DNA of 64,000 bases from Microglena sp. YARC (lineage: Eukaryota; Chlorophyta; Chlorophyceae; Chlamydomonadales; Chlamydomonadaceae), in assembly GCA_022414725.1 (NCBI GenBank), contig CM039462.1, forward strand, positions 81,627,390 to 81,691,389. Direction: 5' to 3'. The notes beneath the pieces are model-generated. The model was not told where the DNA came from and did no database searches. It was given only the letters and a program-made list of their open reading frames with translations. The position numbers and the translations under genes are program-made. Positions 1-64,000 of the stretch are shown one piece after another; the stretch's first letter is position 1; each line of letters starts with the position of its first letter.

Positions 1-355
1 AAATCTGTATTAGTACTGTACTTCAGTTTCAAAATCTGTATTAGTACTGTTATTCAGTTTCAAAATCTGTATTACCGTCTTGTTATTGCTTCAGTTTCAA
101 AATCTTTATTACCGTCTTGTTATTGCTTCAGTTTCAAAATCTTTATTACCGTCTTGTTATTGCTTCAGTTTCAAAATCTGTATTACCGTCTTGTTATTGC
201 TTCAGTTTCAAAATCTGTATTAGTACTGTACTTCAGTTTCAAAATCTGTATTACCGTCTTGTTATTGCTTCAGTTTCAAAATCTGTATTACCGTCTTGTT
301 ATTGCTTCAGTTTCAAAATCTGTATTAGTATTTAAAATCTGTATTATTCTCCGTT
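1..355. repeat. Tandem repeat array, 37-bp unit
   Basis: About nine copies of a 37-bp unit (CAGTTTCAAAATCTG core, then TATTACCGTCTTGTTATTGCTT) alternate with shorter 31-bp variants ending in TAGTACTGTACTT. The array begins before the window edge. One unit recurs alone at 2920-2960. Short open frames across it are by-products of the repeat and are not called as genes. Confidence 0.9.
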
Positions 356-481
356 GTAAAAGTTGAATACTCAATCGTTTCTCAACATGTCCGTGTACTG
401 TCGTTTGAGAACCCCGCACTCTCTCACAAACGCTGCCAATTTGTCCTCTGTGTACAAGTGTGGATATATGAATCCGGGCCT

Positions 482-1003
482 ACAGTCGGCAGAACAGTAA
501 ATGAAACATCCCAATAAACGGTATAAGGCATTGCACATCAACAAAGAAAGTGTTCTTTTGGGCCATTCTTAGTAAATATCTTGACAGAAGACGCGTCCAC
601 CGCGATTCACATCCATACACACGACGCAAACTGCGGAGCCCCTTACACCCCCCCCCAGCGGGAGTGGGGCCAACAGTTCACACGCATGAGACTGGATTCA
701 TTGATCATTGTACCGAATGCATGGATAATGCAAACGCACACGCACGTGAAGAAGAGTGATAGATAGATTTACAACACAGGATCACGAACGTTTCGTGTAC
801 AGTCAACGGAATACTAAAATGAAACCGATTCGTGTACGGCACACCTTACGGTGTAGAAACCCACGGGGCAGTGGAACACCAATACGATTTTGAATCAACA
901 AATTGCAGGATGTTAACGAGAATATCGTGGTTCTTTTTTAGATAACGATTTTGAATCAACAAATTGCAGGATGTTAACGAGAATATCGTGGTTTTTTTTT
1001 AGA
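482..1003. repeat. Composite copy of a dispersed element with Tc1/mariner-like ends
   Basis: Position 482 on begins TACAGTCGGC(A/G)GAACAG, one end of a dispersed repeat, and then shows its GCATTGCACATCAACAAAG core. The other end type, TACAGTCAACGGAATACT, begins near 798 and runs to a 58-bp segment that is tandemly duplicated (about 885-943 and 944-1003, both with GAATATCGTGG). Better copies lie at 15109-15480 and 54812-55145. No gene is seen in the intervening DNA. Confidence 0.7.
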
Positions 1004-1004
1004 T

Positions 1005-1143
1005 CTTCGCACACTGCGGACCCCTCAATATTCGAGAGACCGAGCAGCCCCCTAAAATAGAGCTTGGGGTCCCGATCGGGTTGGAAGGACGCAGGGGTCC
1101 ATGTCCGGTCTCTCGAATATTGAGGGGTCCGCAGTGTGCGAAG
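1005..1143. repeat. 38-bp perfect inverted repeat
   Basis: The arms 1005-1042 and 1106-1143 are exact reverse complements (arm begins CTTCGCACACTGCGGACCCC) around a 63-bp spacer. The right arm ends about 60 bp before the F-box/ankyrin start, so it lies in the promoter or leader. It could be a cruciform or RNA hairpin, or the remains of a small inverted-repeat element. Confidence 0.85.
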
Positions 1144-1204
1144 GGTTTCTTCTAGGATCGCAGCCTCTATTCTCAGCTTCTTTCTGCTTCTCTCAGATTT
1201 TTCG

Positions 1205-2551
1205 ATGCCTCTCCCTACTATTCCTCCAGAGCTAATATCGCGCATTCTCTTCGAGTCAATTGGTATTCATCAATGTTTGGAACTGTCTACTCTCGCCCCA
1301 GCCTGGTCGGACTACGCATCAGCCAACTTTCCTCACATCCTGTTGCGCAGATTCACTATCACGAACGCATTCGAACGTGCTATGGCCTACGATCGCATTG
1401 ATGTGGCTTTGCAGCTGTTGGATCTGACCGTACCAGGCTCTTTTAACTACGATGCTCTGCTGACACAGTCTGTAATCGGTGGACATACCGACCTGGTCAG
1501 GGCTATTGTTCAGACCCCTAGGTTTGCTGCAGTGACCATACCTAATAGTGGTTATAGTGAACTGCTAATAGAAGCAGCAGAGAATGGCCATACCGAGATT
1601 GTAAGGCTTCTTTTGGAAGCTCCAGTCAACCCTGCACATGCAAACTGCCAAGGTGGGCGTGCTCTTGTGCCAGCAGCTGCTGGTGGTCACACCGAGATTG
1701 TAAGGCTTCTTTTGGAATCACCCCAGCATGCTGCGCGTGCAGACTGCCAGAGGGGGCTTGCTCTTGTGGAAGCAGCTGAGGGTGGTCACATGGAGGTGGC
1801 CAGGCTACTCCTGTCTGCTCCTATCCACCCTGCGCGAGCAGATTGTCTTGATGGACTTGCTCTTGAGGCAGCAGCTAGGGGTGGTCACATTGAGGTGGCC
1901 AAGCTTCTCATTGGATATCCAGAGCATGCTGCGCGAGCTGACTGCAAGAGGGGGCGTGTTCTTGTGGAAGCAGCTGAGGGTGGACACATCGAGACAGTGA
2001 GGCTACTCCTGTCTGCTCCTATCCACCCTGCGCGAGCAGATTGTCTTAATGGACTTGCTCTTATAGAAGCAGCTTGGGGTGGTCACACTGAGGTGGCCAA
2101 GCTTCTCATTGGATATCCAGACCACCCAGCACACGCAGACTGCCAGAGGGGGCGTGCTCTGGCAAGCGCAGCTGGTGAGGGTCACATCGATACAGTAAGG
2201 CTCCTCATGGAAGCTCCAGCCCACCATGCGCGAGCGGACGACCCATATGGTGCTCTGCTGAGAGCAGCCTATGGTGGCCACACCGAGGTGGTCAGACTCC
2301 TCCTGTCTGCTCCAGTCCACCCTGCGCGAGCGGACGACCAGATGGATGCTCTGCTGAGAGCAGCCGAGGGTGGCCACACCGAGGTGGTCAGACTCCTCCT
2401 GTCTGCTCCAGTCCACCCTACACACACAGACTGTCTAGGAGGAGCTGCTCTTATGGAAGCATTTAGACGCCAGAGGGGGCTTGCTCTGGAGTTGGCTAGA
2501 CAGGGTGGACACATAGAAGTTGCCAAACTTCTCTTGAGATTTGGTGGTTAG
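1205..2551 (+). CDS. F-box and ankyrin-repeat protein
   Basis: The 448-residue protein opens with an F-box-like segment (residues 1-40; LPTIPPELISRILFES, then a leucine-rich helix pair). About eleven ankyrin repeats follow with the usual GGHTEVVRLLL helices, joined by unusual HPARADC-type linkers. In this architecture the F-box recruits host Skp1/cullin ubiquitin ligase and the ankyrin repeats hold the target; this is known of the family and inferred here. Repeats are nearly identical in DNA, which suggests recent unequal exchange. An in-frame codon at 1136 would add 23 residues, but these fall partly in the inverted repeat, so the ATG at 1205 directly before the F-box is preferred. Poxviruses and amoebal giant viruses use similar proteins; the target cannot be read from sequence. 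Confidence 0.9.
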   Translation: MPLPTIPPELISRILFESIGIHQCLELSTLAPAWSDYASANFPHILLRRFTITNAFERAMAYDRIDVALQLLDLTVPGSFNYDALLTQSVIGGHTDLVRAIVQTPRFAAVTIPNSGYSELLIEAAENGHTEIVRLLLEAPVNPAHANCQGGRALVPAAAGGHTEIVRLLLESPQHAARADCQRGLALVEAAEGGHMEVARLLLSAPIHPARADCLDGLALEAAARGGHIEVAKLLIGYPEHAARADCKRGRVLVEAAEGGHIETVRLLLSAPIHPARADCLNGLALIEAAWGGHTEVAKLLIGYPDHPAHADCQRGRALASAAGEGHIDTVRLLMEAPAHHARADDPYGALLRAAYGGHTEVVRLLLSAPVHPARADDQMDALLRAAEGGHTEVVRLLLSAPVHPTHTDCLGGAALMEAFRRQRGLALELARQGGHIEVAKLLLRFGG

Positions 2552-2611
2552 AGCACGATTGATGGCTTTGGGAGCTGCCTAGAAGCTGCAATGCGCGCAG
2601 GCCTGATGATC

Positions 2612-2865
2612 ACACCCCCTTTGATACAGTTCTGATACAGTTTGATCACACACCCTGATTCACTTGGTCTGATCACACACCCTTTGATACAGTTTGATAC
2701 AGTTCTGATACAGTTTGGGTCACACCCCCTTTGATACAGTTTGGTACAGTTTGGTACAGTTTGGTACAGTTTGATACAGTTTGATACAGTTTGGTACAGT
2801 TTGATACAGTTTGATACAGTTTGGGTCACACCCCCTTTGATACAGTTCTGATACAGTTTGGGTCA
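2612..2865. repeat. Short tandem repeat, TGATACAGTT type
   Basis: Many 10-11 bp units (TGATACAGTT(T), variants TGGTACAGTT) are interrupted by a longer TCACACCCCCTTTGATAC spacer. The array starts just after the F-box/ankyrin gene. A minus-strand frame reading NCIKLYQT repeats is a by-product. Confidence 0.85.
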
Positions 2866-2919
2866 CGGTGTTGCCTAGAAACTACAGTATAGTATATCTA
2901 GGCTTTTCTAATGAGATTT

Positions 2920-3107
2920 TTACCGTCTTGTTATTGCTTCAGTTTCAAAATCTGTATTAGTCTCCGTTGTAAAAGTTGAATACTCAATCGTTTCTCAACA
3001 TGTCCGTGTACTGTCGTTTGAGAACCCCGCACTCTCTCACAAACGCTGCCAATTTGTCCTCTGTGTACAAAGGTGGAAATATGAATCCGGGCCTATAACT
3101 CAGGTTG
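2920..3107. repeat. Direct duplication of 290-487
   Basis: This segment repeats the block at about 290-487: a 37-bp unit, CTCCGTTGTAAAAGTTGAATAC, and a conserved stretch starting ATGTCCGTGTACTGTCG. The copies flank the F-box/ankyrin gene as direct repeats about 2.6 kb apart. A short open frame (about 37 codons from the ATGTCCGTG) is present in both copies, but nothing shows that it is expressed. Confidence 0.8.
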
Positions 3108-3139
3108 TGTTCGTGTATGCCGAATAGGCTCTTACATAT

Positions 3140-3304
3140 AATGGGCGTTCCTGCCTCCCGGCCGATTTTGACTGGTTGCGAAACATGGTATGGAGCGGAT
3201 TTGTGATTCCTTGGTGCTGATGTCTCAAGCTAGAGAGGCTTTAAGGAGTCTCTAAATCCTGATTAGAAATTAAAAAAATCGGCCGGGAGGCAGGAACGCC
3301 CATT
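3140..3304 (+). mobile_element. MITE copy 1 (166-bp family)
   Basis: This is a 165-bp element with ends AATGGGCGTTCCTGC and its complement, extended by CTCCCGGCCGATTTT. No coding capacity. Flanks are ATAT on the left and ATAG on the right, an imperfect 4-bp target duplication. Its TIR resembles that of the large transposon at 19751-34459. Confidence 0.92.
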
Positions 3305-3409
3305 ATAGGTCAATAACGTGGGTTTCAAAACGATAATAAACGGGAACATGCAAAGCAAGTTAGATAGGGGGGCATTTAAAATACATAAAGCTACTAAACA
3401 ATTCATACC

Positions 3410-4012
3410 GGGAACTCTTTGGTTCTGACTGGAAGCCGAAACACAACTCCATGCAAGCACGGCAAACATCTTTACAAACTCCATGCAGATCACAACTTCG
3501 CAGGGACACACCAATTGACTGGAAGCCGAAATACATCTCCCTGCAAGCACGGCAAACATCGTTACAAACTCCATGCAGATCACAAACTCGCAGGGACACA
3601 CCAATTGACTCGAAGCCAAAATACTTCGCACTGCAAGCACTGTAGCCATCGTTACAAACTCCATGCAGATCACAAACTCGCAGGGACACACCAATTGACT
3701 CGAAGCCGAAATACTTCGCACTGCAAGCACTGTAGCCATCGTTACAAACTCCATGCAGATCACAAACTCGCAGGGACACACCAATTGACTCGAAGCCGAA
3801 ATACTTCGCACTGCAAGCACGGTAGCCATCGATACAACTTCGCAGGGACACACTTTTCCGGAAGACATTTGAGATGTCAGTGACATCTTCGGCCAACTCC
3901 ACGCAGACCACAAATTCGCAGGGACACACTTTTCCGGAAGACATTTGAGATGTCAGTGACATCTTCGGCCAACTCCACGCAGACCACAAATTCGCAGGGA
4001 CACATCAAATTC
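3410..4012. repeat. Tandem repeats, 90-bp then 72-bp units
   Basis: About five 90-bp units (core CTCCATGCAGATCACAA, CGCAGGGACACACCAATTGA) run from 3419 to 3850. Two units of about 72 bp (TTTTCCGGAAGACATTTGAG) follow to 4012. Because 90 and 72 are multiples of three, long frames stay open on both strands; they are not called as genes. Confidence 0.88.
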
Positions 4013-4036
4013 TCGCACTCTTCGTAATATTGTTAT

Positions 4037-4160
4037 CCACTTTCATTCTCTTCGCAATATCGTTATCCACTTTCATTCTCTTCGCAATATCGTTATCCAC
4101 TTTCATTCTCTTCGCAATATCGTTATCCACTTTCATTCTCTTCGCAATAGCGTTATCCTC
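4037..4160. repeat. 30-bp tandem repeat before the SET gene
   Basis: About four copies of a 30-bp unit (TTATCCACTTTCATTCTC then TTCGCAATATCG) end 20 bp before the first ATG of the SET gene. The array is therefore its immediate upstream region. Confidence 0.85.
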
Positions 4161-4180
4161 TTCCAACTCTTCTATTCATC

Positions 4181-4993
4181 ATGAGGACTCACTGTGCTTG
4201 CCTTGCACCTAGATTCATGACTTTCAAGAATATTGCTATGTCTACGCTCTTCAGTCATGAGGAGATCTTAGAAATGTCCAGAGGACTCTTCGCGACTCCT
4301 GCAGCAGATGTATTCTCGGGGCAGTCCGGGATTCACGCTGGCAACAGAGGATGCTTTGCAGACAAGGCCTACGCAGCAGGGGATATCATCGGCCCCATCA
4401 AGGGGGTCATCGTGCCTGGAGGATTTCAGCAGTCTGATTACTGCAGACACATGTCCATTATCGCGGGAGAGGATTCCAAGATGGTTTGTTGCGTAGCAAC
4501 ATCTGATTGTCCTACTAAGTGGATCAATCAGAGCACGGACATATTCCCAGCCAACGCGGAGATCGACTGGATGCGGTGTACTGGCTTACCTTGCCTAGTG
4601 GCCATCCGCGACATCAATGAGAAGGAGGAGATAGCTTCAGAGTACAGCTGGACGGTGGAAGATGCAACGATCCCTCAACAAGAGGACCTGACTAGGGATG
4701 AGGTAGAAGCCTTGTGGAAACCGTATCTTCACAAGCACTCACTGGGAGTAGCGGTGCTACACTTAGATGCATACCCCCCTACTTTGTCTGCTGATGACAT
4801 AGCTGAGGCGGACGCGGTGGCAACAAGGTTTAACGCAGAATCAGTGCTTATTGGAGCTGCTTTTGAAGCAGCTATATCAGCAGAGACTGCAGCAGCAGTC
4901 AACCTTCAGAACACCTTGGCAATCTTTGCTCAAACTGGTGTAAATCCTGATGCTGGTGGTACACCTCCTTCTCCTAAGCGAACTCGCTTATGA
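4181..4993 (+). CDS. SET-domain protein
   Basis: Up to 270 residues; the ATG at 4238 (residue 20) is an equally good start. The SET fold is suggested by GIHAGNRGCFADKAYAAGD (residues 50-68, the opening strand with the usual glycine-rich turn), by WINQSTD...NAEI (113-127, in place of the NHS/NC pseudoknot strand) and by LPCLVAIRDINEKEEIASEY (136-155), whose tyrosine matches the catalytic tyrosine of SET enzymes. Such enzymes transfer methyl from S-adenosylmethionine to protein lysine. The canonical NHxC is degenerate (INQS), so activity is uncertain. The C-terminal 110 residues are helical and alanine-rich, without a recognised domain. Chlorella viruses encode a smaller histone-targeting SET enzyme; a similar role here is inference. 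Confidence 0.72.
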   Translation: MRTHCACLAPRFMTFKNIAMSTLFSHEEILEMSRGLFATPAADVFSGQSGIHAGNRGCFADKAYAAGDIIGPIKGVIVPGGFQQSDYCRHMSIIAGEDSKMVCCVATSDCPTKWINQSTDIFPANAEIDWMRCTGLPCLVAIRDINEKEEIASEYSWTVEDATIPQQEDLTRDEVEALWKPYLHKHSLGVAVLHLDAYPPTLSADDIAEADAVATRFNAESVLIGAAFEAAISAETAAAVNLQNTLAIFAQTGVNPDAGGTPPSPKRTRL

Positions 4994-5233
4994 TGCCAAG
5001 GTAAATGTTTTTTCTGTTGGGGGGGGAGCATGTCATGTGAAGGCATTATTACACACACTCTTCCATTTTGAAATGTTAGTATCAAACAGACATAACATGA
5101 CACTATAATCACAAAAACTGTTAAGTTCATACAAATTTCACTGACAACCATCTATCTTTTCACATGCAGATCCAGGATGCCATCAAGCCATCGCCAGTCG
5201 CCACTTGTGATCCTTTGGATTACATGCAGCAGC

Positions 5234-6893
5234 TTCTAGACAGCTTCATGTGTGCTTTTTGAAGCTGAATGTGAACAGAGTTATGACTCGGGTAAAGACT
5301 TTGACACTTAGATAGGCTGTTCTAGGTTACATGCAGTAGCTTTTAGGCAACTTCATTGTGCCTTTTGAAGCTGAATGTTAACAGAGTTATGACTCGGGTA
5401 AAGACTTTGACACTAAGATAGGCTGTTCTAGGTTACATGCAGTAGCTTTTAGGCAACTTCATTGTGCCTTTTGAAGCTGAATGTGAACAGAGTTATGACT
5501 CGGGTAAATACGTTGACACTAAAATAGGCTGTTCTAGGTTACATGCAGTAGATTTTAGGTAACATGCAGTATCTTTTAGGCAACTTCATTGTGCCTTTTG
5601 AAGCTGAATGTGAACAGAGTTATGACTCGGGTAAAGACTTTGACACTAAAATAGGCTGTTCTAGGTTACATACAGTAGCTTCTAGGCAACTTCATTGTGC
5701 CTTTTGAAGCTGAATGTGAACAGAGTTATGACTCGGGTAAAGACCTTGACACTAAAATAGGCTGTTCTAGGTTACATGCAGTAGCTTTTAGGCAACTTCA
5801 TTGTGCCTTTTGAAGCTGAATGTTAACAGAGTTATGACTCGGGTAAAGACTTTGACACTAAGATAGATTCTAGGTTACATGCAGTAGCTTTTAGGCAACT
5901 TCATTGTGCCTTTTGAAGCTGAATGTGAACAGAGTTATGACTCGGGTAAAGACTTTGACACTAAAATAGGCTGTTCTAGGTTACATACAGTAGCTTTTAG
6001 GCAACTTCATTGTGCCTTTTGAAGCTGAATGTTAACAGAGTTATGACTCGGGTAAAGACTTTGACACTAAGATAGGCTGTTCTAGGTTACATGCAGTAGC
6101 TTTTAGGCAACTTCATTGTGCCTTTTGAAGCTGAATGTGAACAGAGTTATGACTCGGGTCAATACGTTGACACTAAAATAGGCTGTTCTAGGTTACATGC
6201 AGTAGATTTTAGGTAACATGCAGTATCTTTTAGGCAACTTCATTGTGCCTTTTGAAGCTGTATGTGAACAGAGTTATGACTCGGGTAAAGACTTTGACAC
6301 TAAAATAGGCTGTTCTAGGTTACATACAGTAGCTTCTAGGCAACTTCATTGTGCCTTTTGAAGCTGAATGTGAACAGAGTTATGACTCGGGTAAAGACCT
6401 TGACACTAAAATAGGCTGTTCTAGGTTACATGCAGTAGCTTTTAGGCAACTTCATTGTGCCTTTTGAAGCTGAATGTTAACAGAGTTATGACTCGGGTAA
6501 AGACTTTGACACTAAGATAGACTGTTCTAGGTTACATGCAGTAGCTTTTAGGCAACTTCATTGTGCCTTTTGAAGCTGAATGTGAACAGAGTTATGACTC
6601 GGGTAAAGACTTTGACACTAAAATAGGCTGTTCTAGGTTACATACAGTAGCTTCTAGGCAACTTCATTGTGCCTTTTGAAGCTGAATGTGAACAGAGTTA
6701 TGACTCGGGTAAAGACCTTGACACTAAAATAGGCTGTTCTAGGTTACATGCAATAGCTTTTAGGCAACTTCATTGTGCCTTTTGAAGCTGAATGTGAACA
6801 GAGTTATGACTCGGGTAAAGACTTTGACACTAAAATAGGCTGTTCTAGGTTACATACAGTAGCTTCTAGGCAACTTCATTGTGCCTTTTGAAG
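5234..6893. repeat. 106-bp tandem repeat array
   Basis: About 15 copies of a 106-bp unit contain GAACAGAGTTATGACTCGGG, GACACTAAAATAGGCTGTTC and GGCAACTTCATTGTGCC. Some units carry a 20-bp internal duplication near GTAGATTTTAGGTAACATGC. No coding capacity. The 240 bp between the SET gene and this array contains no gene. Confidence 0.93.
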
Positions 6894-7059
6894 CTGAATT
6901 TACCAAGAGAGGCATCCAGGACATCTGCAAAGTCATTGTACGTGAATGTGCTTGGCAGTTTAAGCGCATCCATGATTTTTTTTGTAAAAGTCAACTGCAT
7001 CCAGTTGCGGAACACCAACCACCCCACTGCGTCACGCCATCAATTCCATTCTCCCTAAT

Positions 7060-7225
7060 AATGGGCGTTCCTGCCTCACGGCCGATTTTTTTAAATTTCT
7101 AATCAGGATTTAGAGACTCCTTAAAGCCTCTCTAGCTTGAGACATCAGCACCAAGGAATCACAAATCCGCTCCATACCATGTTTCGCAACCAGTCAAAAT
7201 CGGCCGGGAGGCAGGAACGCCCATT
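7060..7225 (-). mobile_element. MITE copy 2 (166-bp family)
   Basis: Full 166-bp copy in reverse orientation, flanked by a perfect 4-bp duplication, TAAT (7056-7059 and 7226-7229). One TIR base differs (CTCACGGCC). Confidence 0.95.
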
Positions 7226-7399
7226 TAATCCCGACGTCACCTTACCTCTCTGGCCCCGCAAGCCAAATCTCCTGCCCAAAGCCCCCTTCGGAAAACCCCT
7301 GCTGAACACCCCCCCCCTTCCTTCCCGATATCTATACCCGTCTTCCTCCTATCCCTACAGTCGGCGGAACAGTAAGATGAAACATCAAAAAAACGGTAT

Positions 7400-7625
7400 A
7401 ATGGGGCATGCGGTGTGTGCCATGGGGTTGCATGATGCATGGGGCATGCGGTGTGTGCCATGGGGTTGCATGATGCATGGGGCATGCGGTGTGTGCCATG
7501 GGGTTACATGGGGCATGCCCGGAGGTTCGTGTCGCGAGCTACCCAGACATGCGAAACCACACGCTGCCCGGACATGCGAAACCACACGATGCCCGGAGGT
7601 TCGTGTCGCGAGCTGGCTGACAGCA
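7400..7625. repeat. GC-rich short tandem repeats
   Basis: Three units containing GGGGCATGCGGTGTGTGCC and ATGGGGTTGCATGATGCAT are followed by two units of GCCCGGAGGTTCGTGTCGCG type with ACATGCGAAACCACACG. A related array lies at 13375-13610. No gene is seen between 7226 and 7880. Confidence 0.85.
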
Positions 7626-7879
7626 AACGCTCGCATCGGTGAAAGGTGACGTGTCATAGGATAGACATGTCGAACGTCGCGATCTTCAGCTGAAACATGA
7701 TAAGGGTTTGGTCGGTTTATATGCTCGGTGCAGCGAGGAAGCACCACATCTTTCGCTGGTTACCACTCAATTCCTGGATATTCGGAAGCCCAAGGTGAGG
7801 TGTCTTTGAAATAGCTTCCAGGATTTCGCGACGAGTTGCATCGCCTGTTCGCTAATTTGAATTGCATTGCCGAATTGCA

Positions 7880-8365
7880 TTGCTCAGGAAGTGGTCTCGC
7901 TCGCTCAGGAACTGCTTGCTCGCATTGCTCAGGAACTGCTTGCTCGCATTGCTCAGGAACTGGTCGCTCGCTCGCTCAGGAACTGCTTGTTCGCATTGCT
8001 CAGGAACTGCTTGCTCGCATTGCTCAGGAACTGCTTGCTCGCATTGCTCAGGAACTGCTTGCTCGCATTGCTCAGGAACTGCTTGCTCGCATTGCTCAGG
8101 AACTGCTTGCTCGCATTGCTCAGGAACTGCTTGCTCGCATTGCTCAGGAACTGGTCGCTCGCTCGCTCAGGAACTGCTTGTTCGCATTGCTCAGGAACTG
8201 CTTGTTCGCATTGCTCAGGAACTGCTTGCTCGCATTGCTCAGGAACTGCTTGCTCGCATTGCTCAGGAACTGCTTGCTCGCATTGCTCAGGAACTGCTTG
8301 CTCGCATTGCTCAGGAACTGCTTGCTCGCATTGCTCAGGAACTGCTTGCTCGCTCGCTCAATCGT
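7880..8365. repeat. 24-bp tandem repeat open in three frames
   Basis: About 19 units of GCTCAGGAACTGCTTGCTCG + CATT, with variants GGTCGCTCGCTC, cover nearly 500 bp. As 24 is a multiple of three and the unit lacks stops, all three plus-strand frames stay open for about 180 codons (for example ELLARIAQ repeats). No domain or upstream signal favours translation. Confidence 0.88.
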
Positions 8366-8419
8366 GTTTGTTCAATCAACCAGGTGAAGTTGGTCGGATA
8401 TAGATTACATGACAGTTGT

Positions 8420-9300
8420 TAGATGCTTCTGCTGCAATACCTGCCTGCACTGTCGCGACTGTTCGATAACTGACATGATGCTATATCGAGTTGAGCTGGT
8501 CGGATATAGCTTACAGGATAGTTGGTAGATGCTGATGCTGATGCTGATGCTGATGCTGATGCTGCAATGCAATGCATGCCTGCACTGTCGCAATTCTTCG
8601 ATATGGTCGGACCTAGCTTACAGGATAGTCAAATGCTGCTGCTGCAATGCCTGCCTGTACTGTCGCGACTGTTCGATATATGATAGGATGCTAGATCGAG
8701 ATGAGATGGTCGGATCTAGCTTACAGGATAGGCAAATGCTGCTGCTGCTGCTGCTGCAATGCATGCCTGCACTGTCGCAATTGCTCGAGATGGTCGGACC
8801 TAGCTTACAGGATAGTCAAATGCTGCTGCTGCAATGCCTGCCTGCACTGTCGCAATTGTTCGATAACTTACATGATGCTAGATCTAGTTGAGATGGTCGG
8901 ATCTAGCTTACAGGATAGGCAAATGCTGCTGCTGCAATGCATGCCTGCACTGTCGCAATTGTTCGAGATGGTCGGACCTAGCTTACAGGATAGTCAAATG
9001 CTGCTGCTGCAATGCCTGCCTGCACTGTCGCAATTGTTCGATAACTTACATGATGCTAGATCTAGTTGAGATGGTCGGATCTAGCTTACAGGATAGGCAA
9101 ATGCTGCTGCTGCAATGCATGCCTGCACTGTCGCAATTGTTCGAGATGGTCGGACCTAGCCTACAGGATAGTCAAATGCTGCTGCTGCAATGCCTGCCTG
9201 CACTGTCGCAATTGTTCGATAACTTACATGATGCTAGATCGAGTTGAGATGGTCGGATCTAGCTTACAGGATAGGCAAATGCTGCTGCTGCACTTCCTGA
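8420..9300. repeat. Nested tandem repeats, about 178-bp unit
   Basis: Units contain ATGGTCGGATCTAGCTTACA, GCTGCTGCTGCAATGC and CTGCACTGTCGCAATTGTTC. They are built of two related halves; the 178-bp dimer is repeated about three times at 8701-9280. A CTGATG microsatellite sits at 8529-8562. Open frames repeat every 178 bp and are not called. Confidence 0.85.
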
Positions 9301-9423
9301 CTGATTTTATGCTCCAATTTTACGTAACACAGGAAACATACCCAAGTCATCCTATGTCATGCTATATATCGTCGTCGTCAGAGGACCAAGGTACATGCAA
9401 TTGTTTGCTTTTAATATTTTGAT

Positions 9424-12225
9424 TGTCCTCATGTGCAGACACCTATTTTTCAGTGTGTTTATTTGTGAAAGATTCTATACATCTTGACAGTTATTTTGAG
9501 TGTCCTCATGTGCAGACACCTATTTTTCAGTGTGTTTGTTTGTGAAAGATTCACTACATTTTGACAGTTATTTTGATTGTCCTCATGTGCAGACACCTAT
9601 TTTTCAGTGTGTTTGTTTGTGAGAGATTCACTACATTTTGACAGTTATTTTGAGTGTCCTCATGTGCAGACACCTATTTTTCAGTGTGTTTGTTTTTGAA
9701 AGATTCACTACATTTTGACAGTTATTTTGAGTGTCCTCATGTGCAGACACCTATTTTTCAGTGTGTTTGTTTTTGAAAGATTCACTACATTTTGACAGTT
9801 ATTTTTATTGTCCTCATGTGCAGACACCTATTTTTCAGTGTGTTTGTTTGTGAAAGATTCTCTACATCTTGACAGTTATTTTGAGTGTCCTCATGTGCAG
9901 ACACCTATTTTTCAGTGTGTTTATTTGTGAAAGATTCTATACATCTTGACAGTTATTTTGAGTGTCCTCATGTGCAGACACCTATTTTTCAGTGTGTTTG
10001 TTTGTGAAAGATTCTCTACATTTTGACAGTTATTTTGATTGTCCTCATGTGCAGACACCTATTTTTCAGTGTGTTTGTTTGTGAAAGATTCTCTACATTT
10101 TGACAGTTATTTTGATTGTCCTCATGTGCAGACACCTATTTTTCAGTGTGTTTATTTGTGAAAGATTCTATACATCTTGACAGTTATTTTGAGTGTCCTC
10201 ATGTGCAGACACCTATTTTTCAGTGTGTTTGTTTGTGAAAGATTCACTACATTTTGACAGTTATTTTGATTGTCCTCATGTGCAGACACCTATTTTTCAG
10301 TGTGTTTGTTTGTGAGAGATTCACTACATTTTGACAGTTATTTTGAGTGTCCTCATGTGCAGACACCTATTTTTCAGTGTGTTTGTTTTTGAAAGATTCA
10401 CTACATTTTGACAGTTATTTTGAGTGTCCTCATGTGCAGACACCTATTTTTCAGTGTGTTTGTTTTTGAAAGATTCACTACATTTTGACAGTTATTTTTA
10501 TTGTCCTCATGTGCAGACACCTATTTTTCAGTGTGTTTGTTTGTGAAAGATTCACTACATTTTGACAGTTATTTTGAGTGTCCTCATGTGCAGACACCTA
10601 TTTTTCAGTGTGTTTGTTTTTGAAAGATTCACTACATTTTGACAGTTATTTTGAGTGTCCTCATGTGCAGACACCTATTTTTCAGTGTGTTTGTTTGTGA
10701 AAGATTCACTACATTTTGACAGTTATTTTGATTGTCCTCATGTGCAGACACCTATTTTTCAGTGTGTTTGTTTGTGAAAGATTCTCTACATTTTGACAGT
10801 TATTTTGAGTGTCCTCATGTGCAGACACCTATTTTTCAGTGTGTTTATTTGTGAAAGATTCTATACATTTTGACAGTTATTTTGAGTGTCCTCATGTGCA
10901 GACACCTATTTTTCAGTGTGTTTGTTTGTGAAAGATTCTCTACATTTTGACAGTTATTTTGATTGTCCTCATGTGCAGACACCTATTTTTCAGTGTGTTT
11001 GTTTGTGAAAGATTCTCTACATTTTGACAGTTATTTTGAGTGTCCTCATGTGCAGACACCTATTTTTCAGTGTGTTTGTTTGTGAAAGATTCACTACATT
11101 TTGACAGTTATTTTGAGTGTCCTCATGTGCAGACACCTATTTTTCAGTGTGTTTGTTTGTGAAAGATTCTCTACATTTTGACAGTTATTTTGATTGTCCT
11201 CATGTGCAGACACCTATTTTTCAGTGTGTTTGTTTGTGAAAGATTCACTACATTTTGACAGTTATTTTGATGTCCTCATGTGCAGACACCTATTTTTCAG
11301 TGTGTTTGTTTGTGAAAGATTCTCTACATCTTGACAGTTATTTTGAGTGTCCTCATGTGCAGACACCTATTTTTCAGTGTGTTTGTTTGTGAAAGATTCT
11401 ATACATCTTGACAGTTATTTTGAGTGTCCTCATGTGCAGACACCTATTTTTCAGTGTGTTTGTTTGTGAAAGATTCTCTACATTTTGACAGTTATTTTGA
11501 TTGTCCTCATGTGCAGACACCTATTTTTCAGTGTGTTTGTTTGTGAAAGATTCACTACATTTTGACAGTTATTTTGATTGTCCTCATGTGCAGACACCTA
11601 TTTTTCAGTGTGTTTATTTGTGAAAGATTCTATACATCTTGACAGTTATTTTGAGTGTCCTCATGTGCGGAACACCTATTTTTCAGTGTGTTTGTTTGTG
11701 TAAGATTCTATACATCTTGACAGTTATTTTGATTGTCCTCATGTGCAGACACCTATTTTTCAGTGTGTTTGTTACTGAAAGATTCACTACATTTTGACAG
11801 TTATTTTGATTGTCCTCATGTGCAGACACCTATTTTTCAGTGTGTTTGTTTGTGAAAGATTCTCTACATCTTGACAGTTGACTCTAGTTATTTTGATTGT
11901 CCTCATGTGCAGACACCTATTTTTCAGTGTGTTTGTTTGTGAAAGATTCTCTACATTTTGACAGTTATTTTGAGTGTCCTCATGTGCAGACCCCTTTTTT
12001 TCAGTGTGTTTGTTTGTGAAAGATTCTCTACATTTTGACAGTTATTTTGAGTGTCCTCATGTGCAGACACCTATTTTTCAGTGTGTTTATTTGTGAAAGA
12101 TTCTCTACATTTTGACAGTTATTTTGAGTGTCCTCATGTGCAGACACCTATTTTTCAGTGTTTTTGTTTGTGAAAGATTCTCTACATTTTGACAGTTATT
12201 TTGATTGTCCTCATGTGCAGACACC
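9424..12225. repeat. 77-bp satellite, about 36 copies
   Basis: The unit TGTCCTCATGTGCAGACACC - TATTTTTCAGTGTGTTTGTT - TGTGAAAGATTC(T/A)CTACATTT - TGACAGTTATTTTGA(G/T) is repeated head to tail for 2.8 kb with few differences. Blocks of differing units recur in the same order (compare 9580-9800 with 10270-10500), so multi-unit segments were duplicated. It is the largest array in the window and holds no gene. Confidence 0.96.
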
Positions 12226-12428
12226 TATTTTGCGGGGCTCCTCCTGCCTTGCACAACTGCTGCTTGTCCATCCCCCCACCCCCTGCGTACAATTAACAAG
12301 AAAAAATTGTGATGAATAGTAAAAATGGATCCTGAGACGGTTGTCCTAGTTGGTGCTGGCACATGACATGAAAATGCTGAATATCGGCTTGTGTATGCAG
12401 ATGAGTGATTACAAGACCTGCATACAAC

Positions 12429-13082
12429 ATGTCAGAACAACCGTGCATCATCGACATATCAAGGGAAGATGAAGACATTGTTCGAGACTGTGTTACACAA
12501 ATATGCAACTGCGTTTTGAACGCACATGAGCCGTGCATTGTATCCTTGGTATCGTCTGATGATGAGTCCGACGACGAGGCCCAGGCCATGTCCGAGTCCG
12601 AGTCTGACGACGAGGCCCAGGCCATGTCCGAGTCCGATGCCGAGTCCGAGTCCGATGCCCAAGCCCAGGCCATGTCCGAGTCTGACGACGAGTCCGAGCC
12701 CGAGCCCGTATATCAGCCGGCCCACACGTTTGAAGACGTATCCGGGCTACTGGAGAGGACAGGGATCTTAGAAACGTTCCTCGCAGGCGGGCATACCCTG
12801 GCGACCATGTCCACCAGCTGGTGGACGTACTGGTTGTCTAACAAAGCCCTTGACACCTGGTTTAATGGCGTTTGGACGAGGACTGAACAGAAGATGATGA
12901 TCCTGAGTCTGCATCCCGACAAGGCCAACTCCTTGCGCGATGCGCGCATGACCGAGGATGATCACATGTGGATGGACCAACTTTCCCAAAATCTGAATGG
13001 AGCACTCAACGAGGTGCACCACGTAATTCCCAGCGAGATGTACGACATCCTATACTTGCTCTATAATACTGAGTTGGCTTAA
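12429..13082 (+). CDS. Acidic J-like protein, copy A
   Basis: This 217-residue protein has a paralogue at 39510-40226. The start follows that copy (MSEQPCIID); an upstream ATG at 12405 would add eight residues. The N-terminus has two candidate SUMO-interaction motifs, CIIDISREDED and [14 protein letters not shown]. Next comes an acidic tract repeating AMSESESDDEAQ, then a conserved C-terminal half with [15 protein letters not shown] and a segment like helix II, the HPD loop and helix III of a J-domain (MILSLHPDK, then an amphipathic helix). J-domains stimulate Hsp70 ATPase; whether this one folds as such is uncertain because the upstream part is atypical. A weak AAAAAATTG box lies at 12301. 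The gene directly follows the 77-bp satellite. Confidence 0.75.
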   Translation: MSEQPCIIDISREDEDIVRDCVTQICNCVLNAHEPCIVSLVSSDDESDDEAQAMSESESDDEAQAMSESDAESESDAQAQAMSESDDESEPEPVYQPAHTFEDVSGLLERTGILETFLAGGHTLATMSTSWWTYWLSNKALDTWFNGVWTRTEQKMMILSLHPDKANSLRDARMTEDDHMWMDQLSQNLNGALNEVHHVIPSEMYDILYLLYNTELA

Positions 13083-13374
13083 ATTGCTGCGTTCATATTT
13101 GGTTAGTTTTTCGAGCAGGACACACCTACGAGAACTACATCACCATGATGGCATGCAACTGCATCGTCCACAAAGATTTCTTGGCTCCGGGTGTCACATG
13201 GGAGTTGGTGACATTTGGCATGGCTTGACGTGTAATAAGGAATTTGCATGTACTAAATATCAGAATGCCATGTATGTATGTATGCCAACGCTTCTGTAAA
13301 ATTCTTCAACCTCCTACCCTGCTACCCACCCAGCCCTCCTCCTCTGTCGCTACCCCCCCCAGCCCTCCTCCAGT

Positions 13375-13610
13375 TTTTGCATGCGGTGTGTGCCATGGGG
13401 TAGCATGGGGCATGCTGTGTGTGCCATGGGGATGCATGGGGCATGCTGTGTGTGCCATGCGGTGTGTGCCATGGGGTTGCATGGGGCATGCTGTGTGTGC
13501 CATGGGGGCATGAGGCATGCGGTGTGTGCCGTGGGGTTACATGAGGCATGTAGCATGCGGTATGTGCCATGGGGTCATGAGGCATGCGGTGTGTGCCATG
13601 GGGTTGCGGA
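13375..13610. repeat. GC-rich short tandem repeat
   Basis: Roughly seven units of about 33 bp contain GCATGCGGTGTGTGCC and ATGGGGTTGCATGGGG, related to the array at 7400. No gene is seen between 13083 and 14570; open frames here are repeat by-products. Confidence 0.85.
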
Positions 13611-13802
13611 GCGGGTTTCGCGATCTATTTATTCTTCCATACTTTCATTCACAAAACCCGTTCACCACATCAATAAATCCCTACTTATCCCCATTTGTTT
13701 CTTCACGTCCAAGGTAAACACGATCAGTATCAACAACATTTAATTCCACGCACTTGTTTTCCCTCAGGCACAACAATCAACATCATGGGATCCCAACCGA
13801 GG

Positions 13803-14122
13803 TGTGGCTACACATAGCATCATTGACTGTGGCTACACATAGCATCATTGGCTACACATAGCATCATTGACTGTGGCTACACATAGCATCATTGGCTACA
13901 CATAGCATCATTGACTGTGGCTACACATAGCATCATTGACTGTGGCTACACATAGCATCATTGACTGTGGCTACACATAGCATCATTGACTGTGGCTACA
14001 CATAGCATCATTGACTGTGGCTACACATAGCATCATTGACTGTGGCTACACATAGCATCATTGACTGTGGCTACACATAGCATCATTGACTGTGGCTACA
14101 CATAGCATCATTGACTGTGGAC
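13803..14122. repeat. 25-bp tandem repeat
   Basis: About 13 head-to-tail copies of TGTGGCTACACATAGCATCA + TTGAC; near the start some units lack the TGACTGTG part, giving a shorter period. The repeats are contiguous without unique spacers, so this is not a CRISPR array. Confidence 0.93.
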
Positions 14123-14570
14123 CGTAGCGGATCCTCAACGCCTTTTCCGTGGGCGTTGAGCCGCTCCATGCAAAAGGCAGCGTCGGGGACCACTGGGTAC
14201 ATGACATCTAGACATCTGGCATAGATTCCAAGAATCACGTATCTACGCCAGCCACGATGTAGTGTGTCTGCTGGTTGATGTTTCTCGTTCGCGGACTCCT
14301 TTGTGGGGGCTCCGCTTGTTTAATGCGGTACGGACGACACAGTGTTCCGCCGTTTGCGTGAGGATGACGGGGCTTTGAAGTTTTGTCAACGACTTCACCC
14401 GCATCCGATACTTTCTCGTTGCATTTTGTTAATTTTCTGCAATTCGATGCGTTCATGCAGAGCGCGCCGGCCCACTCGATCCATTCATCAAGCGTCCGTT
14501 CTTTTTTGTCGGAGGCCTCATTATTAATATAAAGCGACTATTTTTGTGTGTGTGTAATACACCTGTTGTC

Positions 14571-14927
14571 ATGACTTCTACAGGCATTGTTCCCATGTCG
14601 ATAAGCTATATGAATCGCACCGTCCACGTGCTCCGGAGTTACATGGCGCCAGACATAGTCATCAAGCTTCAAAGCTTGTCATACCACACGGGACGCGTTT
14701 GGACAGAGAATGCAGATGGTATCACAGTGTTCACACCTGAGCTGAGTGTGCATGATACAACAGATGTAACTACCATTAAGGCTGCGCGCGTGGAGAACAC
14801 CTACATCATCGAGATTAATCGGTCATATGTCATCGCTTACTGCGGCATTCAAATTCTAAGGATTTGCAGACTGCAGCAGCAAGCTATGTTTGTGTGCAAC
14901 GGTTCCACTATGGATGCTACAACTTGA
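14571..14927 (+). CDS. Conserved small viral protein, paralogue of 53606-54001
   Basis: 118 residues with no recognised domain. It aligns along its length with the minus-strand product at 53606-54001: both have Y(M/L)-R-V-LR(S/T)-M-P-IV-KLQSL, a (V/I)W-ENA-G segment, ELSVH/EVSVH, and a (V/E)R(V/)E-YII-IN-SYV pattern. Secondary structure looks mostly beta. The start at 14571 matches the paralogue; an upstream ATG at 14544 is less likely. Two diverged copies in one window support a real gene. Function unknown. Confidence 0.7.
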   Translation: MTSTGIVPMSISYMNRTVHVLRSYMAPDIVIKLQSLSYHTGRVWTENADGITVFTPELSVHDTTDVTTIKAARVENTYIIEINRSYVIAYCGIQILRICRLQQQAMFVCNGSTMDATT

Positions 14928-14944
14928 CATGGAGGATCATACAG

Positions 14945-15110
14945 AATGGGCGTTCCTGCCTCCCGGCCGATTTCGACTGGTTGCGAAACATGGTATGGAG
15001 CGGATTTGTGATTCCTTGGTGCTGATGTCTCAAGCTAGCGAGTCGTTCAGGAGGCTCTAAATCTTGATTAGAAATTTAAAAAAATCGGCCGGGAGGCAGG
15101 AACGCCCATT
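14945..15110 (+). mobile_element. MITE copy 3 (166-bp family)
   Basis: Full copy with a perfect 4-bp duplication, ACAG (14941-14944 and 15111-15114). The right-hand ACAG is also the start of the TACAGTCAACGG end of another dispersed element, so this MITE inserted at that element's tip. Confidence 0.95.
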
Positions 15111-15480
15111 ACAGTCAACGGAATACTAAAATGAAACCGCTTAGTGTACGGCACACCTTATGGTGTAACCTAATGGTGTAGCAACCCACGGGGCAGTGGA
15201 ACACCAATACGATTTTGAATCAACAAATTGCAGGATGTTAACGAGAATATCGTGGTTCTTTTTTAGATCACGGCTCTCCATCCTGCAGACTCCGTATCGT
15301 TCTTTTTGTCGGTACTTTCGAGAGTGTCCATTGAAGGACCAGCCGCACTTAAGCGATCGACTCTTCCCCGGTACCGTGGCCCAAAAGAACACGGGGTCTT
15401 TGTTGATGTGCAATGCGTCATGAAAGGAGGTTTCTTTGCTGGACGGGCCATTTTGTAGGACCATCCACTCTTACACTATA
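15109..15480 (+). repeat. Dispersed element with Tc1/mariner-like end, best plus-strand copy
   Basis: It begins TTACAGTCAACGGAATACT, then GTGTACGGCACACCTTATGG, ATACGATTTTGAATCAAC and GATCGACTCTTCCCCGGTAC. It ends in the GCTGGACGGGCCATTTTGTA segment and lacks the expected opposite end (TACAGTCGGCGGAACAG). About 330 bp is shared, in inverse orientation, with 54812-55145. No credible gene lies inside. A TACAGT start with TA context is typical of Tc1/mariner-type elements; that assignment is inference. Confidence 0.75.
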
Positions 15481-15671
15481 ACGTCTGTCGACGCCTTATA
15501 CTCAGCAAAAACGCACACTCCATCTCGGGAACAACAATTATTAATACTGAAGAATTCTTCCGGAGGCTCCTCTGAAAATATACATTTTCTTTGTTCGACT
15601 GCTTAAAATCCTGCTTCGTCGATACAAACAACGTTAGAGCTTTCTCTGTACTTTTGAATGTCCGTAGAGAA

Positions 15672-16025
15672 TTATAATGTATGCACAGGATTCACTCTTT
15701 GCCCCCCTGGTCTATTTGCGCTAGTCAGTTGTTTCAATTCGCTGATTGTGACACTACATGCATCGAGAGCATCATCTATGATGTCGAACCCCTTCTCCTG
15801 CGCCCACATCAGTGCTTGACGGCCGCAGAAGAGTCCATTGTCATCTCTGATGGCTGGCAATGAAGTCACCTGCCACACCGAGAGTAGTTCAGTCACGCAA
15901 TATGTAAGGGGCTCATCAAGTGCTATGATGCGAAACCCCATGATTTCCTGTAGTGGATGTAATATATGGTTGTATGCTTCAAGTGACGGACAAGAGGCAG
16001 ATACGATGACAAATTTGTGTCCCAT
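15672..16025 (-). CDS. Thioredoxin-fold (glutaredoxin-like) protein
   Basis: 117 residues, starting at the ATG of MGHKFVIVSASCPSLEAY. Features of a thioredoxin fold are a first strand leading to Cys-Pro-Ser-Leu at an active-site-like position (residues 11-14), an intervening helix and strand, then SLPAI with the cis-proline, and a G-xxxL helix (LFCGRQALMW). The motif has one cysteine, so a monothiol glutaredoxin-like role is possible, but the fold call rests on pattern only. The frame extends upstream to 16241; that region holds a TACAGTCGGCGGAACAG repeat end and is excluded. Confidence 0.6.
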   Translation of the reverse strand: MGHKFVIVSASCPSLEAYNHILHPLQEIMGFRIIALDEPLTYCVTELLSVWQVTSLPAIRDDNGLFCGRQALMWAQEKGFDIIDDALDACSVTISELKQLTSANRPGGQRVNPVHTL

Positions 16026-16081
16026 GTTGGTTGTTATTAATACATAAGCCAATATTTTGCAATCAGACGCGCACCACCTAC

Positions 16082-16110
16082 AGTCGGCGGAACAGTAAAA
16101 TGAAACATAT
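16082..16110 (+). repeat. Solo repeat end, TACAGTCGGCGGAACAG
   Basis: A single end of the dispersed element family lies just upstream of the thioredoxin-fold gene. Other solo ends occur at 7360, 45968 and 46386 (both reversed) and 54812. Confidence 0.75.
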
Positions 16111-16537
16111 ATCAGATGGAAATAAATGTACGACATCGCCGTTAGAAAATTGTCGTTAAGAATTCTCGACATACAAGAAAAGCGCAGGAGCGGGTCGGAA
16201 GCTGTTACGTTTGTCACAGACCACTTGTAGAGTCCGCCCACAAAACTTCATTGTATTCATCCAGCTTGACGTGTGTACGGACGTGGATGACTTGACAGTT
16301 CATGTCGCCTATCACCGACGCTGCCTGCATCTGTATAGATTCATGAATCCCAAGAACACAAATTGCACCCTGATAGCTTGCTTGCAGGTCCCCACCGCGA
16401 GAGGGAGGTGGATGCGTGCGAATGAATGCGAATCTGCTCAGAAAATGGAAAGAAAGTCACACCAAACAAACTTTGATATCCCCTAACTTTCTTGGCTGGT
16501 GTCAGAATTGAACGATTCCAAAAGCGTCTCCCACGCA

Positions 16538-16620
16538 AACCCACCTATTGAATGCGTTTCCGCGATCTCCGGTCTCAGAATCACGAGTGAACTTTGTGAA
16601 ACTCGCAAGCCAAGTATAAG
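16538..16620. repeat. 83-bp block duplicated at 61918-62005
   Basis: AACCCACCTATTGAATGCGT, TCCGGTCTCAGAATCACGAG and TTTGTGAAACTCGCAAGC recur at 61918-62005 with few changes. Next to it at 16618 is AAGGTGTGTCCCACTTTATT-TGAGAA, a Tc1/mariner-like end also present at 36800 and 37000. Confidence 0.75.
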
Positions 16621-16669
16621 GTGTGTCCCACTTTATTTGAGAAATATTGCTCTCTGGCAGAGAAACAAT

Positions 16670-16999
16670 ATGTGCCTCACTCGCTCAAGTTTGCAGACAT
16701 GGCGTGACACCTATCCTAACAGCCACGCCATTCCAGATGCTGACATGGATGTAGCATTGCAGATGTACTCGAACCTATGGCCCACTCTTGACCATAGCAG
16801 ACATTACTGCCTGAACCCTTTGATCTTGGCTGCCGAGCTCCTAGAGCACGCAGGGGTGGGGCTCTACCCCAATGTAAAACGCTTCAAGGGTGAGAAAGGT
16901 CGGCGTTACAAGTACACAATAGAGCAAATGATCTTAACAGGAACCACTCATGGCATCGTTTTCAACGGGACACCTGTCGTACACTCGACGGAATACTAA
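16670..16999 (+). CDS. Unknown protein running into a repeat end
   Basis: 109 residues from the first ATG after the repeat at 16618-16660; the open frame itself goes back to 16499. The interior (residues about 20-80, with HYCLNPLILAAELLEHAG) reads like a globular helical protein. The last residues (HSTEY) are encoded by the CACTCGACGGAATACTAA repeat end, so the gene is probably truncated and stops by chance inside the repeat. No family recognised. Confidence 0.4.
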   Translation: MCLTRSSLQTWRDTYPNSHAIPDADMDVALQMYSNLWPTLDHSRHYCLNPLILAAELLEHAGVGLYPNVKRFKGEKGRRYKYTIEQMILTGTTHGIVFNGTPVVHSTEY

Positions 17000-17233
17000 A
17001 ATGAAACCGCTTTCTGGATCATAGGGGTCAACTCCCCTGTGGCTGCTGTCCTTTACGAACAGAGATTCGGGAATGACGATGTGGGTGCAAGTATCACCAA
17101 AAGAAAAAGAATACTCACCCCCTCTTAATGGTAGCGAACCGATGGGAAGTGTGCCATGCCGGGAGGACCAAAGAGCGTTGCGAGCGACAAGGGACATTTA
17201 CAATGCCCTAAAAAAAAAGTGATCATACAGTAT

Positions 17234-17875
17234 TTACTGGTGTGTAAGGTCCTTGACAAGGGCGTCAAGTGTGTAACACCTGGCGAACGCCGTTTTCACC
17301 TCGGACCTGCAAGATGGACAAGTCTTATCGGTGCAACGATCAAGCCATTTTGAGATGCAGGGTAGACAGAACATATGTCCACACTGAAGCATCTGCGTGC
17401 ACTGGAGAACTCCTTGGCATATCGAGCATGTCAGGTGCTGCCGGATGATGTCCATCAATGCAGAAGGTTGCTCATCCTTATCAATCATGTTGTGGAACAT
17501 GAAGAAGTAGGGGTTGGCAACGCGGGCGCCTGTCTTTGGGTGCAGTACTTCTTCGCAGCCTCCGAAGGAGACCCTATCGTTGGGCTCGAATGTCCAGGTG
17601 TCGGAGGGCGATAGCTTGCACATATTCTTCCCATTGGCGCGGGAGACGTAGGTGCCATTAAGTGAACCTTGGTCAGTCAATGTGGGAGCGCCACAACCGC
17701 CTTGCGGCATCTTGATAATCGCATGTTGCCGTGAGAGGATCGAGGGAACCTCCGGGTCGTCCATGGGGATGGTAGATTTGGAGGTTCTCCCTATCGTGAT
17801 CTCGCCGCTATGCGACATGGTCGCGAGGCTGCGCAGGTCCACGTATACGTGTGGGCGGTTGATGCAATGAAACAT
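17234..17875 (-). CDS. FHA-RING protein, probable E3 ubiquitin ligase
   Basis: 213 residues. FHA domain at about 10-120: ITIGRTSKS (26-34), SRQHAII (48-54) and SLNGTYV (71-77) carry the conserved Gly-Arg, Ser-x-x-His and Asn-Gly that bind phosphothreonine. A C3HC4 RING follows: Cys150/153, Cys165-x-His167, Cys170/173, Cys186/189. FHA plus RING is the arrangement of the cellular ligases RNF8 and CHFR, which recognise phosphoproteins in DNA-damage and mitotic checkpoints. A viral version could redirect host ubiquitination at phosphorylated targets; this is inference. An AAAATTGA box lies 34 bp upstream. Confidence 0.9.
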   Translation of the reverse strand: MFHCINRPHVYVDLRSLATMSHSGEITIGRTSKSTIPMDDPEVPSILSRQHAIIKMPQGGCGAPTLTDQGSLNGTYVSRANGKNMCKLSPSDTWTFEPNDRVSFGGCEEVLHPKTGARVANPYFFMFHNMIDKDEQPSALMDIIRQHLTCSICQGVLQCTQMLQCGHMFCLPCISKWLDRCTDKTCPSCRSEVKTAFARCYTLDALVKDLTHQ

Positions 17876-17908
17876 GGTGATGCTGATTAACAGAATGGGG
17901 AACCGAAA

Positions 17909-17921
17909 TCAATTTTTTTTT
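17909..17921 (-). promoter_or_regulatory. AAAATTGA-type promoter box
   Basis: On the minus strand this reads AAAAAAAAATTGA, 34 bp before the FHA-RING start. It equals the AAAATTGA early promoter of mimivirus relatives. Confidence 0.55.
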
Positions 17922-18037
17922 GTAGCCCATCACGCATCCCTTCAAAATGGAAGCTTCACAAAGGAACAGAGAATCAGCTGGAGTTTTTTGGATACAGTGA
18001 GACAGCAGTTTGACTTTTCATGCTACTTTTTGACATA

Positions 18038-18203
18038 AATGGGCGTTCCTGCCTCCCGGCCGATTTTGACTGGTTGCGAAACATGGTATGGAGCGGATTT
18101 GTGATTCCTTGGTGCTGATGTCTCAAGCTAGCGAGTCGTTCAGTAGGCTCTAAATCCTGATTAGAAATTTTAAAAAATCGGCCGGGAGGCAGGAACGCCC
18201 ATT
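18038..18203 (+). mobile_element. MITE copy 4 (166-bp family)
   Basis: Full 166-bp copy. Flanks are CATA and ATAA, so no clean 4-bp duplication is seen; it may have decayed. It lies between the leaders of the FHA-RING and RNA ligase genes. Confidence 0.93.
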
Positions 18204-18236
18204 ATAAGGCACCACCGACAACTGTATGTTAGTCGA

Positions 18237-19226
18237 ATGCCGGCCTTCATTCCATTTCCCCCGATCCAGCAGTTCAGGAACGTCCTGAAAGAGTTGCCGT
18301 ACGTCTTCGGAAGCGCGATCCCGAAGACGCTCAAGTTCCGAGGCACGGTCAAACTGCACGGGACGCACTCGGACATTGTGAGGCACTTCATTACTGGAAC
18401 CCCTGACTTCGTCGACACCATTCAGTCTCGAAACAGAATCCTGTCAGTCGACAACGACAACCAAGGCTGCCACATGTTTCTGAGTACGAAGAAGTACTCC
18501 GATCTGTTCGATCGTATCCAAGAGATCCATGGAGCAGATATAAGATCGAACATCGTCGTATGTGGCGAGTACTGCGGTAAAGGTGTGCAGAACAAGGTGG
18601 CCCTGTGTAAGCTCGCCAAGATGTTTGTGATATTTGCGATCAGAATAGACTATGAATGGGTTGACATGACCAAGTACAGCACGGTGTTCTGTCAGGAGGA
18701 ATGGATCTTCAACATCATGAACTTTCCGACGTACGAGGTGGAAGTCGACATGAGCGACACGCAGCCCGCGCAAGACTACATGGCGGATCTCACGAACTCC
18801 GTGGATGCAGAGTGTCCGTTCGCGTACCAAATGGCCGGTGTCAAGGGTGGTGGCGAGGGCATCGTGTGGACGTGCGTGGACCACCCATCGTCTCGTCTGT
18901 GGTTCAATACGAAGGGCAAGACGCATTGCACTGCCGTCACGAAGCAAGCGGTGCCTTCGCAGGCAGAGTACATCAAGACTGTGACCGAGTTCGTCGAGTC
19001 CGTCACGACCGAGTCTCGGTTGAGCCAAGGTATCGAGTGCCTGGTTGAACAGGGTGTGGAGTTGCGGATACATAGCGTCTCTGAGTTTTCGTCATGGGTG
19101 TGCCGAGACGTGTTCAAGGAGGAACGAGACACGATCGAAGAAAACGGATTCAATGTGAACGACGTTCGTAAGGCGTTGTACAGGAAAGCAGGGAACTGGT
19201 ACAAACAACGGGTGGCAACCGCATAA
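18237..19226 (+). CDS. RNA ligase (Rnl2-like nucleotidyltransferase)
   Basis: 329 residues. Nucleotidyltransferase motifs appear in order: motif I VKLHGT with the adenylated lysine at residue 39; motif III/IIIa CGEYCGKG (109-116); motif IV EGIVW (207-211); motif V lysines in FNTKGK (223-228). Family members join RNA 3'-OH and 5'-phosphate ends via a covalent AMP-enzyme, often in RNA repair. The C-terminal 100 residues may help bind substrate. The ATG lies 34 bp after MITE copy 4. Amoebal and algal giant viruses commonly carry such ligases. Confidence 0.88.
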   Translation: MPAFIPFPPIQQFRNVLKELPYVFGSAIPKTLKFRGTVKLHGTHSDIVRHFITGTPDFVDTIQSRNRILSVDNDNQGCHMFLSTKKYSDLFDRIQEIHGADIRSNIVVCGEYCGKGVQNKVALCKLAKMFVIFAIRIDYEWVDMTKYSTVFCQEEWIFNIMNFPTYEVEVDMSDTQPAQDYMADLTNSVDAECPFAYQMAGVKGGGEGIVWTCVDHPSSRLWFNTKGKTHCTAVTKQAVPSQAEYIKTVTEFVESVTTESRLSQGIECLVEQGVELRIHSVSEFSSWVCRDVFKEERDTIEENGFNVNDVRKALYRKAGNWYKQRVATA

Positions 19227-19374
19227 CTCAATTTCTAGAGCATGAATAAGCGTAATTGTGCATGGTAAGTAAACTGAACTTAAGAGAAACCTGTTGTTTT
19301 CTATGGCATCCAACAAGAGCATGGATGTCTTCACGTTCACATTTCCAAAATAATTTTGAGCATGTAGGGAAGGG

Positions 19375-19750
19375 ATGAGTGACTTTGATAATCGTTTGCG
19401 GCAGCTTGAGGCGGAACAGGCAAACCAGCGTCAGGAGATCCAAGCCTTACGGGATGCCACGTCCACCCAGATCCAGCGCCTGGACAAGGAGATCCAAGCC
19501 GTGCGGGATGCCACGTCCACCCAGATCGAGCGTGAGTTGGAAAGGGCATGGGCCGCGGCGTACCATGAACTGCAAGGGATGTTGACCGATGCTCAGTTGA
19601 CCCAAGTTAAACTGGCAACATTCGGCATGCACAAACTCACACCCCATCTTGCTTGTTGAAAATCCTTGCTTGCAGGCATCAAGACTGTGTTTGAGGCCAA
19701 ACGCTTGCTCGTGCGCACAATCAACCACGTGTGCAAGCCAGGCGACAGTC
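19375..19750 (+). pseudogene. 5' part of a coiled-coil gene split by the transposon
   Basis: The frame starts with a heptad coiled coil with two tandem copies of a 20-residue unit (RDATSTQIQRLDKEIQ). A TGA after LTPHLAC interrupts it (19657-19659); the same frame then continues (GIKTVFEAKRLL) into the transposon's left end. Downstream of the right end (34460 on) the frame resumes in the same phase once one AGTC target copy is discounted. The TGA means the gene may have been broken, or translated in two parts, before insertion. Function unknown. Confidence 0.6.
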
Positions 19751-19780
19751 AATGGGCGTTCCTGCTTCCCAACGGATTTC
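19751..19780 (+). repeat. Left terminal inverted repeat of the transposon
   Basis: AATGGGCGTTCCTGCTTCCC then AACGGATTT; complementary to 34430-34459 with a single C/G difference. Confidence 0.95.
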
Positions 19781-19782
19781 CA

Positions 19783-20072
19783 ATCTTACGATCACTTTTT
19801 GGGGGTCTTTTGATGCTTTCCAAATGCAATCTTACGATAAAAATTGTAAGATTGTAGTCAATTTTGACAAAATATGCTTGAAATGAGCTTGAAAGACGGA
19901 GAAACGTACAGATTGCGAATGTTACAACGTTGAAATGCCATATTTTGTAACAAAAGGTTTTAACATCAATTCGTGTCTTACAATTATAATTGTAAGAAAT
20001 AAAGGGAAAGCGGACGGTTATGAGTTGGCAGGCAGAATTCAGCTTTCACATCTTACAATAAAAATCGTAAGT
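19783..20072. repeat. Left subterminal palindromes
   Basis: Copies of an ATCTTAC(A/G)AT ... AT(T/C)GTAAGAT palindrome lie at 19783 (half), 19828-19855, 19977-20000 and 20049-20072. Matching copies lie near the right end. Such subterminal sites are typically bound by transposase; that role is inferred. Confidence 0.8.
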
Positions 20073-20110
20073 ATAATTCATTAGTAAAAAACGGCTATGT
20101 GTCAAACATC

Positions 20111-23100
20111 TTACTCCTCCTCCTCCCCCCCCTCCTCGTCCTCCTCTTCCTCCTCCTTCTCCTCCTCCATGTCCCCATCCCCATCTTCCTCCTCCTCCAT
20201 CTCCTCCTCCTCAGCAATGTCTGCATTGTCTCCATCCGATTGCACAGCCTCTGCCCTGGTGTCCTTCTCAATGGATTGACAAGCTAGGAGCATGCTTGTG
20301 TGGTACTTTCTCTGGATCTTCATACCCTTGGTGGGTTCGCAGCTAAATTGAAATGCGTCAATGGGAATATCGCCCGTCCATGTTGCTTTTCTCCTAACCC
20401 CCACGGTAATAGGCACAAGCTTGTGGTCCATCCAATCTTCTGGCCAAGTTGGGTATTGTGTTTCAGTATACACCAACTTCTGAGCCCCAGAGTACAAGGG
20501 CTTTAAATACACACATTCCACTTCTCCATTCACTGGTAGTGATTTGACCTCCACCACGTCCCATCCTCTCAATCCGCTAGAGTCATCCATTTGTACCTTG
20601 ACCACAGCGACATGACCAACAACCAAATCAGTAGTGGGCTCGTAGGCTATTCTTCTATCCGGCTTCGTCCCTTGTGAAGAATATAAGTACAACACATCCT
20701 CCTCCTCTGGCCTTTCCATATTAGTCTCCAAAGTGTGTGCGACCTTCATAGTCTTGGCAATCTCGTTACTTGCAGGTAAAATGTCTGACACATCCATGGA
20801 CAAGTCATCCAATGCTGCTATCAAGCGCTTGGCCATTGATTTCTCAGACTGTGTCAGAACACGACTGGTTGCTGACAACTCCGATGGGAAGTCGACAAAA
20901 TGTTGGTCTTTCGGGTACTCCCCAGTCACAGCATCATCTGGTTGAGTGCTCCAATAACTCTTCTCAACGTTGAAGAAATCAGTCCACCACTTATTGCTGG
21001 CTTCCCAAGTTTCACGAAGCTTCTCGGCAATATGTTTGAAGGACTGGGCATGGGATGGGCCATCGGCTGCTGGTTCATCCATCGGCTGCTGGTCATCGGC
21101 AGCTGGTTCTAGAAGGTCCTCCGCTGCGTGTCGTACACGGACATCAGCTACGGGTCCTGCACGGTCGTCACCGGCGGTTTGTACAGGACCATCGGCCATG
21201 TGGCCTGCAAGGACGTCACCTCCGGGCTTCTCGTTATGAATAGTCTTCCAGACAGCCGCCCAGTTTGCCTCGATATTCTCGAGCTCTTCAATCTTGATCT
21301 TGGGGCTTCCTTAAATACTGTTCTGGTGTCCACCAGTGGGAAGCCTTGGAGGACGTAAATAGGTTCAGCGTCATTGTCCCACTGTCCTCTCCAAGATCCT
21401 GACTCGTCATACTCCTTGTAATAGACCCCTGCAATTGTTGGTGTGCAAACATGTATTGTATATTAGTGAATCATTTAGGACACCCATATTCCTCCCGACT
21501 ATACTCGGGAGCATCCCTTGGATAATACATCCTAGGTCCTAGGTACAACTTCCTTTGTATCATTTAATTCATATTGAAGACTGTACATGTAAATCAATGA
21601 GGACATGGTGACTACAGCTAGCTTCTGCGTACGCTGTGGTGTCCTTAATCTCACGTCCCTAGAGTATTTATATTTCTTGGATGTAACAATTTCAATTTCA
21701 ATTTCAATGAGGACATGGCACACCCATATTCCTCCCGAGCATAATCGGGAGCATTGTGCAGACAGTACATACACGCACGGTAGCATTTAATTTGTAAATA
21801 TCAGTATATCAAGTATTCTTACCGACTCTCCCGTTGGGACCTTTCGTTATCTTGAATGCGTGTAAACGGCGATTAACTCCTTTGACGGTGCTAGTGCCAT
21901 GACCGAACAACTTGTAAACGTTGTCTAGGAGGACAGCGGAGAAGTCCCCTATAGAGGTCACGACGTCTTGCCTTGTGTAAGGGCCCATTTTCTTGAATAA
22001 GTTACCAACAATGCCCATCAGATGGTCCAGGGTGTACACTTCCATGTTCTTTAACCCTTGCGAGATCACAGAGTACTTTTGGTCAAGATTGCTATGTGTG
22101 TGTCCGGGAGGGAGGAAATGGACGTACACTTCCTCAAACCAGTTCATCTCAACCAACAAGGACAAGTATGCGAACATGAAAGCGTTCTTGTTGTCCTTTG
22201 CCGCGTTGTCCATTTGCAAGAAGCAATACGGTGGAAGCTGCCCCTCTTCTTCAAGGACCCGGTTGAAGAAATGTTGGAAGCATGATATAGTCAGATTGAT
22301 GGACTGCGAGTAGAATGGCAAAGCCCAATAACCAATGAAGCCTCTTCCCTGGGAGAATAATCCTGAGTTAACATAGAAGGAAACATGAAGTCAGAATATT
22401 AGCATGAGAATATTATCATTAGTTGACTTACTTTTTGTTAAGTAATCATTTCAAGTTTTAAATACTGTGTATGCTCCCGATTATGCTCGGGAGGACATGT
22501 CCTACATGCGCTGTATTTGTACTCACCCATGATGCGTGTCTTTAGAAGTTCACCTCCTGCGGTCTTCTTTGTATGTGAGAAGTGGCGTGACTGAGAAAGA
22601 TTAGTCTTCTTGTTGTCCATTGCATCAGCGGATGCGTGCAAGAAGAGCTTCGGATACTGTTCAGACAGTTTTTCACGGATGTCATACCTACGCCGACCAA
22701 TGGAAATCTGATTACGGTGCACAGCCTGACTCTGACGAAGTTCATCAACTGCTGGCTGAAACGTAGTGGTCAGGAGTCTGGCTCGGTACTTGACGCAGTC
22801 GTCGCACTTGGCAAAAAGCTGCCAAGTCTTTATCTTCACGTTCCACCAATGTGCATGCCATAGTTTACGCAAACTGCTGTATAATGTTCTGGGAGGAACC
22901 ATGCCGTTCTTCTTCATGTCCCTAAAGACAGCTTGCTTGCTTGGAAATATGCCGCAATGTAAAAAAATCAAAGGGCGCATGACCTTAGATTTTTTCCTTC
23001 CTCTAGATCCTGGAGCATATGAAGTCTGGTGCGGCATTGACTCCCCAAACTCATCTACGAGAGATTTCATCGCAGCGTTGAAATTGTCCCTCAACACTGC

Positions 23101-23959
23101 GGGTGCACTCCTCTTCCTCCTCACCTTCACAGCAGGTTCAAACCTAGACAGGGTCCAATGGAACGAGGTTAGGTCGCTTATTGTTATGGATGCTCCCGAT
23201 TATAATCGGGAGGGTAGAATGGATCATTATACGGTTGCCTGATGTATTGGGTTGTCCCGAGCATAATCGGAAGGAAGCAAAGTGCACTGTAACCACATGA
23301 GAATTCGGGATAACTTACTCTCTGTTGTTTTTGATCTGACCACTTATCGCTAGCCATGCATTTGAACCGATTACGGATGCAGCCTGATAAAATGACTTGC
23401 AAACGTCAACGCCCAATATCCTGAACGAGCAAAAGAATCGTTAAGTTCGAGTCATAATACATTTCAAAAATCTTTAGGCGCATCAGGCGCATCAGGCGCT
23501 TCAGGCGCAAGATCAAATTATTGACAACCTACCTTTGTGAGTAACGGTTCTACACGGATGTAACAATTTCAAATTTCAAATTACAACCTACCTTGTCGAC
23601 ACACTCCTTGTCCCTGTCTTGCGATCCCGCTTGCTTGCCAGTGCATTCAATTCGATGTAGCATCGACGTTGCCTTTCGGCAGGTTCGAGCTCGGCGAATT
23701 CATTTCGTCGTTCGCGAATTACATCCTGTGGGAGTACCAAGTGACATGTGTTCTTGCACTTACAGGTAATAAGCTTGTCGAATTGATTCACGGTATCAGA
23801 GTTGGTAACTATGTCGCTCTCTTCGGCTGGCACGGTTTCGATCGCATCGTCGCCACTGGAATTCTCGAAATCTAGTTGTCGACGTCGAGGTACCGGCAAC
23901 ATAGGCTCAACCCAGTGGTGTATGCCCAATCCAATTCCTCGGGAAGGGGTAGCGTCCAT
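20111..23959 (-). CDS. DUF7869-like transposase, five exons, one frameshift
   Basis: Exons (coding order): 23959-23592, 23420-23319, 23143-22527, 22362-21823, 21428-20111. All four introns have GT...AG ends (donors GTAGGT, GTAAGT, GTGAGT, GTAAGA) and phases match at each junction. About 980 residues. Exon 3 has a CxxC-like KCDDC and ASADAMDNKKT; exon 4 has LQMDNAAKDNKN and FLPPGHTHSNLDQ. These match the DUF7869 pattern in which spaced Asp residues could form an RNase H-like catalytic triad (inference). The C-terminus is a long Glu tail. In exon 5, a one-base loss near the CCCC run at 21300-21312 is needed to pass from the exon 4 frame to the long C-terminal frame. Without it the protein would end early. 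Confidence 0.82.
21437..21822 (-). repeat. Transposase intron 4 with two palindromes
   Basis: The 394-bp intron (21429-21822) carries GCTCCCGATTATGCTCGGGA and GCTCCCGAGTATAGTCGGGA, each followed by GGAATATGGGTG. Introns 2 (23144-23318) and 3 (22363-22526) also carry one or two copies; intron 1 (23421-23591) carries none. Confidence 0.85.
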
Positions 23960-24289
23960 TTTGCCCCTTCCCCTCAAAGAAACTAAGCCTGCCAAGATGA
24001 TAAGAAGGAATCGACAGTGGGCCTGCCGTCGGGTGAGTGATCGCGGAACCCGGGGCCAGCCAAATGTACCGGGGTCGATCTGTACCGCTACCAGCAGACT
24101 AGACCGGGACCAGCAACTTCCGACTATACTCGGGAGCTTTGACATAGACCGGGCCTAGCAAACTGCAAGGGCTAATACTGTAAGAATCAATTCGGGAACA
24201 CAAGACTGTATTTTGCAGTACGTGAATAACTAGAGGCCATAGTTCGACGCTGTCCAAGGTCCTATCAGTTTGCTTGCTATGTCGGTATT
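23960..24289. promoter_or_regulatory. Divergent promoter region of the transposon
   Basis: The 330 bp between the two divergent starts contains one half-decayed intron-type palindrome (CCGACTATACTCGGGAGC, 24121-24138). An in-frame extension of transposase exon 1 to 24145 is possible, so a short upstream exon or leader intron cannot be excluded. Confidence 0.5.
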
Positions 24290-27200
24290 ATGCCGCCGAA
24301 GGACCCTGACGAGGTGAATTCTTTTAAGAGACCCCTTCTTCCTAACTTCCAACCTACGCAAACCGATTCACGTCGTAAACAAACGCGGAGAGACATTTTC
24401 TCCAACTTCGTAACAACCCATTCAAGGGTTGTTCCCGGGAAAATACCTAAGCAGCAACCTGTGCAACCTAAACCTTTACGCTCTGGTGCTGTAGCTACCC
24501 AGCCTGCGCAACCTCGACGACCAGCTGCAGTGCCTGCGCAACCTCGACAACCAGCTGCAGTGCCTGCGAAACCTCGACTGTTGCAACCTAGGACTCTGTC
24601 CTTCAATACAGTTGAGAGCTTTGCGAACAGTAGCATGTCCCCTCCAAAAGGTGGTGGTGTCACAAGCAAGTCTAAACAAGTCCGTGCAGCAGAAAACTTA
24701 CCTGAGGAACGTACACCAGGAGCTGATGCGGTAACACGTGAAGGGGTAAGAGAGGGGCCACCACAACAACCACCTATTGGTTGGGTTGAAGGACCTCACA
24801 ACCCTGATGGACCCCTTGGATTTACCGAGATCGCCAGAGATGAAAGTGATGCAGACTCCAAATTGTATTGGGCACCATATGTCACCTTCACCTACGTGGG
24901 TAATGAAGAGGATCGATTAGGCGTGCACAAGATAGGTATCGTCGCATGGGACAGTGAACGAGATGCGCTTCTTCGCAAGGGTAGGAAGTCCCCCTATCAG
25001 CTCTGCATAGACGACTTGATGGACTATGGCGGAAGGACAGAACAAGATGGAAAGCAAATCTTTATTCCGTGCCCGGCTATAGTCAAGTAAGTTCAGATGG
25101 GTGTTGCTTATTAATTTGGACTGCATGTATTCTGAGTACATGTTTTCTGTATCATTCTCTTGTTGGGTTTGTCAATGCTCCCGATTATGATCGGGAGGAC
25201 TGTGCGTATTCCGAGTACATGTTTTTTGAATCATTCGCTCGTTTGGTTTGTCAATGCTCCCGATTATGATCGGGAGGACTGTGTGTATTCCGAGTTCATG
25301 TTTTCTGTATCATTCGCGCGTTGGGTTTGTCAATGCTCCCGATTATGATCGGGAGGACTGTGTGTATTCCGAGTACATGTTTTCTGTATCATTCTCTCGT
25401 TGGGTTTGTCAATGCTCCCGATTATGATCGGGAGGACTGTGTGTATGCCGAGTACATGTTTTCTGTATCATTCGCGCGTTGGGTTTGTCAATGCTCCCGA
25501 TTATGATCGGGAGGACTGCATGTATTCTGAGTACATGTTTTCTGTATCATTCTCTTGTTGGGTTTGTCAATGCTCCCGATTATGATCGGGAGGACTGTGC
25601 GTATTCCGAGTACATGTTTTTTGAATCATTCTCTTGTTGGGTTTGTCAATGCTCCCGATTATGATCGGGAGGACTGTGCGTATTCCGAGTACATGTTTTT
25701 TGAATCATTCGCTCGTTTGGTTTGTCAATGCTCCCGATTATGATCGGGAGGACTGTGTGTATTCCGAGTTCATGTTTTCTGTATCATTCGCGCGTTGGGT
25801 TTGTCAATGCTCCCGATTATGATCGGGAGGACTGTGTGTATTCCGAGTACATGTTTTCTGTATCATTCTCTCGTTGGGTTTGTCAATGCTCCCGATTATG
25901 ATCGGGAGGACTGTGTGTATGCCGAGTACATGTTTTCTGTATCATTCGCTCGTTGGGTTTGTCAATGCTCCCGATTATGATCGGGAGGACTGTGTGTATT
26001 CCGAGTACATGTTTTCAGTATCATTCGCGCGTTGGGTTTGTCAATGCTCCCGATTATGATTGGGAGGACTGTGTGTATTCCGAGTACATGTTTTCTGTAT
26101 CATTCGCGCGTTTGGTTTGTCAATGCTCCCGATTATGATCGGGAGGACTGTGTGTATTCCGAGTTCATGTTTTCTGTATCATTCGCGCGTTGGGTTTGTC
26201 AATGCTCCCGATTATGATCGGGAGGACTGTGTGTATGCCGAGTACATGTTTTCTGTATCATTCTCTCGTTGGGTTTGTCATTGCTCCCGACTACGATCGG
26301 GAGGACTGTGTGTATGCCGAGTACATGTTTTCTGTATCATTCTCTCGTTGGGTTTGTCAATGCTCCCGACTACGATCGGGAGGACTGTGTGTATGCCGAG
26401 TACATGTTTTCTGTATCATTCTCTCGTTGGGTTTGTCAATGCTCCCGACTACGATCGGGAGGACTGTGTGTATGCCGAGTACATGTTTTCTGTATCATTC
26501 CCGCGTTGGGTTTGTCAATGCTCCCGATTATGATCGGAGGACTGTGTGTATTCCGAGTACATGTTTTCTGTATCATTCTCTCGTTGGGTTTGTCAATGCT
26601 CCCGACTACGATCGGGAGGACTGTGGGTTTTTCTCTACATAATCTGAATCATTTGCTCTACCAACCTATTTGTCTTACGCAGCGTCCACGATGACGGTAC
26701 CGTGGAAGTAAAAGTCAACGCGGGCGAGCAGGTTTTGGGATGCGGTGTCATGGACGAATGGACCAAGGCGCGCCAAGAGCCAATGAACATTGAAGTCGTT
26801 GCTGGTGGACCAGCCTTCAATGTTACGGCTACGCACTCTCACTGGTTGAGGTTTCGCGGCGAATGCAGGCCAATGTGTGGAGCTGATGCTTTCTGGTCGA
26901 CACTCACCCTTGCGGGATCCAAGCCAGCCCAGATGAAGTTACTAGCGTTCGGAGGCCCATGTCTGGAGCCCTATCAAGCATACCAGTTCACATTCTCGCT
27001 CTACTCATGGTGGTATAAAATGCGCGGACCTTCTGTTAGCGTCGGCAAGGGCGGATTTATCGCCGACAAAGACCTGGTGGAAAGTAAGGCGTGGGTTGAG
27101 ACATGCGAAGGAAAGCTCGGGAACGATTTCAAGGACTTTGGTCCTGGCGACAGGAGGTCACCTCGATCTTTACAAAAACAGCCTTCACCTGACGCCGGTA

Positions 27201-30200
27201 AGAGAGCAATCGAACGGACTGTACTGGTGCACCACGGCTCAGGTCGAATTTTCAAATCTGACAGGTACATTTTGAATATTACGTACGCTGTGAGATGTAC
27301 ACCGTTCGAAACAACCATTGTGTCCTGACCGCAACTGCCGCTTTCAAATTCGATAGGATATTGCGTAACTTCCGCACTCTTTCCATTTCCTTCAGGCTCC
27401 GCGAAGAAGGCAGGAAGGAAGCGACGAGATCAGCCCACTACAATCAACGAAGAGGGCAGATCGCCGACAACTTTGTAAGTTCATCGTATTCAAATTGTTA
27501 TCTCCTTTCGCAATCAATCACTCGTTCAGCGTGAATGAACCATTGCAGTCAAGTCTATTCCCTGAATCGTAGTCATGTCGATCGCATCAACTTACACACG
27601 CGCGTCACTGATTTTGAATACCGTCCTCCTTGGGCGTTCCGGTTATAGTCGGGAGGACTTCGGTCCTCCTTGGGCGTTTTGTTGTTATCTCCTTTCGCAA
27701 TCGATCACTCGTTTGCGTGAATGAACCATTGCAGTCAAGTCTGTTCCCTGCATCGTAGTCATGTCGATCGCATCAACTTAAACACGCGCGTCACTGATTT
27801 TGAATACAGTCCTCCTTGGGCGTTCCGATTATAGTCGGGAGGACATCGGATGTTCAATGTTCAATCTTCCGCAATCTTATCAAATCAACTAAGTCAATGC
27901 TCCCGATTATAGTCGGGAGGACACTGGATGTTCAATGCTCAAACTTCCGCAATCTTTCACTTATCAAGTATGTCAATGCTCCCTAGTATAATCGGCAGGA
28001 CTCTGGATGTTCAATGCTCAATCTGCAGCAATAATTTACCAATCAACTATGTCAATGCTCCCGAGTATAATCGGCAGGACACTGGATGTTCAATCTTCAA
28101 CCTTCCGCAATAATTTACCAATCAACTATGTCAAAGCTCCCGAGTATAGTCCGGAGGACATCGGATGTTCAATGTTCAATCTTCCGCAATCTTATCAAAT
28201 CAACTAAGTCAATGCTCCCGATTATAGTCGGGAGGAAAATGGATGTTCAATGCTCAAACTTCCGCAATCTTTCACTAATCAAGTATGTCAATGCTCCCGA
28301 GTATAATCGGCAGGACTCTGGATGTTCAATGCTCAATCTGCAGCAATAATTTACCAATCAACTATGTCAATGCTCCCGAGTATAATCGGCAGGACACTGG
28401 ATGTTCAATCTTCAACCTTCCGCAATAATTTAACAATCAAATATGTCAAAGCTCCCGAGTATAGTCGGGAGGACATCGGATGTTCCATGTTCAATCTTCC
28501 GCAATCTTTTCTAATCAACTAAGTCAATGCTCCCGATTATAGTCGGGAGGACACTGGATGTTCAATGCTCAAACTTCCGCAATCATTCACTAATCAAGTA
28601 TGTCAATGCTCCCGAGTATAATCGGCAGGACACTGGATGTTCAATGCTCAAACTTCAGCAATCATTCACTAATCAAGTATGTAAATGCTCCCGAGTATAA
28701 TCGGCAGGACACTGGATGTTCAATCTTCAATCTTCAGCAATAATTTACCAATCAACTATGTCAAAGCTCCCGAGTATAGTCCGGAGGACATCGGATGATC
28801 AATGTTCAATCTTCTGCAATCTTATCTAATCAACTAAGTCAATGCTCCCGATTATAGTCGGGAGGACACTGGATGTTCAATGCTCAAACTTCCGCAATCA
28901 CTCACTAAACAAGTATGTCAATGCTCCCGAGTATAATCGGCAGGACACTGGATGTTCAATCTTCAATCTTCCGCAGTAATTTACTAATCAACTAAGTCAA
29001 TGCTCCCGATTATAGTCGGGAGGACATCGGATGTTCAATGTTCAATCTTCCGCAATCTTTTTCTAATCAACTAAGTCAATGCTCCCGATTATAGTCGGGA
29101 GGACACTAGATGTTCAATGCTCAAACTACCGCAATCATTCACTAATCAAGTATGTCAACTCTCCCGAGTATAATCGGCAGGACACTGGATGTTCAATGCT
29201 CAAACTTCCGCAATCATTCACTAATCAAGTATGTCAATGCTCCCGAGTATAATCGGCAGGACACTGGATGTTCAATCTTCAATCTTCCGCAATAATTTAC
29301 CAATGAACTATGTCAAAGCTCCCGAGTATAGTCGGGAGGACATCGGATGTTCAATGTTCAATCTTCCTCAATCTTTTCTAATCAACTAAGTCAATGCTCC
29401 CGATTATAGTCGGGAGGACACTAGATGTTCAATGCTCAAACTACCGCAATCACTCACTAATCAAGTATGTCAATGCTCCCGAGTATAATCGGCAGGACAC
29501 TTGATGTCCAATCTTCAATCTGCCGCAATAATTTACCAATCAACTATGTCTATGCTCCCGAGTATAATCGGCAGGACACTGGATATTCAATGTTTAATAT
29601 TCCGCAATATTTCTGTAATCAACTATGTCAATGCTCCCGACCATAGTCGGGAGACACTGGATGTTCAATGTTCTGACCCCTCACTAAGTCAGATATGTTT
29701 TATCAATCCCTTCAGGTTTGCTGATCCCAAGAAGAACCCTGCTGGACACGAGGGCAAAGGCAAGCGTGCTGCGTCGCAGGCTGCAGACAATGCACCAGCC
29801 GCAAAGAAACAAACTCCTGTACCCGAACACAAGATTCATTCCTTGGAGGAGGATTCAGACTTGAACTCAAGAAGTTCTGTCGACACTGTGCCCGGGCCAT
29901 CTGACGACGATGATGCACCCAAAACCGCTCCTAAGAAAAGAGGTCGCGGTCAGCCTGGTTCTCAGAAGAAGACTATGTGGAAAGCGAAGAGATCACCGGC
30001 AGGAGAGAAGAAAGGGGACAGCATTGGAAACATCGAAGGTGATTTGGCTAAGGCTAAGGCTTTCCTGACCGACAAGCATTTTGGTGGAGAGCATTCATTG
30101 GACTGCACGAAGTTCCTCCCTCCAAAGCTACCTGTCAGAATCCGTGTGTTGGACCCTGTTCGAGTCGATCAACTCCTCGCCAATTTTTTGAAAACCACAA

Positions 30201-33200
30201 TGGCCACTGGGAAGGTATTGTTCATGGACATCAGCAAGGACCTGAAGAATGTATCTCCAGGTTGGGCTAATATTGATCCAAGCAGGCTGGAACAGACGTT
30301 CAACAACATCTCCAATGTGAAAGGGGAGTTTGGCGAGCCATGGATCATCGGAGGGTACCACAGCTCCCAAGCCTTCATCAAGTGGGCAGCAGACCGCCCT
30401 GGTGAAATTCCTCTGCGCAATTGCTTCGTGTACCGGTTGTCAGAGGTGGAGGGTGCCACGTACGACGAGAAGCTTCAGAACGCTCGCCTCCTTTCCCTTT
30501 TGGACAACACAAGCGGCCAGTCGACTGAGGGGTACGACTCTCAGCCATTTTTGGTTTCTACCTTCCTGTGGCGTGAATTGTACCTTCAGGCAGGCTGTCC
30601 CGCTCGGACTGAGAAGGGGCATCAGTCAGACCAGTACAACAACTTCAAAACTCTGTGTGTCACCGGGGACGAGAAGTTGACGAAGTCTGTTGCTAGCCAG
30701 GGGGGTGCCACCGTGCCACGCTTCAAAGTCGTGAGCTTGGACGAAGAGTCCTACAAGAAGGCTTTCCTGATCATGTCCTCCATGGACGACCGGGAGAAGA
30801 TCGGCGCCGACCACCTTGTTGAGCGCCTGCAGAACGTGGAGCCTCCGCCTCCGCCAAACGATGAGGAGGAAGAGGAGGGGGACGACGAGGAAGCTGCACC
30901 TGGATCCCATGGGAAAAGGGCTAAGGGAAAGGCTAAGGACAAGATGAGGTCGGTCCTCGTTGAGGACATGAAGGAAACTATGAAGCTGCCACCTGGAGAG
31001 CTGAAGTTCTTCCTGAAGTCCGTGACCGACGACTTGTATGTCCACGAGTATGAAGCTTTCAAGATCAAGGACGAAGTGGACAATGTCGCGTTCACTACCG
31101 CGGTAGGTTCATGTTGTATATTAAGTTATTTTCAGACATGATCGGGATGATTGTGATGAAGTACGGTGGTGTGCCATTTTTCGTTATTGACAGCGATTCA
31201 CTTCTCGCATTGGACGATGCTTCCGAGTATGATCGGGAGGACTGTGGGTGTGCCATGTCTCGTTATTGACATAAATTCACTTCTCGCTTTGGACGATGCT
31301 GCCGAGTATGATCGGGAAGACTGTGCGTGTGCCATATCTAGTTATTGACGGCGAATCCCTTCTTGCATTGGATGATGCTGCCGATTATGATCGGGAGATG
31401 CTTCCTAGTATGATCGTTATCATGACAAGAAAACTCTTTTATTCGCAGACGTTTGCATCGGCATACAAGGCTTCGTTGGTTCATTACAAGACAGAAGTGT
31501 CAGCGGGCTTCGTCATCTACATCATCGACAGGCTTCTCAAGCAACACAATGTCTCGCCTGTGTCCTTTCGTGACGACTTGAAGTTACGCTTCAATTCTGG
31601 TTCGCCGCTTGACCTTGAGGCAAAGGGCTTCACGCACATGCACGCCTTCTTGGGCAATAACGCGGAACCCGCCGTTACCAACAAACCCCTTCCGCTGGTT
31701 GGCATCGCCTTCAGCAGCAAGGCAGCTTCTGAAATCTTGATCGGGGGCATTCGATCCGATGCTTCGATTCCCGCACATCAGGTCTTCTCCGGGTGGCTGA
31801 GGGACTATACCGCCCAGAGAAGGGATTGGTATGGTATACCACCTAGGGATGAAGTTTTGATGCCCAAGCTAACCATCACCGAGGTCACGCAAGTGGGAGG
31901 TCTGCTGAGTTTCGCGACAGACAAGGAAGCGCTAAACCAGCTTCTCGACAGGTGGTTTTCTGTGATCAGGACAAGGGTCCAGCAAAAAAACCAGGCACAG
32001 ATTATCAGTACCCTGGCCGCTAGCATTGACGACATGAAGTTGCTAGTTCAGCCTGACCAGGAGTACCCAATGGCGACAGACGGCCTCCAACAACCAATCT
32101 GTGATGATATGTCCAAGTTCCTCGAGGCCTGCCGTGAACTGCTTTTCGCACACCCCATTCCGCCTCGCAGTATCCATCTCGATGCGTTGAACACCATCAG
32201 GGGAGTCGTGGGTTTCCTCGTCATGGACTTAACAAGGCGGAGGAAAGATGGAGCAGCAGGGATTCCGATGTTGAACCTGACAGAGGAGGTCTTGTTGTCA
32301 TTGGCAGTAAAGTACGGTGATTTGCCAGTGTGGAAAAGGGGAGAGCCTTCCGAACGCTTTTTCCGTCTCTACGATGGTGGACAGATGTATCCACACCTGA
32401 TGTCGGCAGCTACAGCAGTGTTCATGGACGCTGACCACCAGATTGGAGCCGGTCGGGTCCAGCTAGAGACGGCAACAGTCAGCGCGCACCTTTACAACAT
32501 GAAGGCGAAAACATTCCAGTGTGATGAAATCCGTAAGGTGCGTAGATGTTTAAAATGATAGACTACAAGTTGAAAAGTTGACGCTCCCGATCATAATCGG
32601 GAGGATGATGTGTTAAGCATGTCTTTTCACCACTTCAAAATCCATTACACATAATCCTTCCGATCACAGTCGGGAGCATCACGTTGTTCAACTTGTCTTC
32701 CAACCCATAATCTAACTGACTTGTACATATTTCGTTTACTCTTGCAGGTGCCTGGCAAACTGATCGACTTGGTGATCATCGACCCCTGTCTCACTGGCGA
32801 TGAAAAGGGACCGTTGTGGCTCGTCGATGAAGACTCTTGGAGTTCGACTGATGTGATCGACATGCTGCGGAACTTAGCAGGCCAGAATCGGAAGTTTGCC
32901 TCAGTGTGCCATGTGGTCGTGTACACCAACCAAGAGGAAGGCAGCAGGTTCCTTGTGGCTTTCAGAGAAGCTGGCGTGGCTGACATTCGCCTTACCCACA
33001 TTACACGCATGGGGCCAGACTTCAAGACACATTCCACCAGCATCGCCATCTCTGGGATCTTGCATCAAGGTGCGGGACAAGCGGGCCCGTCCTCGAAAGC
33101 TTCCATTTCTTCTTCTGGTCTTGCCGCTGCCATCACGGTCTTCCTACCGCCTATTGACGCACAGAAAAGTGCCATTGGACGCCCCGACATTAGCGGCTGC

Positions 33201-33776
33201 TCGATGAGTCCCAAACAAGTTGGATACCGCAGGAGAAGTGTCGCCGAATTCCGTCACTTTGTGCGGGAGCTTAGCTCCGTTGGCAACTATGTGATGTGCA
33301 TGCAAGCTGGCGATGCCTCGGGCATGCTAGCGGCTTTGCTAGAGAGGAGGAACGCCATTGGCTTGGACTGTATCACTCAGAAGCTTGGGGCTGCTGCATG
33401 GCGTTTGAACATGTTTGCAAAAACGGAGCAGGCTATTCTATCACGTCTCGAAGCCTGTACTGATGCAGATGATGAAACAAGGGTGAGGACGGCGGTACTG
33501 GTTCAGGAAGACATTGACGCAGAGTTTCGCGACAACCCTGCTGAGCCCAGTGAGGAAATGATGCAAAAGCTAGAGACGTGTCTCCAGACATATCGCGAGA
33601 AGAAAGCCGCAGATTGGCCTGAGGACGAGTTCGAGGCCTGCAAGGAGAAGGTTCTGGAAAGCTGCATCAGTGCAGGAACAGTAAAAGGGCTGATGAGGAC
33701 CAAGAAGTTAGATTTAGCCCTCGTTGGGTTGCGTGCCAACTTGTTCCCAGAGCAAGACGAGTCAGTTAGCACATGA
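24290..33776 (+). CDS. Six-exon transposon protein, ParB-like and methyltransferase-like segments
   Basis: Exons: 24290-25086, 26683-27264, 27396-27474, 29693-31102, 31449-32537, 32748-33776. Lengths total 4,986 nt and every junction keeps frame; donors are GTAAGT, GTACAT, GTAAGT, GTAGGT, GTGCGT and acceptors end in CAG. About 1,661 residues. Exon 1 begins with a Pro/Gln-rich disordered tail. Exon 4 has a basic linker, then a ParB-like segment (VRIRVLDPVRVDQLLANF, IIGGYHSSQAF, NARLLSLLDN) and an acidic stretch. Exons 5-6 contain a segment like an adenine methyltransferase core (KLIDLVIIDPC in the motif IV position, then CHVVVYTN). Both domain calls are by pattern and tentative. The start of exon 4 is the acceptor that fits phase; the stronger-looking acceptor at 29715 does not. 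Confidence 0.8.
25170..26625. repeat. Intron satellite 1: 79-bp units with palindrome
   Basis: About 19 head-to-tail 79-bp units, each with GCTCCCGATTATGATCGGGA + GGAC followed by TGTGTGTATTCCGAGTACAT, fill intron 1 of the plus-strand gene. Blocks of six units (474 bp) recur: 25160 on is repeated at 25634. Some late units have CGACTACGATCGGG, keeping the stem paired with compensating arms. Confidence 0.95.
27620..29665. repeat. Intron satellite 2: 79-bp units with palindrome
   Basis: About 25 units of about 79 bp fill intron 3, with GCTCCCGATTATAGTCGGGA + GGAC or GCTCCCGAGTATAATCGGCA + GGAC, joined by GGATGTTCAATGCTCAAAC. Only the palindrome is shared with intron satellite 1; the linker sequence is unrelated, so the arrays amplified independently. 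Confidence 0.95.
31103..31448 (+). repeat. Plus-gene intron 4 with palindrome repeats
   Basis: This intron contains about four degenerate 79-bp units (GCTGCCGAGTATGATCGGGA). Intron 5 (32538-32747) has two (CTCCCGATCATAATCGGGAG at 32584). Intron 2 (27265-27395) has none. Confidence 0.88.
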
Positions 33777-34318
33777 TCTGTCAGCACTAAGTGCAGAAGT
33801 TAGCACCAATGGACTTGTTGGCAGCAGTTCAACATTAGCATTGTGCACAAGTTTCACGAGTGTACTTGTTTGCACCATCCAACACACATTTTGAGTGATT
33901 TCAGGATTCTAGGATGGCAGGTTGCAGATTTCAGGATTTAAATTTGTGTTATGTACATAATGAGCTTATGAGGTATGAAATTATGAATAATAAGTCCTGA
34001 GTTAGGAGTTATTAGTTCTGACTTGTATAAGGTACATATAAGTTCTGAGTTGTGAGTTATAAATTATGAGGTACACATAAGTACAGATTTCGGAGTCGTA
34101 AGTACTAAGTTGTAATTTTGAACTGTTGAGTTGTGAGTTGTGAGATAAATAATTATGAGCAATGCGTTCAAGACTTTGTAAACAGCTTTCACCTTCCTCT
34201 TGACTGTCCTCTACAATTGATTTTGTATTCCAATACTTTCTCTCTCTCCAAACGAGCAAATCAATGTTACAATTGAAATTGAAGGGAATAGTCTCTTTCT
34301 CAGGAATACAACAAAACA
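33777..34318 (+). other. Transposon right-end noncoding region
   Basis: This AT-rich stretch has many loose copies of GAGTTGTGAGTTAT and TAAGTTCTGAGTT. No gene is seen; it is the 3' flank of the plus-strand gene. Confidence 0.6.
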
Positions 34319-34417
34319 ATCTTACAAAATAAATTGTAAGATATTTTCGTAAAAGCCACCAAAAAAGCAAAATCAATTAATTTGCGAAAACGATCTTACA
34401 ATATTTATCGTAAGATT
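34319..34417. repeat. Right subterminal palindromes
   Basis: ATCTTACAAAATAAATTGTA + AGAT at 34319 and ATCTTACAATATTTATCGTA + AGAT at 34391, the same family as the left-end palindromes at 19783-20072. Confidence 0.8.
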
Positions 34418-34429
34418 TCAGTAAAATAA

Positions 34430-34459
34430 AAAATCCGTTCGGAAGCAGGAACGCCCATT
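34430..34459 (-). repeat. Right terminal inverted repeat of the transposon
   Basis: AAATCCGTTCGGAAGCAGGA then ACGCCCATT, the complement of the left end, followed by the target duplication AGTC. Confidence 0.95.
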
Positions 34460-34708
34460 AGTCTCCCCACCAGTGGATCGACGACTCTGGTCTGGCCGAA
34501 GCGCAACATGCCCCTCGATGGGAGCAGCACGCGCCGTCTCTGCGTCCTCTACGAGTCAGACTGCGAGATCCTGAAATGCTACAAGGAGGACGCTCGATCC
34601 ACCTACACATCCGACCACGCGTCGCATGCGCCTGCTCTGTGCATGGATGCCATCCAGAAGTATCTTGCTAACGCAAACCCTAGCCTCTTGAACGACTCGC
34701 TAGCTTGA
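34460..34708 (+). pseudogene. 3' part of the coiled-coil gene split by the transposon
   Basis: The frame continues in phase from 19750 through TTLVWPKRN and CVLYESDCEILKCYKED. Its last eight codons (SLLNDSLA) are supplied by the truncated MITE that follows, so the original 3' end has been replaced. This half has ordinary codon use and no stops. Confidence 0.6.
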
Positions 34709-34793
34709 GACATCAGCACCAAGGAATCACAAATCCGCTCCATACCATGTTTCGCAACCAGTCAAAATCGGCCGGGAGGCAGGAACGCCCATT
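34683..34793 (-). mobile_element. Truncated MITE (copy 5)
   Basis: The right two thirds of the MITE, from AGCCTCTTGAACGACTCGCT to CGCCCATT. The left 55 bp and one TIR are missing. Confidence 0.9.
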
Positions 34794-34799
34794 ATAAGC

Positions 34800-35835
34800 C
34801 AACGAAATGAAAGTTGGTTCCAACCAACGCAGCACTCCACCTGTGCAGGGTGGCAGCATGTGCACAACAATAGCAAGTGTTTCAGCATCATGGCTCATGG
34901 CTGGCGCGAATCATGTCTGCAATACAATATGCCTGTCATCCCCCCCATCTGGCCCATCATGGTTGGCAAAGGGAGAAATCAAGCCAATCGACTCCTACAT
35001 TAATCCGCGGTATGTGTGAGAATGAATGGACGAACGTGGGGGCTGCGCAAGCCGCCTTGGTGTGTGAGAGAATGAATGGACGAACGTGGGGTATGCGAAA
35101 CTTAAGCCGCCTTGGTGTGTGTGAGGATGAATGTACAAGACGGGGGTCTGCGAAAGCCGCCGTGGTGTGTGGACAACACCACTGACCCCTTTAATCAATC
35201 CCATCTGTTCACGTTGCGAGTCAGCAGCTGAATTCCACTGCCCCACTCCGTGGGGGCCCGATCCCCCTTCACAATCCCAATATAGTTGTCGAGCAGAAGC
35301 CTGCTTGAGACCTACCTTTGTTTTCAAACACGGTCATTGGTACTCTTCCTCATCCGGTAGGAACATAGTTGAGTGCCCTTTATTTACTACTTCCCTAAGA
35401 TAAGATTAAGATGGGTCTTTTTGAATTTGTATACGGAACCTCCAAGCCGCCGCTGGGTTGTTGCTTGGTTGATGGTGCCACATGGGATCAGAGAGTGAGT
35501 CAGCAGCTCAATTCCACTGTCCCGCTCCGCGGGACCCGCGATTCCCCCTTCAGAATTCCCCATAGTGTGTTAAGAAGAAGCCTGCTCGAGACCATGCTCG
35601 GATTCTTTGGAGGACCGGACCATAGTGAATGAGGTTGCGAAAACCGCGACAAAATGCGCGGCTTCAATCAATCGAAGACAAGTGGTCCGAGTGAGACTCG
35701 AAAAACGAGTGTAAACAACGCAAAGTCTGTAAAAAATTACAGCCAATTTTTTTTGGTGTAATATTGAGGATTTCGTGTATGCAGCATGCGTGAGTGAGTG
35801 AGTGAGTGCCAACACTGAGATCTCCTAAAAACTAA
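34800..35835. other. Gene-poor stretch with diverged dispersed repeats
   Basis: Three diverged copies of a 55-bp unit (GAATGAATGGACGAACGTGG; AAGCCGCCTTGGTGTGTG) lie at 35015-35175. Two copies of another dispersed block follow, with CCCCACTCCGTGGG-type palindromes and GAGCAGAAGCCTGCTTGAGA (35225-35310, 35495-35595). Relatives occur at 44690, 55800 and 63860. No convincing gene. Confidence 0.65.
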
Positions 35836-35868
35836 ATGTACAGAATGTATATATCCAACCAACGATCG

Positions 35869-36108
35869 ATGAACAAGAATAAGACGAACACGCACGTATC
35901 CGCTGTATGCAATGATGGTGTCAAACGCGTTCTATATAATGGCGATGACGGCTCAGTCTTCATTAAAAGGAAGGGTAATGACGGTAGAATGATGTTCGTT
36001 CTGTTCACCAAACCAAAAAATGTAAAAAATCAGAATGGAGGTAGGGTAAAAATATGGAGGTTGGGTAAATATATGGGTAAATATATGGGTAAATATATGG
36101 ATTTTTGA
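35869..36108 (+). CDS. Small basic protein, possible PBCV basic adaptor-like
   Basis: 79 residues from MNKNKTNTHV (an ATG at 35836 would add 11). The segment GVKRVLYNGDDGSVFIKRKG resembles the short basic motif (valine-tyrosine, gly-x-x-gly, aromatic, lysine) of the chlorovirus-specific basic adaptor domain, but lacks its PRGG core. The C-terminus is a 12-bp repeat (GKYM). Tentative. Confidence 0.4.
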   Translation: MNKNKTNTHVSAVCNDGVKRVLYNGDDGSVFIKRKGNDGRMMFVLFTKPKNVKNQNGGRVKIWRLGKYMGKYMGKYMDF

Positions 36109-36130
36109 GAATGGTATCGCTGTCCCTCCT

Positions 36131-36793
36131 GTAAATCGCAACTTCTTCTACCGGTGCCTTATTGCAGTCAGTACCAACAAATGTAAGGGGTCGACTCTTG
36201 GCGAAGACTTCGAGAGTAGTCGGCTTCTGTTCGACTTTTTAAGAGAGCCGGGGCAATCCAAAGTTGACATTCGGGGGGACGTGAAGAACCAGATCATTGC
36301 AGACCTGTCTATTCTCATGGCCACAATGGCCTCTAACCATCTTTGGACCAACCTTGAGCGACGCATAACGACTTACTTGAAGTGGAAGTACCCACAGATT
36401 GCAAAGCGCCTGCGGTCGGACATCGTGGCTGCAGTGATCAAGTGCCCTACAAAGAATCTCGACGTAATCTTCAAGATGAGCCCTCATACAACCAAGCTGC
36501 CAACCAAGCTTCCAACAGCTAGACTTCGATCGGCAAAAAGTGCAGTTGCTCTTGCGAAGAATAGGGTCGGTAGGAAGGAACCAGAAGTCTTTGGTAGAGA
36601 GCGTCCTCTAGCGTTTCGCCGAGACGCGCCGAGAAGTTCCTCGACAACCCCACCCCCACCCCCTGATACTGATATGGGGACACAGACGGTTGAACGGTTT
36701 GCCAAAGAGGCTACTCGGAATATCTTCGAGAACCTCTTCAACCTGCTGCACCCCCCAACGTTGCCCAAAAGCAACGATCTGCAGTCTGGATGA
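36131..36793 (+). pseudogene. Unknown helical protein fragment, probably 5'-truncated
   Basis: The frame is open from about 36110 (VNRNFFYRCLIAVSTNKC), well before the first start-type codon, a GTG at 36281. It carries a globular helical part (LERRITTYLKWKYPQIAK) and then a low-complexity tail with TTPPPPPDTD. The lack of an ATG suggests a lost N-terminus. The last 100 bp (ATCTTCGAGAACCTCTTCAA) are repeated at 36870-37010. No family recognised. Confidence 0.45.
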
Positions 36794-37030
36794 TTATAAG
36801 GTGTCCCACTTTATTTGAGAACAACTGTACTACCAACGACAACCACGTTTTTATCCTTGCCACTGGACTTGCTTTCCGTCGTTTGGGGTTGAACTGTTTA
36901 CCACAGAGGCGACTCGGAATATCCTCGAGAACCTCTTCAACATGCTGCCCCCCCAACGTTGCCAAAAAGCAACGATATGCAGTCTGGATGATTATAAGGT
37001 GTGTCCCACTTTATTTGAGAACAACTGTAC
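36690..37030. repeat. Tandem duplication ending in a Tc1/mariner-like end
   Basis: A block containing AGAACCTCTTCAAC(C/A)TGCTG and GCAGTCTGGATGATTATAAG, ending in GGTGTGTCCCACTTTATTTG + AGAACAACTGTA, is present twice (36690-36830, 36890-37030). Read in reverse, the end is TACAGTTGTTCTCAAATAAA + GTGGGACAC, very like mariner TIRs. A further piece lies at 43281. Confidence 0.75.
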
Positions 37031-37177
37031 ATTTTGTTGCCAAATATGTTTTGCACCTCTTTTTTGTAATCGAGTATAAATGTTATGCCCACCAATGTTT
37101 GATGAGAGATTGTGATCCCCCCTGCCCATTCCCGCCCCAAGGCCACAGACCCCACCACACCTTCGCACCACCTCTCC

Positions 37178-37909
37178 ATGTTGCACATCGCACGAGCAAC
37201 ATGCGGTAGCCAGGCTCTTAGTCGTCGTGCCACCCTATGCCACATTCGCCCCACGACCCCGGTATGCCCCCCTCATCCCGCGCCCACCCGCACTTTCGGC
37301 AGCACCACCAACACCATCCGCTTGTACTGGGATCAGAAGGCGCAATGCAGTGCCCAACAGAATGGGAGCGTGTCGGTTACCGGTCGGGAGGGGGAGTTAC
37401 CAGATCCCCTAATCGGTCCTTATGATGGCTGGGTGGATGGAGTGTACTGCTTAGAGATGGGTGTGAGAGACTATGAGCTGGATCAATTTGGAGTGGTGAA
37501 CAATGCCGTGTATGCCAACTACTTCCAACATGCTATACACGATGGGTTGGAGCGACTGGGTATTGACTGCGATGCCTATGCACGAGCAAACCTAGGGCTG
37601 GCAATAACTGACATGAGGCTGTCATACAAGGCTCCGCTTAGATCTAAGGACAGGTTCAGAGTGTTATCCGGGGTGAGTCGAGTCACTGGCGCTCGTGCTG
37701 TCATGGACGAGGTCATTCTAAAGTCTGTGACGAATGGCGACGGTGAGGAAAAGGACATGGTGATCGCAAAATGCCAGGTCACTATGGTTGTACTGGATGG
37801 AGATTACAAGGCGACTAGGCTCCCTGCTGCGATCAAGGATGTATTTACAACGCTAATGCAAGAGGCAAGTGCCAGCTCAGGAGGTCACTCTGAACACTAT
37901 ATGTCCTGA
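37178..37909 (+). CDS. Hotdog-fold acyl-CoA/ACP thioesterase
   Basis: 243 residues. The C-terminal 140 residues show the 4HBT pattern YELDQFGVVNNAVYANYFQH, with the catalytic-type Asp and the VNNAVY helix, then LAITDMRLSYKAPLR. The family hydrolyses acyl thioesters. The first 45 residues are Arg/Ser/Ala-rich without acidic residues (MLHIARATCGSQALSRR), like a mitochondrial or plastid targeting peptide, so the gene may be acquired from a host with the organelle signal kept. An in-frame start at 37112 is not favoured. Confidence 0.85.
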   Translation: MLHIARATCGSQALSRRATLCHIRPTTPVCPPHPAPTRTFGSTTNTIRLYWDQKAQCSAQQNGSVSVTGREGELPDPLIGPYDGWVDGVYCLEMGVRDYELDQFGVVNNAVYANYFQHAIHDGLERLGIDCDAYARANLGLAITDMRLSYKAPLRSKDRFRVLSGVSRVTGARAVMDEVILKSVTNGDGEEKDMVIAKCQVTMVVLDGDYKATRLPAAIKDVFTTLMQEASASSGGHSEHYMS

Positions 37910-38264
37910 GTGGTACGATAAACCCTATGCACTTGCCTGGCGGTAGCGGTAGCTGTATCTGCAAGCGGTACAGAATGGGATTACGGCGGATTTTTTGTAC
38001 TGAATTTAGAGCTTCATGAACGACTTGTACAGGCGGTTTCAGGATGGCTTTCGAAGCCCAACACTCATCCTCGATCGCTTCAGCACGAAGATAGTTTTCC
38101 ACACAAGCGATGATCGCACTACGCAACGAATTCACGATGCACAAGTCGACGCCAGAAACTGAGGGAGAATACACAGGAGCCATAAAGTCTCCGAAACCAG
38201 TCAAAACCCCTCCGCCGATGGAGGCAAGAACAAATGTACTGGTGCAAATTGTCTTTCTTACATT
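37910..38264. other. No gene seen
   Basis: The first part is unremarkable. 38000-38110 (CAGGCGGTTTCAGGATGGCT, CAACACTCATCCTCGATCGC) is repeated near 60600-60660, so it is part of a dispersed block. Confidence 0.5.
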
Positions 38265-38430
38265 AATGGGCGTTCCTGCCTCCCGGCCGATTTTGACTGG
38301 TTGCGAAACATGGTATGGAGCCGATTTGTGATTCCTTTGTGCTGATGTCTCAAGCTAGAGAGTCGTTCAGGAGGCTCTAAATCCTGATTAGAAATTTTAA
38401 AAAATCGGCCGGGAGGCAGGAACGCCCATT
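38265..38430 (+). mobile_element. MITE copy 6 (166-bp family)
   Basis: Full copy with a perfect 4-bp duplication, CATT (38261-38264 and 38431-38434). Confidence 0.95.
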
Positions 38431-38762
38431 CATTAAGGAATTCAAGTTTCATCAAGGTTCGTAACCGATCTTGTCAATACACATATTGTCTTCAGTAGAT
38501 TGATGGATACAAACATTCAAGGACTGTAAAGACACAGAAGTTACATCTTCAAAGTAGCATGAAAAGTCAAAGTACTTTCTCACATCGTGCGCATCAAGAA
38601 TCATTTTCAAAGCGTTCCTGACTCATTATCAAATATTTCTGCTACATCTGGAATTATCGGGCACACGCAGCGATATTTTTGCTTGAGCAAACTGAACACA
38701 TTTCTGAAAAGTTTGAGGAGAGTGGATAAATACTTGCTCTACGGTCTTGCCTAACACAAGAC

Positions 38763-38975
38763 CTAGCTGCTGTCAATATTCACAATGGCCCTGTACTCAA
38801 GTCCAGCCACCTCTGGATCCATCAGCAGCTTGCAGACATCTGCGTGACCTGCAATGGCCGCCACACACAATGCCCTGCTATCGCTAGAGTTCGCCTGGGC
38901 CCCGATGTCTGGAGTTGTAGACAATTTTGCAATTTCTTGCATCAACCGCTCCTGCTCTTGTGACAGGAATTGCAC
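38763..38975 (-). CDS. Short ankyrin-repeat protein or fragment
   Basis: 70 residues. One ankyrin-type repeat (SRALCVAAIAGHADVCKLLM) follows a Gln/Glu-rich helix. It is far shorter than normal ankyrin proteins and is probably the remnant of a larger gene; 38435-38760 upstream holds nothing recognisable. Confidence 0.45.
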   Translation of the reverse strand: MQFLSQEQERLMQEIAKLSTTPDIGAQANSSDSRALCVAAIAGHADVCKLLMDPEVAGLEYRAIVNIDSS

Positions 38976-39425
38976 ATGACCATTGAGGCCTTCATTATGT
39001 CAAGCAGGAGGAGTCGTGTGATCTTCTCAATCCGTCTTGCGACCCCCCCCCCCTACCCCATTCTTCTCACACGCTTTCCACACAGCCACATGTAGAGACC
39101 GGCTACATACATACGTATTGTCTGCTTCATGCATGTGAACTGTAGGCTCCCCTCCGGTCGCCCACCCGCTCGGTTCCTCGCGGACTTCCCGTGGGGGCTC
39201 CCCTCCGGTCGCCCCAGGTTGCTCCGCTGGGGAAGATGTGAAAGGGGCTCCGCCGCTTGTTGAATACAAGACCTCTCCGCTAAGGTTAATGTTGTGGGTG
39301 AGGATGGACGAGTAGGATGCGCAAGCCACCGCGTTCCCTTGGCGGTGCGCGATATTAATGCGCCCGTCATTGTAGTTATCATCGAAAGCGCGTTCCTTAG
39401 TGTATTTCTCCTCGAAGTGCTTGTG

Positions 39426-39437
39426 AAAAAAAATTGA
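39426..39437 (+). promoter_or_regulatory. AAAATTGA-type promoter box
   Basis: AAAAAAAATTGA, 73 bp before the ATG of the J-like paralogue B. The spacing is nearly the same as at 41324. Confidence 0.6.
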
Positions 39438-39509
39438 AATGTTTCGCTCGATCTGTAATATCATATTATACTTCCACTTTGCCTCTATTTATCATTTCTC
39501 AACTCAATC

Positions 39510-40226
39510 ATGTCAGAACAACCGTGCATCATCGACCTATCAATGGACGACGAAGACATTGTTCGAGACTTCTTGACACCAATCTTAAACCGCATTCTGA
39601 ACGCACATGAGCCGTGCATTGTATCCTTGGTATCGTCTGATGATGAGTCCGACGACGCGACCCAGCCCGAGCCTATGTCAGAGTCTGACTACGAGCCTGA
39701 GCCCGAGCCCATGTCCGACGACGAGCCCGAGCCCGAGCCCATGTCCGACGACGAGCCTGAGCCCGAGCCCATGTCCGACGACGAGCCCGAGCCCGAGCCC
39801 ATGTCCGACGACGAGCCCGAGCCCGAGCCCATGTCCGACGACGAGCCCGAGCCTGCCTATCAGCCGGCCCACGCGTTTGAAGACGTAGCCGGCATGATGG
39901 CGAGGACCGGGATATTAGAAACGTTCCTCGCAGGCGGGCCTACCCAGGCGACCATGTCCACCAGCTGGTGGACGTACTGGTTGTCTAACAAAGCCGTTGA
40001 CACCTGGGTAAAAGGCGTTTGGACGAGGCCTGAACAGAAGATGATGATCCTGAGTCTGCATCCCGACAAGGCCAACTCCTTGCGCGATGCGCGCATGACC
40101 GAGGATGATCACAGGTGGATGGACAAACTGTCCCAAAATCTGAATGGAGCACTCAACGAGGTGCACCACGTGATTCCCAGTGAAATGTACGAAATCATCT
40201 ACTTGCTCAATAATGAGCTTCCCTAG
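39510..40226 (+). CDS. Acidic J-like protein, copy B
   Basis: 238 residues, paralogue of 12429-13082. The N-terminus has candidate SUMO-interaction motifs [11 protein letters not shown] and [14 protein letters not shown]; the middle is six near-identical EPEPMSDD(D/E) blocks. The C-terminal half, nearly identical to copy A, has [15 protein letters not shown] and the J-like LSLHPDK with a following helix. Acidic linkers differ completely between copies, whereas flanking domains are conserved, so the linker probably acts only as a charged spacer. Expression from the AAAATTGA box upstream is likely. Confidence 0.78.
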
Positions 40227-40795
40227 GGGAAGCGCCGTTTAGGGTTTAGGGTTTCCTGCGTATAATTATATTTTTTCGAAATGCGACAGTTTTCCGCCGT
40301 TTGCGTGTACATGGAGCCGCCGCCTTGGCATGTGTGGACACCGAGGAGGATGCGAAAGCCGCCATGTATGGATTTTGCGTTGTTTACACTCGTTTTTATA
40401 ACGGGGGGCTGCAAAATCCACTGCGGCTTTAGAAGCCCCCCGTCAGTCCATTCATTCATCTTCACACACGCACGGCGGCTTTCGAAATAAGGCATAAATG
40501 AAGATTGATACTGAGCGCGCAGAAGCACTTGAGAAGCAACTGAGGTGAGGGGAAGGGCAGTGCGGGACGGGGTTCCGGGGGCAGAGGGGCAGGTGCTCCG
40601 ACTCGAAAGTAGTTGCCGCTTACTGATTTCATTGGGTTGTGACATGAATCATGGCATCGAGTTCTTCATGCCGGCGCCCTTGAACACAGATTTGGATATT
40701 TAAATAAAAACTCGTATTGTTGTAGACACCACTCGAAATTTGGATATTTAAATAAAAACTCGTATTGTTGTAGACACCACTCGGTCCCCCTCCGG

Positions 40796-40877
40796 TGGTC
40801 GCGACAACATTAGGTTACACCGCAAGGTGTGCCGTACACGAAGCGGTTTCATTTAAGTATTCCGTTGACTGTACCCC
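40796..40877 (-). repeat. Dispersed repeat end (TACAGTCAACGGAATACT family)
   Basis: Reverse-oriented copy of the end block with GTGTACGGCACACCTTGCGG and TAACCTAATGTTGTCGC, nearly identical to 56512-56585. Confidence 0.85.
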
Positions 40878-40885
40878 CCAAGTAT

Positions 40886-41050
40886 TACCATACCATACCA
40901 TACCATACCATACCATACCATACCATACCATACCATACCATACCATACCATACCATACCATACCATACCATACCATACCATACCATACCATACCATACCA
41001 TACCATACCATACCATACCATACCATACCATACCATACCATACCATACCA
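40886..41050. repeat. (TACCA)n microsatellite
   Basis: About 33 perfect copies of the pentamer TACCA. Every frame is open on both strands because the unit lacks stops in this phase; no gene. Confidence 0.97.
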
Positions 41051-41323
41051 GTATCCGACGATCTGCCTGAACGACGACCCTCATAATCATTCGATGTTGT
41101 TGGTATCGTCCGCACTGCGTGTAGACCGTGTGCGAGCAGGGCGTATATTGCCTCGTCCCTGTGTTGTGTTTGCGAATCTATCCATTCTTCGAGTACCATT
41201 TGAAACCCAATAGGTAAAGATACGGTCAATGTCTTTGTATTTATCGTATTTTTCATCTTGTTTGTCTTCTGTATGTCTTCTGTATGTCTTCTCCTCTTCT
41301 TCTTTTATATTATTTTCCATGCT

Positions 41324-41335
41324 AAAAAAAAATTG
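41324..41335 (+). promoter_or_regulatory. AAAATTGA-type promoter box
   Basis: AAAAAAAAATTGA-like box 72 bp before the ATG at 41407, followed by a pyrimidine stretch and CAA repeats in the leader. Confidence 0.6.
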
Positions 41336-41406
41336 ACGCCTTTTTCCTTCCTTTGAAACAACAACAATAACAACAACAACAACAACAACAACAACAACTT
41401 GATATC

Positions 41407-42342
41407 ATGTCTACCAACAACATGTCTACAAACAACATGTCTACCGATTTCACATCATTCGTGAATGATTCCGGTATATTTACAGTTGTCCAAGTGAATG
41501 ACCGAACGAAGATATCCGACAAACTCAGTGTCCCTCAATTGAATGACATATGCAACAAGATAATTTCATTTCCCCTCGTTCCTGCGTGCCTCGCAGACCC
41601 TGTCTGCGCAATGAAAAATGCGTACGCTAAGTTTCTCGAAGAGAAACCCGACGGAAAGAAAAAGCCTTTACAGGCAATGCTTCTCCCTATTGCCGTCGCT
41701 GCCGACGCTGCTTCTGCTGCTCCTGCTCCTTCCGCCTTGCTTGCCCTCCCAGAGGACGAATGCATGTCGGAGAGTTCCAGCAGTGGCGGTAAAAGGCGCC
41801 GCGCCAATGGTTCACCCTCTGTGGCTCCTACTCCTGCTGCTGCTGCTGATGCTTCTACTTCTACTGCTGCTGCTCCTGCTTTTACGTTTACTGCTGCTCC
41901 TCCTGCTCCTGCTTTTACGTTTACTGCTGCTGCTCCTGCTGCTGCTCCTGCTGCTGCTCCTGCTGCTTCTGCTCCTGCTGCTGCTTCTCCTGCTGGCTCG
42001 TTCTCAACGTGCTCCCTGTCCTCCTCCTTGGCCTCCGGTCGTGTTGGTCGCGGGTCCGTTCTAAAGAACGAGCTTCCTGTTGGATCCAAACACGGTGAGT
42101 TTACCATCGTGGGGTATTCCCCCACCCTGGGCTGCACTGCTGTCACCATTCACGGCAACCCGTGTGGTAGAAAACAGGTGCTCTTAAGCAACCCCAATGG
42201 TGGGACCTACACCACTGGCAAGTGCGCGCACCTAGCGTGCATGAACCAGACTCCCGCCAAGCGTGAGGCGTACCTCGCCAAGAAGCTCGCTGCTATAGAG
42301 CTCTCAATTGATCTTCGATCCCTGACCCTCAGCCAGCTTTAG
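41407..42342 (+). CDS. Ala/Pro-rich linker protein with conserved C-terminal domain
   Basis: 311 residues. It starts with three MSTNN repeats and a folded N-terminal segment (residues 12-85). A long Ala/Pro/Thr low-complexity linker (95-210; GCTGCTCCT-type codon repeats) leads to a C-terminal domain with HGEFTIVGYSPTLGCTAVTI and Cys-containing segments (GNPCGRKQ, GKCAHLACM) that might bind metal. Unknown function. The first two MSTNN-repeat methionines leave the exact start uncertain by up to 12 residues. Confidence 0.75.
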   Translation: MSTNNMSTNNMSTDFTSFVNDSGIFTVVQVNDRTKISDKLSVPQLNDICNKIISFPLVPACLADPVCAMKNAYAKFLEEKPDGKKKPLQAMLLPIAVAADAASAAPAPSALLALPEDECMSESSSSGGKRRRANGSPSVAPTPAAAADASTSTAAAPAFTFTAAPPAPAFTFTAAAPAAAPAAAPAASAPAAASPAGSFSTCSLSSSLASGRVGRGSVLKNELPVGSKHGEFTIVGYSPTLGCTAVTIHGNPCGRKQVLLSNPNGGTYTTGKCAHLACMNQTPAKREAYLAKKLAAIELSIDLRSLTLSQL

Positions 42343-42449
42343 TCAGTCAGTAAGTTAGTTATTTAGATACTCTTTTTTTGATACATTTTTTTAGAGACGA
42401 TACGAGACGAGACGGATGCGTAGTGAATTCGTGCACGTACATCCGTACA

Positions 42450-42857
42450 TTAGCTGTTCCGTTTAGGGTGAACAGTGGTGTAGCCGAGGAGCGTCTTGGC
42501 GATGGTGACGCCCCCGAGGACGACCAGGACGACGCCCAGGAGCAGCTCGAGCTTCACCGGGCTGATCTCGCCCGAGGTCGCCAGAGCCCCGCCGCCGAGG
42601 ATTCCAGCGAGCATGCCGATGGCGACGGCAGCAACGACCCAGAGGTCGATGAGTCCCTTTTTGTAGTACAAGTACGCCCCGCCGATCCCCACCGGGATAG
42701 TCTGCATCGCCAGCGTCACGCCGACTGCGCCCTGCATGGACTGGCCGGCGAAGAACATGAGGGACGGGACCAGAAGCGCGCCGGCGCCGGCGCCGATCGT
42801 GCCGATGAGCGTTCCCGCAACGGTCCCGATGACCAGGGCAGCGAACAGTGCCGACAT
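42450..42857 (-). CDS. TauE/SafE-like half transporter
   Basis: 135 residues with four hydrophobic segments and the TauE/SafE signature region (GTIGAGAGALLVPSLMFFAG, then a second GGILAGILGGG-like repeat). Family proteins export sulfite or organosulfur anions and usually have eight segments in two such halves. This is one half, which could dimerise or be a remnant. GC content is clearly higher than in neighbouring DNA, and the product looks bacterial, so recent transfer is likely. Confidence 0.75.
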   Translation of the reverse strand: MSALFAALVIGTVAGTLIGTIGAGAGALLVPSLMFFAGQSMQGAVGVTLAMQTIPVGIGGAYLYYKKGLIDLWVVAAVAIGMLAGILGGGALATSGEISPVKLELLLGVVLVVLGGVTIAKTLLGYTTVHPKRNS

Positions 42858-43323
42858 TCTTTTACAGTTGGAGACAAAATTTGTGGGACCCTTGCTAAAA
42901 TAAGCTAAAATTCATTTTCTTTAGATGCCATCTACACACCCGATACATAATGATTGGTTTCAGCAGCAACCTAACTCGTGATCCCAGATTGGCTGTCGAT
43001 ATATCCTGATGCGAAAGTCGATCTGTGACTCGACACATGTTCCGCCGTTTTCTCTGAGGAGGCGTGTGTCACGATGATGATGCTTCTCGCGTTCGTTCGT
43101 TTTGTATTTTGGGGGGCCTGTGAGTGATTGAGTGCGACGTAATACACTCGACAGTGTTCCGCCGTTTGCGTGAGTACTCCGATGACTTGACGGGCACCAT
43201 CCAGGTTGGCACTCCGACGTCTCGCCAAAAACTCAGACATCTGGGTGATCTTAATCAGATGACAAATTGTATAAAGGTAAATTGAGAACAACTGTAAATG
43301 TACAGCTCCATCCATACAACGAT

Positions 43324-43689
43324 ATGGACAAATGTCGAATGGTCATTCAAGCATCCACTCAACGTGTTGCTGATGTGGATAGAGTTATTTCACGTGAAGC
43401 CTGCTGTAATATACCTGTGAGTCTGAGCAATGAGATCTGTGAAGACTTCAACGACATTGAAATTGATCTGCCTCACATGCGAACAACTGGAGAACCAGGG
43501 AGATTGTTGGTAATGAAGGAAAGTCGTTTCTTGCATGCAATTTGTAACATGGGTCAAACATGTCCACGTGCTATCGAAATAGCCCTCATATCTGTTGACT
43601 TATTCAGACTACATCCAAATGAACTACACTTCCTTCATGTTTGCAATAAACATAAATTGCATTTGAACAAGTATCTATTCACCAATTAA
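43324..43689 (+). CDS. Unknown small protein
   Basis: 121 residues from MDKCRMVIQAS; the frame opens earlier (43267) but that part overlaps a mariner-like repeat end at 43281. Mixed alpha/beta composition with several Cys (REACCNI, AICNMGQTC). No family recognised. Confidence 0.55.
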   Translation: MDKCRMVIQASTQRVADVDRVISREACCNIPVSLSNEICEDFNDIEIDLPHMRTTGEPGRLLVMKESRFLHAICNMGQTCPRAIEIALISVDLFRLHPNELHFLHVCNKHKLHLNKYLFTN

Positions 43690-43729
43690 ACCGCTTTCTG
43701 GAGTGTATTATATAAAATTCTATTGTAAA

Positions 43730-44335
43730 ATGCTCGTTGTCATTGACAATACAATCGGTCCCAAGCCTATTTTCAGGCAGTACCTCCTATCTTTTCTTAG
43801 GCGCCAAAGGCATGGTCATGCGATCGCACGTACTCTTTCAGAGGTTGTAGAGATTTGCCGGACAAAGCAAGTTTCTGGGTTCATCCTCACGGGATCGCAA
43901 TTGCACGTGCATGACATAGGTCGTGACAGAGAGGCGATGAACACCTTTGCCCTCAGACATGGTGCTCCGGTTCTTGGAATATGCTTTGGTGCCCAGTTTA
44001 TCAACTTATACTTTGGTGGTCATCTCGAATACACAGGTGCCGCCGTACACCATACACGGGGCATCAAAATTATTGGGGCACGTATTGGGCTCGTTGAGGG
44101 GGGTCCAATGAAATTGGAGGCTGACTTCTATGCTGCATACTCAATTTCTGATCTAGCTCCGTGCATGCGCCCGATTTGCCTCGATGAGGTCCATGACCAA
44201 CGTGTTGTAGCGTTCCGACATAAGAGACGACGGATATGGGGAACGCTTTTCCATCCGGAGTCAATCTGCGCTCATACCGAGCTGACTCATACTATGACGC
44301 GTTTCTCACGTGCAAATATTTTCGGCTTCTATTGA
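43730..44335 (+). CDS. Class I glutamine amidotransferase-like protein
   Basis: 201 residues. The triad of type I GATases is visible: nucleophile Cys85 in GICFGAQ, and His/Glu in FHPES near residue 180. ILTGSQLHV (52-60) matches the oxyanion-side SGS/TGG loop. Such domains release ammonia from glutamine for a partner synthase, as in anthranilate or GMP synthases. No synthase partner lies nearby, so it may serve a host or remote viral partner, or act as a hydrolase on another amide. The ATG follows a TATATAAAATT stretch. Confidence 0.85.
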   Translation: MLVVIDNTIGPKPIFRQYLLSFLRRQRHGHAIARTLSEVVEICRTKQVSGFILTGSQLHVHDIGRDREAMNTFALRHGAPVLGICFGAQFINLYFGGHLEYTGAAVHHTRGIKIIGARIGLVEGGPMKLEADFYAAYSISDLAPCMRPICLDEVHDQRVVAFRHKRRRIWGTLFHPESICAHTELTHTMTRFSRANIFGFY

Positions 44336-44336
44336 A

Positions 44337-44958
44337 TATTATGTTTGCTACAGCATCATTAAAAATCGTCTCCTCTTTACTTATAGCAGATATAAAGCTA
44401 GGTTCATGTTATAGAGTTGCGCAACAACACATACCACTCTGTGGGGCGAGCTTACAAGTCATTGCAGGCCCTCACGCAGATTTTGATACGCAACCCGTGT
44501 ACACCATCCAATTACTTGAACCGCATCCACAATGTGATCTTCCCTACTTTAATACAGTCTCGACTCGACAGGTGCCGCCTGATGCGAAAGTTGCTCTGTG
44601 AGTCAGGCGACTCGACACAAGGTCCGCCTGATGAGAGTGGTCGCTCTGTAAGTCAGTCGACTCGACACAGGTGCCGCCGTGTGTCCCGCAATTCCTCTTT
44701 TATACTCCCTACATAGTTGTCAAGCAGAAGTCTGCTTGATACGATACAACGGAAACGCACAAGCGTTCCAGTGAGAAAGAACTCGTTGTACTCTGGATCA
44801 CCCATTGGGTTCAATGGTCACCGGTAAGGGGTCCCAGAATTTTTGTCTCTGATTGTAGTGCAGCACAGTGCATTGCGTAATGCACAGGCAAGAATAAGTT
44901 TATTTGATTACAGGAACGCTTTGAAAATATTCGTGAGCCAGCACTTTGACTTTTCAGG
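44337..44958. other. Gene-poor stretch with diverged repeats
   Basis: Three diverged 50-bp units (GCCGCCTGATGCGAAAGTTG, GAGTCAGGCGACTCGACACA) lie at 44570-44680. A GTCAAGCAGAAGTCTGCTTGA block (44715-44740) belongs to the same dispersed family as 35285. No convincing gene. Confidence 0.55.
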
Positions 44959-45477
44959 CTACTGTACATCCAGTCCATCTTCCTTTTCTTCTTCGTCGAG
45001 GCACCAGGGGATATGTCGTTCAGGAGCCCACGCGACTTCGACGAGCTCTTTCTTCATCATCTTGTTCCGAAGAAGGATGCGCATTTTCGAACACGACGCC
45101 TGTGTGTTCGATATAGCTGTCTCCAAGTCTTGCTTGATCGTTTGAAACTTGGAGTGCGTATCAGAGTCGCCGTTGAAACGTTCGAGTGCGACAGTCAACG
45201 CATCGACGATTTCGTGAAGACAATGCATCTCTACATTGTCGTGCAGTTGTCGTTCGCACAGCGTGTCGACCATGACCAGAGGGACTCTCACGATCTGAGG
45301 TTCGCTGTACGCAACCATGCTCAATGTTTCGATTTCAGGAACTCGCTCCGTAAGAGCCAGGACGTATTCGAATGGAAAGTCATCGTCATGGCACCCTTCC
45401 TCCTGCTTAAATCGAAAGAAACCGTGCCATTTGGGGCAGAATGGATAAGTGTACAAGTGTCGATCAGTGGTCCACAT
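44959..45477 (-). CDS. Unknown protein, 172 residues
   Basis: A clean frame with balanced composition: an N-terminal aromatic part (HLYTYPFCPKWHGFFRF), a central helix pair (LCERQLHDNVEMHCLHEIVD) and an acidic C-terminus. No domain recognised. The plus-strand frame over the same region has poorer composition and is rejected. Confidence 0.6.
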   Translation of the reverse strand: MWTTDRHLYTYPFCPKWHGFFRFKQEEGCHDDDFPFEYVLALTERVPEIETLSMVAYSEPQIVRVPLVMVDTLCERQLHDNVEMHCLHEIVDALTVALERFNGDSDTHSKFQTIKQDLETAISNTQASCSKMRILLRNKMMKKELVEVAWAPERHIPWCLDEEEKEDGLDVQ

Positions 45478-45559
45478 GGTTGACGTCTTTTACCAGAGTG
45501 GAGTACGCTTTTCCGTACACAGCACATTTCATTTATATCGTTTTTTGAGGAACGGGCGG

Positions 45560-45596
45560 CAAAGATCCCGTGGCCCAAAAAAACACGGGATCTTTG
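45560..45596. terminator. Strong hairpin, 13-bp stem
   Basis: CAAAGATCCCGTG (45560-45572) pairs perfectly with CACGGGATCTTTG (45584-45596) around an 11-base loop. The sequence belongs to the dispersed element core (also near 15380 and 54940, there imperfect). Hairpins mark transcript ends in mimivirus relatives; this could equally be only repeat structure. Confidence 0.4.
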
Positions 45597-46136
45597 TTGA
45601 TGTGCCCTAGAAGTCCGCTTGAGACGGCACATCGGGAACGCCCAAGCGTTCCAGTGAGAAAGAAGCTCAAGCGTTACAGTGCTAATAAACCCAAGTGTTA
45701 CAAACAAGTGAATCTTTTACAAACAACATACACATTGACAGTTACACTCGACGGAATACTAAAATGAAACGGTTTTACAAAATCGGCCTCATACCAAAAA
45801 AACGAGCTTGAGCTGCGCATGAAAAGAGAGTGCGAGCAACAATTGCCGTCGGATGTTCAGGCTGAGGAGGCACAGCAGCAGCTGCCTCGGTTACCTCAGC
45901 CCGGCGGCAGAGTTCTTCGATAGCATCATCAGCTTCGATAGCATCATTAGTGAGCATCATCGCCCGTTTTACTGTTCCGCCGACTGTAGTTACACAGTAG
46001 TGTGTCTAATACTTGATGTGAACTGTGGGCTCCCGTTGTTTGCCGATATTTTAAACGTGTTCACATGAACACCTCTGAAAAGACTCTCCATCTCGGTAAC
46101 AACAATTATTTCAACAACAAATAATAACTGAAGAAT

Positions 46137-46302
46137 AATGGGCGTTCCAGCCTCCCGGCCGATTTTTTTAAATTTCTAATCAGGATTTAGAGCCTCTTGA
46201 ACGACTCGCTAGCTTGAGACATAAGCACCAATGAATTACAAATCCGCTCCATACCATGTTTCGCAACCAGTCAAAATCGGCCGGGAGGCAGGAACGCCCA
46301 TT
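46137..46302 (-). mobile_element. MITE copy 7 (166-bp family)
   Basis: Full copy with a perfect 4-bp duplication, GAAT (46133-46136 and 46303-46306). Confidence 0.95.
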
Positions 46303-46461
46303 GAATGCCGGAGGCTCACATCACACCAAGGCGGCTTTAGCAGCCCTCCGTTAGTCAATTCATTCATATTCAAACACGACTGATTTTACTGTTCCGCCGA
46401 ATGTAGGCACCGCTTGTCAGAGTAAAAATATGTGCATTGAAAGTACCAACCCCTATGTAAA

Positions 46462-49400
46462 ATGATCCGATTGTCTGAAATCTATGCGAAATCACAGTCG
46501 ACATCAAACATATTACATAGCGATAATGCACCCATTAAAGGAGTGCGATCGCGACCAGGTGTTAAAGAAGCACCATCGATGTCATTTGAACAAGATACAG
46601 ACACAGGAATGTTCAATGCATCAAGTAATGTCATAGGATTTGCTGCAGGAGCATATACTACGCTCATTGCATCATCTTCCAATTTACAAGCCAATACGCA
46701 AATCACAACATCTTCAAATATCGTGCCTCTTAACGACAATGTCTCACAATTAGGAACAGTAACAAAGAAGTTCGCAAAACTGTATGCAACAGATATATAT
46801 GGAACATCTGCTACATTTAACACACTCGGAGGAACGGCCATCTCAAGTATTGTCAATTCCACAAGTAGCAATGTCGCAGCCAGTTCTGCAGCGGTCAAAT
46901 CAGCATACGATAGTGCCGTCTCAGCTTCCAATCAGACGTACGGAATCGGGTCCCTCGATAGCAATGGCGATATCCTTCTCAGGGGAAACTTGCGCATCTC
47001 CGAAACTGCCAATATATACAAAGGTACAGAGGTATTCAGTAGCGGTGGTGGTGGTGGTGGTATCATCACTTCCGACTCTAATGTTGTCCCTAGTGGGAAT
47101 GGGACACATGATCTGGGTGCACCTGATAAACGATGGCGTAATCTTTATTTATCTGGTAACCTCATTTCTTTAGGTAACGGAATGAACATCGACGGATACT
47201 CTTGGAATTACTTGGCCAATTACGTCATTCCCCGACGTGTCTACCCTAACCCATTGACAAATACAGAATCCGCCTATCTATTCACAGGCGCGGCGCAAGA
47301 CCACTCGGCCTATGTACGCAATGGCGAGATGTTCGTATACGGTCGCAACGACTATGGGCAACTGGGTCTAGGCCACACGTCCAACACTATCACAGTACCC
47401 ACCAAGGTTCCAGGCATCAATAATGCGGCGTTGGTAGCATGTGGCAAAGGCTTCACCCTCTGCGTTCGCACAGACGGTACCGCTATCTCTACCGGTCTGA
47501 ACGACAACGGACAGTTGGGCATAGGTTCGATTGTGACTACATCAAACTTTAGTATTGTAGCAGGCGTTTCAAATGCGATTGCTGTTGCTGCAGGTTACAC
47601 ACACTCCATGTATCTGACATCGAATGGAGTCGTTGTGAGTGCAGGAAGCGATGCTAACGGACAGCTGGGAAGAGGCGCATCCTCAGCCAATGTGGTGATC
47701 AATTCCAATATCGTTCCCATGCTCATGCCTGACGGTAGCAATGTTCCTGCACGCTCCATCTCTGCCGGGGGGTACCACTCGGCTGTCCTCTTAAACAACG
47801 GTAGCGCCTACCTTTGTGGAAAGAACGATCAGGGACAATGTGGTGCATCTACTACACTCGTTCCACAGGCCAATTCATTGGGTATCATCCCCTCGCTCTC
47901 GAATGTGGTAGATGTTGCATGTGGACACGAACATACGCTCTTCACGTGCTATGATGGACAGGTGCTAGGTGTAGGGCGTAACGATCGTGGTCAATTGGGA
48001 CAGGGAAATAAGACGTCTCCTGTGACGTCGGTTGTACAGGTGCTAGCAGGCGGAGGCGCAGGCTCTACAAACGGTTTGTCGGTCGAGATCGCTGCAGGCT
48101 TCAACCATTCGGCCTTAATAAAAAATGACAACACCATCTTCGTGTTCGGTGCCAATGATAAGGGTCAATTGGGTTTAGGAGAGACCACCACCGAATCGTT
48201 GACACCGACACAACTCGTGGGATATGCGGGCTACGATATCGCATGCGGCAGGAACCATACGGTGATCTCTACCACCCCGGATCCTTTGGTATTTAACTTT
48301 ACCGGAAACAATGCATTGATCGCGTTTGGTGATAATGCATACGGACAGGTGGGTGATAACAATCCCAATGTGACGACGCGATGGTTCCCGAACCGTATTC
48401 ATGACGGAACGTTCAAGAAAACGTTGGGGATTGGATGTTCTTTAGTTTCATCCGCCTACGTTGATTCGGACGGAGTGTTGTTCATTACAGGTTTTAATGG
48501 TGAAGGTCAACTCGGAGATGAAACAACAATCAACAAAAGCACGTTCAGACCTATTTCACGCCTGATGAATGAAGGAAGACGGATCTTAGCTGTTGCGGGC
48601 GGTACGCAAACGCTTGCCCTTGACTCGACAGGACGCGTGCACGCATGGGGGGACAACAGAAACGGCCAGCTCGGAAATAATACTACCACTGATTCATCAG
48701 TCCCGATCGATGTCTCGAGCTTCGGATCTCTTGTCGGTAAAACGATCGTGACCATTGCGGGCGGCTACGATCACACGCTTTCCCTTGACTCAACGGGACG
48801 CGTGCACGCATGGGGATTCAACAATCACGGCTCCCTCGGAAATAATAATACCACTGATTCATCAGTCCCGATCGATGTCTCGATTTTCGGATCTCTTGTC
48901 GGTAAAACGATCGTGGCCATTGCGGGCGGCTACCAACAAACTCTTGCCCTTGACTCTACGGGACGCGTGCACGCATGGGGATACAACAGCAACGGCCAGC
49001 TAGGAAATAATACTACTGGCACAGATTCATCAGTTCCGATCGATGTCTCGAGCTTCGGATCTCTTGTCGGTAAAACGATCGTGGCCATTTCGGGCGGCGG
49101 CAATCACAAGCTTGCCCTTGACTCGACGGGACGCGTGCACGCATGGGGATGGAACGGCTTCGGCCAGCTCGGAAATAATGCTACCACTGATTCATCAGTC
49201 CCGATCGATGTCTCGAGCATCGGATCTCTGAATGGTAAAACGATCGTGTCCATTGTGGGCGGCTACGATCACACGCTTGCCCCGGACTCTACGGGACGCG
49301 TGCACGCATGGAGATACAACGACGAAGGCCAGATCGGAAATAATAGTACTACTTTTTCATCAGTCCCGATCGATGTATCGAGCTTCGGATCTCTTGTCGG

Positions 49401-50493
49401 TAAAACGATCGTGGCCATTGCGGGCGGCTCCTATCACACGCTTGCCCTTGACTCGACGGGACGCGTGCACGCATGGGGATGGAACGGCTTCGGCGAGCTC
49501 GGAAATAATACTATCACTTCTTCAGTAGTTCCCCTATTAATCGACAAGACTGCGCGTGACTACCATCCTCGTGTATTATCGACCGGTCTTGGGTCTCACA
49601 AATTGCTAACGAATATAGGAGTTACCGCCAGTTCCTCCCTCATGGCAGTAGGCAAGAATGCTTCCCGTCAGATCGGCGATAATACGGCGATCGATAGGTA
49701 CAGTCCCGTCGATGTTGGTGTTGGAAGTTTTGGAAGTGTCATCATCAGTTCAGCAGAGAGTGTTACGCACAGCGCGATCGTTTTAAAAAGCGGTGAAGTC
49801 TGGTGCTGGGGTAATAATACATATGGTCAATGCGGAACGAATACATCTGGCGCCGTAGTGAGCGTTCCCACTAAAGTTGTTAGTATCACGAAGGCAGTCA
49901 AAGTCGCATGTGAAAACGGGTTCACATTCGTACGCAATACTGACGATAAGGTCCTGGCATTCGGTAACAATGCGAGTGGACAATTAGGTGTTGGAATGAG
50001 TATTGTTGCAACATCCACATTCACACCTACCCTTATAAGTGGATTGGTAAGTATCAAACAGATTGCGGCAGGTACATCTCATGCTGCTTCCATCGATGGC
50101 TCAGGTACTTTGCGTGTCTGGGGTTCGGGTATACTAGGCAAATTGGGATTGGGTGATACTTCTAATAAAGATGTACCCACAATCGTGGATGTGTCCTTAT
50201 TGGACTTTGCCAAAGCGACACATGTCGCTCTTGGAGGTGAGCATACAGTCGTTGTATGTAGCGAATCTGGAAAAGTTTACACAGCAGGTCTGAACGATGT
50301 CGGACAATTGGGTCGATCTCCTGGATTCGGGAGTGGTGTGGGTATCAATGCATTTGGTGCAGTGATAGATATGCCTACACCTGCAACGCCTTTGCGTGCA
50401 GCTTGTGGTTTGAAACATACTGCATTGCATGTGTCGAGCGATCGTATCGTTACTTTTGGCGATCGTGGTAATGGACAAAACGATCGTTTCTAG
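46462..50493 (+). CDS. RCC1-repeat fibre-like protein, N-terminal part
   Basis: 1,343 residues. The first 250 look like a viral fibre stem and trimer-forming region (SFEQDTDTGMF, then NVIGFAAGA and SNIVPLNDNVSQLGT), as in algal virus and phage tail fibres. The rest is RCC1 beta-propeller repeats (WG-N-GQLG, H-LAL-S-G-V). Six central repeats (48590-49500) are almost identical in DNA and differ mainly in two short clusters. Near 50478 the frame ends in GNGQNDRF-stop, while the next frame continues. Removing one A from the AAAA run at about 50476-50479 would fuse it to the following frame, giving about 2,080 residues. Likely a surface or adhesion protein; inference. Confidence 0.85.
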   Translation: MIRLSEIYAKSQSTSNILHSDNAPIKGVRSRPGVKEAPSMSFEQDTDTGMFNASSNVIGFAAGAYTTLIASSSNLQANTQITTSSNIVPLNDNVSQLGTVTKKFAKLYATDIYGTSATFNTLGGTAISSIVNSTSSNVAASSAAVKSAYDSAVSASNQTYGIGSLDSNGDILLRGNLRISETANIYKGTEVFSSGGGGGGIITSDSNVVPSGNGTHDLGAPDKRWRNLYLSGNLISLGNGMNIDGYSWNYLANYVIPRRVYPNPLTNTESAYLFTGAAQDHSAYVRNGEMFVYGRNDYGQLGLGHTSNTITVPTKVPGINNAALVACGKGFTLCVRTDGTAISTGLNDNGQLGIGSIVTTSNFSIVAGVSNAIAVAAGYTHSMYLTSNGVVVSAGSDANGQLGRGASSANVVINSNIVPMLMPDGSNVPARSISAGGYHSAVLLNNGSAYLCGKNDQGQCGASTTLVPQANSLGIIPSLSNVVDVACGHEHTLFTCYDGQVLGVGRNDRGQLGQGNKTSPVTSVVQVLAGGGAGSTNGLSVEIAAGFNHSALIKNDNTIFVFGANDKGQLGLGETTTESLTPTQLVGYAGYDIACGRNHTVISTTPDPLVFNFTGNNALIAFGDNAYGQVGDNNPNVTTRWFPNRIHDGTFKKTLGIGCSLVSSAYVDSDGVLFITGFNGEGQLGDETTINKSTFRPISRLMNEGRRILAVAGGTQTLALDSTGRVHAWGDNRNGQLGNNTTTDSSVPIDVSSFGSLVGKTIVTIAGGYDHTLSLDSTGRVHAWGFNNHGSLGNNNTTDSSVPIDVSIFGSLVGKTIVAIAGGYQQTLALDSTGRVHAWGYNSNGQLGNNTTGTDSSVPIDVSSFGSLVGKTIVAISGGGNHKLALDSTGRVHAWGWNGFGQLGNNATTDSSVPIDVSSIGSLNGKTIVSIVGGYDHTLAPDSTGRVHAWRYNDEGQIGNNSTTFSSVPIDVSSFGSLVGKTIVAIAGGSYHTLALDSTGRVHAWGWNGFGELGNNTITSSVVPLLIDKTARDYHPRVLSTGLGSHKLLTNIGVTASSSLMAVGKNASRQIGDNTAIDRYSPVDVGVGSFGSVIISSAESVTHSAIVLKSGEVWCWGNNTYGQCGTNTSGAVVSVPTKVVSITKAVKVACENGFTFVRNTDDKVLAFGNNASGQLGVGMSIVATSTFTPTLISGLVSIKQIAAGTSHAASIDGSGTLRVWGSGILGKLGLGDTSNKDVPTIVDVSLLDFAKATHVALGGEHTVVVCSESGKVYTAGLNDVGQLGRSPGFGSGVGINAFGAVIDMPTPATPLRAACGLKHTALHVSSDRIVTFGDRGNGQNDRF

Positions 50494-52699
50494 TGGCGCT
50501 GCATGGATGCCTCAATTAGTGGAAGTTATCGGGGATGGCGAGGCGGCATATGATGTGCGTGCACTCGTTGCGGGGGGGACGTCTACACACGTGGAAATGC
50601 CTCCCATGTCGGAAGATGTGAATGGGTACGGGAGTGTTCCGCAACGCATCTTGTCTTTGGCAATACAAAAAACATGGGGAAGGAGGAGTGCCTTGCCAAC
50701 TAATTCTAAAATAGGTAATTTCTCCATTATGATATCACCGACAGGTAGCATTATCACCTGTGGATCTAACGACTACGGCCAACTAGGAAATTACACGACA
50801 TCAACAATTACGACAACAACATTACAAACCATATCGAGTAATGGATCTCTGAATGGTAAAACGATCGTGGCTATTTCGGGAGGCTTCAGTCACACGCTTG
50901 CCCTTGACTCGACAGGACGCGTGCACGCATGGGGAGGAAACGATAGAGGCCAGCTAGGAAATAATACTACTGGCACTGATTCAATAGTCCCGATCGATGT
51001 CTCGAGTTTCGGATCTCTTGTCGGTAAAACGATCGTGGCTATTTCGGGTGGCTTCAGTCACACGCTTGCCCTTGACTCGACGGGACGCGTGCATGCATGG
51101 GGATTCAACAATCACGGCCAGCTCGGAAATAATACTACAACAAATTCATCAGTCCCGATCGATGTCTCGAGTTTTGGATCTCTTGTCGGTAAAACGATCG
51201 TGGCCATTGCATGTGGCATCTATCACACGCTTTCCCTTGACTCTACGGGACGCGTGCACGCATGGGGATGGAACCGTGAAGGCCATCTCGGAAATAATAC
51301 TACAACAAATTCATCAGTCCCGATCGATGTCTCGAGCATCGGATCTCTGAATGGTACAACGATCGTGGCCATTGTGGGCGGCGGCCGACAAACGCTTGCC
51401 CTTGACTCGACGGGACGCGTGCACGCATGGGGATGGAACGCTAGCGGTCAGCTCGGAAATAATACTACAACAAATTCATCAGTCCCGATCGATGTATCGA
51501 GCTTCGGATCTCTGAATGGTAAAACGATCGTGGCCCTTGTGGTCGGCTGGTCACACACGCTTGCCCTTGACTCGACAGGACGCGTGCACGCATGGGGGGA
51601 CAACAGAAACGGCCAGCTAGGAAATAATACTACCACTGATTCAATAGTCCCGATCGATGTCTCGAGCTTCGGATCTCTTGTCGGTAAAACGATCGTGGCC
51701 ATTGCATGTGGCAACTATCACACGCTTGCCCTTGACTCGACGGGACGCGTGCACGCATGGGGACAAAACAATGCAGGCCAGCTAGGAACTGGTAGTACCA
51801 CTCAATCAAATGTCCCTGTTTTAGCGTTCACAACCGTTACAGAGACGGTATCAAACTTGTTCGTGAACTTCACAGGACAACATCGTTGCTTCGTGGACGC
51901 GCTAGCTCCAGCACGTCTACGCGATCACGAAGGACTTGTGGTCGTCACCGACAAAAACGCATACGCATCCGGTCTTTTAAGAGGACGACGCGCCATGACA
52001 ATCAACCAAGCCCTACCTCTCGTATCTCTTTCCAAGGTTCCAAAAGATCCCCGTGCATTCGGTGTGATCTCGCTCACCCATGACCATCCCGCAGGTCCAT
52101 CTGCAGCCATCTCAGGAACAGAGCTCCTAAAGATCGCAGAACAAGGTGACGTACGTGTCCAAATCAATTCGATCGGCGAAGGATGCATCTGGGTATGTGA
52201 CGAGACCGGATCAACTATCCATGCAGGTGATTACGTCACCACCAGTAGTTTGTCCGGTTACGCGTCTCTCCAAGTATTAGATGATGGAGATGTACCGGAT
52301 GGTACATTACGAAACTATACGGTCGCAAAACTCACGATGGATTGTGATTTCTCACAGCCTCTGGTAGATGTTGAAGAAGTACAAAAAGATGAATATGGGA
52401 ATGTCGTTTTCGATGCAGACGGATCTCTCGTGTACACTATCGTGACCACTACACAGGGTCCTTCTGTTGTGGACCCAGTTACCGGAGAGACACGTCCTGG
52501 GGAACCACTCGAAACACCTATTCCAGTGACCGAACCTTCCTACGAAATGCGGTGGATGACAACCGAAATCGATGCATCCTCAGGTGTATCTATCACGACT
52601 CTTATTTCAAAAGAAGATTACGAGAAACGTAAGTCAGATGGACAATTGTTTGGTTTGTCACGTTCAGCTTTCGTTGGATGCACTTATCATTGCGGATAA
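50429..52699 (+). CDS. RCC1-repeat fibre-like protein, C-terminal part with peptidase G2-like domain
   Basis: Most probably the 3' portion of the preceding gene, separated by a one-base shift. True homology begins around TIVSSGAAWMPQLVEVIG, so the nominal start codon has no meaning of its own. Six near-identical RCC1 repeats (50860-51790) match those upstream. The C-terminal 280 residues contain VVVTDKNAYASG, DPRAFGVIS, then VRVQINSIGEGCIWVCDETG and GDYVTTSSLSGYA. This is the pattern of peptidase G2/intramolecular-chaperone ends that trimerise and self-cleave fibre proteins. The last 60 residues contain TRPGEPLETPIP. Whether it is cut off cannot be seen. Confidence 0.8.
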   Translation: MCRAIVSLLLAIVVMDKTIVSSGAAWMPQLVEVIGDGEAAYDVRALVAGGTSTHVEMPPMSEDVNGYGSVPQRILSLAIQKTWGRRSALPTNSKIGNFSIMISPTGSIITCGSNDYGQLGNYTTSTITTTTLQTISSNGSLNGKTIVAISGGFSHTLALDSTGRVHAWGGNDRGQLGNNTTGTDSIVPIDVSSFGSLVGKTIVAISGGFSHTLALDSTGRVHAWGFNNHGQLGNNTTTNSSVPIDVSSFGSLVGKTIVAIACGIYHTLSLDSTGRVHAWGWNREGHLGNNTTTNSSVPIDVSSIGSLNGTTIVAIVGGGRQTLALDSTGRVHAWGWNASGQLGNNTTTNSSVPIDVSSFGSLNGKTIVALVVGWSHTLALDSTGRVHAWGDNRNGQLGNNTTTDSIVPIDVSSFGSLVGKTIVAIACGNYHTLALDSTGRVHAWGQNNAGQLGTGSTTQSNVPVLAFTTVTETVSNLFVNFTGQHRCFVDALAPARLRDHEGLVVVTDKNAYASGLLRGRRAMTINQALPLVSLSKVPKDPRAFGVISLTHDHPAGPSAAISGTELLKIAEQGDVRVQINSIGEGCIWVCDETGSTIHAGDYVTTSSLSGYASLQVLDDGDVPDGTLRNYTVAKLTMDCDFSQPLVDVEEVQKDEYGNVVFDADGSLVYTIVTTTQGPSVVDPVTGETRPGEPLETPIPVTEPSYEMRWMTTEIDASSGVSITTLISKEDYEKRKSDGQLFGLSRSAFVGCTYHCG

Positions 52700-53126
52700 G
52701 TGTACGACAACGTTGTTATAAAATTTGCATTTATAAAACTTTTGACGATTATTGTCAAGAACAACGGATGAGCGCCGAGCTATACGTCGGTACCTGTTCT
52801 CCCGGTACAAGCTGAATATGATGGAGGGTCCTCCCAAATTCGGAAACGCCATGTACTTCAACCGTACATTACCGCCACATGGATCAAAAAACAATACCGC
52901 CACAGCCAGCACCCACAACATGATGTTTCGCGCTAAATTGATTTCGTCAAAGGAACTCATTCGTTTTTGAAAGGGCAACTGTAAGCAGAAGAGCGAAGGC
53001 CACGCGGCTATTTCGCTCGGCTTATTCTGTTCAGGAGTAGCAAATGACTCAATTGATGGACAGCAACAACTTGGTCGAAAGTTCAGTCCAAACAGACCTT
53101 ACTAATGATCAAAGTTCACCGCAAAT
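52700..53126. other. No convincing gene
   Basis: 52752-52970 has a 72-codon plus frame and an overlapping 104-codon minus frame (52664-52978) with a hydrophobic segment (LWVLAVAVLFF). The minus frame could be a small membrane protein, but it overlaps the end of the RCC1 gene. Confidence 0.4.
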
Positions 53127-53292
53127 AATGGGCGTTCCTGCCTCCCAGCCGATTTTGCCTGGTTGCTAAACATGGTATGGATCGGAATTGTGATTCCTTG
53201 GTGCTTATGTCTCAAGCTACCGAGTCGTTCAGGATGCTCTAAATCCTGATTAGAAATTTAAAAAAATCGGACGGGAGGCAGGAACGCCCATT
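53127..53292 (+). mobile_element. MITE copy 8, most diverged full copy
   Basis: 166 bp with several substitutions (CTCCCAGCC, TTGCCTGGTTGCTAAAC) and a perfect 4-bp duplication AAAT (53123-53126, 53293-53296). It is the oldest-looking copy. Confidence 0.93.
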
Positions 53293-53605
53293 AAATCATA
53301 AAACTTACATTATTCATGACACCTTATCAATGGGATCGATTATCGAAATGGAGCGCACCACTTGTGCTCCAAGAAATTGAGGATAGAGGAAGTGGTAAAG
53401 GGCCATGGTACACATGGAGCATGAAGTCAACAAATACGACGAATACCAGCGGTGTATCAAGCATAACCAATAGCTGCTTCAGCCCCATCTTTCGCACATC
53501 GCATGGCTCCACTAAAGTAGTGGTACAACGTACACCGAGAACTGCAGGCGGCTACCGAGATTAGAAGCCTGAAGATCCTTCACACGCAAGTCAGCTGAGA
53601 TAGAA

Positions 53606-54001
53606 TCATCGAAGACCTAATCTTGGAATTGTGTGGCGGGTCTCTCCATACAGATCAGCACCATTCGCTGTGAACAGTGCATGCTTCTGATGGTTGTGAA
53701 TCTTGAGGATCCTGCTGCCCATGAACAACACCACATATGACTTATTAATCTTGATGATATACGACCTCTCCACGCGAACAGCCTCATTGGTGATTGTAAG
53801 CTCCTCACCAGTTGCCTCATGCACACTGACCTCATGTGTGTCCACACAAACGCCCTCCGCATTCTCAACCCATATGCGTGCCATGTCATGATCGAGGCTC
53901 TGGAGCTTAACAACGATGTTCGGATCCATGGACGTCCTCAGCTCGTACACATGGCGTTTCAAGTAGCTCATGGACATGGTGCCGGAGGCTGCAGGATTCA
54001 T
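53606..54001 (-). CDS. Conserved small viral protein, paralogue of 14571-14927
   Basis: 131 residues; aligns with 14571-14927 over most of its length (YLKRHVYELRTSMDPNIVVK; RIWVENAEG; SYIIKINKSYVVLF). The C-terminus is 15 residues longer. The 53316-53564 region just upstream on the other strand has an unsupported 82-codon frame. Function unknown. Confidence 0.72.
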   Translation of the reverse strand: MNPAASGTMSMSYLKRHVYELRTSMDPNIVVKLQSLDHDMARIWVENAEGVCVDTHEVSVHEATGEELTITNEAVRVERSYIIKINKSYVVLFMGSRILKIHNHQKHALFTANGADLYGETRHTIPRLGLR

Positions 54002-54219
54002 GTTGGTAAATGTGTAAATGTGTAAGTGTGTAAAATGTGTATCTGATTGTGTTTACACTTCCAATGTCGCGTCTCGGTGTTGTGCATGGTCGCATGCGGT
54101 TTTTAATAAGCCATCAGCTTGACATTATATACATTATCACCTGCAATGGACGCACTTATTACAAAAAAGCGTTCATTCAAGGTGCACAGCATCCCTTATA
54201 AAGGTATACATCCTTATAA

Positions 54220-54789
54220 ATGCAGGTTGTACCGTCCGGTGGCATAGCAGTGCAGATGGACATTGAACGATTTTTGTCCCGAGCCCTCCAAGTGATTGGC
54301 CTTGGAAAGAACGAATTGGCTGCTAGTTATTTTGCCACTTGTGACGAATGCGACTGCGATACGCTGGCACAAAAGGCCGAGCCGGGGGATCACATTGCGG
54401 TATGGGATGAGACGGTGGGGTACTGGCATCACGGCATATTTGTCGGGATCGATGGCGGATCGAACTATGTCATTGACATGACGCCAGATAGTGGCATCGC
54501 CCGTCGCCTGCTATGGCAATTTCTCAAGTCGGCGGACGGGGCAGCCATCATCCGCTACGACAGAGCACTGAGCAGGGAAAACACGTTAAGTTTGGCCAGC
54601 GTGATGATCATGGAGTATACCAACACCATGGACCCGCCTCCAGCGTACGACATTGCCAAGCGAAACTGCGACATCTTTGCGTCATCATGCAGATTGGGCA
54701 GGTACGTAAAATGTCGTCTAGCACCCAAGGGGAATATCAGGGGGGGGGCTCCCTCCCGATCCTCAAAACTACGCGTGTCCTTCGGCTAG
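54220..54789 (+). CDS. LRAT-like/NlpC-P60-type protein
   Basis: 189 residues. PGDHIAVWDETVGYWHHGIF (56-75) holds the conserved strand with the catalytic His, and RNCDIFASSC (148-157) the Cys-containing helix in the place of the NCEHF motif. This circularly permuted papain-like fold includes lecithin:retinol acyltransferases and phospholipase A/acyltransferases of the HRASLS type; many viruses carry copies. A later in-frame ATG at 54256 is also possible. The Gly-Gly rich tail (RGGAPSRSSK) is likely disordered. Confidence 0.75.
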   Translation: MQVVPSGGIAVQMDIERFLSRALQVIGLGKNELAASYFATCDECDCDTLAQKAEPGDHIAVWDETVGYWHHGIFVGIDGGSNYVIDMTPDSGIARRLLWQFLKSADGAAIIRYDRALSRENTLSLASVMIMEYTNTMDPPPAYDIAKRNCDIFASSCRLGRYVKCRLAPKGNIRGGAPSRSSKLRVSFG

Positions 54790-54811
54790 CAAATTTCACA
54801 CATTACTATTC

Positions 54812-55145
54812 TACAGTCGGCGGAACAGTAAAATGAAACATCAAAAAAACGGTATTGTATGAGTGGATGGTCCTATAAAATGACCCGTCCAGCAAAGAAA
54901 CCTCCTTACATGACGCATTGCACATCAACAAAGACCCCGTGTTCTTTTGGGCCACGTACTGGGGAAGAGTCGATCGCTTAAGTGCGGCTGGTCCTTCAAT
55001 GGACACTCTCGAAAGTAACTACAAAAGAACGATACGATCTGCAGGATGGAGAGTCGTGATCTAAAAAAACACGATATTCTCGTTAACATCCTGCAATTTG
55101 TTGATTCACAATCGTATTGGTGTTCCACTGCCCCGTGGGTTGCTA
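54812..55145 (-). repeat. Dispersed element, best minus-strand copy
   Basis: It starts TACAGTCGGCGGAACAGTAA and runs through GCATTGCACATCAACAAAGA, GTCGATCGCTTAAGTGCGGC and AATCGTATTGGTGTTCCACT. About 330 bp is shared with 15150-15480 in opposite orientation. The far end is truncated. Confidence 0.8.
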
Positions 55146-55205
55146 ATATCCTTAAAAATTGTATTTGAAGGCGATGGTGGCTCCAAACACGGAACTCGAT
55201 GGTGT

Positions 55206-55610
55206 TCACACGTCATGGCACGGCAGCAGTTCACGTGGTTGGCCTGCCTTGTCACATAAACTTGGCAGGGTGGAAACAATGACGACTCCAACGAAGGTGA
55301 CCACGAAGCCGGCAAATTGCTCGTTGTCCTGCTGTCTGCGGTTGATGATGTTGGCGGGGAGTGATGGCGGCGGGATGGCCTCGCCGCGATACATGAAATC
55401 ACTGACCATGTCAGTCAGCTTTTCTTTGGCAGCTGCAAAAGCCTCCTCCATTGTACCGCCCGCACCAATCGCACAGTCAACATCAGGCACGAACACTTCG
55501 TGGCATGAATATCCATCCTCAGGTCGGAAACAAGTGTTGTATACACCCCAGAATTCATATAAATCGAGGTATACTTTTGGCGCTGACATGAAGGGCTCAA
55601 GCTCAACCAA
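55206..55610 (-). CDS. HicB-like protein
   Basis: 134 residues. The central part, YSCHEVFVPDVDCAIGAGGT then MEEAFAAAKEKLTDMVSDFM and AIPPPS, matches the HicB-type partial RNase H fold: strand ending in D-C, a Gly-Thr turn, a long helix and the PPPS tail. In bacteria HicB neutralises the HicA mRNA-cleaving toxin. No HicA-like reading frame is seen next to it. A hydrophobic segment (FAGFVVTFVGVVIVSTL) follows, unusual for HicB. The ATG at 55589 (MSAPKV) is an alternative start. Confidence 0.65.
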   Translation of the reverse strand: MVELEPFMSAPKVYLDLYEFWGVYNTCFRPEDGYSCHEVFVPDVDCAIGAGGTMEEAFAAAKEKLTDMVSDFMYRGEAIPPPSLPANIINRRQQDNEQFAGFVVTFVGVVIVSTLPSLCDKAGQPRELLPCHDV

Positions 55611-56051
55611 GGGTTCACGTTTACTTATCTTGTTTGGCGTACGCTTACACTCGACGGAATACTAAAATGAAACCGCTTTCTGGACTGAACAAGAGGAAGA
55701 CGAATTAGAAGATCTTCATTGTGAATTGCTTTAATCTGAGTGAGCGAGTCATCATCTGAATCCCTATGCACCGATACACGGTGCCCGCGCTCCTCCCGTT
55801 CATAAATCCAACTGAGTTGTCAAGCAGGAGTCTACTCGTGGTATTCAGGAATAAGTTGAATGTGTTGGCGGAACCCCACGTATTCACTGTGCGAGTCAGC
55901 AACTGAATCCCTATGCACCGCGCTCCTCCATTCAGATTGGTGCGCGCTGGTCCTCGAATTCGTCGTGAATGTGAATGAATGTATGCGCAGCAAACTTTTT
56001 TATTCGAAAACCAGACTAAGATAAAGGAGAAGCAGAAAAAACACATCATAC
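55611..56051. other. Dispersed repeats, no gene
   Basis: A CACTCGACGGAATACTAAAA end lies at 55648. Two copies of a CTGAATCCCTATGCACCG block with AGTTGTCAAGCAGGAGTCTA follow (55735-55925). Confidence 0.6.
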
Positions 56052-56570
56052 ATGCAGACTTTTGGGGATTTATATCGGTGCGTCATGGCTCGAGACAAAA
56101 TAATAAAGCATTCCATTATTATGGCGTGTGCAAATATACAATCAGTACAAACATTTGATGGTAGGATAATCTTGGCTATACTATGGGTGGATCAAATTCG
56201 CCGGGGTGCTTACATGTTTGAAAATACCATACTTCAACTTATTTGCACTGACGAGGAAACGACTCCCGCCGTTGCATCTTCAATAGGAATTGGGCCCTCG
56301 TTTCAGATGGTTCGTGAATTACAAAAGACATTAAACAACATGCAAGAACCTTCTGACAAAGACAAACACAAACTGTATGACGGAGCAAAGGCTTGGCTAA
56401 AAAACATCATGGGTCATTGGTTCCGTTGTGGATACGAATTGGAATGGTTGCATTCCATAAGGTACTCGCAAGTGGGCCCCTTCCCTTCCCTTCCCTCTGT
56501 ATCTGGACCCCTACAGTCAACGGAATACTTAAATGAAACCGCTTCGTGTACGGCACACCTTGCGGTGTAA
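56052..56570 (+). CDS. Unknown protein fused to a repeat end
   Basis: 172 residues. The first 140 look helical and globular (IKHSIIMACANIQSVQTFDG; GAKAWLKNIMGHWFRCGYEL). The last 20 (from LQSTEYLNETAS) are encoded by the dispersed repeat end at 56512, so the natural C-terminus has been lost or replaced. The same peptide tail occurs wherever this repeat is read in frame. No family recognised. Confidence 0.55.
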   Translation: MQTFGDLYRCVMARDKIIKHSIIMACANIQSVQTFDGRIILAILWVDQIRRGAYMFENTILQLICTDEETTPAVASSIGIGPSFQMVRELQKTLNNMQEPSDKDKHKLYDGAKAWLKNIMGHWFRCGYELEWLHSIRYSQVGPFPSLPSVSGPLQSTEYLNETASCTAHLAV

Positions 56571-56585
56571 CCTAATGTTGTCGCA
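56512..56585 (+). repeat. Dispersed repeat end (TACAGTCAACGGAATACT family)
   Basis: Contains GAAACCGCTTCGTGTACGGC and ACACCTTGCGGTGTAACC. Further short copies of this end lie at 57617, 58100, 58803 (reversed), 60385 (reversed) and 62185 (reversed). Confidence 0.85.
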
Positions 56586-56786
56586 ACCACCGGAGGTTGG
56601 AACATGTTAGGGTCAAGCAGGAACAGAAACAATGCACTGTCGAGTCAGTCACACTCTCATCAAGGACGGCGGCGGCACCCGTCGAGTCGAGCCACTCACA
56701 GGGCGACCTCTCTCATCTCATCAAGTCATGTGGCTTACATTCGCAAGTATAGCCACTCTCCTCAAACTTTTAAGCAATGTGTACAT

Positions 56787-56877
56787 GTGTACAACAATCG
56801 ACCGTCTGTCCAAGTTGTACATAGAGAATTGTAATTGATTCAATATACTGTAACATTATTGACCGGTCTGATTGTAA
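56787..56877 (+). promoter_or_regulatory. Promoter segment shared with 62252-62773 gene
   Basis: About 90 bp ending next to the protease ATG (CAACAATCGACCGTCTGTCC; TTGATTCAATATACTGTAAC; TTGACCGGTCTGATTGTAAC) recurs in inverse orientation at 62806-62899, also just upstream of a gene. It includes CAATATACTG and the palindrome GACCGGTC. Confidence 0.7.
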
Positions 56878-56878
56878 C

Positions 56879-57541
56879 ATGGCCAGGTTTCAGATAAACT
56901 TGGATGATGGTGTTGACCCGGTGGACGTCGGTACTGCAGTAGTGGAGATGCTCGACCAGGCAGTGTATGCCAAGGTGTCACCATTGGTAGTGAAGCTGCT
57001 TGGATTCAGTCAGGACGGAAGCCTAGTTGGTCAGTTCAGCGGCTTCATGCATGGGGAAGTCATCGTGGCAGCAGGACACATGCAGGGGTTCTGCGGCAAG
57101 CCCCTAGGTAGTACATCACCGGCTGTGGCCTTTAAGGCAAGGTACCTAACCGACGGCTTTGAGGAGGATTTGGAGGTCGTGGCCCCCTCACCTCCAGGGA
57201 ATGTGCCTGACCTCATTCTGTTGAAGGGTTCCCGCTCTGCCACGAGCCTTTGGTCCACTGATCTTGAAATCATGGCGTCAGTGTACGCACTGGGGTACAC
57301 AGGCACAGAGAACAAGCCCAGTTGCTCCAAGGGCTCACTATCCAGCACCATGCCTGGCTCAGTGGCCATCACTGCACACGCAGATGACGGGTTTTCAGGC
57401 GGACCAGTGGTCGACAAGCATGGCCGTCTGATGGGGGTCGTGAAGGGAGCACTTGGCACCACAATCATGCGCATCGGCATCACCCCCAACTACGACCTTC
57501 ACACCTACCTGCTTCAAGCAGGATATCCAGGCTTGATCTAA
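56879..57541 (+). CDS. Trypsin-like (PA-clan) serine protease
   Basis: 220 residues with a full catalytic triad: His67 in VIVAAGHM, Asp111 in VPDLILLK, Ser173 in DDGFSGGPVV, followed by GRLMGVVKG. Spacing and lack of a signal peptide resemble intracellular trypsin-like/HtrA or viral 3C-like peptidases, not secreted trypsins. Substrate unknown: virion processing or host-protein cleavage are possible. The ATG follows directly on the duplicated promoter segment. Confidence 0.85.
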   Translation: MARFQINLDDGVDPVDVGTAVVEMLDQAVYAKVSPLVVKLLGFSQDGSLVGQFSGFMHGEVIVAAGHMQGFCGKPLGSTSPAVAFKARYLTDGFEEDLEVVAPSPPGNVPDLILLKGSRSATSLWSTDLEIMASVYALGYTGTENKPSCSKGSLSSTMPGSVAITAHADDGFSGGPVVDKHGRLMGVVKGALGTTIMRIGITPNYDLHTYLLQAGYPGLI

Positions 57542-58185
57542 TCCCATGTTTGCAAGCAGTGGCATGATGCAGGATGCCTATTCTGGACCCATGTAGCAGA
57601 GTGCAGAAGCGGTGATACACAGTCAACGGAATACTAAACTGAAACCACTTCGTGTACGGCACACCTTACGGTTTAGAGATATACCCCTGTCTTTTGAGGC
57701 TTTTGAAAAGTTGACCAACCGCGCGAGAGTCACTTCCTCTCACGATGTCCACTGACGTTCTGTTGTTTTCTGTGCTAATACCCGGAATATGTTTCAATCT
57801 GTTGACCGTCCAGTGCAGGTATACACTCATCCACGCTGTCGTGAAGGCACCTCGAACCCGCACGTTACATGATGAGTCCCCAAAAGTCCGCGTGTATGTG
57901 TTTTCCCCGCACGCGCAAGAGCACACAAGCCGCCCATGCATGCATCATCATCTATAATCATCCGCGGCGGTGCGTGCGTGTGAGTCAGCGACTTAAGACA
58001 TCGGGTTACAATGTGGCTGGCATATCCTGAGAATCATGGATTCTCTGCCTGGCCAACGCCTCTCACCGACATCTCTGAGATAAAACGTAATTAGGACGTT
58101 TACAGTCAACGGAATACTTAAATGAAACCGCTTCGTTCGTGGCTCCCCTGTCCGCGTTCCCACTCACCACAGATATATCAACAAC
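57542..58185. other. Dispersed repeat ends, no gene
   Basis: Contains the ends at 57617 and 58100. A 91-codon minus frame (57666-57941) has no domain and is not called. Confidence 0.5.
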
Positions 58186-58758
58186 ATGGGCAGCAACATG
58201 GAGGGCAACTGGGACATGCTGAAGCAGGCTGCTTCTGAAAAGCCGATTGTCATCAAAGGCACTGGAACCTACAAGCGCACTTTTCCGGTGGACCACATAA
58301 CAGGCAAGGTGCTGATCCGTGGTGCAGCTAGTGACAACGAGGTGCTGCTTGAGCAGAGCAGAGGGAAGTACACAGGCATAAATCTCATGCGTGGGCTGTG
58401 GGAAGAGCCAACGGGGCACAGCAGTGGCACCTTCTTTCCAGTCGCAGCACCTGCCGGCGTAGGGGTGTTGTGGGGCAGCGCTGGGCACTGCTTCATGCCC
58501 GCCAGCGTGCAACAGAAGTGGCGGTGCGGATACGGCACAGACGTGCTGCCGTCCAGTCTGTCCACTCGACCGGTTCCCCGCGCGATTGTGGACCTGGGCT
58601 GGCTAACAGCGGGGCGCAACGTTAGCGAGCTGGCTGAACACATCCCCTCTACTTTTTCCCAAATCATCAACCGATCCTTAATACACGAGCAAATCTTTGC
58701 ATTTGTTGACAAATGTTGCCAATCGTTTTGCATCGACATCCGGATTTTTCTTCCATAA
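58186..58758 (+). CDS. Truncated protease-like protein
   Basis: 190 residues. The segment GHSSGTFFPVA...VLWGSAGHCFM (residues 76-105) resembles the first barrel of a PA-clan protease with its AGHC histidine, and IVDLGWL could be the Asp strand. No GDSGG-like serine motif follows; the tail changes to an unrelated helical sequence (FSQIINRSLIHEQIFAFV). It may be a dead or domain-swapped relative of the protease at 56879. Tentative. Confidence 0.45.
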   Translation: MGSNMEGNWDMLKQAASEKPIVIKGTGTYKRTFPVDHITGKVLIRGAASDNEVLLEQSRGKYTGINLMRGLWEEPTGHSSGTFFPVAAPAGVGVLWGSAGHCFMPASVQQKWRCGYGTDVLPSSLSTRPVPRAIVDLGWLTAGRNVSELAEHIPSTFSQIINRSLIHEQIFAFVDKCCQSFCIDIRIFLP

Positions 58759-58802
58759 GTTTTCCAGTGCTGTAATAAGATATGCTTTATAATGTGTACC
58801 GT

Positions 58803-58846
58803 ACACTCCAGAAAGCGGTTTTATTTAAGTATTCCGTCGAGTGTGT
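58803..58846 (-). repeat. Dispersed repeat end
   Basis: TCCAGAAAGCGGTTTTATTT then AAGTATTCCGTCGAGTGT, reverse of the CACTCGACGGAATACT variant. Confidence 0.8.
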
Positions 58847-58969
58847 GCATGCCGTTTATTTTCACCGAGTTCATGGATTTTGAATGTACGGACGGGTTCT
58901 GCTAAATCACCACAATCTTTTAAAATCAGGTACAAATCGGAGCATAAAGATACTTGTGGATCTATTACT

Positions 58970-59040
58970 ATCTATTACTATCTATTACTATCTATTACTA
59001 TCTATTACTATCTATTACTATCTATTAGTATCTATTATTT
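58970..59040. repeat. Decamer microsatellite
   Basis: Seven copies of TCTATTACTA just upstream of the tryptophan-repeat gene. Confidence 0.95.
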
Positions 59041-59057
59041 AGTTATTACTATTAATA

Positions 59058-60163
59058 ATGATTTCAGTGGAAATAAATAACCACATCTCGAGACGGGTCA
59101 AATGTATGGAACACAAGTTGTATTGGAGTTTATTGAGCTCAAACCCCAATATCACGTGGGATATCATCGAATCCAATCCCAACAAACCATGGGATTGGAA
59201 CTGGTTCAGCAGAAACCCCAACATCACATGGGAGATTATACAAGCCAACCCAGATAAACCATGGGACTGGTATTATATCAGCAGAAACCCTACAATAACG
59301 ATTGATATTGTCATTACAACCCCCAGTAAACCTTGGGATTGGGGTGGGTTGAGCATAAACCCCAATATCACATGGGAGATTATACAAGCCAACCCAGATA
59401 AACCATGGGACTGGTATTATATCAGCAGAAAACCCTACATCACGTGGGAAATGATCGAAGCCAACCCGACAAACCGTGGAATTGGTATTGGATCAGCAGA
59501 AACCCATGCATTAAATGGGATATTGTCATTACAAACCCAGACAAACCGTGGGAATGGGGTGGATTGAGTTCACACCCGAACATCACACTAGATATTATAC
59601 AAACCAACCCAGATAAACCATGGGACTGGTTTTTTATCAGTAAAAACCCCAGTATCACATGGGAGATTATACAAGCCAACCCAGATAAACCATGGGACTG
59701 GTTTTTGATCAGTAAAAACCCCAGTATCACATGGGATATTATACAAGCCAATCCAGATATACCATGGGACTGGTATTATATCAGCAGAAAACCCTACATC
59801 ACGTGGGAAATGATCGAAGCCAATCCAGATAAAACATGGAACTGGAACTGGATCAGCAAAAACCCTGTCATAACGATGGATATTATCGAAACCAACCCAG
59901 ACAAACCGTGGAATTGGGGTGGAATGAGCGAAAACCCCAATATCACGTGGGAGATTATACAAACCAACCCAAATAAACCATGGGACTGGTATGAGTTGAG
60001 CAGAAACCCTAATATGTTGCTATCTTCCCAAGACATATGTGATGTCATACGTAGATACAGATCAGCAAGAACTATACAACAAATATGGCGCCATGTCAAT
60101 ACTAACCCAAGTTATAATGCATGTCAACACAGACTCTATAGGGAATATAATGAAATGGTTTAA
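59058..60163 (+). CDS. Tryptophan-rich repeat protein (NPDKPWDW type), frameshifted
   Basis: About ten repeats of roughly 35 residues, each with NPNITWEIIQANPDKPWDW or close, as found in many giant viruses. A one-base loss at about 59467 (AACCCGAC for AACCCAGAC) shifts the frame; the second part (59405-60163) continues the same repeats. The C-terminus (ICDVIRRYRSARTIQQIWRH) resembles an IQ-like basic helix. Role unknown; such repeats are thought to form elongated solenoids. Confidence 0.8.
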
Positions 60164-60290
60164 AATTAACCCCGTTACACTCAGGGCCATGCAGGGCATG
60201 GCTATGCACAGCCTGACCTGCGTCAGAGTCCTCACGGAGAGGGGCGTGCCGATTTCAGAGGAACTAAGAGCTCACTTGACAGAAAAGTAA
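60160..60290 (+). pseudogene. Possible gene fragment
   Basis: A different frame overlapping the previous stop reads CVRVLTERGVPISEELRAHL and then stops. It looks like a normal protein C-terminus without a start. Confidence 0.3.
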
Positions 60291-60382
60291 TTGTCCGAGT
60301 GTATTTCCTGACATGTTCATTATTTGTAAGCTTGAATTTCCATTTTCTCTTCAAATGTAAAGCTCGTACGGACATGGATTCA

Positions 60383-60660
60383 CGCAAGGTGTGCCGTACA
60401 CGAAGCTTCCGTTGACTGTATTGGCGAGAACGAATCCGTTCATGATCACATGAGCGAGGGTCACGTTTGTGATGGTTGCGGGCGTTTTTTTCGTTCTTCG
60501 CGCGGTTTATCATTTCACAAATGAACGTGTGGCTCTGGCTCGACGACTTGTGCTTCAAGGAGGGGCGACCCCGTGTGACGACACCTCCTCGACTTGTACA
60601 GGCGCTTTCAAGGTGACTTTCGAAGCCCAGCACTCATCCTCGATCGCTTCAACACGACGA
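60383..60660 (-). repeat. Dispersed repeats, no gene
   Basis: A reversed repeat end at 60385-60420 (AAGGTGTGCCGTACACGAAG; CTTCCGTTGACTGTA). A block at 60600-60660 is shared with 38030-38100. Confidence 0.6.
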
Positions 60661-60666
60661 TAGTTT

Positions 60667-60942
60667 TCAGCGACCTGCACCAAAATCAACTTTGCCTTCC
60701 ATTTTGGCAATAGTGTTCCGCTGGGTTGCGAATTTGATTTGCTGTTCGCTGTCCTGCTCCAATTTTAATATTCTGCGTTCAAGTACTTCTTTCTTGTGCA
60801 TGAAATGGTCATTGATGGATTCAATCTCCTTTTGAAGCTTTGCATCGTAGTCGACAGTGCCAACATCTTTTAATGGTGTTCGTTTGATGCAACGACGACG
60901 AAGGTAATGAGGAGTGATCGTGATCGCTGAGTGATCGTTCAT
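60667..60942 (-). CDS. Small coiled-coil protein
   Basis: 91 residues: a basic N-terminus (YLRRRCIKRTPL) and a long charged helix (LQKEIESINDHFMHKKEVLE) with heptad pattern. No family recognised. Confidence 0.55.
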   Translation of the reverse strand: MNDHSAITITPHYLRRRCIKRTPLKDVGTVDYDAKLQKEIESINDHFMHKKEVLERRILKLEQDSEQQIKFATQRNTIAKMEGKVDFGAGR

Positions 60943-61159
60943 GTTTGATTACTTATCCCAATCATGATGCATGATGTTTTTATACTCAATAATGCAACTT
61001 GCAAGCAGTAGTAGTAGCAGGCGGGTGTATGTCCTCAGTTGTTGAGTGTACTGATACACCGGTCCCCCTTGCAACTCTGTCTGAACAGTGCAGCCAACCC
61101 GAGACCGAATATGATTGAAATGATTGCTGACCCCGTCTTGGTATCGAATGCTTTGGTAA

Positions 61160-61825
61160 TCATGACACTTCGTACGATACGAGGCGATGCGATGAGGGAC
61201 GAGAATCCGCCACCGCATCCGTGCACTGAATATTAATGAATGGCCCCGACAATGAATTCGACAGAGAGAGATTCGAGTTTGTATGGCTGTAATAATCTGT
61301 ATGGATTTTGCGTTGTTTACACTCGTTTTTCGAGGCGCACATGGAACACTTGTCGTAGATTCGTTCGCCATCCTGTTCGTTTGAATCTGGGTAGGACGAC
61401 TCCTGCATGTTGGGGAGGGGGATTCCGTATTGTTTGCAAAGATCCTCATTGAGACGCCTGTCATTATCGTTCAGGGAATTCCATTGCTCGATAGTCATGC
61501 TTGACAGATCGTACCTCAGTTGCTTCTCAAGCGCTTCTGCGCGCTCAGTCTCAAGCTCAAGCTCAATCTCCATACTATTCACTCGAGCAGCATCTGCCTT
61601 CTTTCGAGCGCGCTCAGTCTCAAGCTCAATCTTCAGTCGAGCATTCTCAATCTCAATCTCCATAATATTCACTCGAGCATTCTCAAGCTCAATCTCCATA
61701 CTATTCACTTGAGCAGCATCTGCCTTCTTTCGAGCGAGCTCAGTCTCAAGCTCAATCTTCAGTCGAGTCATGTAAATAATAGCGAAGGTAGATATGCAGA
61801 TAAGTAGTTGAGAATTGTCAATCAT
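61160..61825 (-). CDS. Membrane-anchored coiled-coil protein
   Basis: 221 residues. A short hydrophobic N-terminal segment (LLICISTFAIIYM) is followed by a coiled coil of near-identical units (NSMEIELENAR / LKIELETERARKKADAAR), then FEWNSLNDNDRRLNE-like text and a Cys cluster (KCSMCASKNECKQ). DNA repeats of about 40-60 bp underlie the coiled coil. The final 50 residues lie over a region of dispersed repeat (ACGTTGTTTACACTCGTTTT also at 40380), so the true C-terminus may be earlier. Confidence 0.6.
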   Translation of the reverse strand: MIDNSQLLICISTFAIIYMTRLKIELETELARKKADAAQVNSMEIELENARVNIMEIEIENARLKIELETERARKKADAARVNSMEIELELETERAEALEKQLRYDLSSMTIEQWNSLNDNDRRLNEDLCKQYGIPLPNMQESSYPDSNEQDGERIYDKCSMCASKNECKQRKIHTDYYSHTNSNLSLSNSLSGPFINIQCTDAVADSRPSSHRLVSYEVS

Positions 61826-61917
61826 TGTTTATAAATTCTGATGATTGTTTCTTAAGTCGTGTGTTACGCAATCTCAATCTCTGGGCCATGTACTGCAGTG
61901 TACCACCACTCCGGCAA

Positions 61918-62010
61918 AAGATTCAAACCCACCTATTGAATGCGTTTCTGCGATCTCCGGTCTCAGAATCGCGAGAGAACTTTGTGAAACTCGCAAGCAA
62001 GCCAAGTCGT
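61918..62010. repeat. Copy of the 16538-16620 block
   Basis: AAACCCACCTATTGAATGCG and TCCGGTCTCAGAATCGCGAG; followed by two copies of TCTAGGGAATATGTTGGCG. Confidence 0.75.
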
Positions 62011-62251
62011 AGGTCTGCTCTTGAAGCGTCTAGGGAATATGTTGGCGTCTAGGGAATATGTTGGCGTCATCAGCCACGCGTGTCTCTTCTTGTGTCCTCC
62101 TCCGATGATGAGCAATTAGTCACTCAACCCTGCTTGTGTTTACACTACATTTCCAATGTCGCGTCTCGGTGTTGTGCATTCACCGTTAGGTGTGCCGTAC
62201 ACGAAGCTGCTTGAGTGAATAAGCTTGAGACTGAGTTCGGTAGGAACAAGC

Positions 62252-62773
62252 TCACTGTAGATAACCAACAGCAATTGCATCTTCTGCAGTAACAGCAATG
62301 GCATCGTCTGCAGTAACAGCAATGGCAAGTGCTGCTACGTGTGCAGCAGCAGCGGCAGCCGCAGCAGCTAATGCCCTTGCCTTGGTGAGCGAACCTGCTG
62401 GCGAGGGCTTGACATAGCTCTGCATCTGCGGCACAATATTGTAAAGGTCCTCGTTGCCGAGCTTGATTGTGTAGGACTCTTGAATGGACACGTCGTAACA
62501 CCTGGTATCAAAATCAGTGTCAATGATCTGCTGAACTAGTACCTGCCCACCCCAAACCATTTTTTTTCCCACAGAAAGGCCAGCTGGAGGATTGCACCGA
62601 GCTCCATCCGAATACTTGAATGACATCCTGATTATGCCAAGTGCGACAGCTTCAAACACGGCCCTTATGTCGTCGGTGATGTACATGTCATCAGGTCCAG
62701 TCGACCCCGTAGCCTTTTGAAAGCTGATAGAACCATGCATGATGTCCGGATCCTGCATGTTGTTTTTTGACAT
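62252..62773 (-). CDS. Unknown protein with Ala-rich tail
   Basis: 173 residues from MSKNNMQDPDIMHGS; the longer frame (to 62896) only reads through the duplicated promoter segment. The core (YITDDIRAVFEAVALGIIRM; GKKMVWGGQVLVQQIIDTDF) is alpha/beta; the tail is alanine-rich with three AVTADDAI-type repeats. No family recognised. Shares its upstream region with the protease gene at 56879. Confidence 0.6.
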   Translation of the reverse strand: MSKNNMQDPDIMHGSISFQKATGSTGPDDMYITDDIRAVFEAVALGIIRMSFKYSDGARCNPPAGLSVGKKMVWGGQVLVQQIIDTDFDTRCYDVSIQESYTIKLGNEDLYNIVPQMQSYVKPSPAGSLTKARALAAAAAAAAAHVAALAIAVTADDAIAVTAEDAIAVGYLQ

Positions 62774-62805
62774 TAAGTGATAAATTAAAACAATGTCAAC
62801 ACAAG

Positions 62806-62899
62806 TTACAGTCAGACCGGTCAATAATGTTACAGTATATTGAATCAATTCCAATTCTCTATGTACAACTTGGACAGACGGTCGATTGTTGTACACAAT
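62806..62899 (-). promoter_or_regulatory. Promoter segment, inverted copy of 56787-56877
   Basis: About 90 bp with three or four differences from the protease upstream region, ending 33 bp before the start at 62773. Confidence 0.7.
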
Positions 62900-63034
62900 G
62901 CCGGAGGCTCACATCAATCCCTATTTTACATGTGTTCACATGAACACATCTGAAAAGACTCTCCATCTCTGTATCCTGGGGTAGAAATCGAACCCTGTCT
63001 GATGAGAATGATACCATGTTTATTTTTCACAAGT

Positions 63035-63192
63035 AATGGGCGTCCCGGCCGATTTTGACTGGTTGCGAAACATGGTATGGAGCGGATTTGTGATTCCTTG
63101 GTGCTGATGTCTCAAGCTAGCGAGTCGTTCAGGAGGCTCTAAATCCTGATTAGAAATTTAAAAAAATCGGCCGGGAGGCAGGAACGCCCATT
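63035..63192 (+). mobile_element. MITE copy 9, TIR deletion
   Basis: 158 bp; eight bases of the left TIR are missing (AATGGGCGTCCCGGCC). The right TIR is intact and the 4-bp duplication AAGT is perfect (63031-63034, 63193-63196), so the deletion came after insertion. Confidence 0.95.
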
Positions 63193-63265
63193 AAGTATAA
63201 AAAATCAAGACTATGTCTAGTATATTGCTTTGCGCACCGTATCTCTTCTGTGTAAAACAGAAACA

Positions 63266-63736
63266 ATGGATAACTTCAAGAAGTTGGATACAAGCATGTA
63301 TGCGTGTTTCACAGTTTCAGGCAGTACGTGGAATGGCAAAATTTTTATTTTACATGGAACGGTGGTATTCGATAATGAGGATGACGCCAAGAAATGTTTA
63401 GAAATACTCGACCTGTACAAAGAGACATTCTACTTCAGGAGTACATCGAACGTGATGAATAAGACTATGTTCACGTTTGACGGCACGACAATACACCTAT
63501 TATCTGGTGCCAAAATTGAGTACGACCAGAATGCTTCTCGATTGAAGAAGATTGTAGAGATAGAAAAGACGTACACGGCAAACACGTGGGAATACATGGA
63601 CGATTACGTAAGGCTATTCGGGTATCTTCCGCTCAGGAAAAGGGCATTCTGGAGCTGCTTGCTGTTATGTTTTTCGTGCAGTTGTATATTCTGTATCGAT
63701 CCATGCTATTACGAAGCTAAATCTCCTCGCACGTAG
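63266..63736 (+). CDS. Unknown protein with Cys-rich hydrophobic C-terminus
   Basis: 156 residues from MDNFKKLDTSMYACF. The first 120 residues look beta-rich (GKIFILHGTVVFDNEDDAKK; TTIHLLSGAKIEY). The end has a hydrophobic Cys-rich stretch (SCLLLCFSCSCIFCI), perhaps a tail anchor or palmitoylated segment. The ATG follows MITE copy 9 by 73 bp, so the MITE may sit in its promoter. No family recognised. Confidence 0.62.
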   Translation: MDNFKKLDTSMYACFTVSGSTWNGKIFILHGTVVFDNEDDAKKCLEILDLYKETFYFRSTSNVMNKTMFTFDGTTIHLLSGAKIEYDQNASRLKKIVEIEKTYTANTWEYMDDYVRLFGYLPLRKRAFWSCLLLCFSCSCIFCIDPCYYEAKSPRT

Positions 63737-64000
63737 GTGAGCTCATGCACCCCCCAACGTTTTTCCATTTCCAAGCCTGCTTGATACACACGGCTTTCGT
63801 TTGAGTACATGCGGTTGCTTAAGATTGATTGATGCCTTGACACACTTGGTTTCTGCAGCTCAATTCCCATACCCCACTCCGTGGGGCCCGCAATTTTCCT
63901 ATCGATATACGAGATCTATTGCCAGCAGACCTCTGCTTGACATGTGATCATAGTTTGCGATTACTTTACCGTGTTTTCCGTCAACTGTGAGTGATATCTT
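63737..64000. other. Dispersed repeat, no gene
   Basis: Contains AGCTCAATTCCCATACCCCA, CTCCGTGGGGCCCGC and GCAGACCTCTGCTTGACATG, the same dispersed family as 35225-35310. The window ends within it. Confidence 0.6.

Follow-up and report, generated by a model that had tools for sequence, protein, structure and literature searches.

A recently active 14.7-kb DNA transposon of Microglena sp. YARC, possibly Sola1-like, with a DUF7869 gene and intronic palindrome arrays

Sola1-1_Ec32 of Ectocarpus has been described as a giant DNA transposon of 21.5 kb, in which a large gene of opposite orientation to the transposase encodes a 1,104-aa protein combining a ParB-like part with a DNA methyltransferase (N4mC or N6mA) (PMC12477816). 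Proteins of this ParB-methyltransferase kind in transposons of green and red algae are credited in the same source to Iyer et al. 2011 and Petroll et al. 2025, and these algal accessory proteins have been proposed to bind and modify their own transposon (PMC12477816). Sola2 elements carrying Fanzor1 genes have been described in Dictyostelium and Polysphondylium, with 4-bp duplications and short TIRs (PMC3627910). A further account, of KolobokP (PMC9587614), was not needed for the comparison.

Ends and genes of the element

The 64-kb stretch of Microglena DNA analyzed here (the window) holds one copy of a larger family, a 14,709-bp transposon at 19751-34459. Its TIRs match at 28 of 29 bases, a match that stretches to 39 nt at 87% in a repeat search, and it is bounded by a 4-bp target-site duplication. 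A subterminal palindrome, TCTTACNAT(N4)ATNGTAAGA, has five matches in the window with at most two mismatches (0.05 expected), split three to the left end and two to the right. The TIRs, the perfect AGTC duplication and the palindromes at both ends had all been noticed in a preliminary description and were borne out.

19747-19750: left target-site duplication AGTC, read directly, same as 34460-34463
19751-19779, plus strand: left TIR
19830-20072: left subterminal palindromes (19830-19851, 19976-19997, 20051-20072)
34320-34415: right subterminal palindromes (34320-34341, 34394-34415)
34431-34459, minus strand: right TIR
34460-34463: right target-site duplication AGTC, perfect match to the left one

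Overall, we read the element as a recently active eukaryotic cut-and-paste DNA transposon, likely Sola1-like, with a DDD transposase and an accessory gene, and give this reading a probability of about 0.75. The two divergent multi-exon genes described earlier could be modelled from the sequence, their introns being of the GT..AG type.

23592-23959, minus strand: gene 1 exon 1, start codon and Cys-containing segment (splice model)
23319-23420, minus strand: gene 1 exon 2 (splice model)
22527-23143, minus strand: gene 1 exon 3, with the first of the three conserved acidic residues in ADAMDNKK (splice model and alignment)
21823-22362, minus strand: gene 1 exon 4, DUF7869, with the second of these residues and the third in QMDN and GHTHSNLDQ (Pfam and alignment)
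20111-21428, minus strand: gene 1 last exon (splice model)
24290-25086, plus strand: gene 2 exon 1 (splice model)
26683-27156, plus strand: gene 2 exon 2, splice to exon 3 in agreement with gene model P0002
29716-31102, plus strand: gene 2 exon 3, segment called ParB-like by eye only
31449-32537, plus strand: gene 2 exon 4 (splice model), site of a nested insertion in another copy
32748-33776, plus strand: gene 2 exon 5, possible amino-methyltransferase remnant

Exon 4 of gene 1 matched DUF7869 (PF25273) in Pfam with an E value of 8.6e-36 (123.8 bits, gathering cut-off 26), confirming the QMDN...GHTHSNLDQ pattern that had been called DUF7869-like. The predicted structure of a gene-1 relative has the RNase H fold of integrase and Mos1, and the relative's model together with the alignment gives the RNase H-like core and three acidic residues of a DDD/E transposase. 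The Holothuria protein P0025 (DUF7869, PF25273) shares the domain and the three acidic positions with gene 1, although identity is 29%. The DUF7869 domain and the relative's modelled fold suggest that gene 1 very probably encodes a DDD transposase, in support of the earlier claim of a DUF7869 transposase in a large DNA transposon, and the element is almost certainly a DDD transposon. On this structural argument DUF7869, a domain of "unknown function," would be a DDD transposase core. The gene 1 transposase, with its RNase H-type core, would bind the 29-bp TIRs, possibly the subterminal palindromes as well, excise the element and insert it with a 4-bp stagger, the 4-bp duplication itself being observed. 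In the window copy, the last exon of gene 1 has a frame change near 21,300. KDZ/Zisupton elements have an 8-bp duplication; this candidate was rejected, as the duplications here are of 4 bp and no KDZ domain was found by Pfam in the scanned gene-1 pieces. Academ elements carry an XPG nuclease or helicase domain, for which the nine ORF pieces scanned gave no Pfam match at E<=1.

Gene 2 encodes 1,591 residues in the splice model rather than the 1,660 first given. Its "ParB-like" label was not confirmed: the exon so named matched no Pfam family at E<=10, hhalign against P1 ParB gave a probability of 6%, and a GGYHSS-type motif is seen by eye only. Exon 5 matched NCBIfam PRK13699 at E 0.039 (13.6 bits, far below the cut-off of 244), and amino-methyltransferase motif IV would, by eye, read DPCL and not DPPY. 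PHROGs and NCBIfam gave nothing beyond this weak methyltransferase trace, gene-2 pieces had no significant match among PDB sequences, tblastn against phages led no further (E about 2), and the predicted structure of a gene-2 exon reached a pLDDT of only 33. Relatives of a gene-2 exon were few, with six matches in a set of 5.8 billion proteins (best 7,998 candidates scored) and three in another search. Among family copies gene 2 often adjoins gene 1, so that the pair is found together in a good part of the copies, the counts being lower bounds; a gene-2 exon is open in some copies and broken in others. Gene 2 is probably of the known algal ParB-methyltransferase type. It would most likely be an accessory akin to the algal Sola1-type proteins, acting on the element's own DNA.

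Intronic palindrome arrays

A 20-bp palindrome, CTCCCGA(N6)TCGGGAG (CTCCCGANNATNNTCGGGAG), occurs at 54 sites in the element with at most two mismatches, spread over seven of the eight introns and one promoter gap between the divergent genes. At the same tolerance there are no sites in the coding exons and none elsewhere in the window. The exact palindrome was absent from eight 3-kb loci around other TIR matches (two overlapping; 24,120 bases) and from ~49 kb outside the element part of seven other loci. Such arrays in an element's introns are new to us.

25118-26625, plus strand: 79-bp tandem array in gene 2 intron 1, which holds 19 palindromic sites
27825-29673, plus strand: 79-bp tandem array in gene 2 intron 2, which holds 24 palindromic sites
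31168-31397, plus strand: three 79-bp units in gene 2 intron 3, which holds 3 palindromic sites

There is an even chance that the palindromes are RNA hairpins, or an introner-like or satellite unit spreading in introns and tolerated since it is spliced out. The intronic distribution of the 54 sites, with none in coding exons, argues for this, as do the predicted fold of the unit as an RNA hairpin (-13.0 kcal/mol) and the tandem 79-bp arrays, a product expected of unequal crossing-over. However, one site falls outside introns, between the two divergent genes, and a DNA palindrome equally suits a dimeric protein site. The intronic palindromes would be the best candidate binding sites for the gene 2 product. 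That the transposon has its own parS-like system, in which gene 2 binds the palindrome to form a self-marking nucleoprotein platform countering silencing or aiding amplification, is an unlikely but conceivable extension. If it were true, intronic placement would keep the sites off the mRNA and the tandem units would raise their number.

Superfamily assignment

Sola1 elements have a 4-bp target duplication, and the length expected of the Sola superfamily is present here in 11 of 15 copies. By its description, Sola1-1_Ec32 shares with our element a large gene that accompanies the transposase gene and is encoded on the other strand. Our element is 14.7 rather than 21.5 kb long, and its gene 2 encodes 1,591 rather than 1,104 aa and, unlike the Ectocarpus gene as described, has a weak methyltransferase trace and no profile-level ParB match; it also has intronic palindrome arrays, which go unmentioned in the Ectocarpus description as consulted here (PMC12477816). 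Sola2, as described, has in common with it the 4-bp duplications, the short TIRs and a passenger gene beside the transposase, but its duplications are AT-rich and its passenger gene is another one (PMC3627910).

On balance, the comparison leans towards a Sola1-like assignment, and since the gene layout matches that of Ectocarpus Sola1-1, the two-gene design is probably not new. The preliminary description had proposed a new transposon group, to be refuted by a classified superfamily with the same TIR, duplication length and gene pair; the large transposon with 4-bp duplications stood, whereas the gene layout is probably not novel, being matched in outline by Ectocarpus Sola1-1 as far as its description goes. 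Less probably, the element belongs to a separate, unnamed DUF7869 superfamily with 4-bp duplications, its partner gene acquired independently or resembling a ParB-methyltransferase superficially. The name DUF7869 was absent from the literature searched by text, and the gene-2 exon, with its few relatives and no recognized domain, fits such a group; the opposite-strand layout of Ectocarpus Sola1-1 and the 4-bp duplications of Sola2, both as described, speak against it.

Family copies, host genome and MITEs

Many near-identical copies lie across the 568-Mb assembly (which includes a 195-Mb contig), on contigs C1-C6 and several smaller ones, and the element is therefore eukaryotic, not viral. A viral element (giant virus or Polinton-like) or a transposon in an integrated virus, the carrier first supposed, is very improbable and was rejected on this distribution, on IMG/VR scans with one gene-1 and one gene-2 exon that found no relative (single-protein scans, close relatives only), and on the 15-base end, matched in 85 IMG/VR stretches of which the 80 listed each had a single match, none paired. 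Some flanking ORFs in the window encode RCC1 repeats, FHA-RING, RNA ligase and ankyrin, kinds common in large DNA viruses and a point in favor of that origin.

All 40 copies scored for the left end (best 40 of 597 candidates) have an identity of 98% or more, and all 40 scored for the right end (best 40 of 496) one of 100% over 290 bp, the window copy included in both, and these identities are biased upward by the choice of the best-scored candidates. Two further sets comprised the best 150 of 788 candidates and 92 scored of 386, which makes the counts of gene 1 together with gene 2 lower bounds. Other copies with the same ends were thus found. Both ends were read in 15 copies, and 11 of these are flanked by a perfect 4-bp duplication. 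For copies termed "complete," the length is the distance from one end to the other, with interiors read in part. Sampling of 16 regions for right ends gave none in L138, L143, L144 and L150 and the end of a nested copy in L147; in 11 narrow regions the end was reached in L127 and L131 only.

In the copy at C2:88257056, a second family copy is nested in gene 2 exon 4 (equivalent to ~32153), and the window copy serves as the corresponding empty site, which makes the ACAC duplication directly visible. The TIRs, the constant-length duplication and the empty site are those of a DNA transposon, and the large element with 4-bp duplications proposed at the outset is supported by them and by the shared ends. 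The L151 copy has no gene 2, no gene-1 exons 1-2 and little of exon 3; as much of gene 1 is also missing, it is of little help in deciding if gene 2 can be dispensed with. Both L151 and the nested copy had been chosen as likely to be informative, not randomly. The family is very young and high-copy, and the transposon is recently active, perhaps still active. With near-identical copies, open and broken gene-2 exons, an empty site and a candidate binding site, it offers a test ground for the proposal, made for algal Sola1 elements, of an accessory gene.

Eight MITEs of ~165 bp in the window have the same outer ends as the transposon. The same or a sister transposase may drive both these and internally deleted copies. 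MITEs and intronic palindrome arrays are additions to the preliminary description.

3140-3304: MITE, same outer 15-bp end, flanks ATAT/ATAG
7060-7225: MITE, target-site duplication TAAT
14945-15110: MITE, duplication ACAG
18038-18203: MITE, flanks CATA/ATAA
38265-38430: MITE, duplication CATT
46137-46302: MITE, duplication GAAT, one mismatch at one end
53127-53292: MITE, duplication AAAT
63035-63192: MITE, duplication AAGT, one end with two mismatches and a short deletion

Ends, target duplication and family age

The preliminary description of a large element with matching terminal inverted repeats, an AGTC duplication, palindromes at its ends and two divergent genes was right. The element is 14,709 bp long (19751-34459), its terminal inverted repeats agree at 28 of 29 bases and AGTC lies on either flank. 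Five subterminal palindromes of the form TCTTACNAT(N4)ATNGTAAGA are found in the window (up to 2 mismatches; 0.05 expected), all five within the element ends. The carrier was also said to be a viral genome; this is unsupported, because the window, on contig C1 (194.9 Mb), belongs to an assembly of 568,105,699 bases in 2,390 contigs, that is, to a eukaryote.

Perfect 4-bp duplications flank 9 of the first 13 copies read at both ends, window included (AGTC, TAGT, CTAG, AGTG, GTAT, CCCA, CCAG, ATAT and ATAG), the other four being L111, L118, L119 and L123. With L151, a copy flanked by TGTT, and a nested copy, the count is 11 of 15, and no shared target sequence was seen among these duplications. 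The clearest proof of target duplication is the nested copy (C2:88269233-88280013), which sits within gene 2 of another copy: ...TTTTCGCACAC precedes it and ACACCCCATTCC... follows, where the window copy reads an unbroken TTTTCGCACACCCCATTCC.

The family is young, judging from the identity of its ends. The left 355 bp were at least 98% identical in 40 of 40 scored (best 40 of 597 first-look candidates, window included); for the right 290 bp, 32 of 40 tie at the top score and the other eight likewise print as 100% (best 40 of 496 candidates). Of 30 left-end loci, 19 follow the element for about 1.85 kb with no interruption, and one does so with a small gap. The remaining 10 pass to a different part of the element, being internally deleted or rearranged. 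End to end, eight long copies measure 13,663-14,709 bp and five deleted copies 1,637-8,917 bp.

The outer 15 bases of the element, AATGGGCGTTCCTGC, recur as eight more inverted pairs within the window; the units they bound are 158-166 bp long and make up a single MITE family. At up to 3 mismatches the 15-base end has 21 matches in the window, 1.65 being expected; these are the ends of nine pairs and of a truncated unit, plus two matches unrelated to them. Two of the pairs have one end with 1 or 2 mismatches. Perfect 4-bp duplications flank six of the eight MITEs (TAAT, ACAG, CATT, GAAT, AAAT and AAGT), the flanks of the other two being ATAT/ATAG and CATA/ATAA. Across the assembly, the 15-mer has 1,985 forward and 1,940 reverse occurrences (0 and 0 for a reversed control pattern).

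MITEs sharing the element's ends
3140-3304, MITE
7060-7225, MITE
14945-15110, MITE
18038-18203, MITE
about 34678-34793, truncated ninth MITE
38265-38430, MITE
46137-46302, MITE
53127-53292, MITE
63035-63192, MITE

Association of the two genes

Gene 1, on the minus strand, carries the DUF7869 exon (21823-22362) of a very probable transposase, and gene 2 is its divergent plus-strand partner. In the host genome, gene-2 exon 3 (29716-31102) has at least 106 matching stretches (best 92 of 386 candidates), which merge into 87 loci; 33 of the 106 have internal stops.

Co-occurrence was counted among the matches listed (40 left ends, 106 gene-2 stretches and 150 DUF7869 exons), and the two genes often belong together. 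Among these listed matches, a gene-2 exon lies within 16 kb of 22 of the 40 left ends in the expected orientation versus 1 of 40 in the opposite one, a DUF7869 exon stands 1,588-1,720 bp from 12 of 40 (control 0), and a right end lies within 20 kb of 14 of 40 (control 0). A listed right end follows 29 of the 106 gene-2 stretches, 16 of them at 2,992-3,076 bp (control 0). A divergent listed DUF7869 exon is found within 14 kb of 40 of the 106 stretches (32 of 87 loci), versus 1 in the other orientation; conversely, a listed gene 2 is in place for at least 32 of the 150 DUF7869 exons. In 6 of the 40 paired stretches gene 2 has internal stops beside a stop-free DUF7869 exon, a state that would fit an accessory role.

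L151 (G000 C1:1714553-1723629; 9,077 bp) has the window copy's ends and a DUF7869 exon, and is without gene-2 exons 3-5. Since it also lacks exons 1 and 2 of gene 1, together with the greater part of exon 3, it is a non-autonomous copy and no proof that gene 2 is dispensable. An inverted duplication surrounds gene-2 exon 2 within it.

In the copies at G000 C3:19394672, C5:18843266 and C1:103503957, the gene-2 exon is 63-81% identical and has 5-12 stops (17 of 23 TGA), beside an open DUF7869 exon at 98-99%. The pattern suggests decay of gene 2, perhaps through C-to-T change.

The partner gene and known transposons

The splice model of gene 2 joins five plus-strand coding exons into 1,591 residues, and its exon 2-exon 3 junction is the same as in the EukProt gene model P0002. 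Relatives of exon 3 are few: six matches among the best 7,998 candidates from a 5.8-billion-protein set, and three from another protein search, the two distant ones being P0004 and P0005 (45-54%). The closest source-named relatives are EukProt gene models. Exon 3, previously called ParB-like, matched zero families in Pfam, NCBIfam and PHROGs at E<=10, and comparison with phage P1 ParB gave no support for a relationship; by eye, its GGYHSSQAF motif resembles the ParB signature. The last exon weakly matches a DNA methyltransferase model (E 0.039, residues 146-228), adjoined by an equally weak antitoxin match (E 0.052). Read by eye, it has a DP motif ahead of one containing glycine, the beta-class order; DPCL replaces DPPY, so that methyltransferase activity seems doubtful.

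The gene layout is alike in outline to that of Ectocarpus Sola1-1_Ec32 (PMC12477816), and the 4-bp duplication length is shared with Sola2 elements (PMC3627910). In the literature searched, no mention of DUF7869 was found and, judging by listings, no ParB genes in transposons apart from the Ectocarpus paper. The claim of an undescribed transposon type was probably overstated; on the best reading, the element adds a new variant to the large transposons in which a partner gene lies on the opposite strand.

Intronic palindromes and other repeats

The most interesting and unexplained part of the element is its intronic palindrome arrays. The 20-bp palindrome CTCCCGANNATNNTCGGGAG has 48 sites in the element at up to 1 mismatch (0 expected in shuffles) and 54 at up to 2. 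None of the 54 falls in the modelled coding exons, which make up 52% of the element, and none was found at up to 2 mismatches in its two ends or the remaining 49.3 kb of the window; seven of the eight introns and the gap between the genes each hold at least one. Introns 1 and 2 of gene 2, both with 79-bp tandem arrays, contain 43 of the 54, and the distance between the genes ranges from 3,951 to 12,889 bp among the matches listed; the arrays therefore probably expand and contract. L151 has 23 exact sites. Two readings remain: the palindromes may be sites at which a protein made by the element itself binds, or they may be a satellite tolerated in introns, or an RNA hairpin.

Elsewhere in the window, a 77-bp tandem repeat runs for 36.5 copies (9415-12231), and further large arrays lie at 5220-6899 (106 bp), 7877-8360 (24 bp) and 40886-41050 (TACCA x33). 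An adjacent ORF pair of 1,343 and 756 aa (46462-52699) has many RCC1 repeats. At 17234-19226, a minus-strand FHA-RING ORF adjoins an RNA-ligase ORF (Pfam E 2.7e-8); both are possibly virus-derived.
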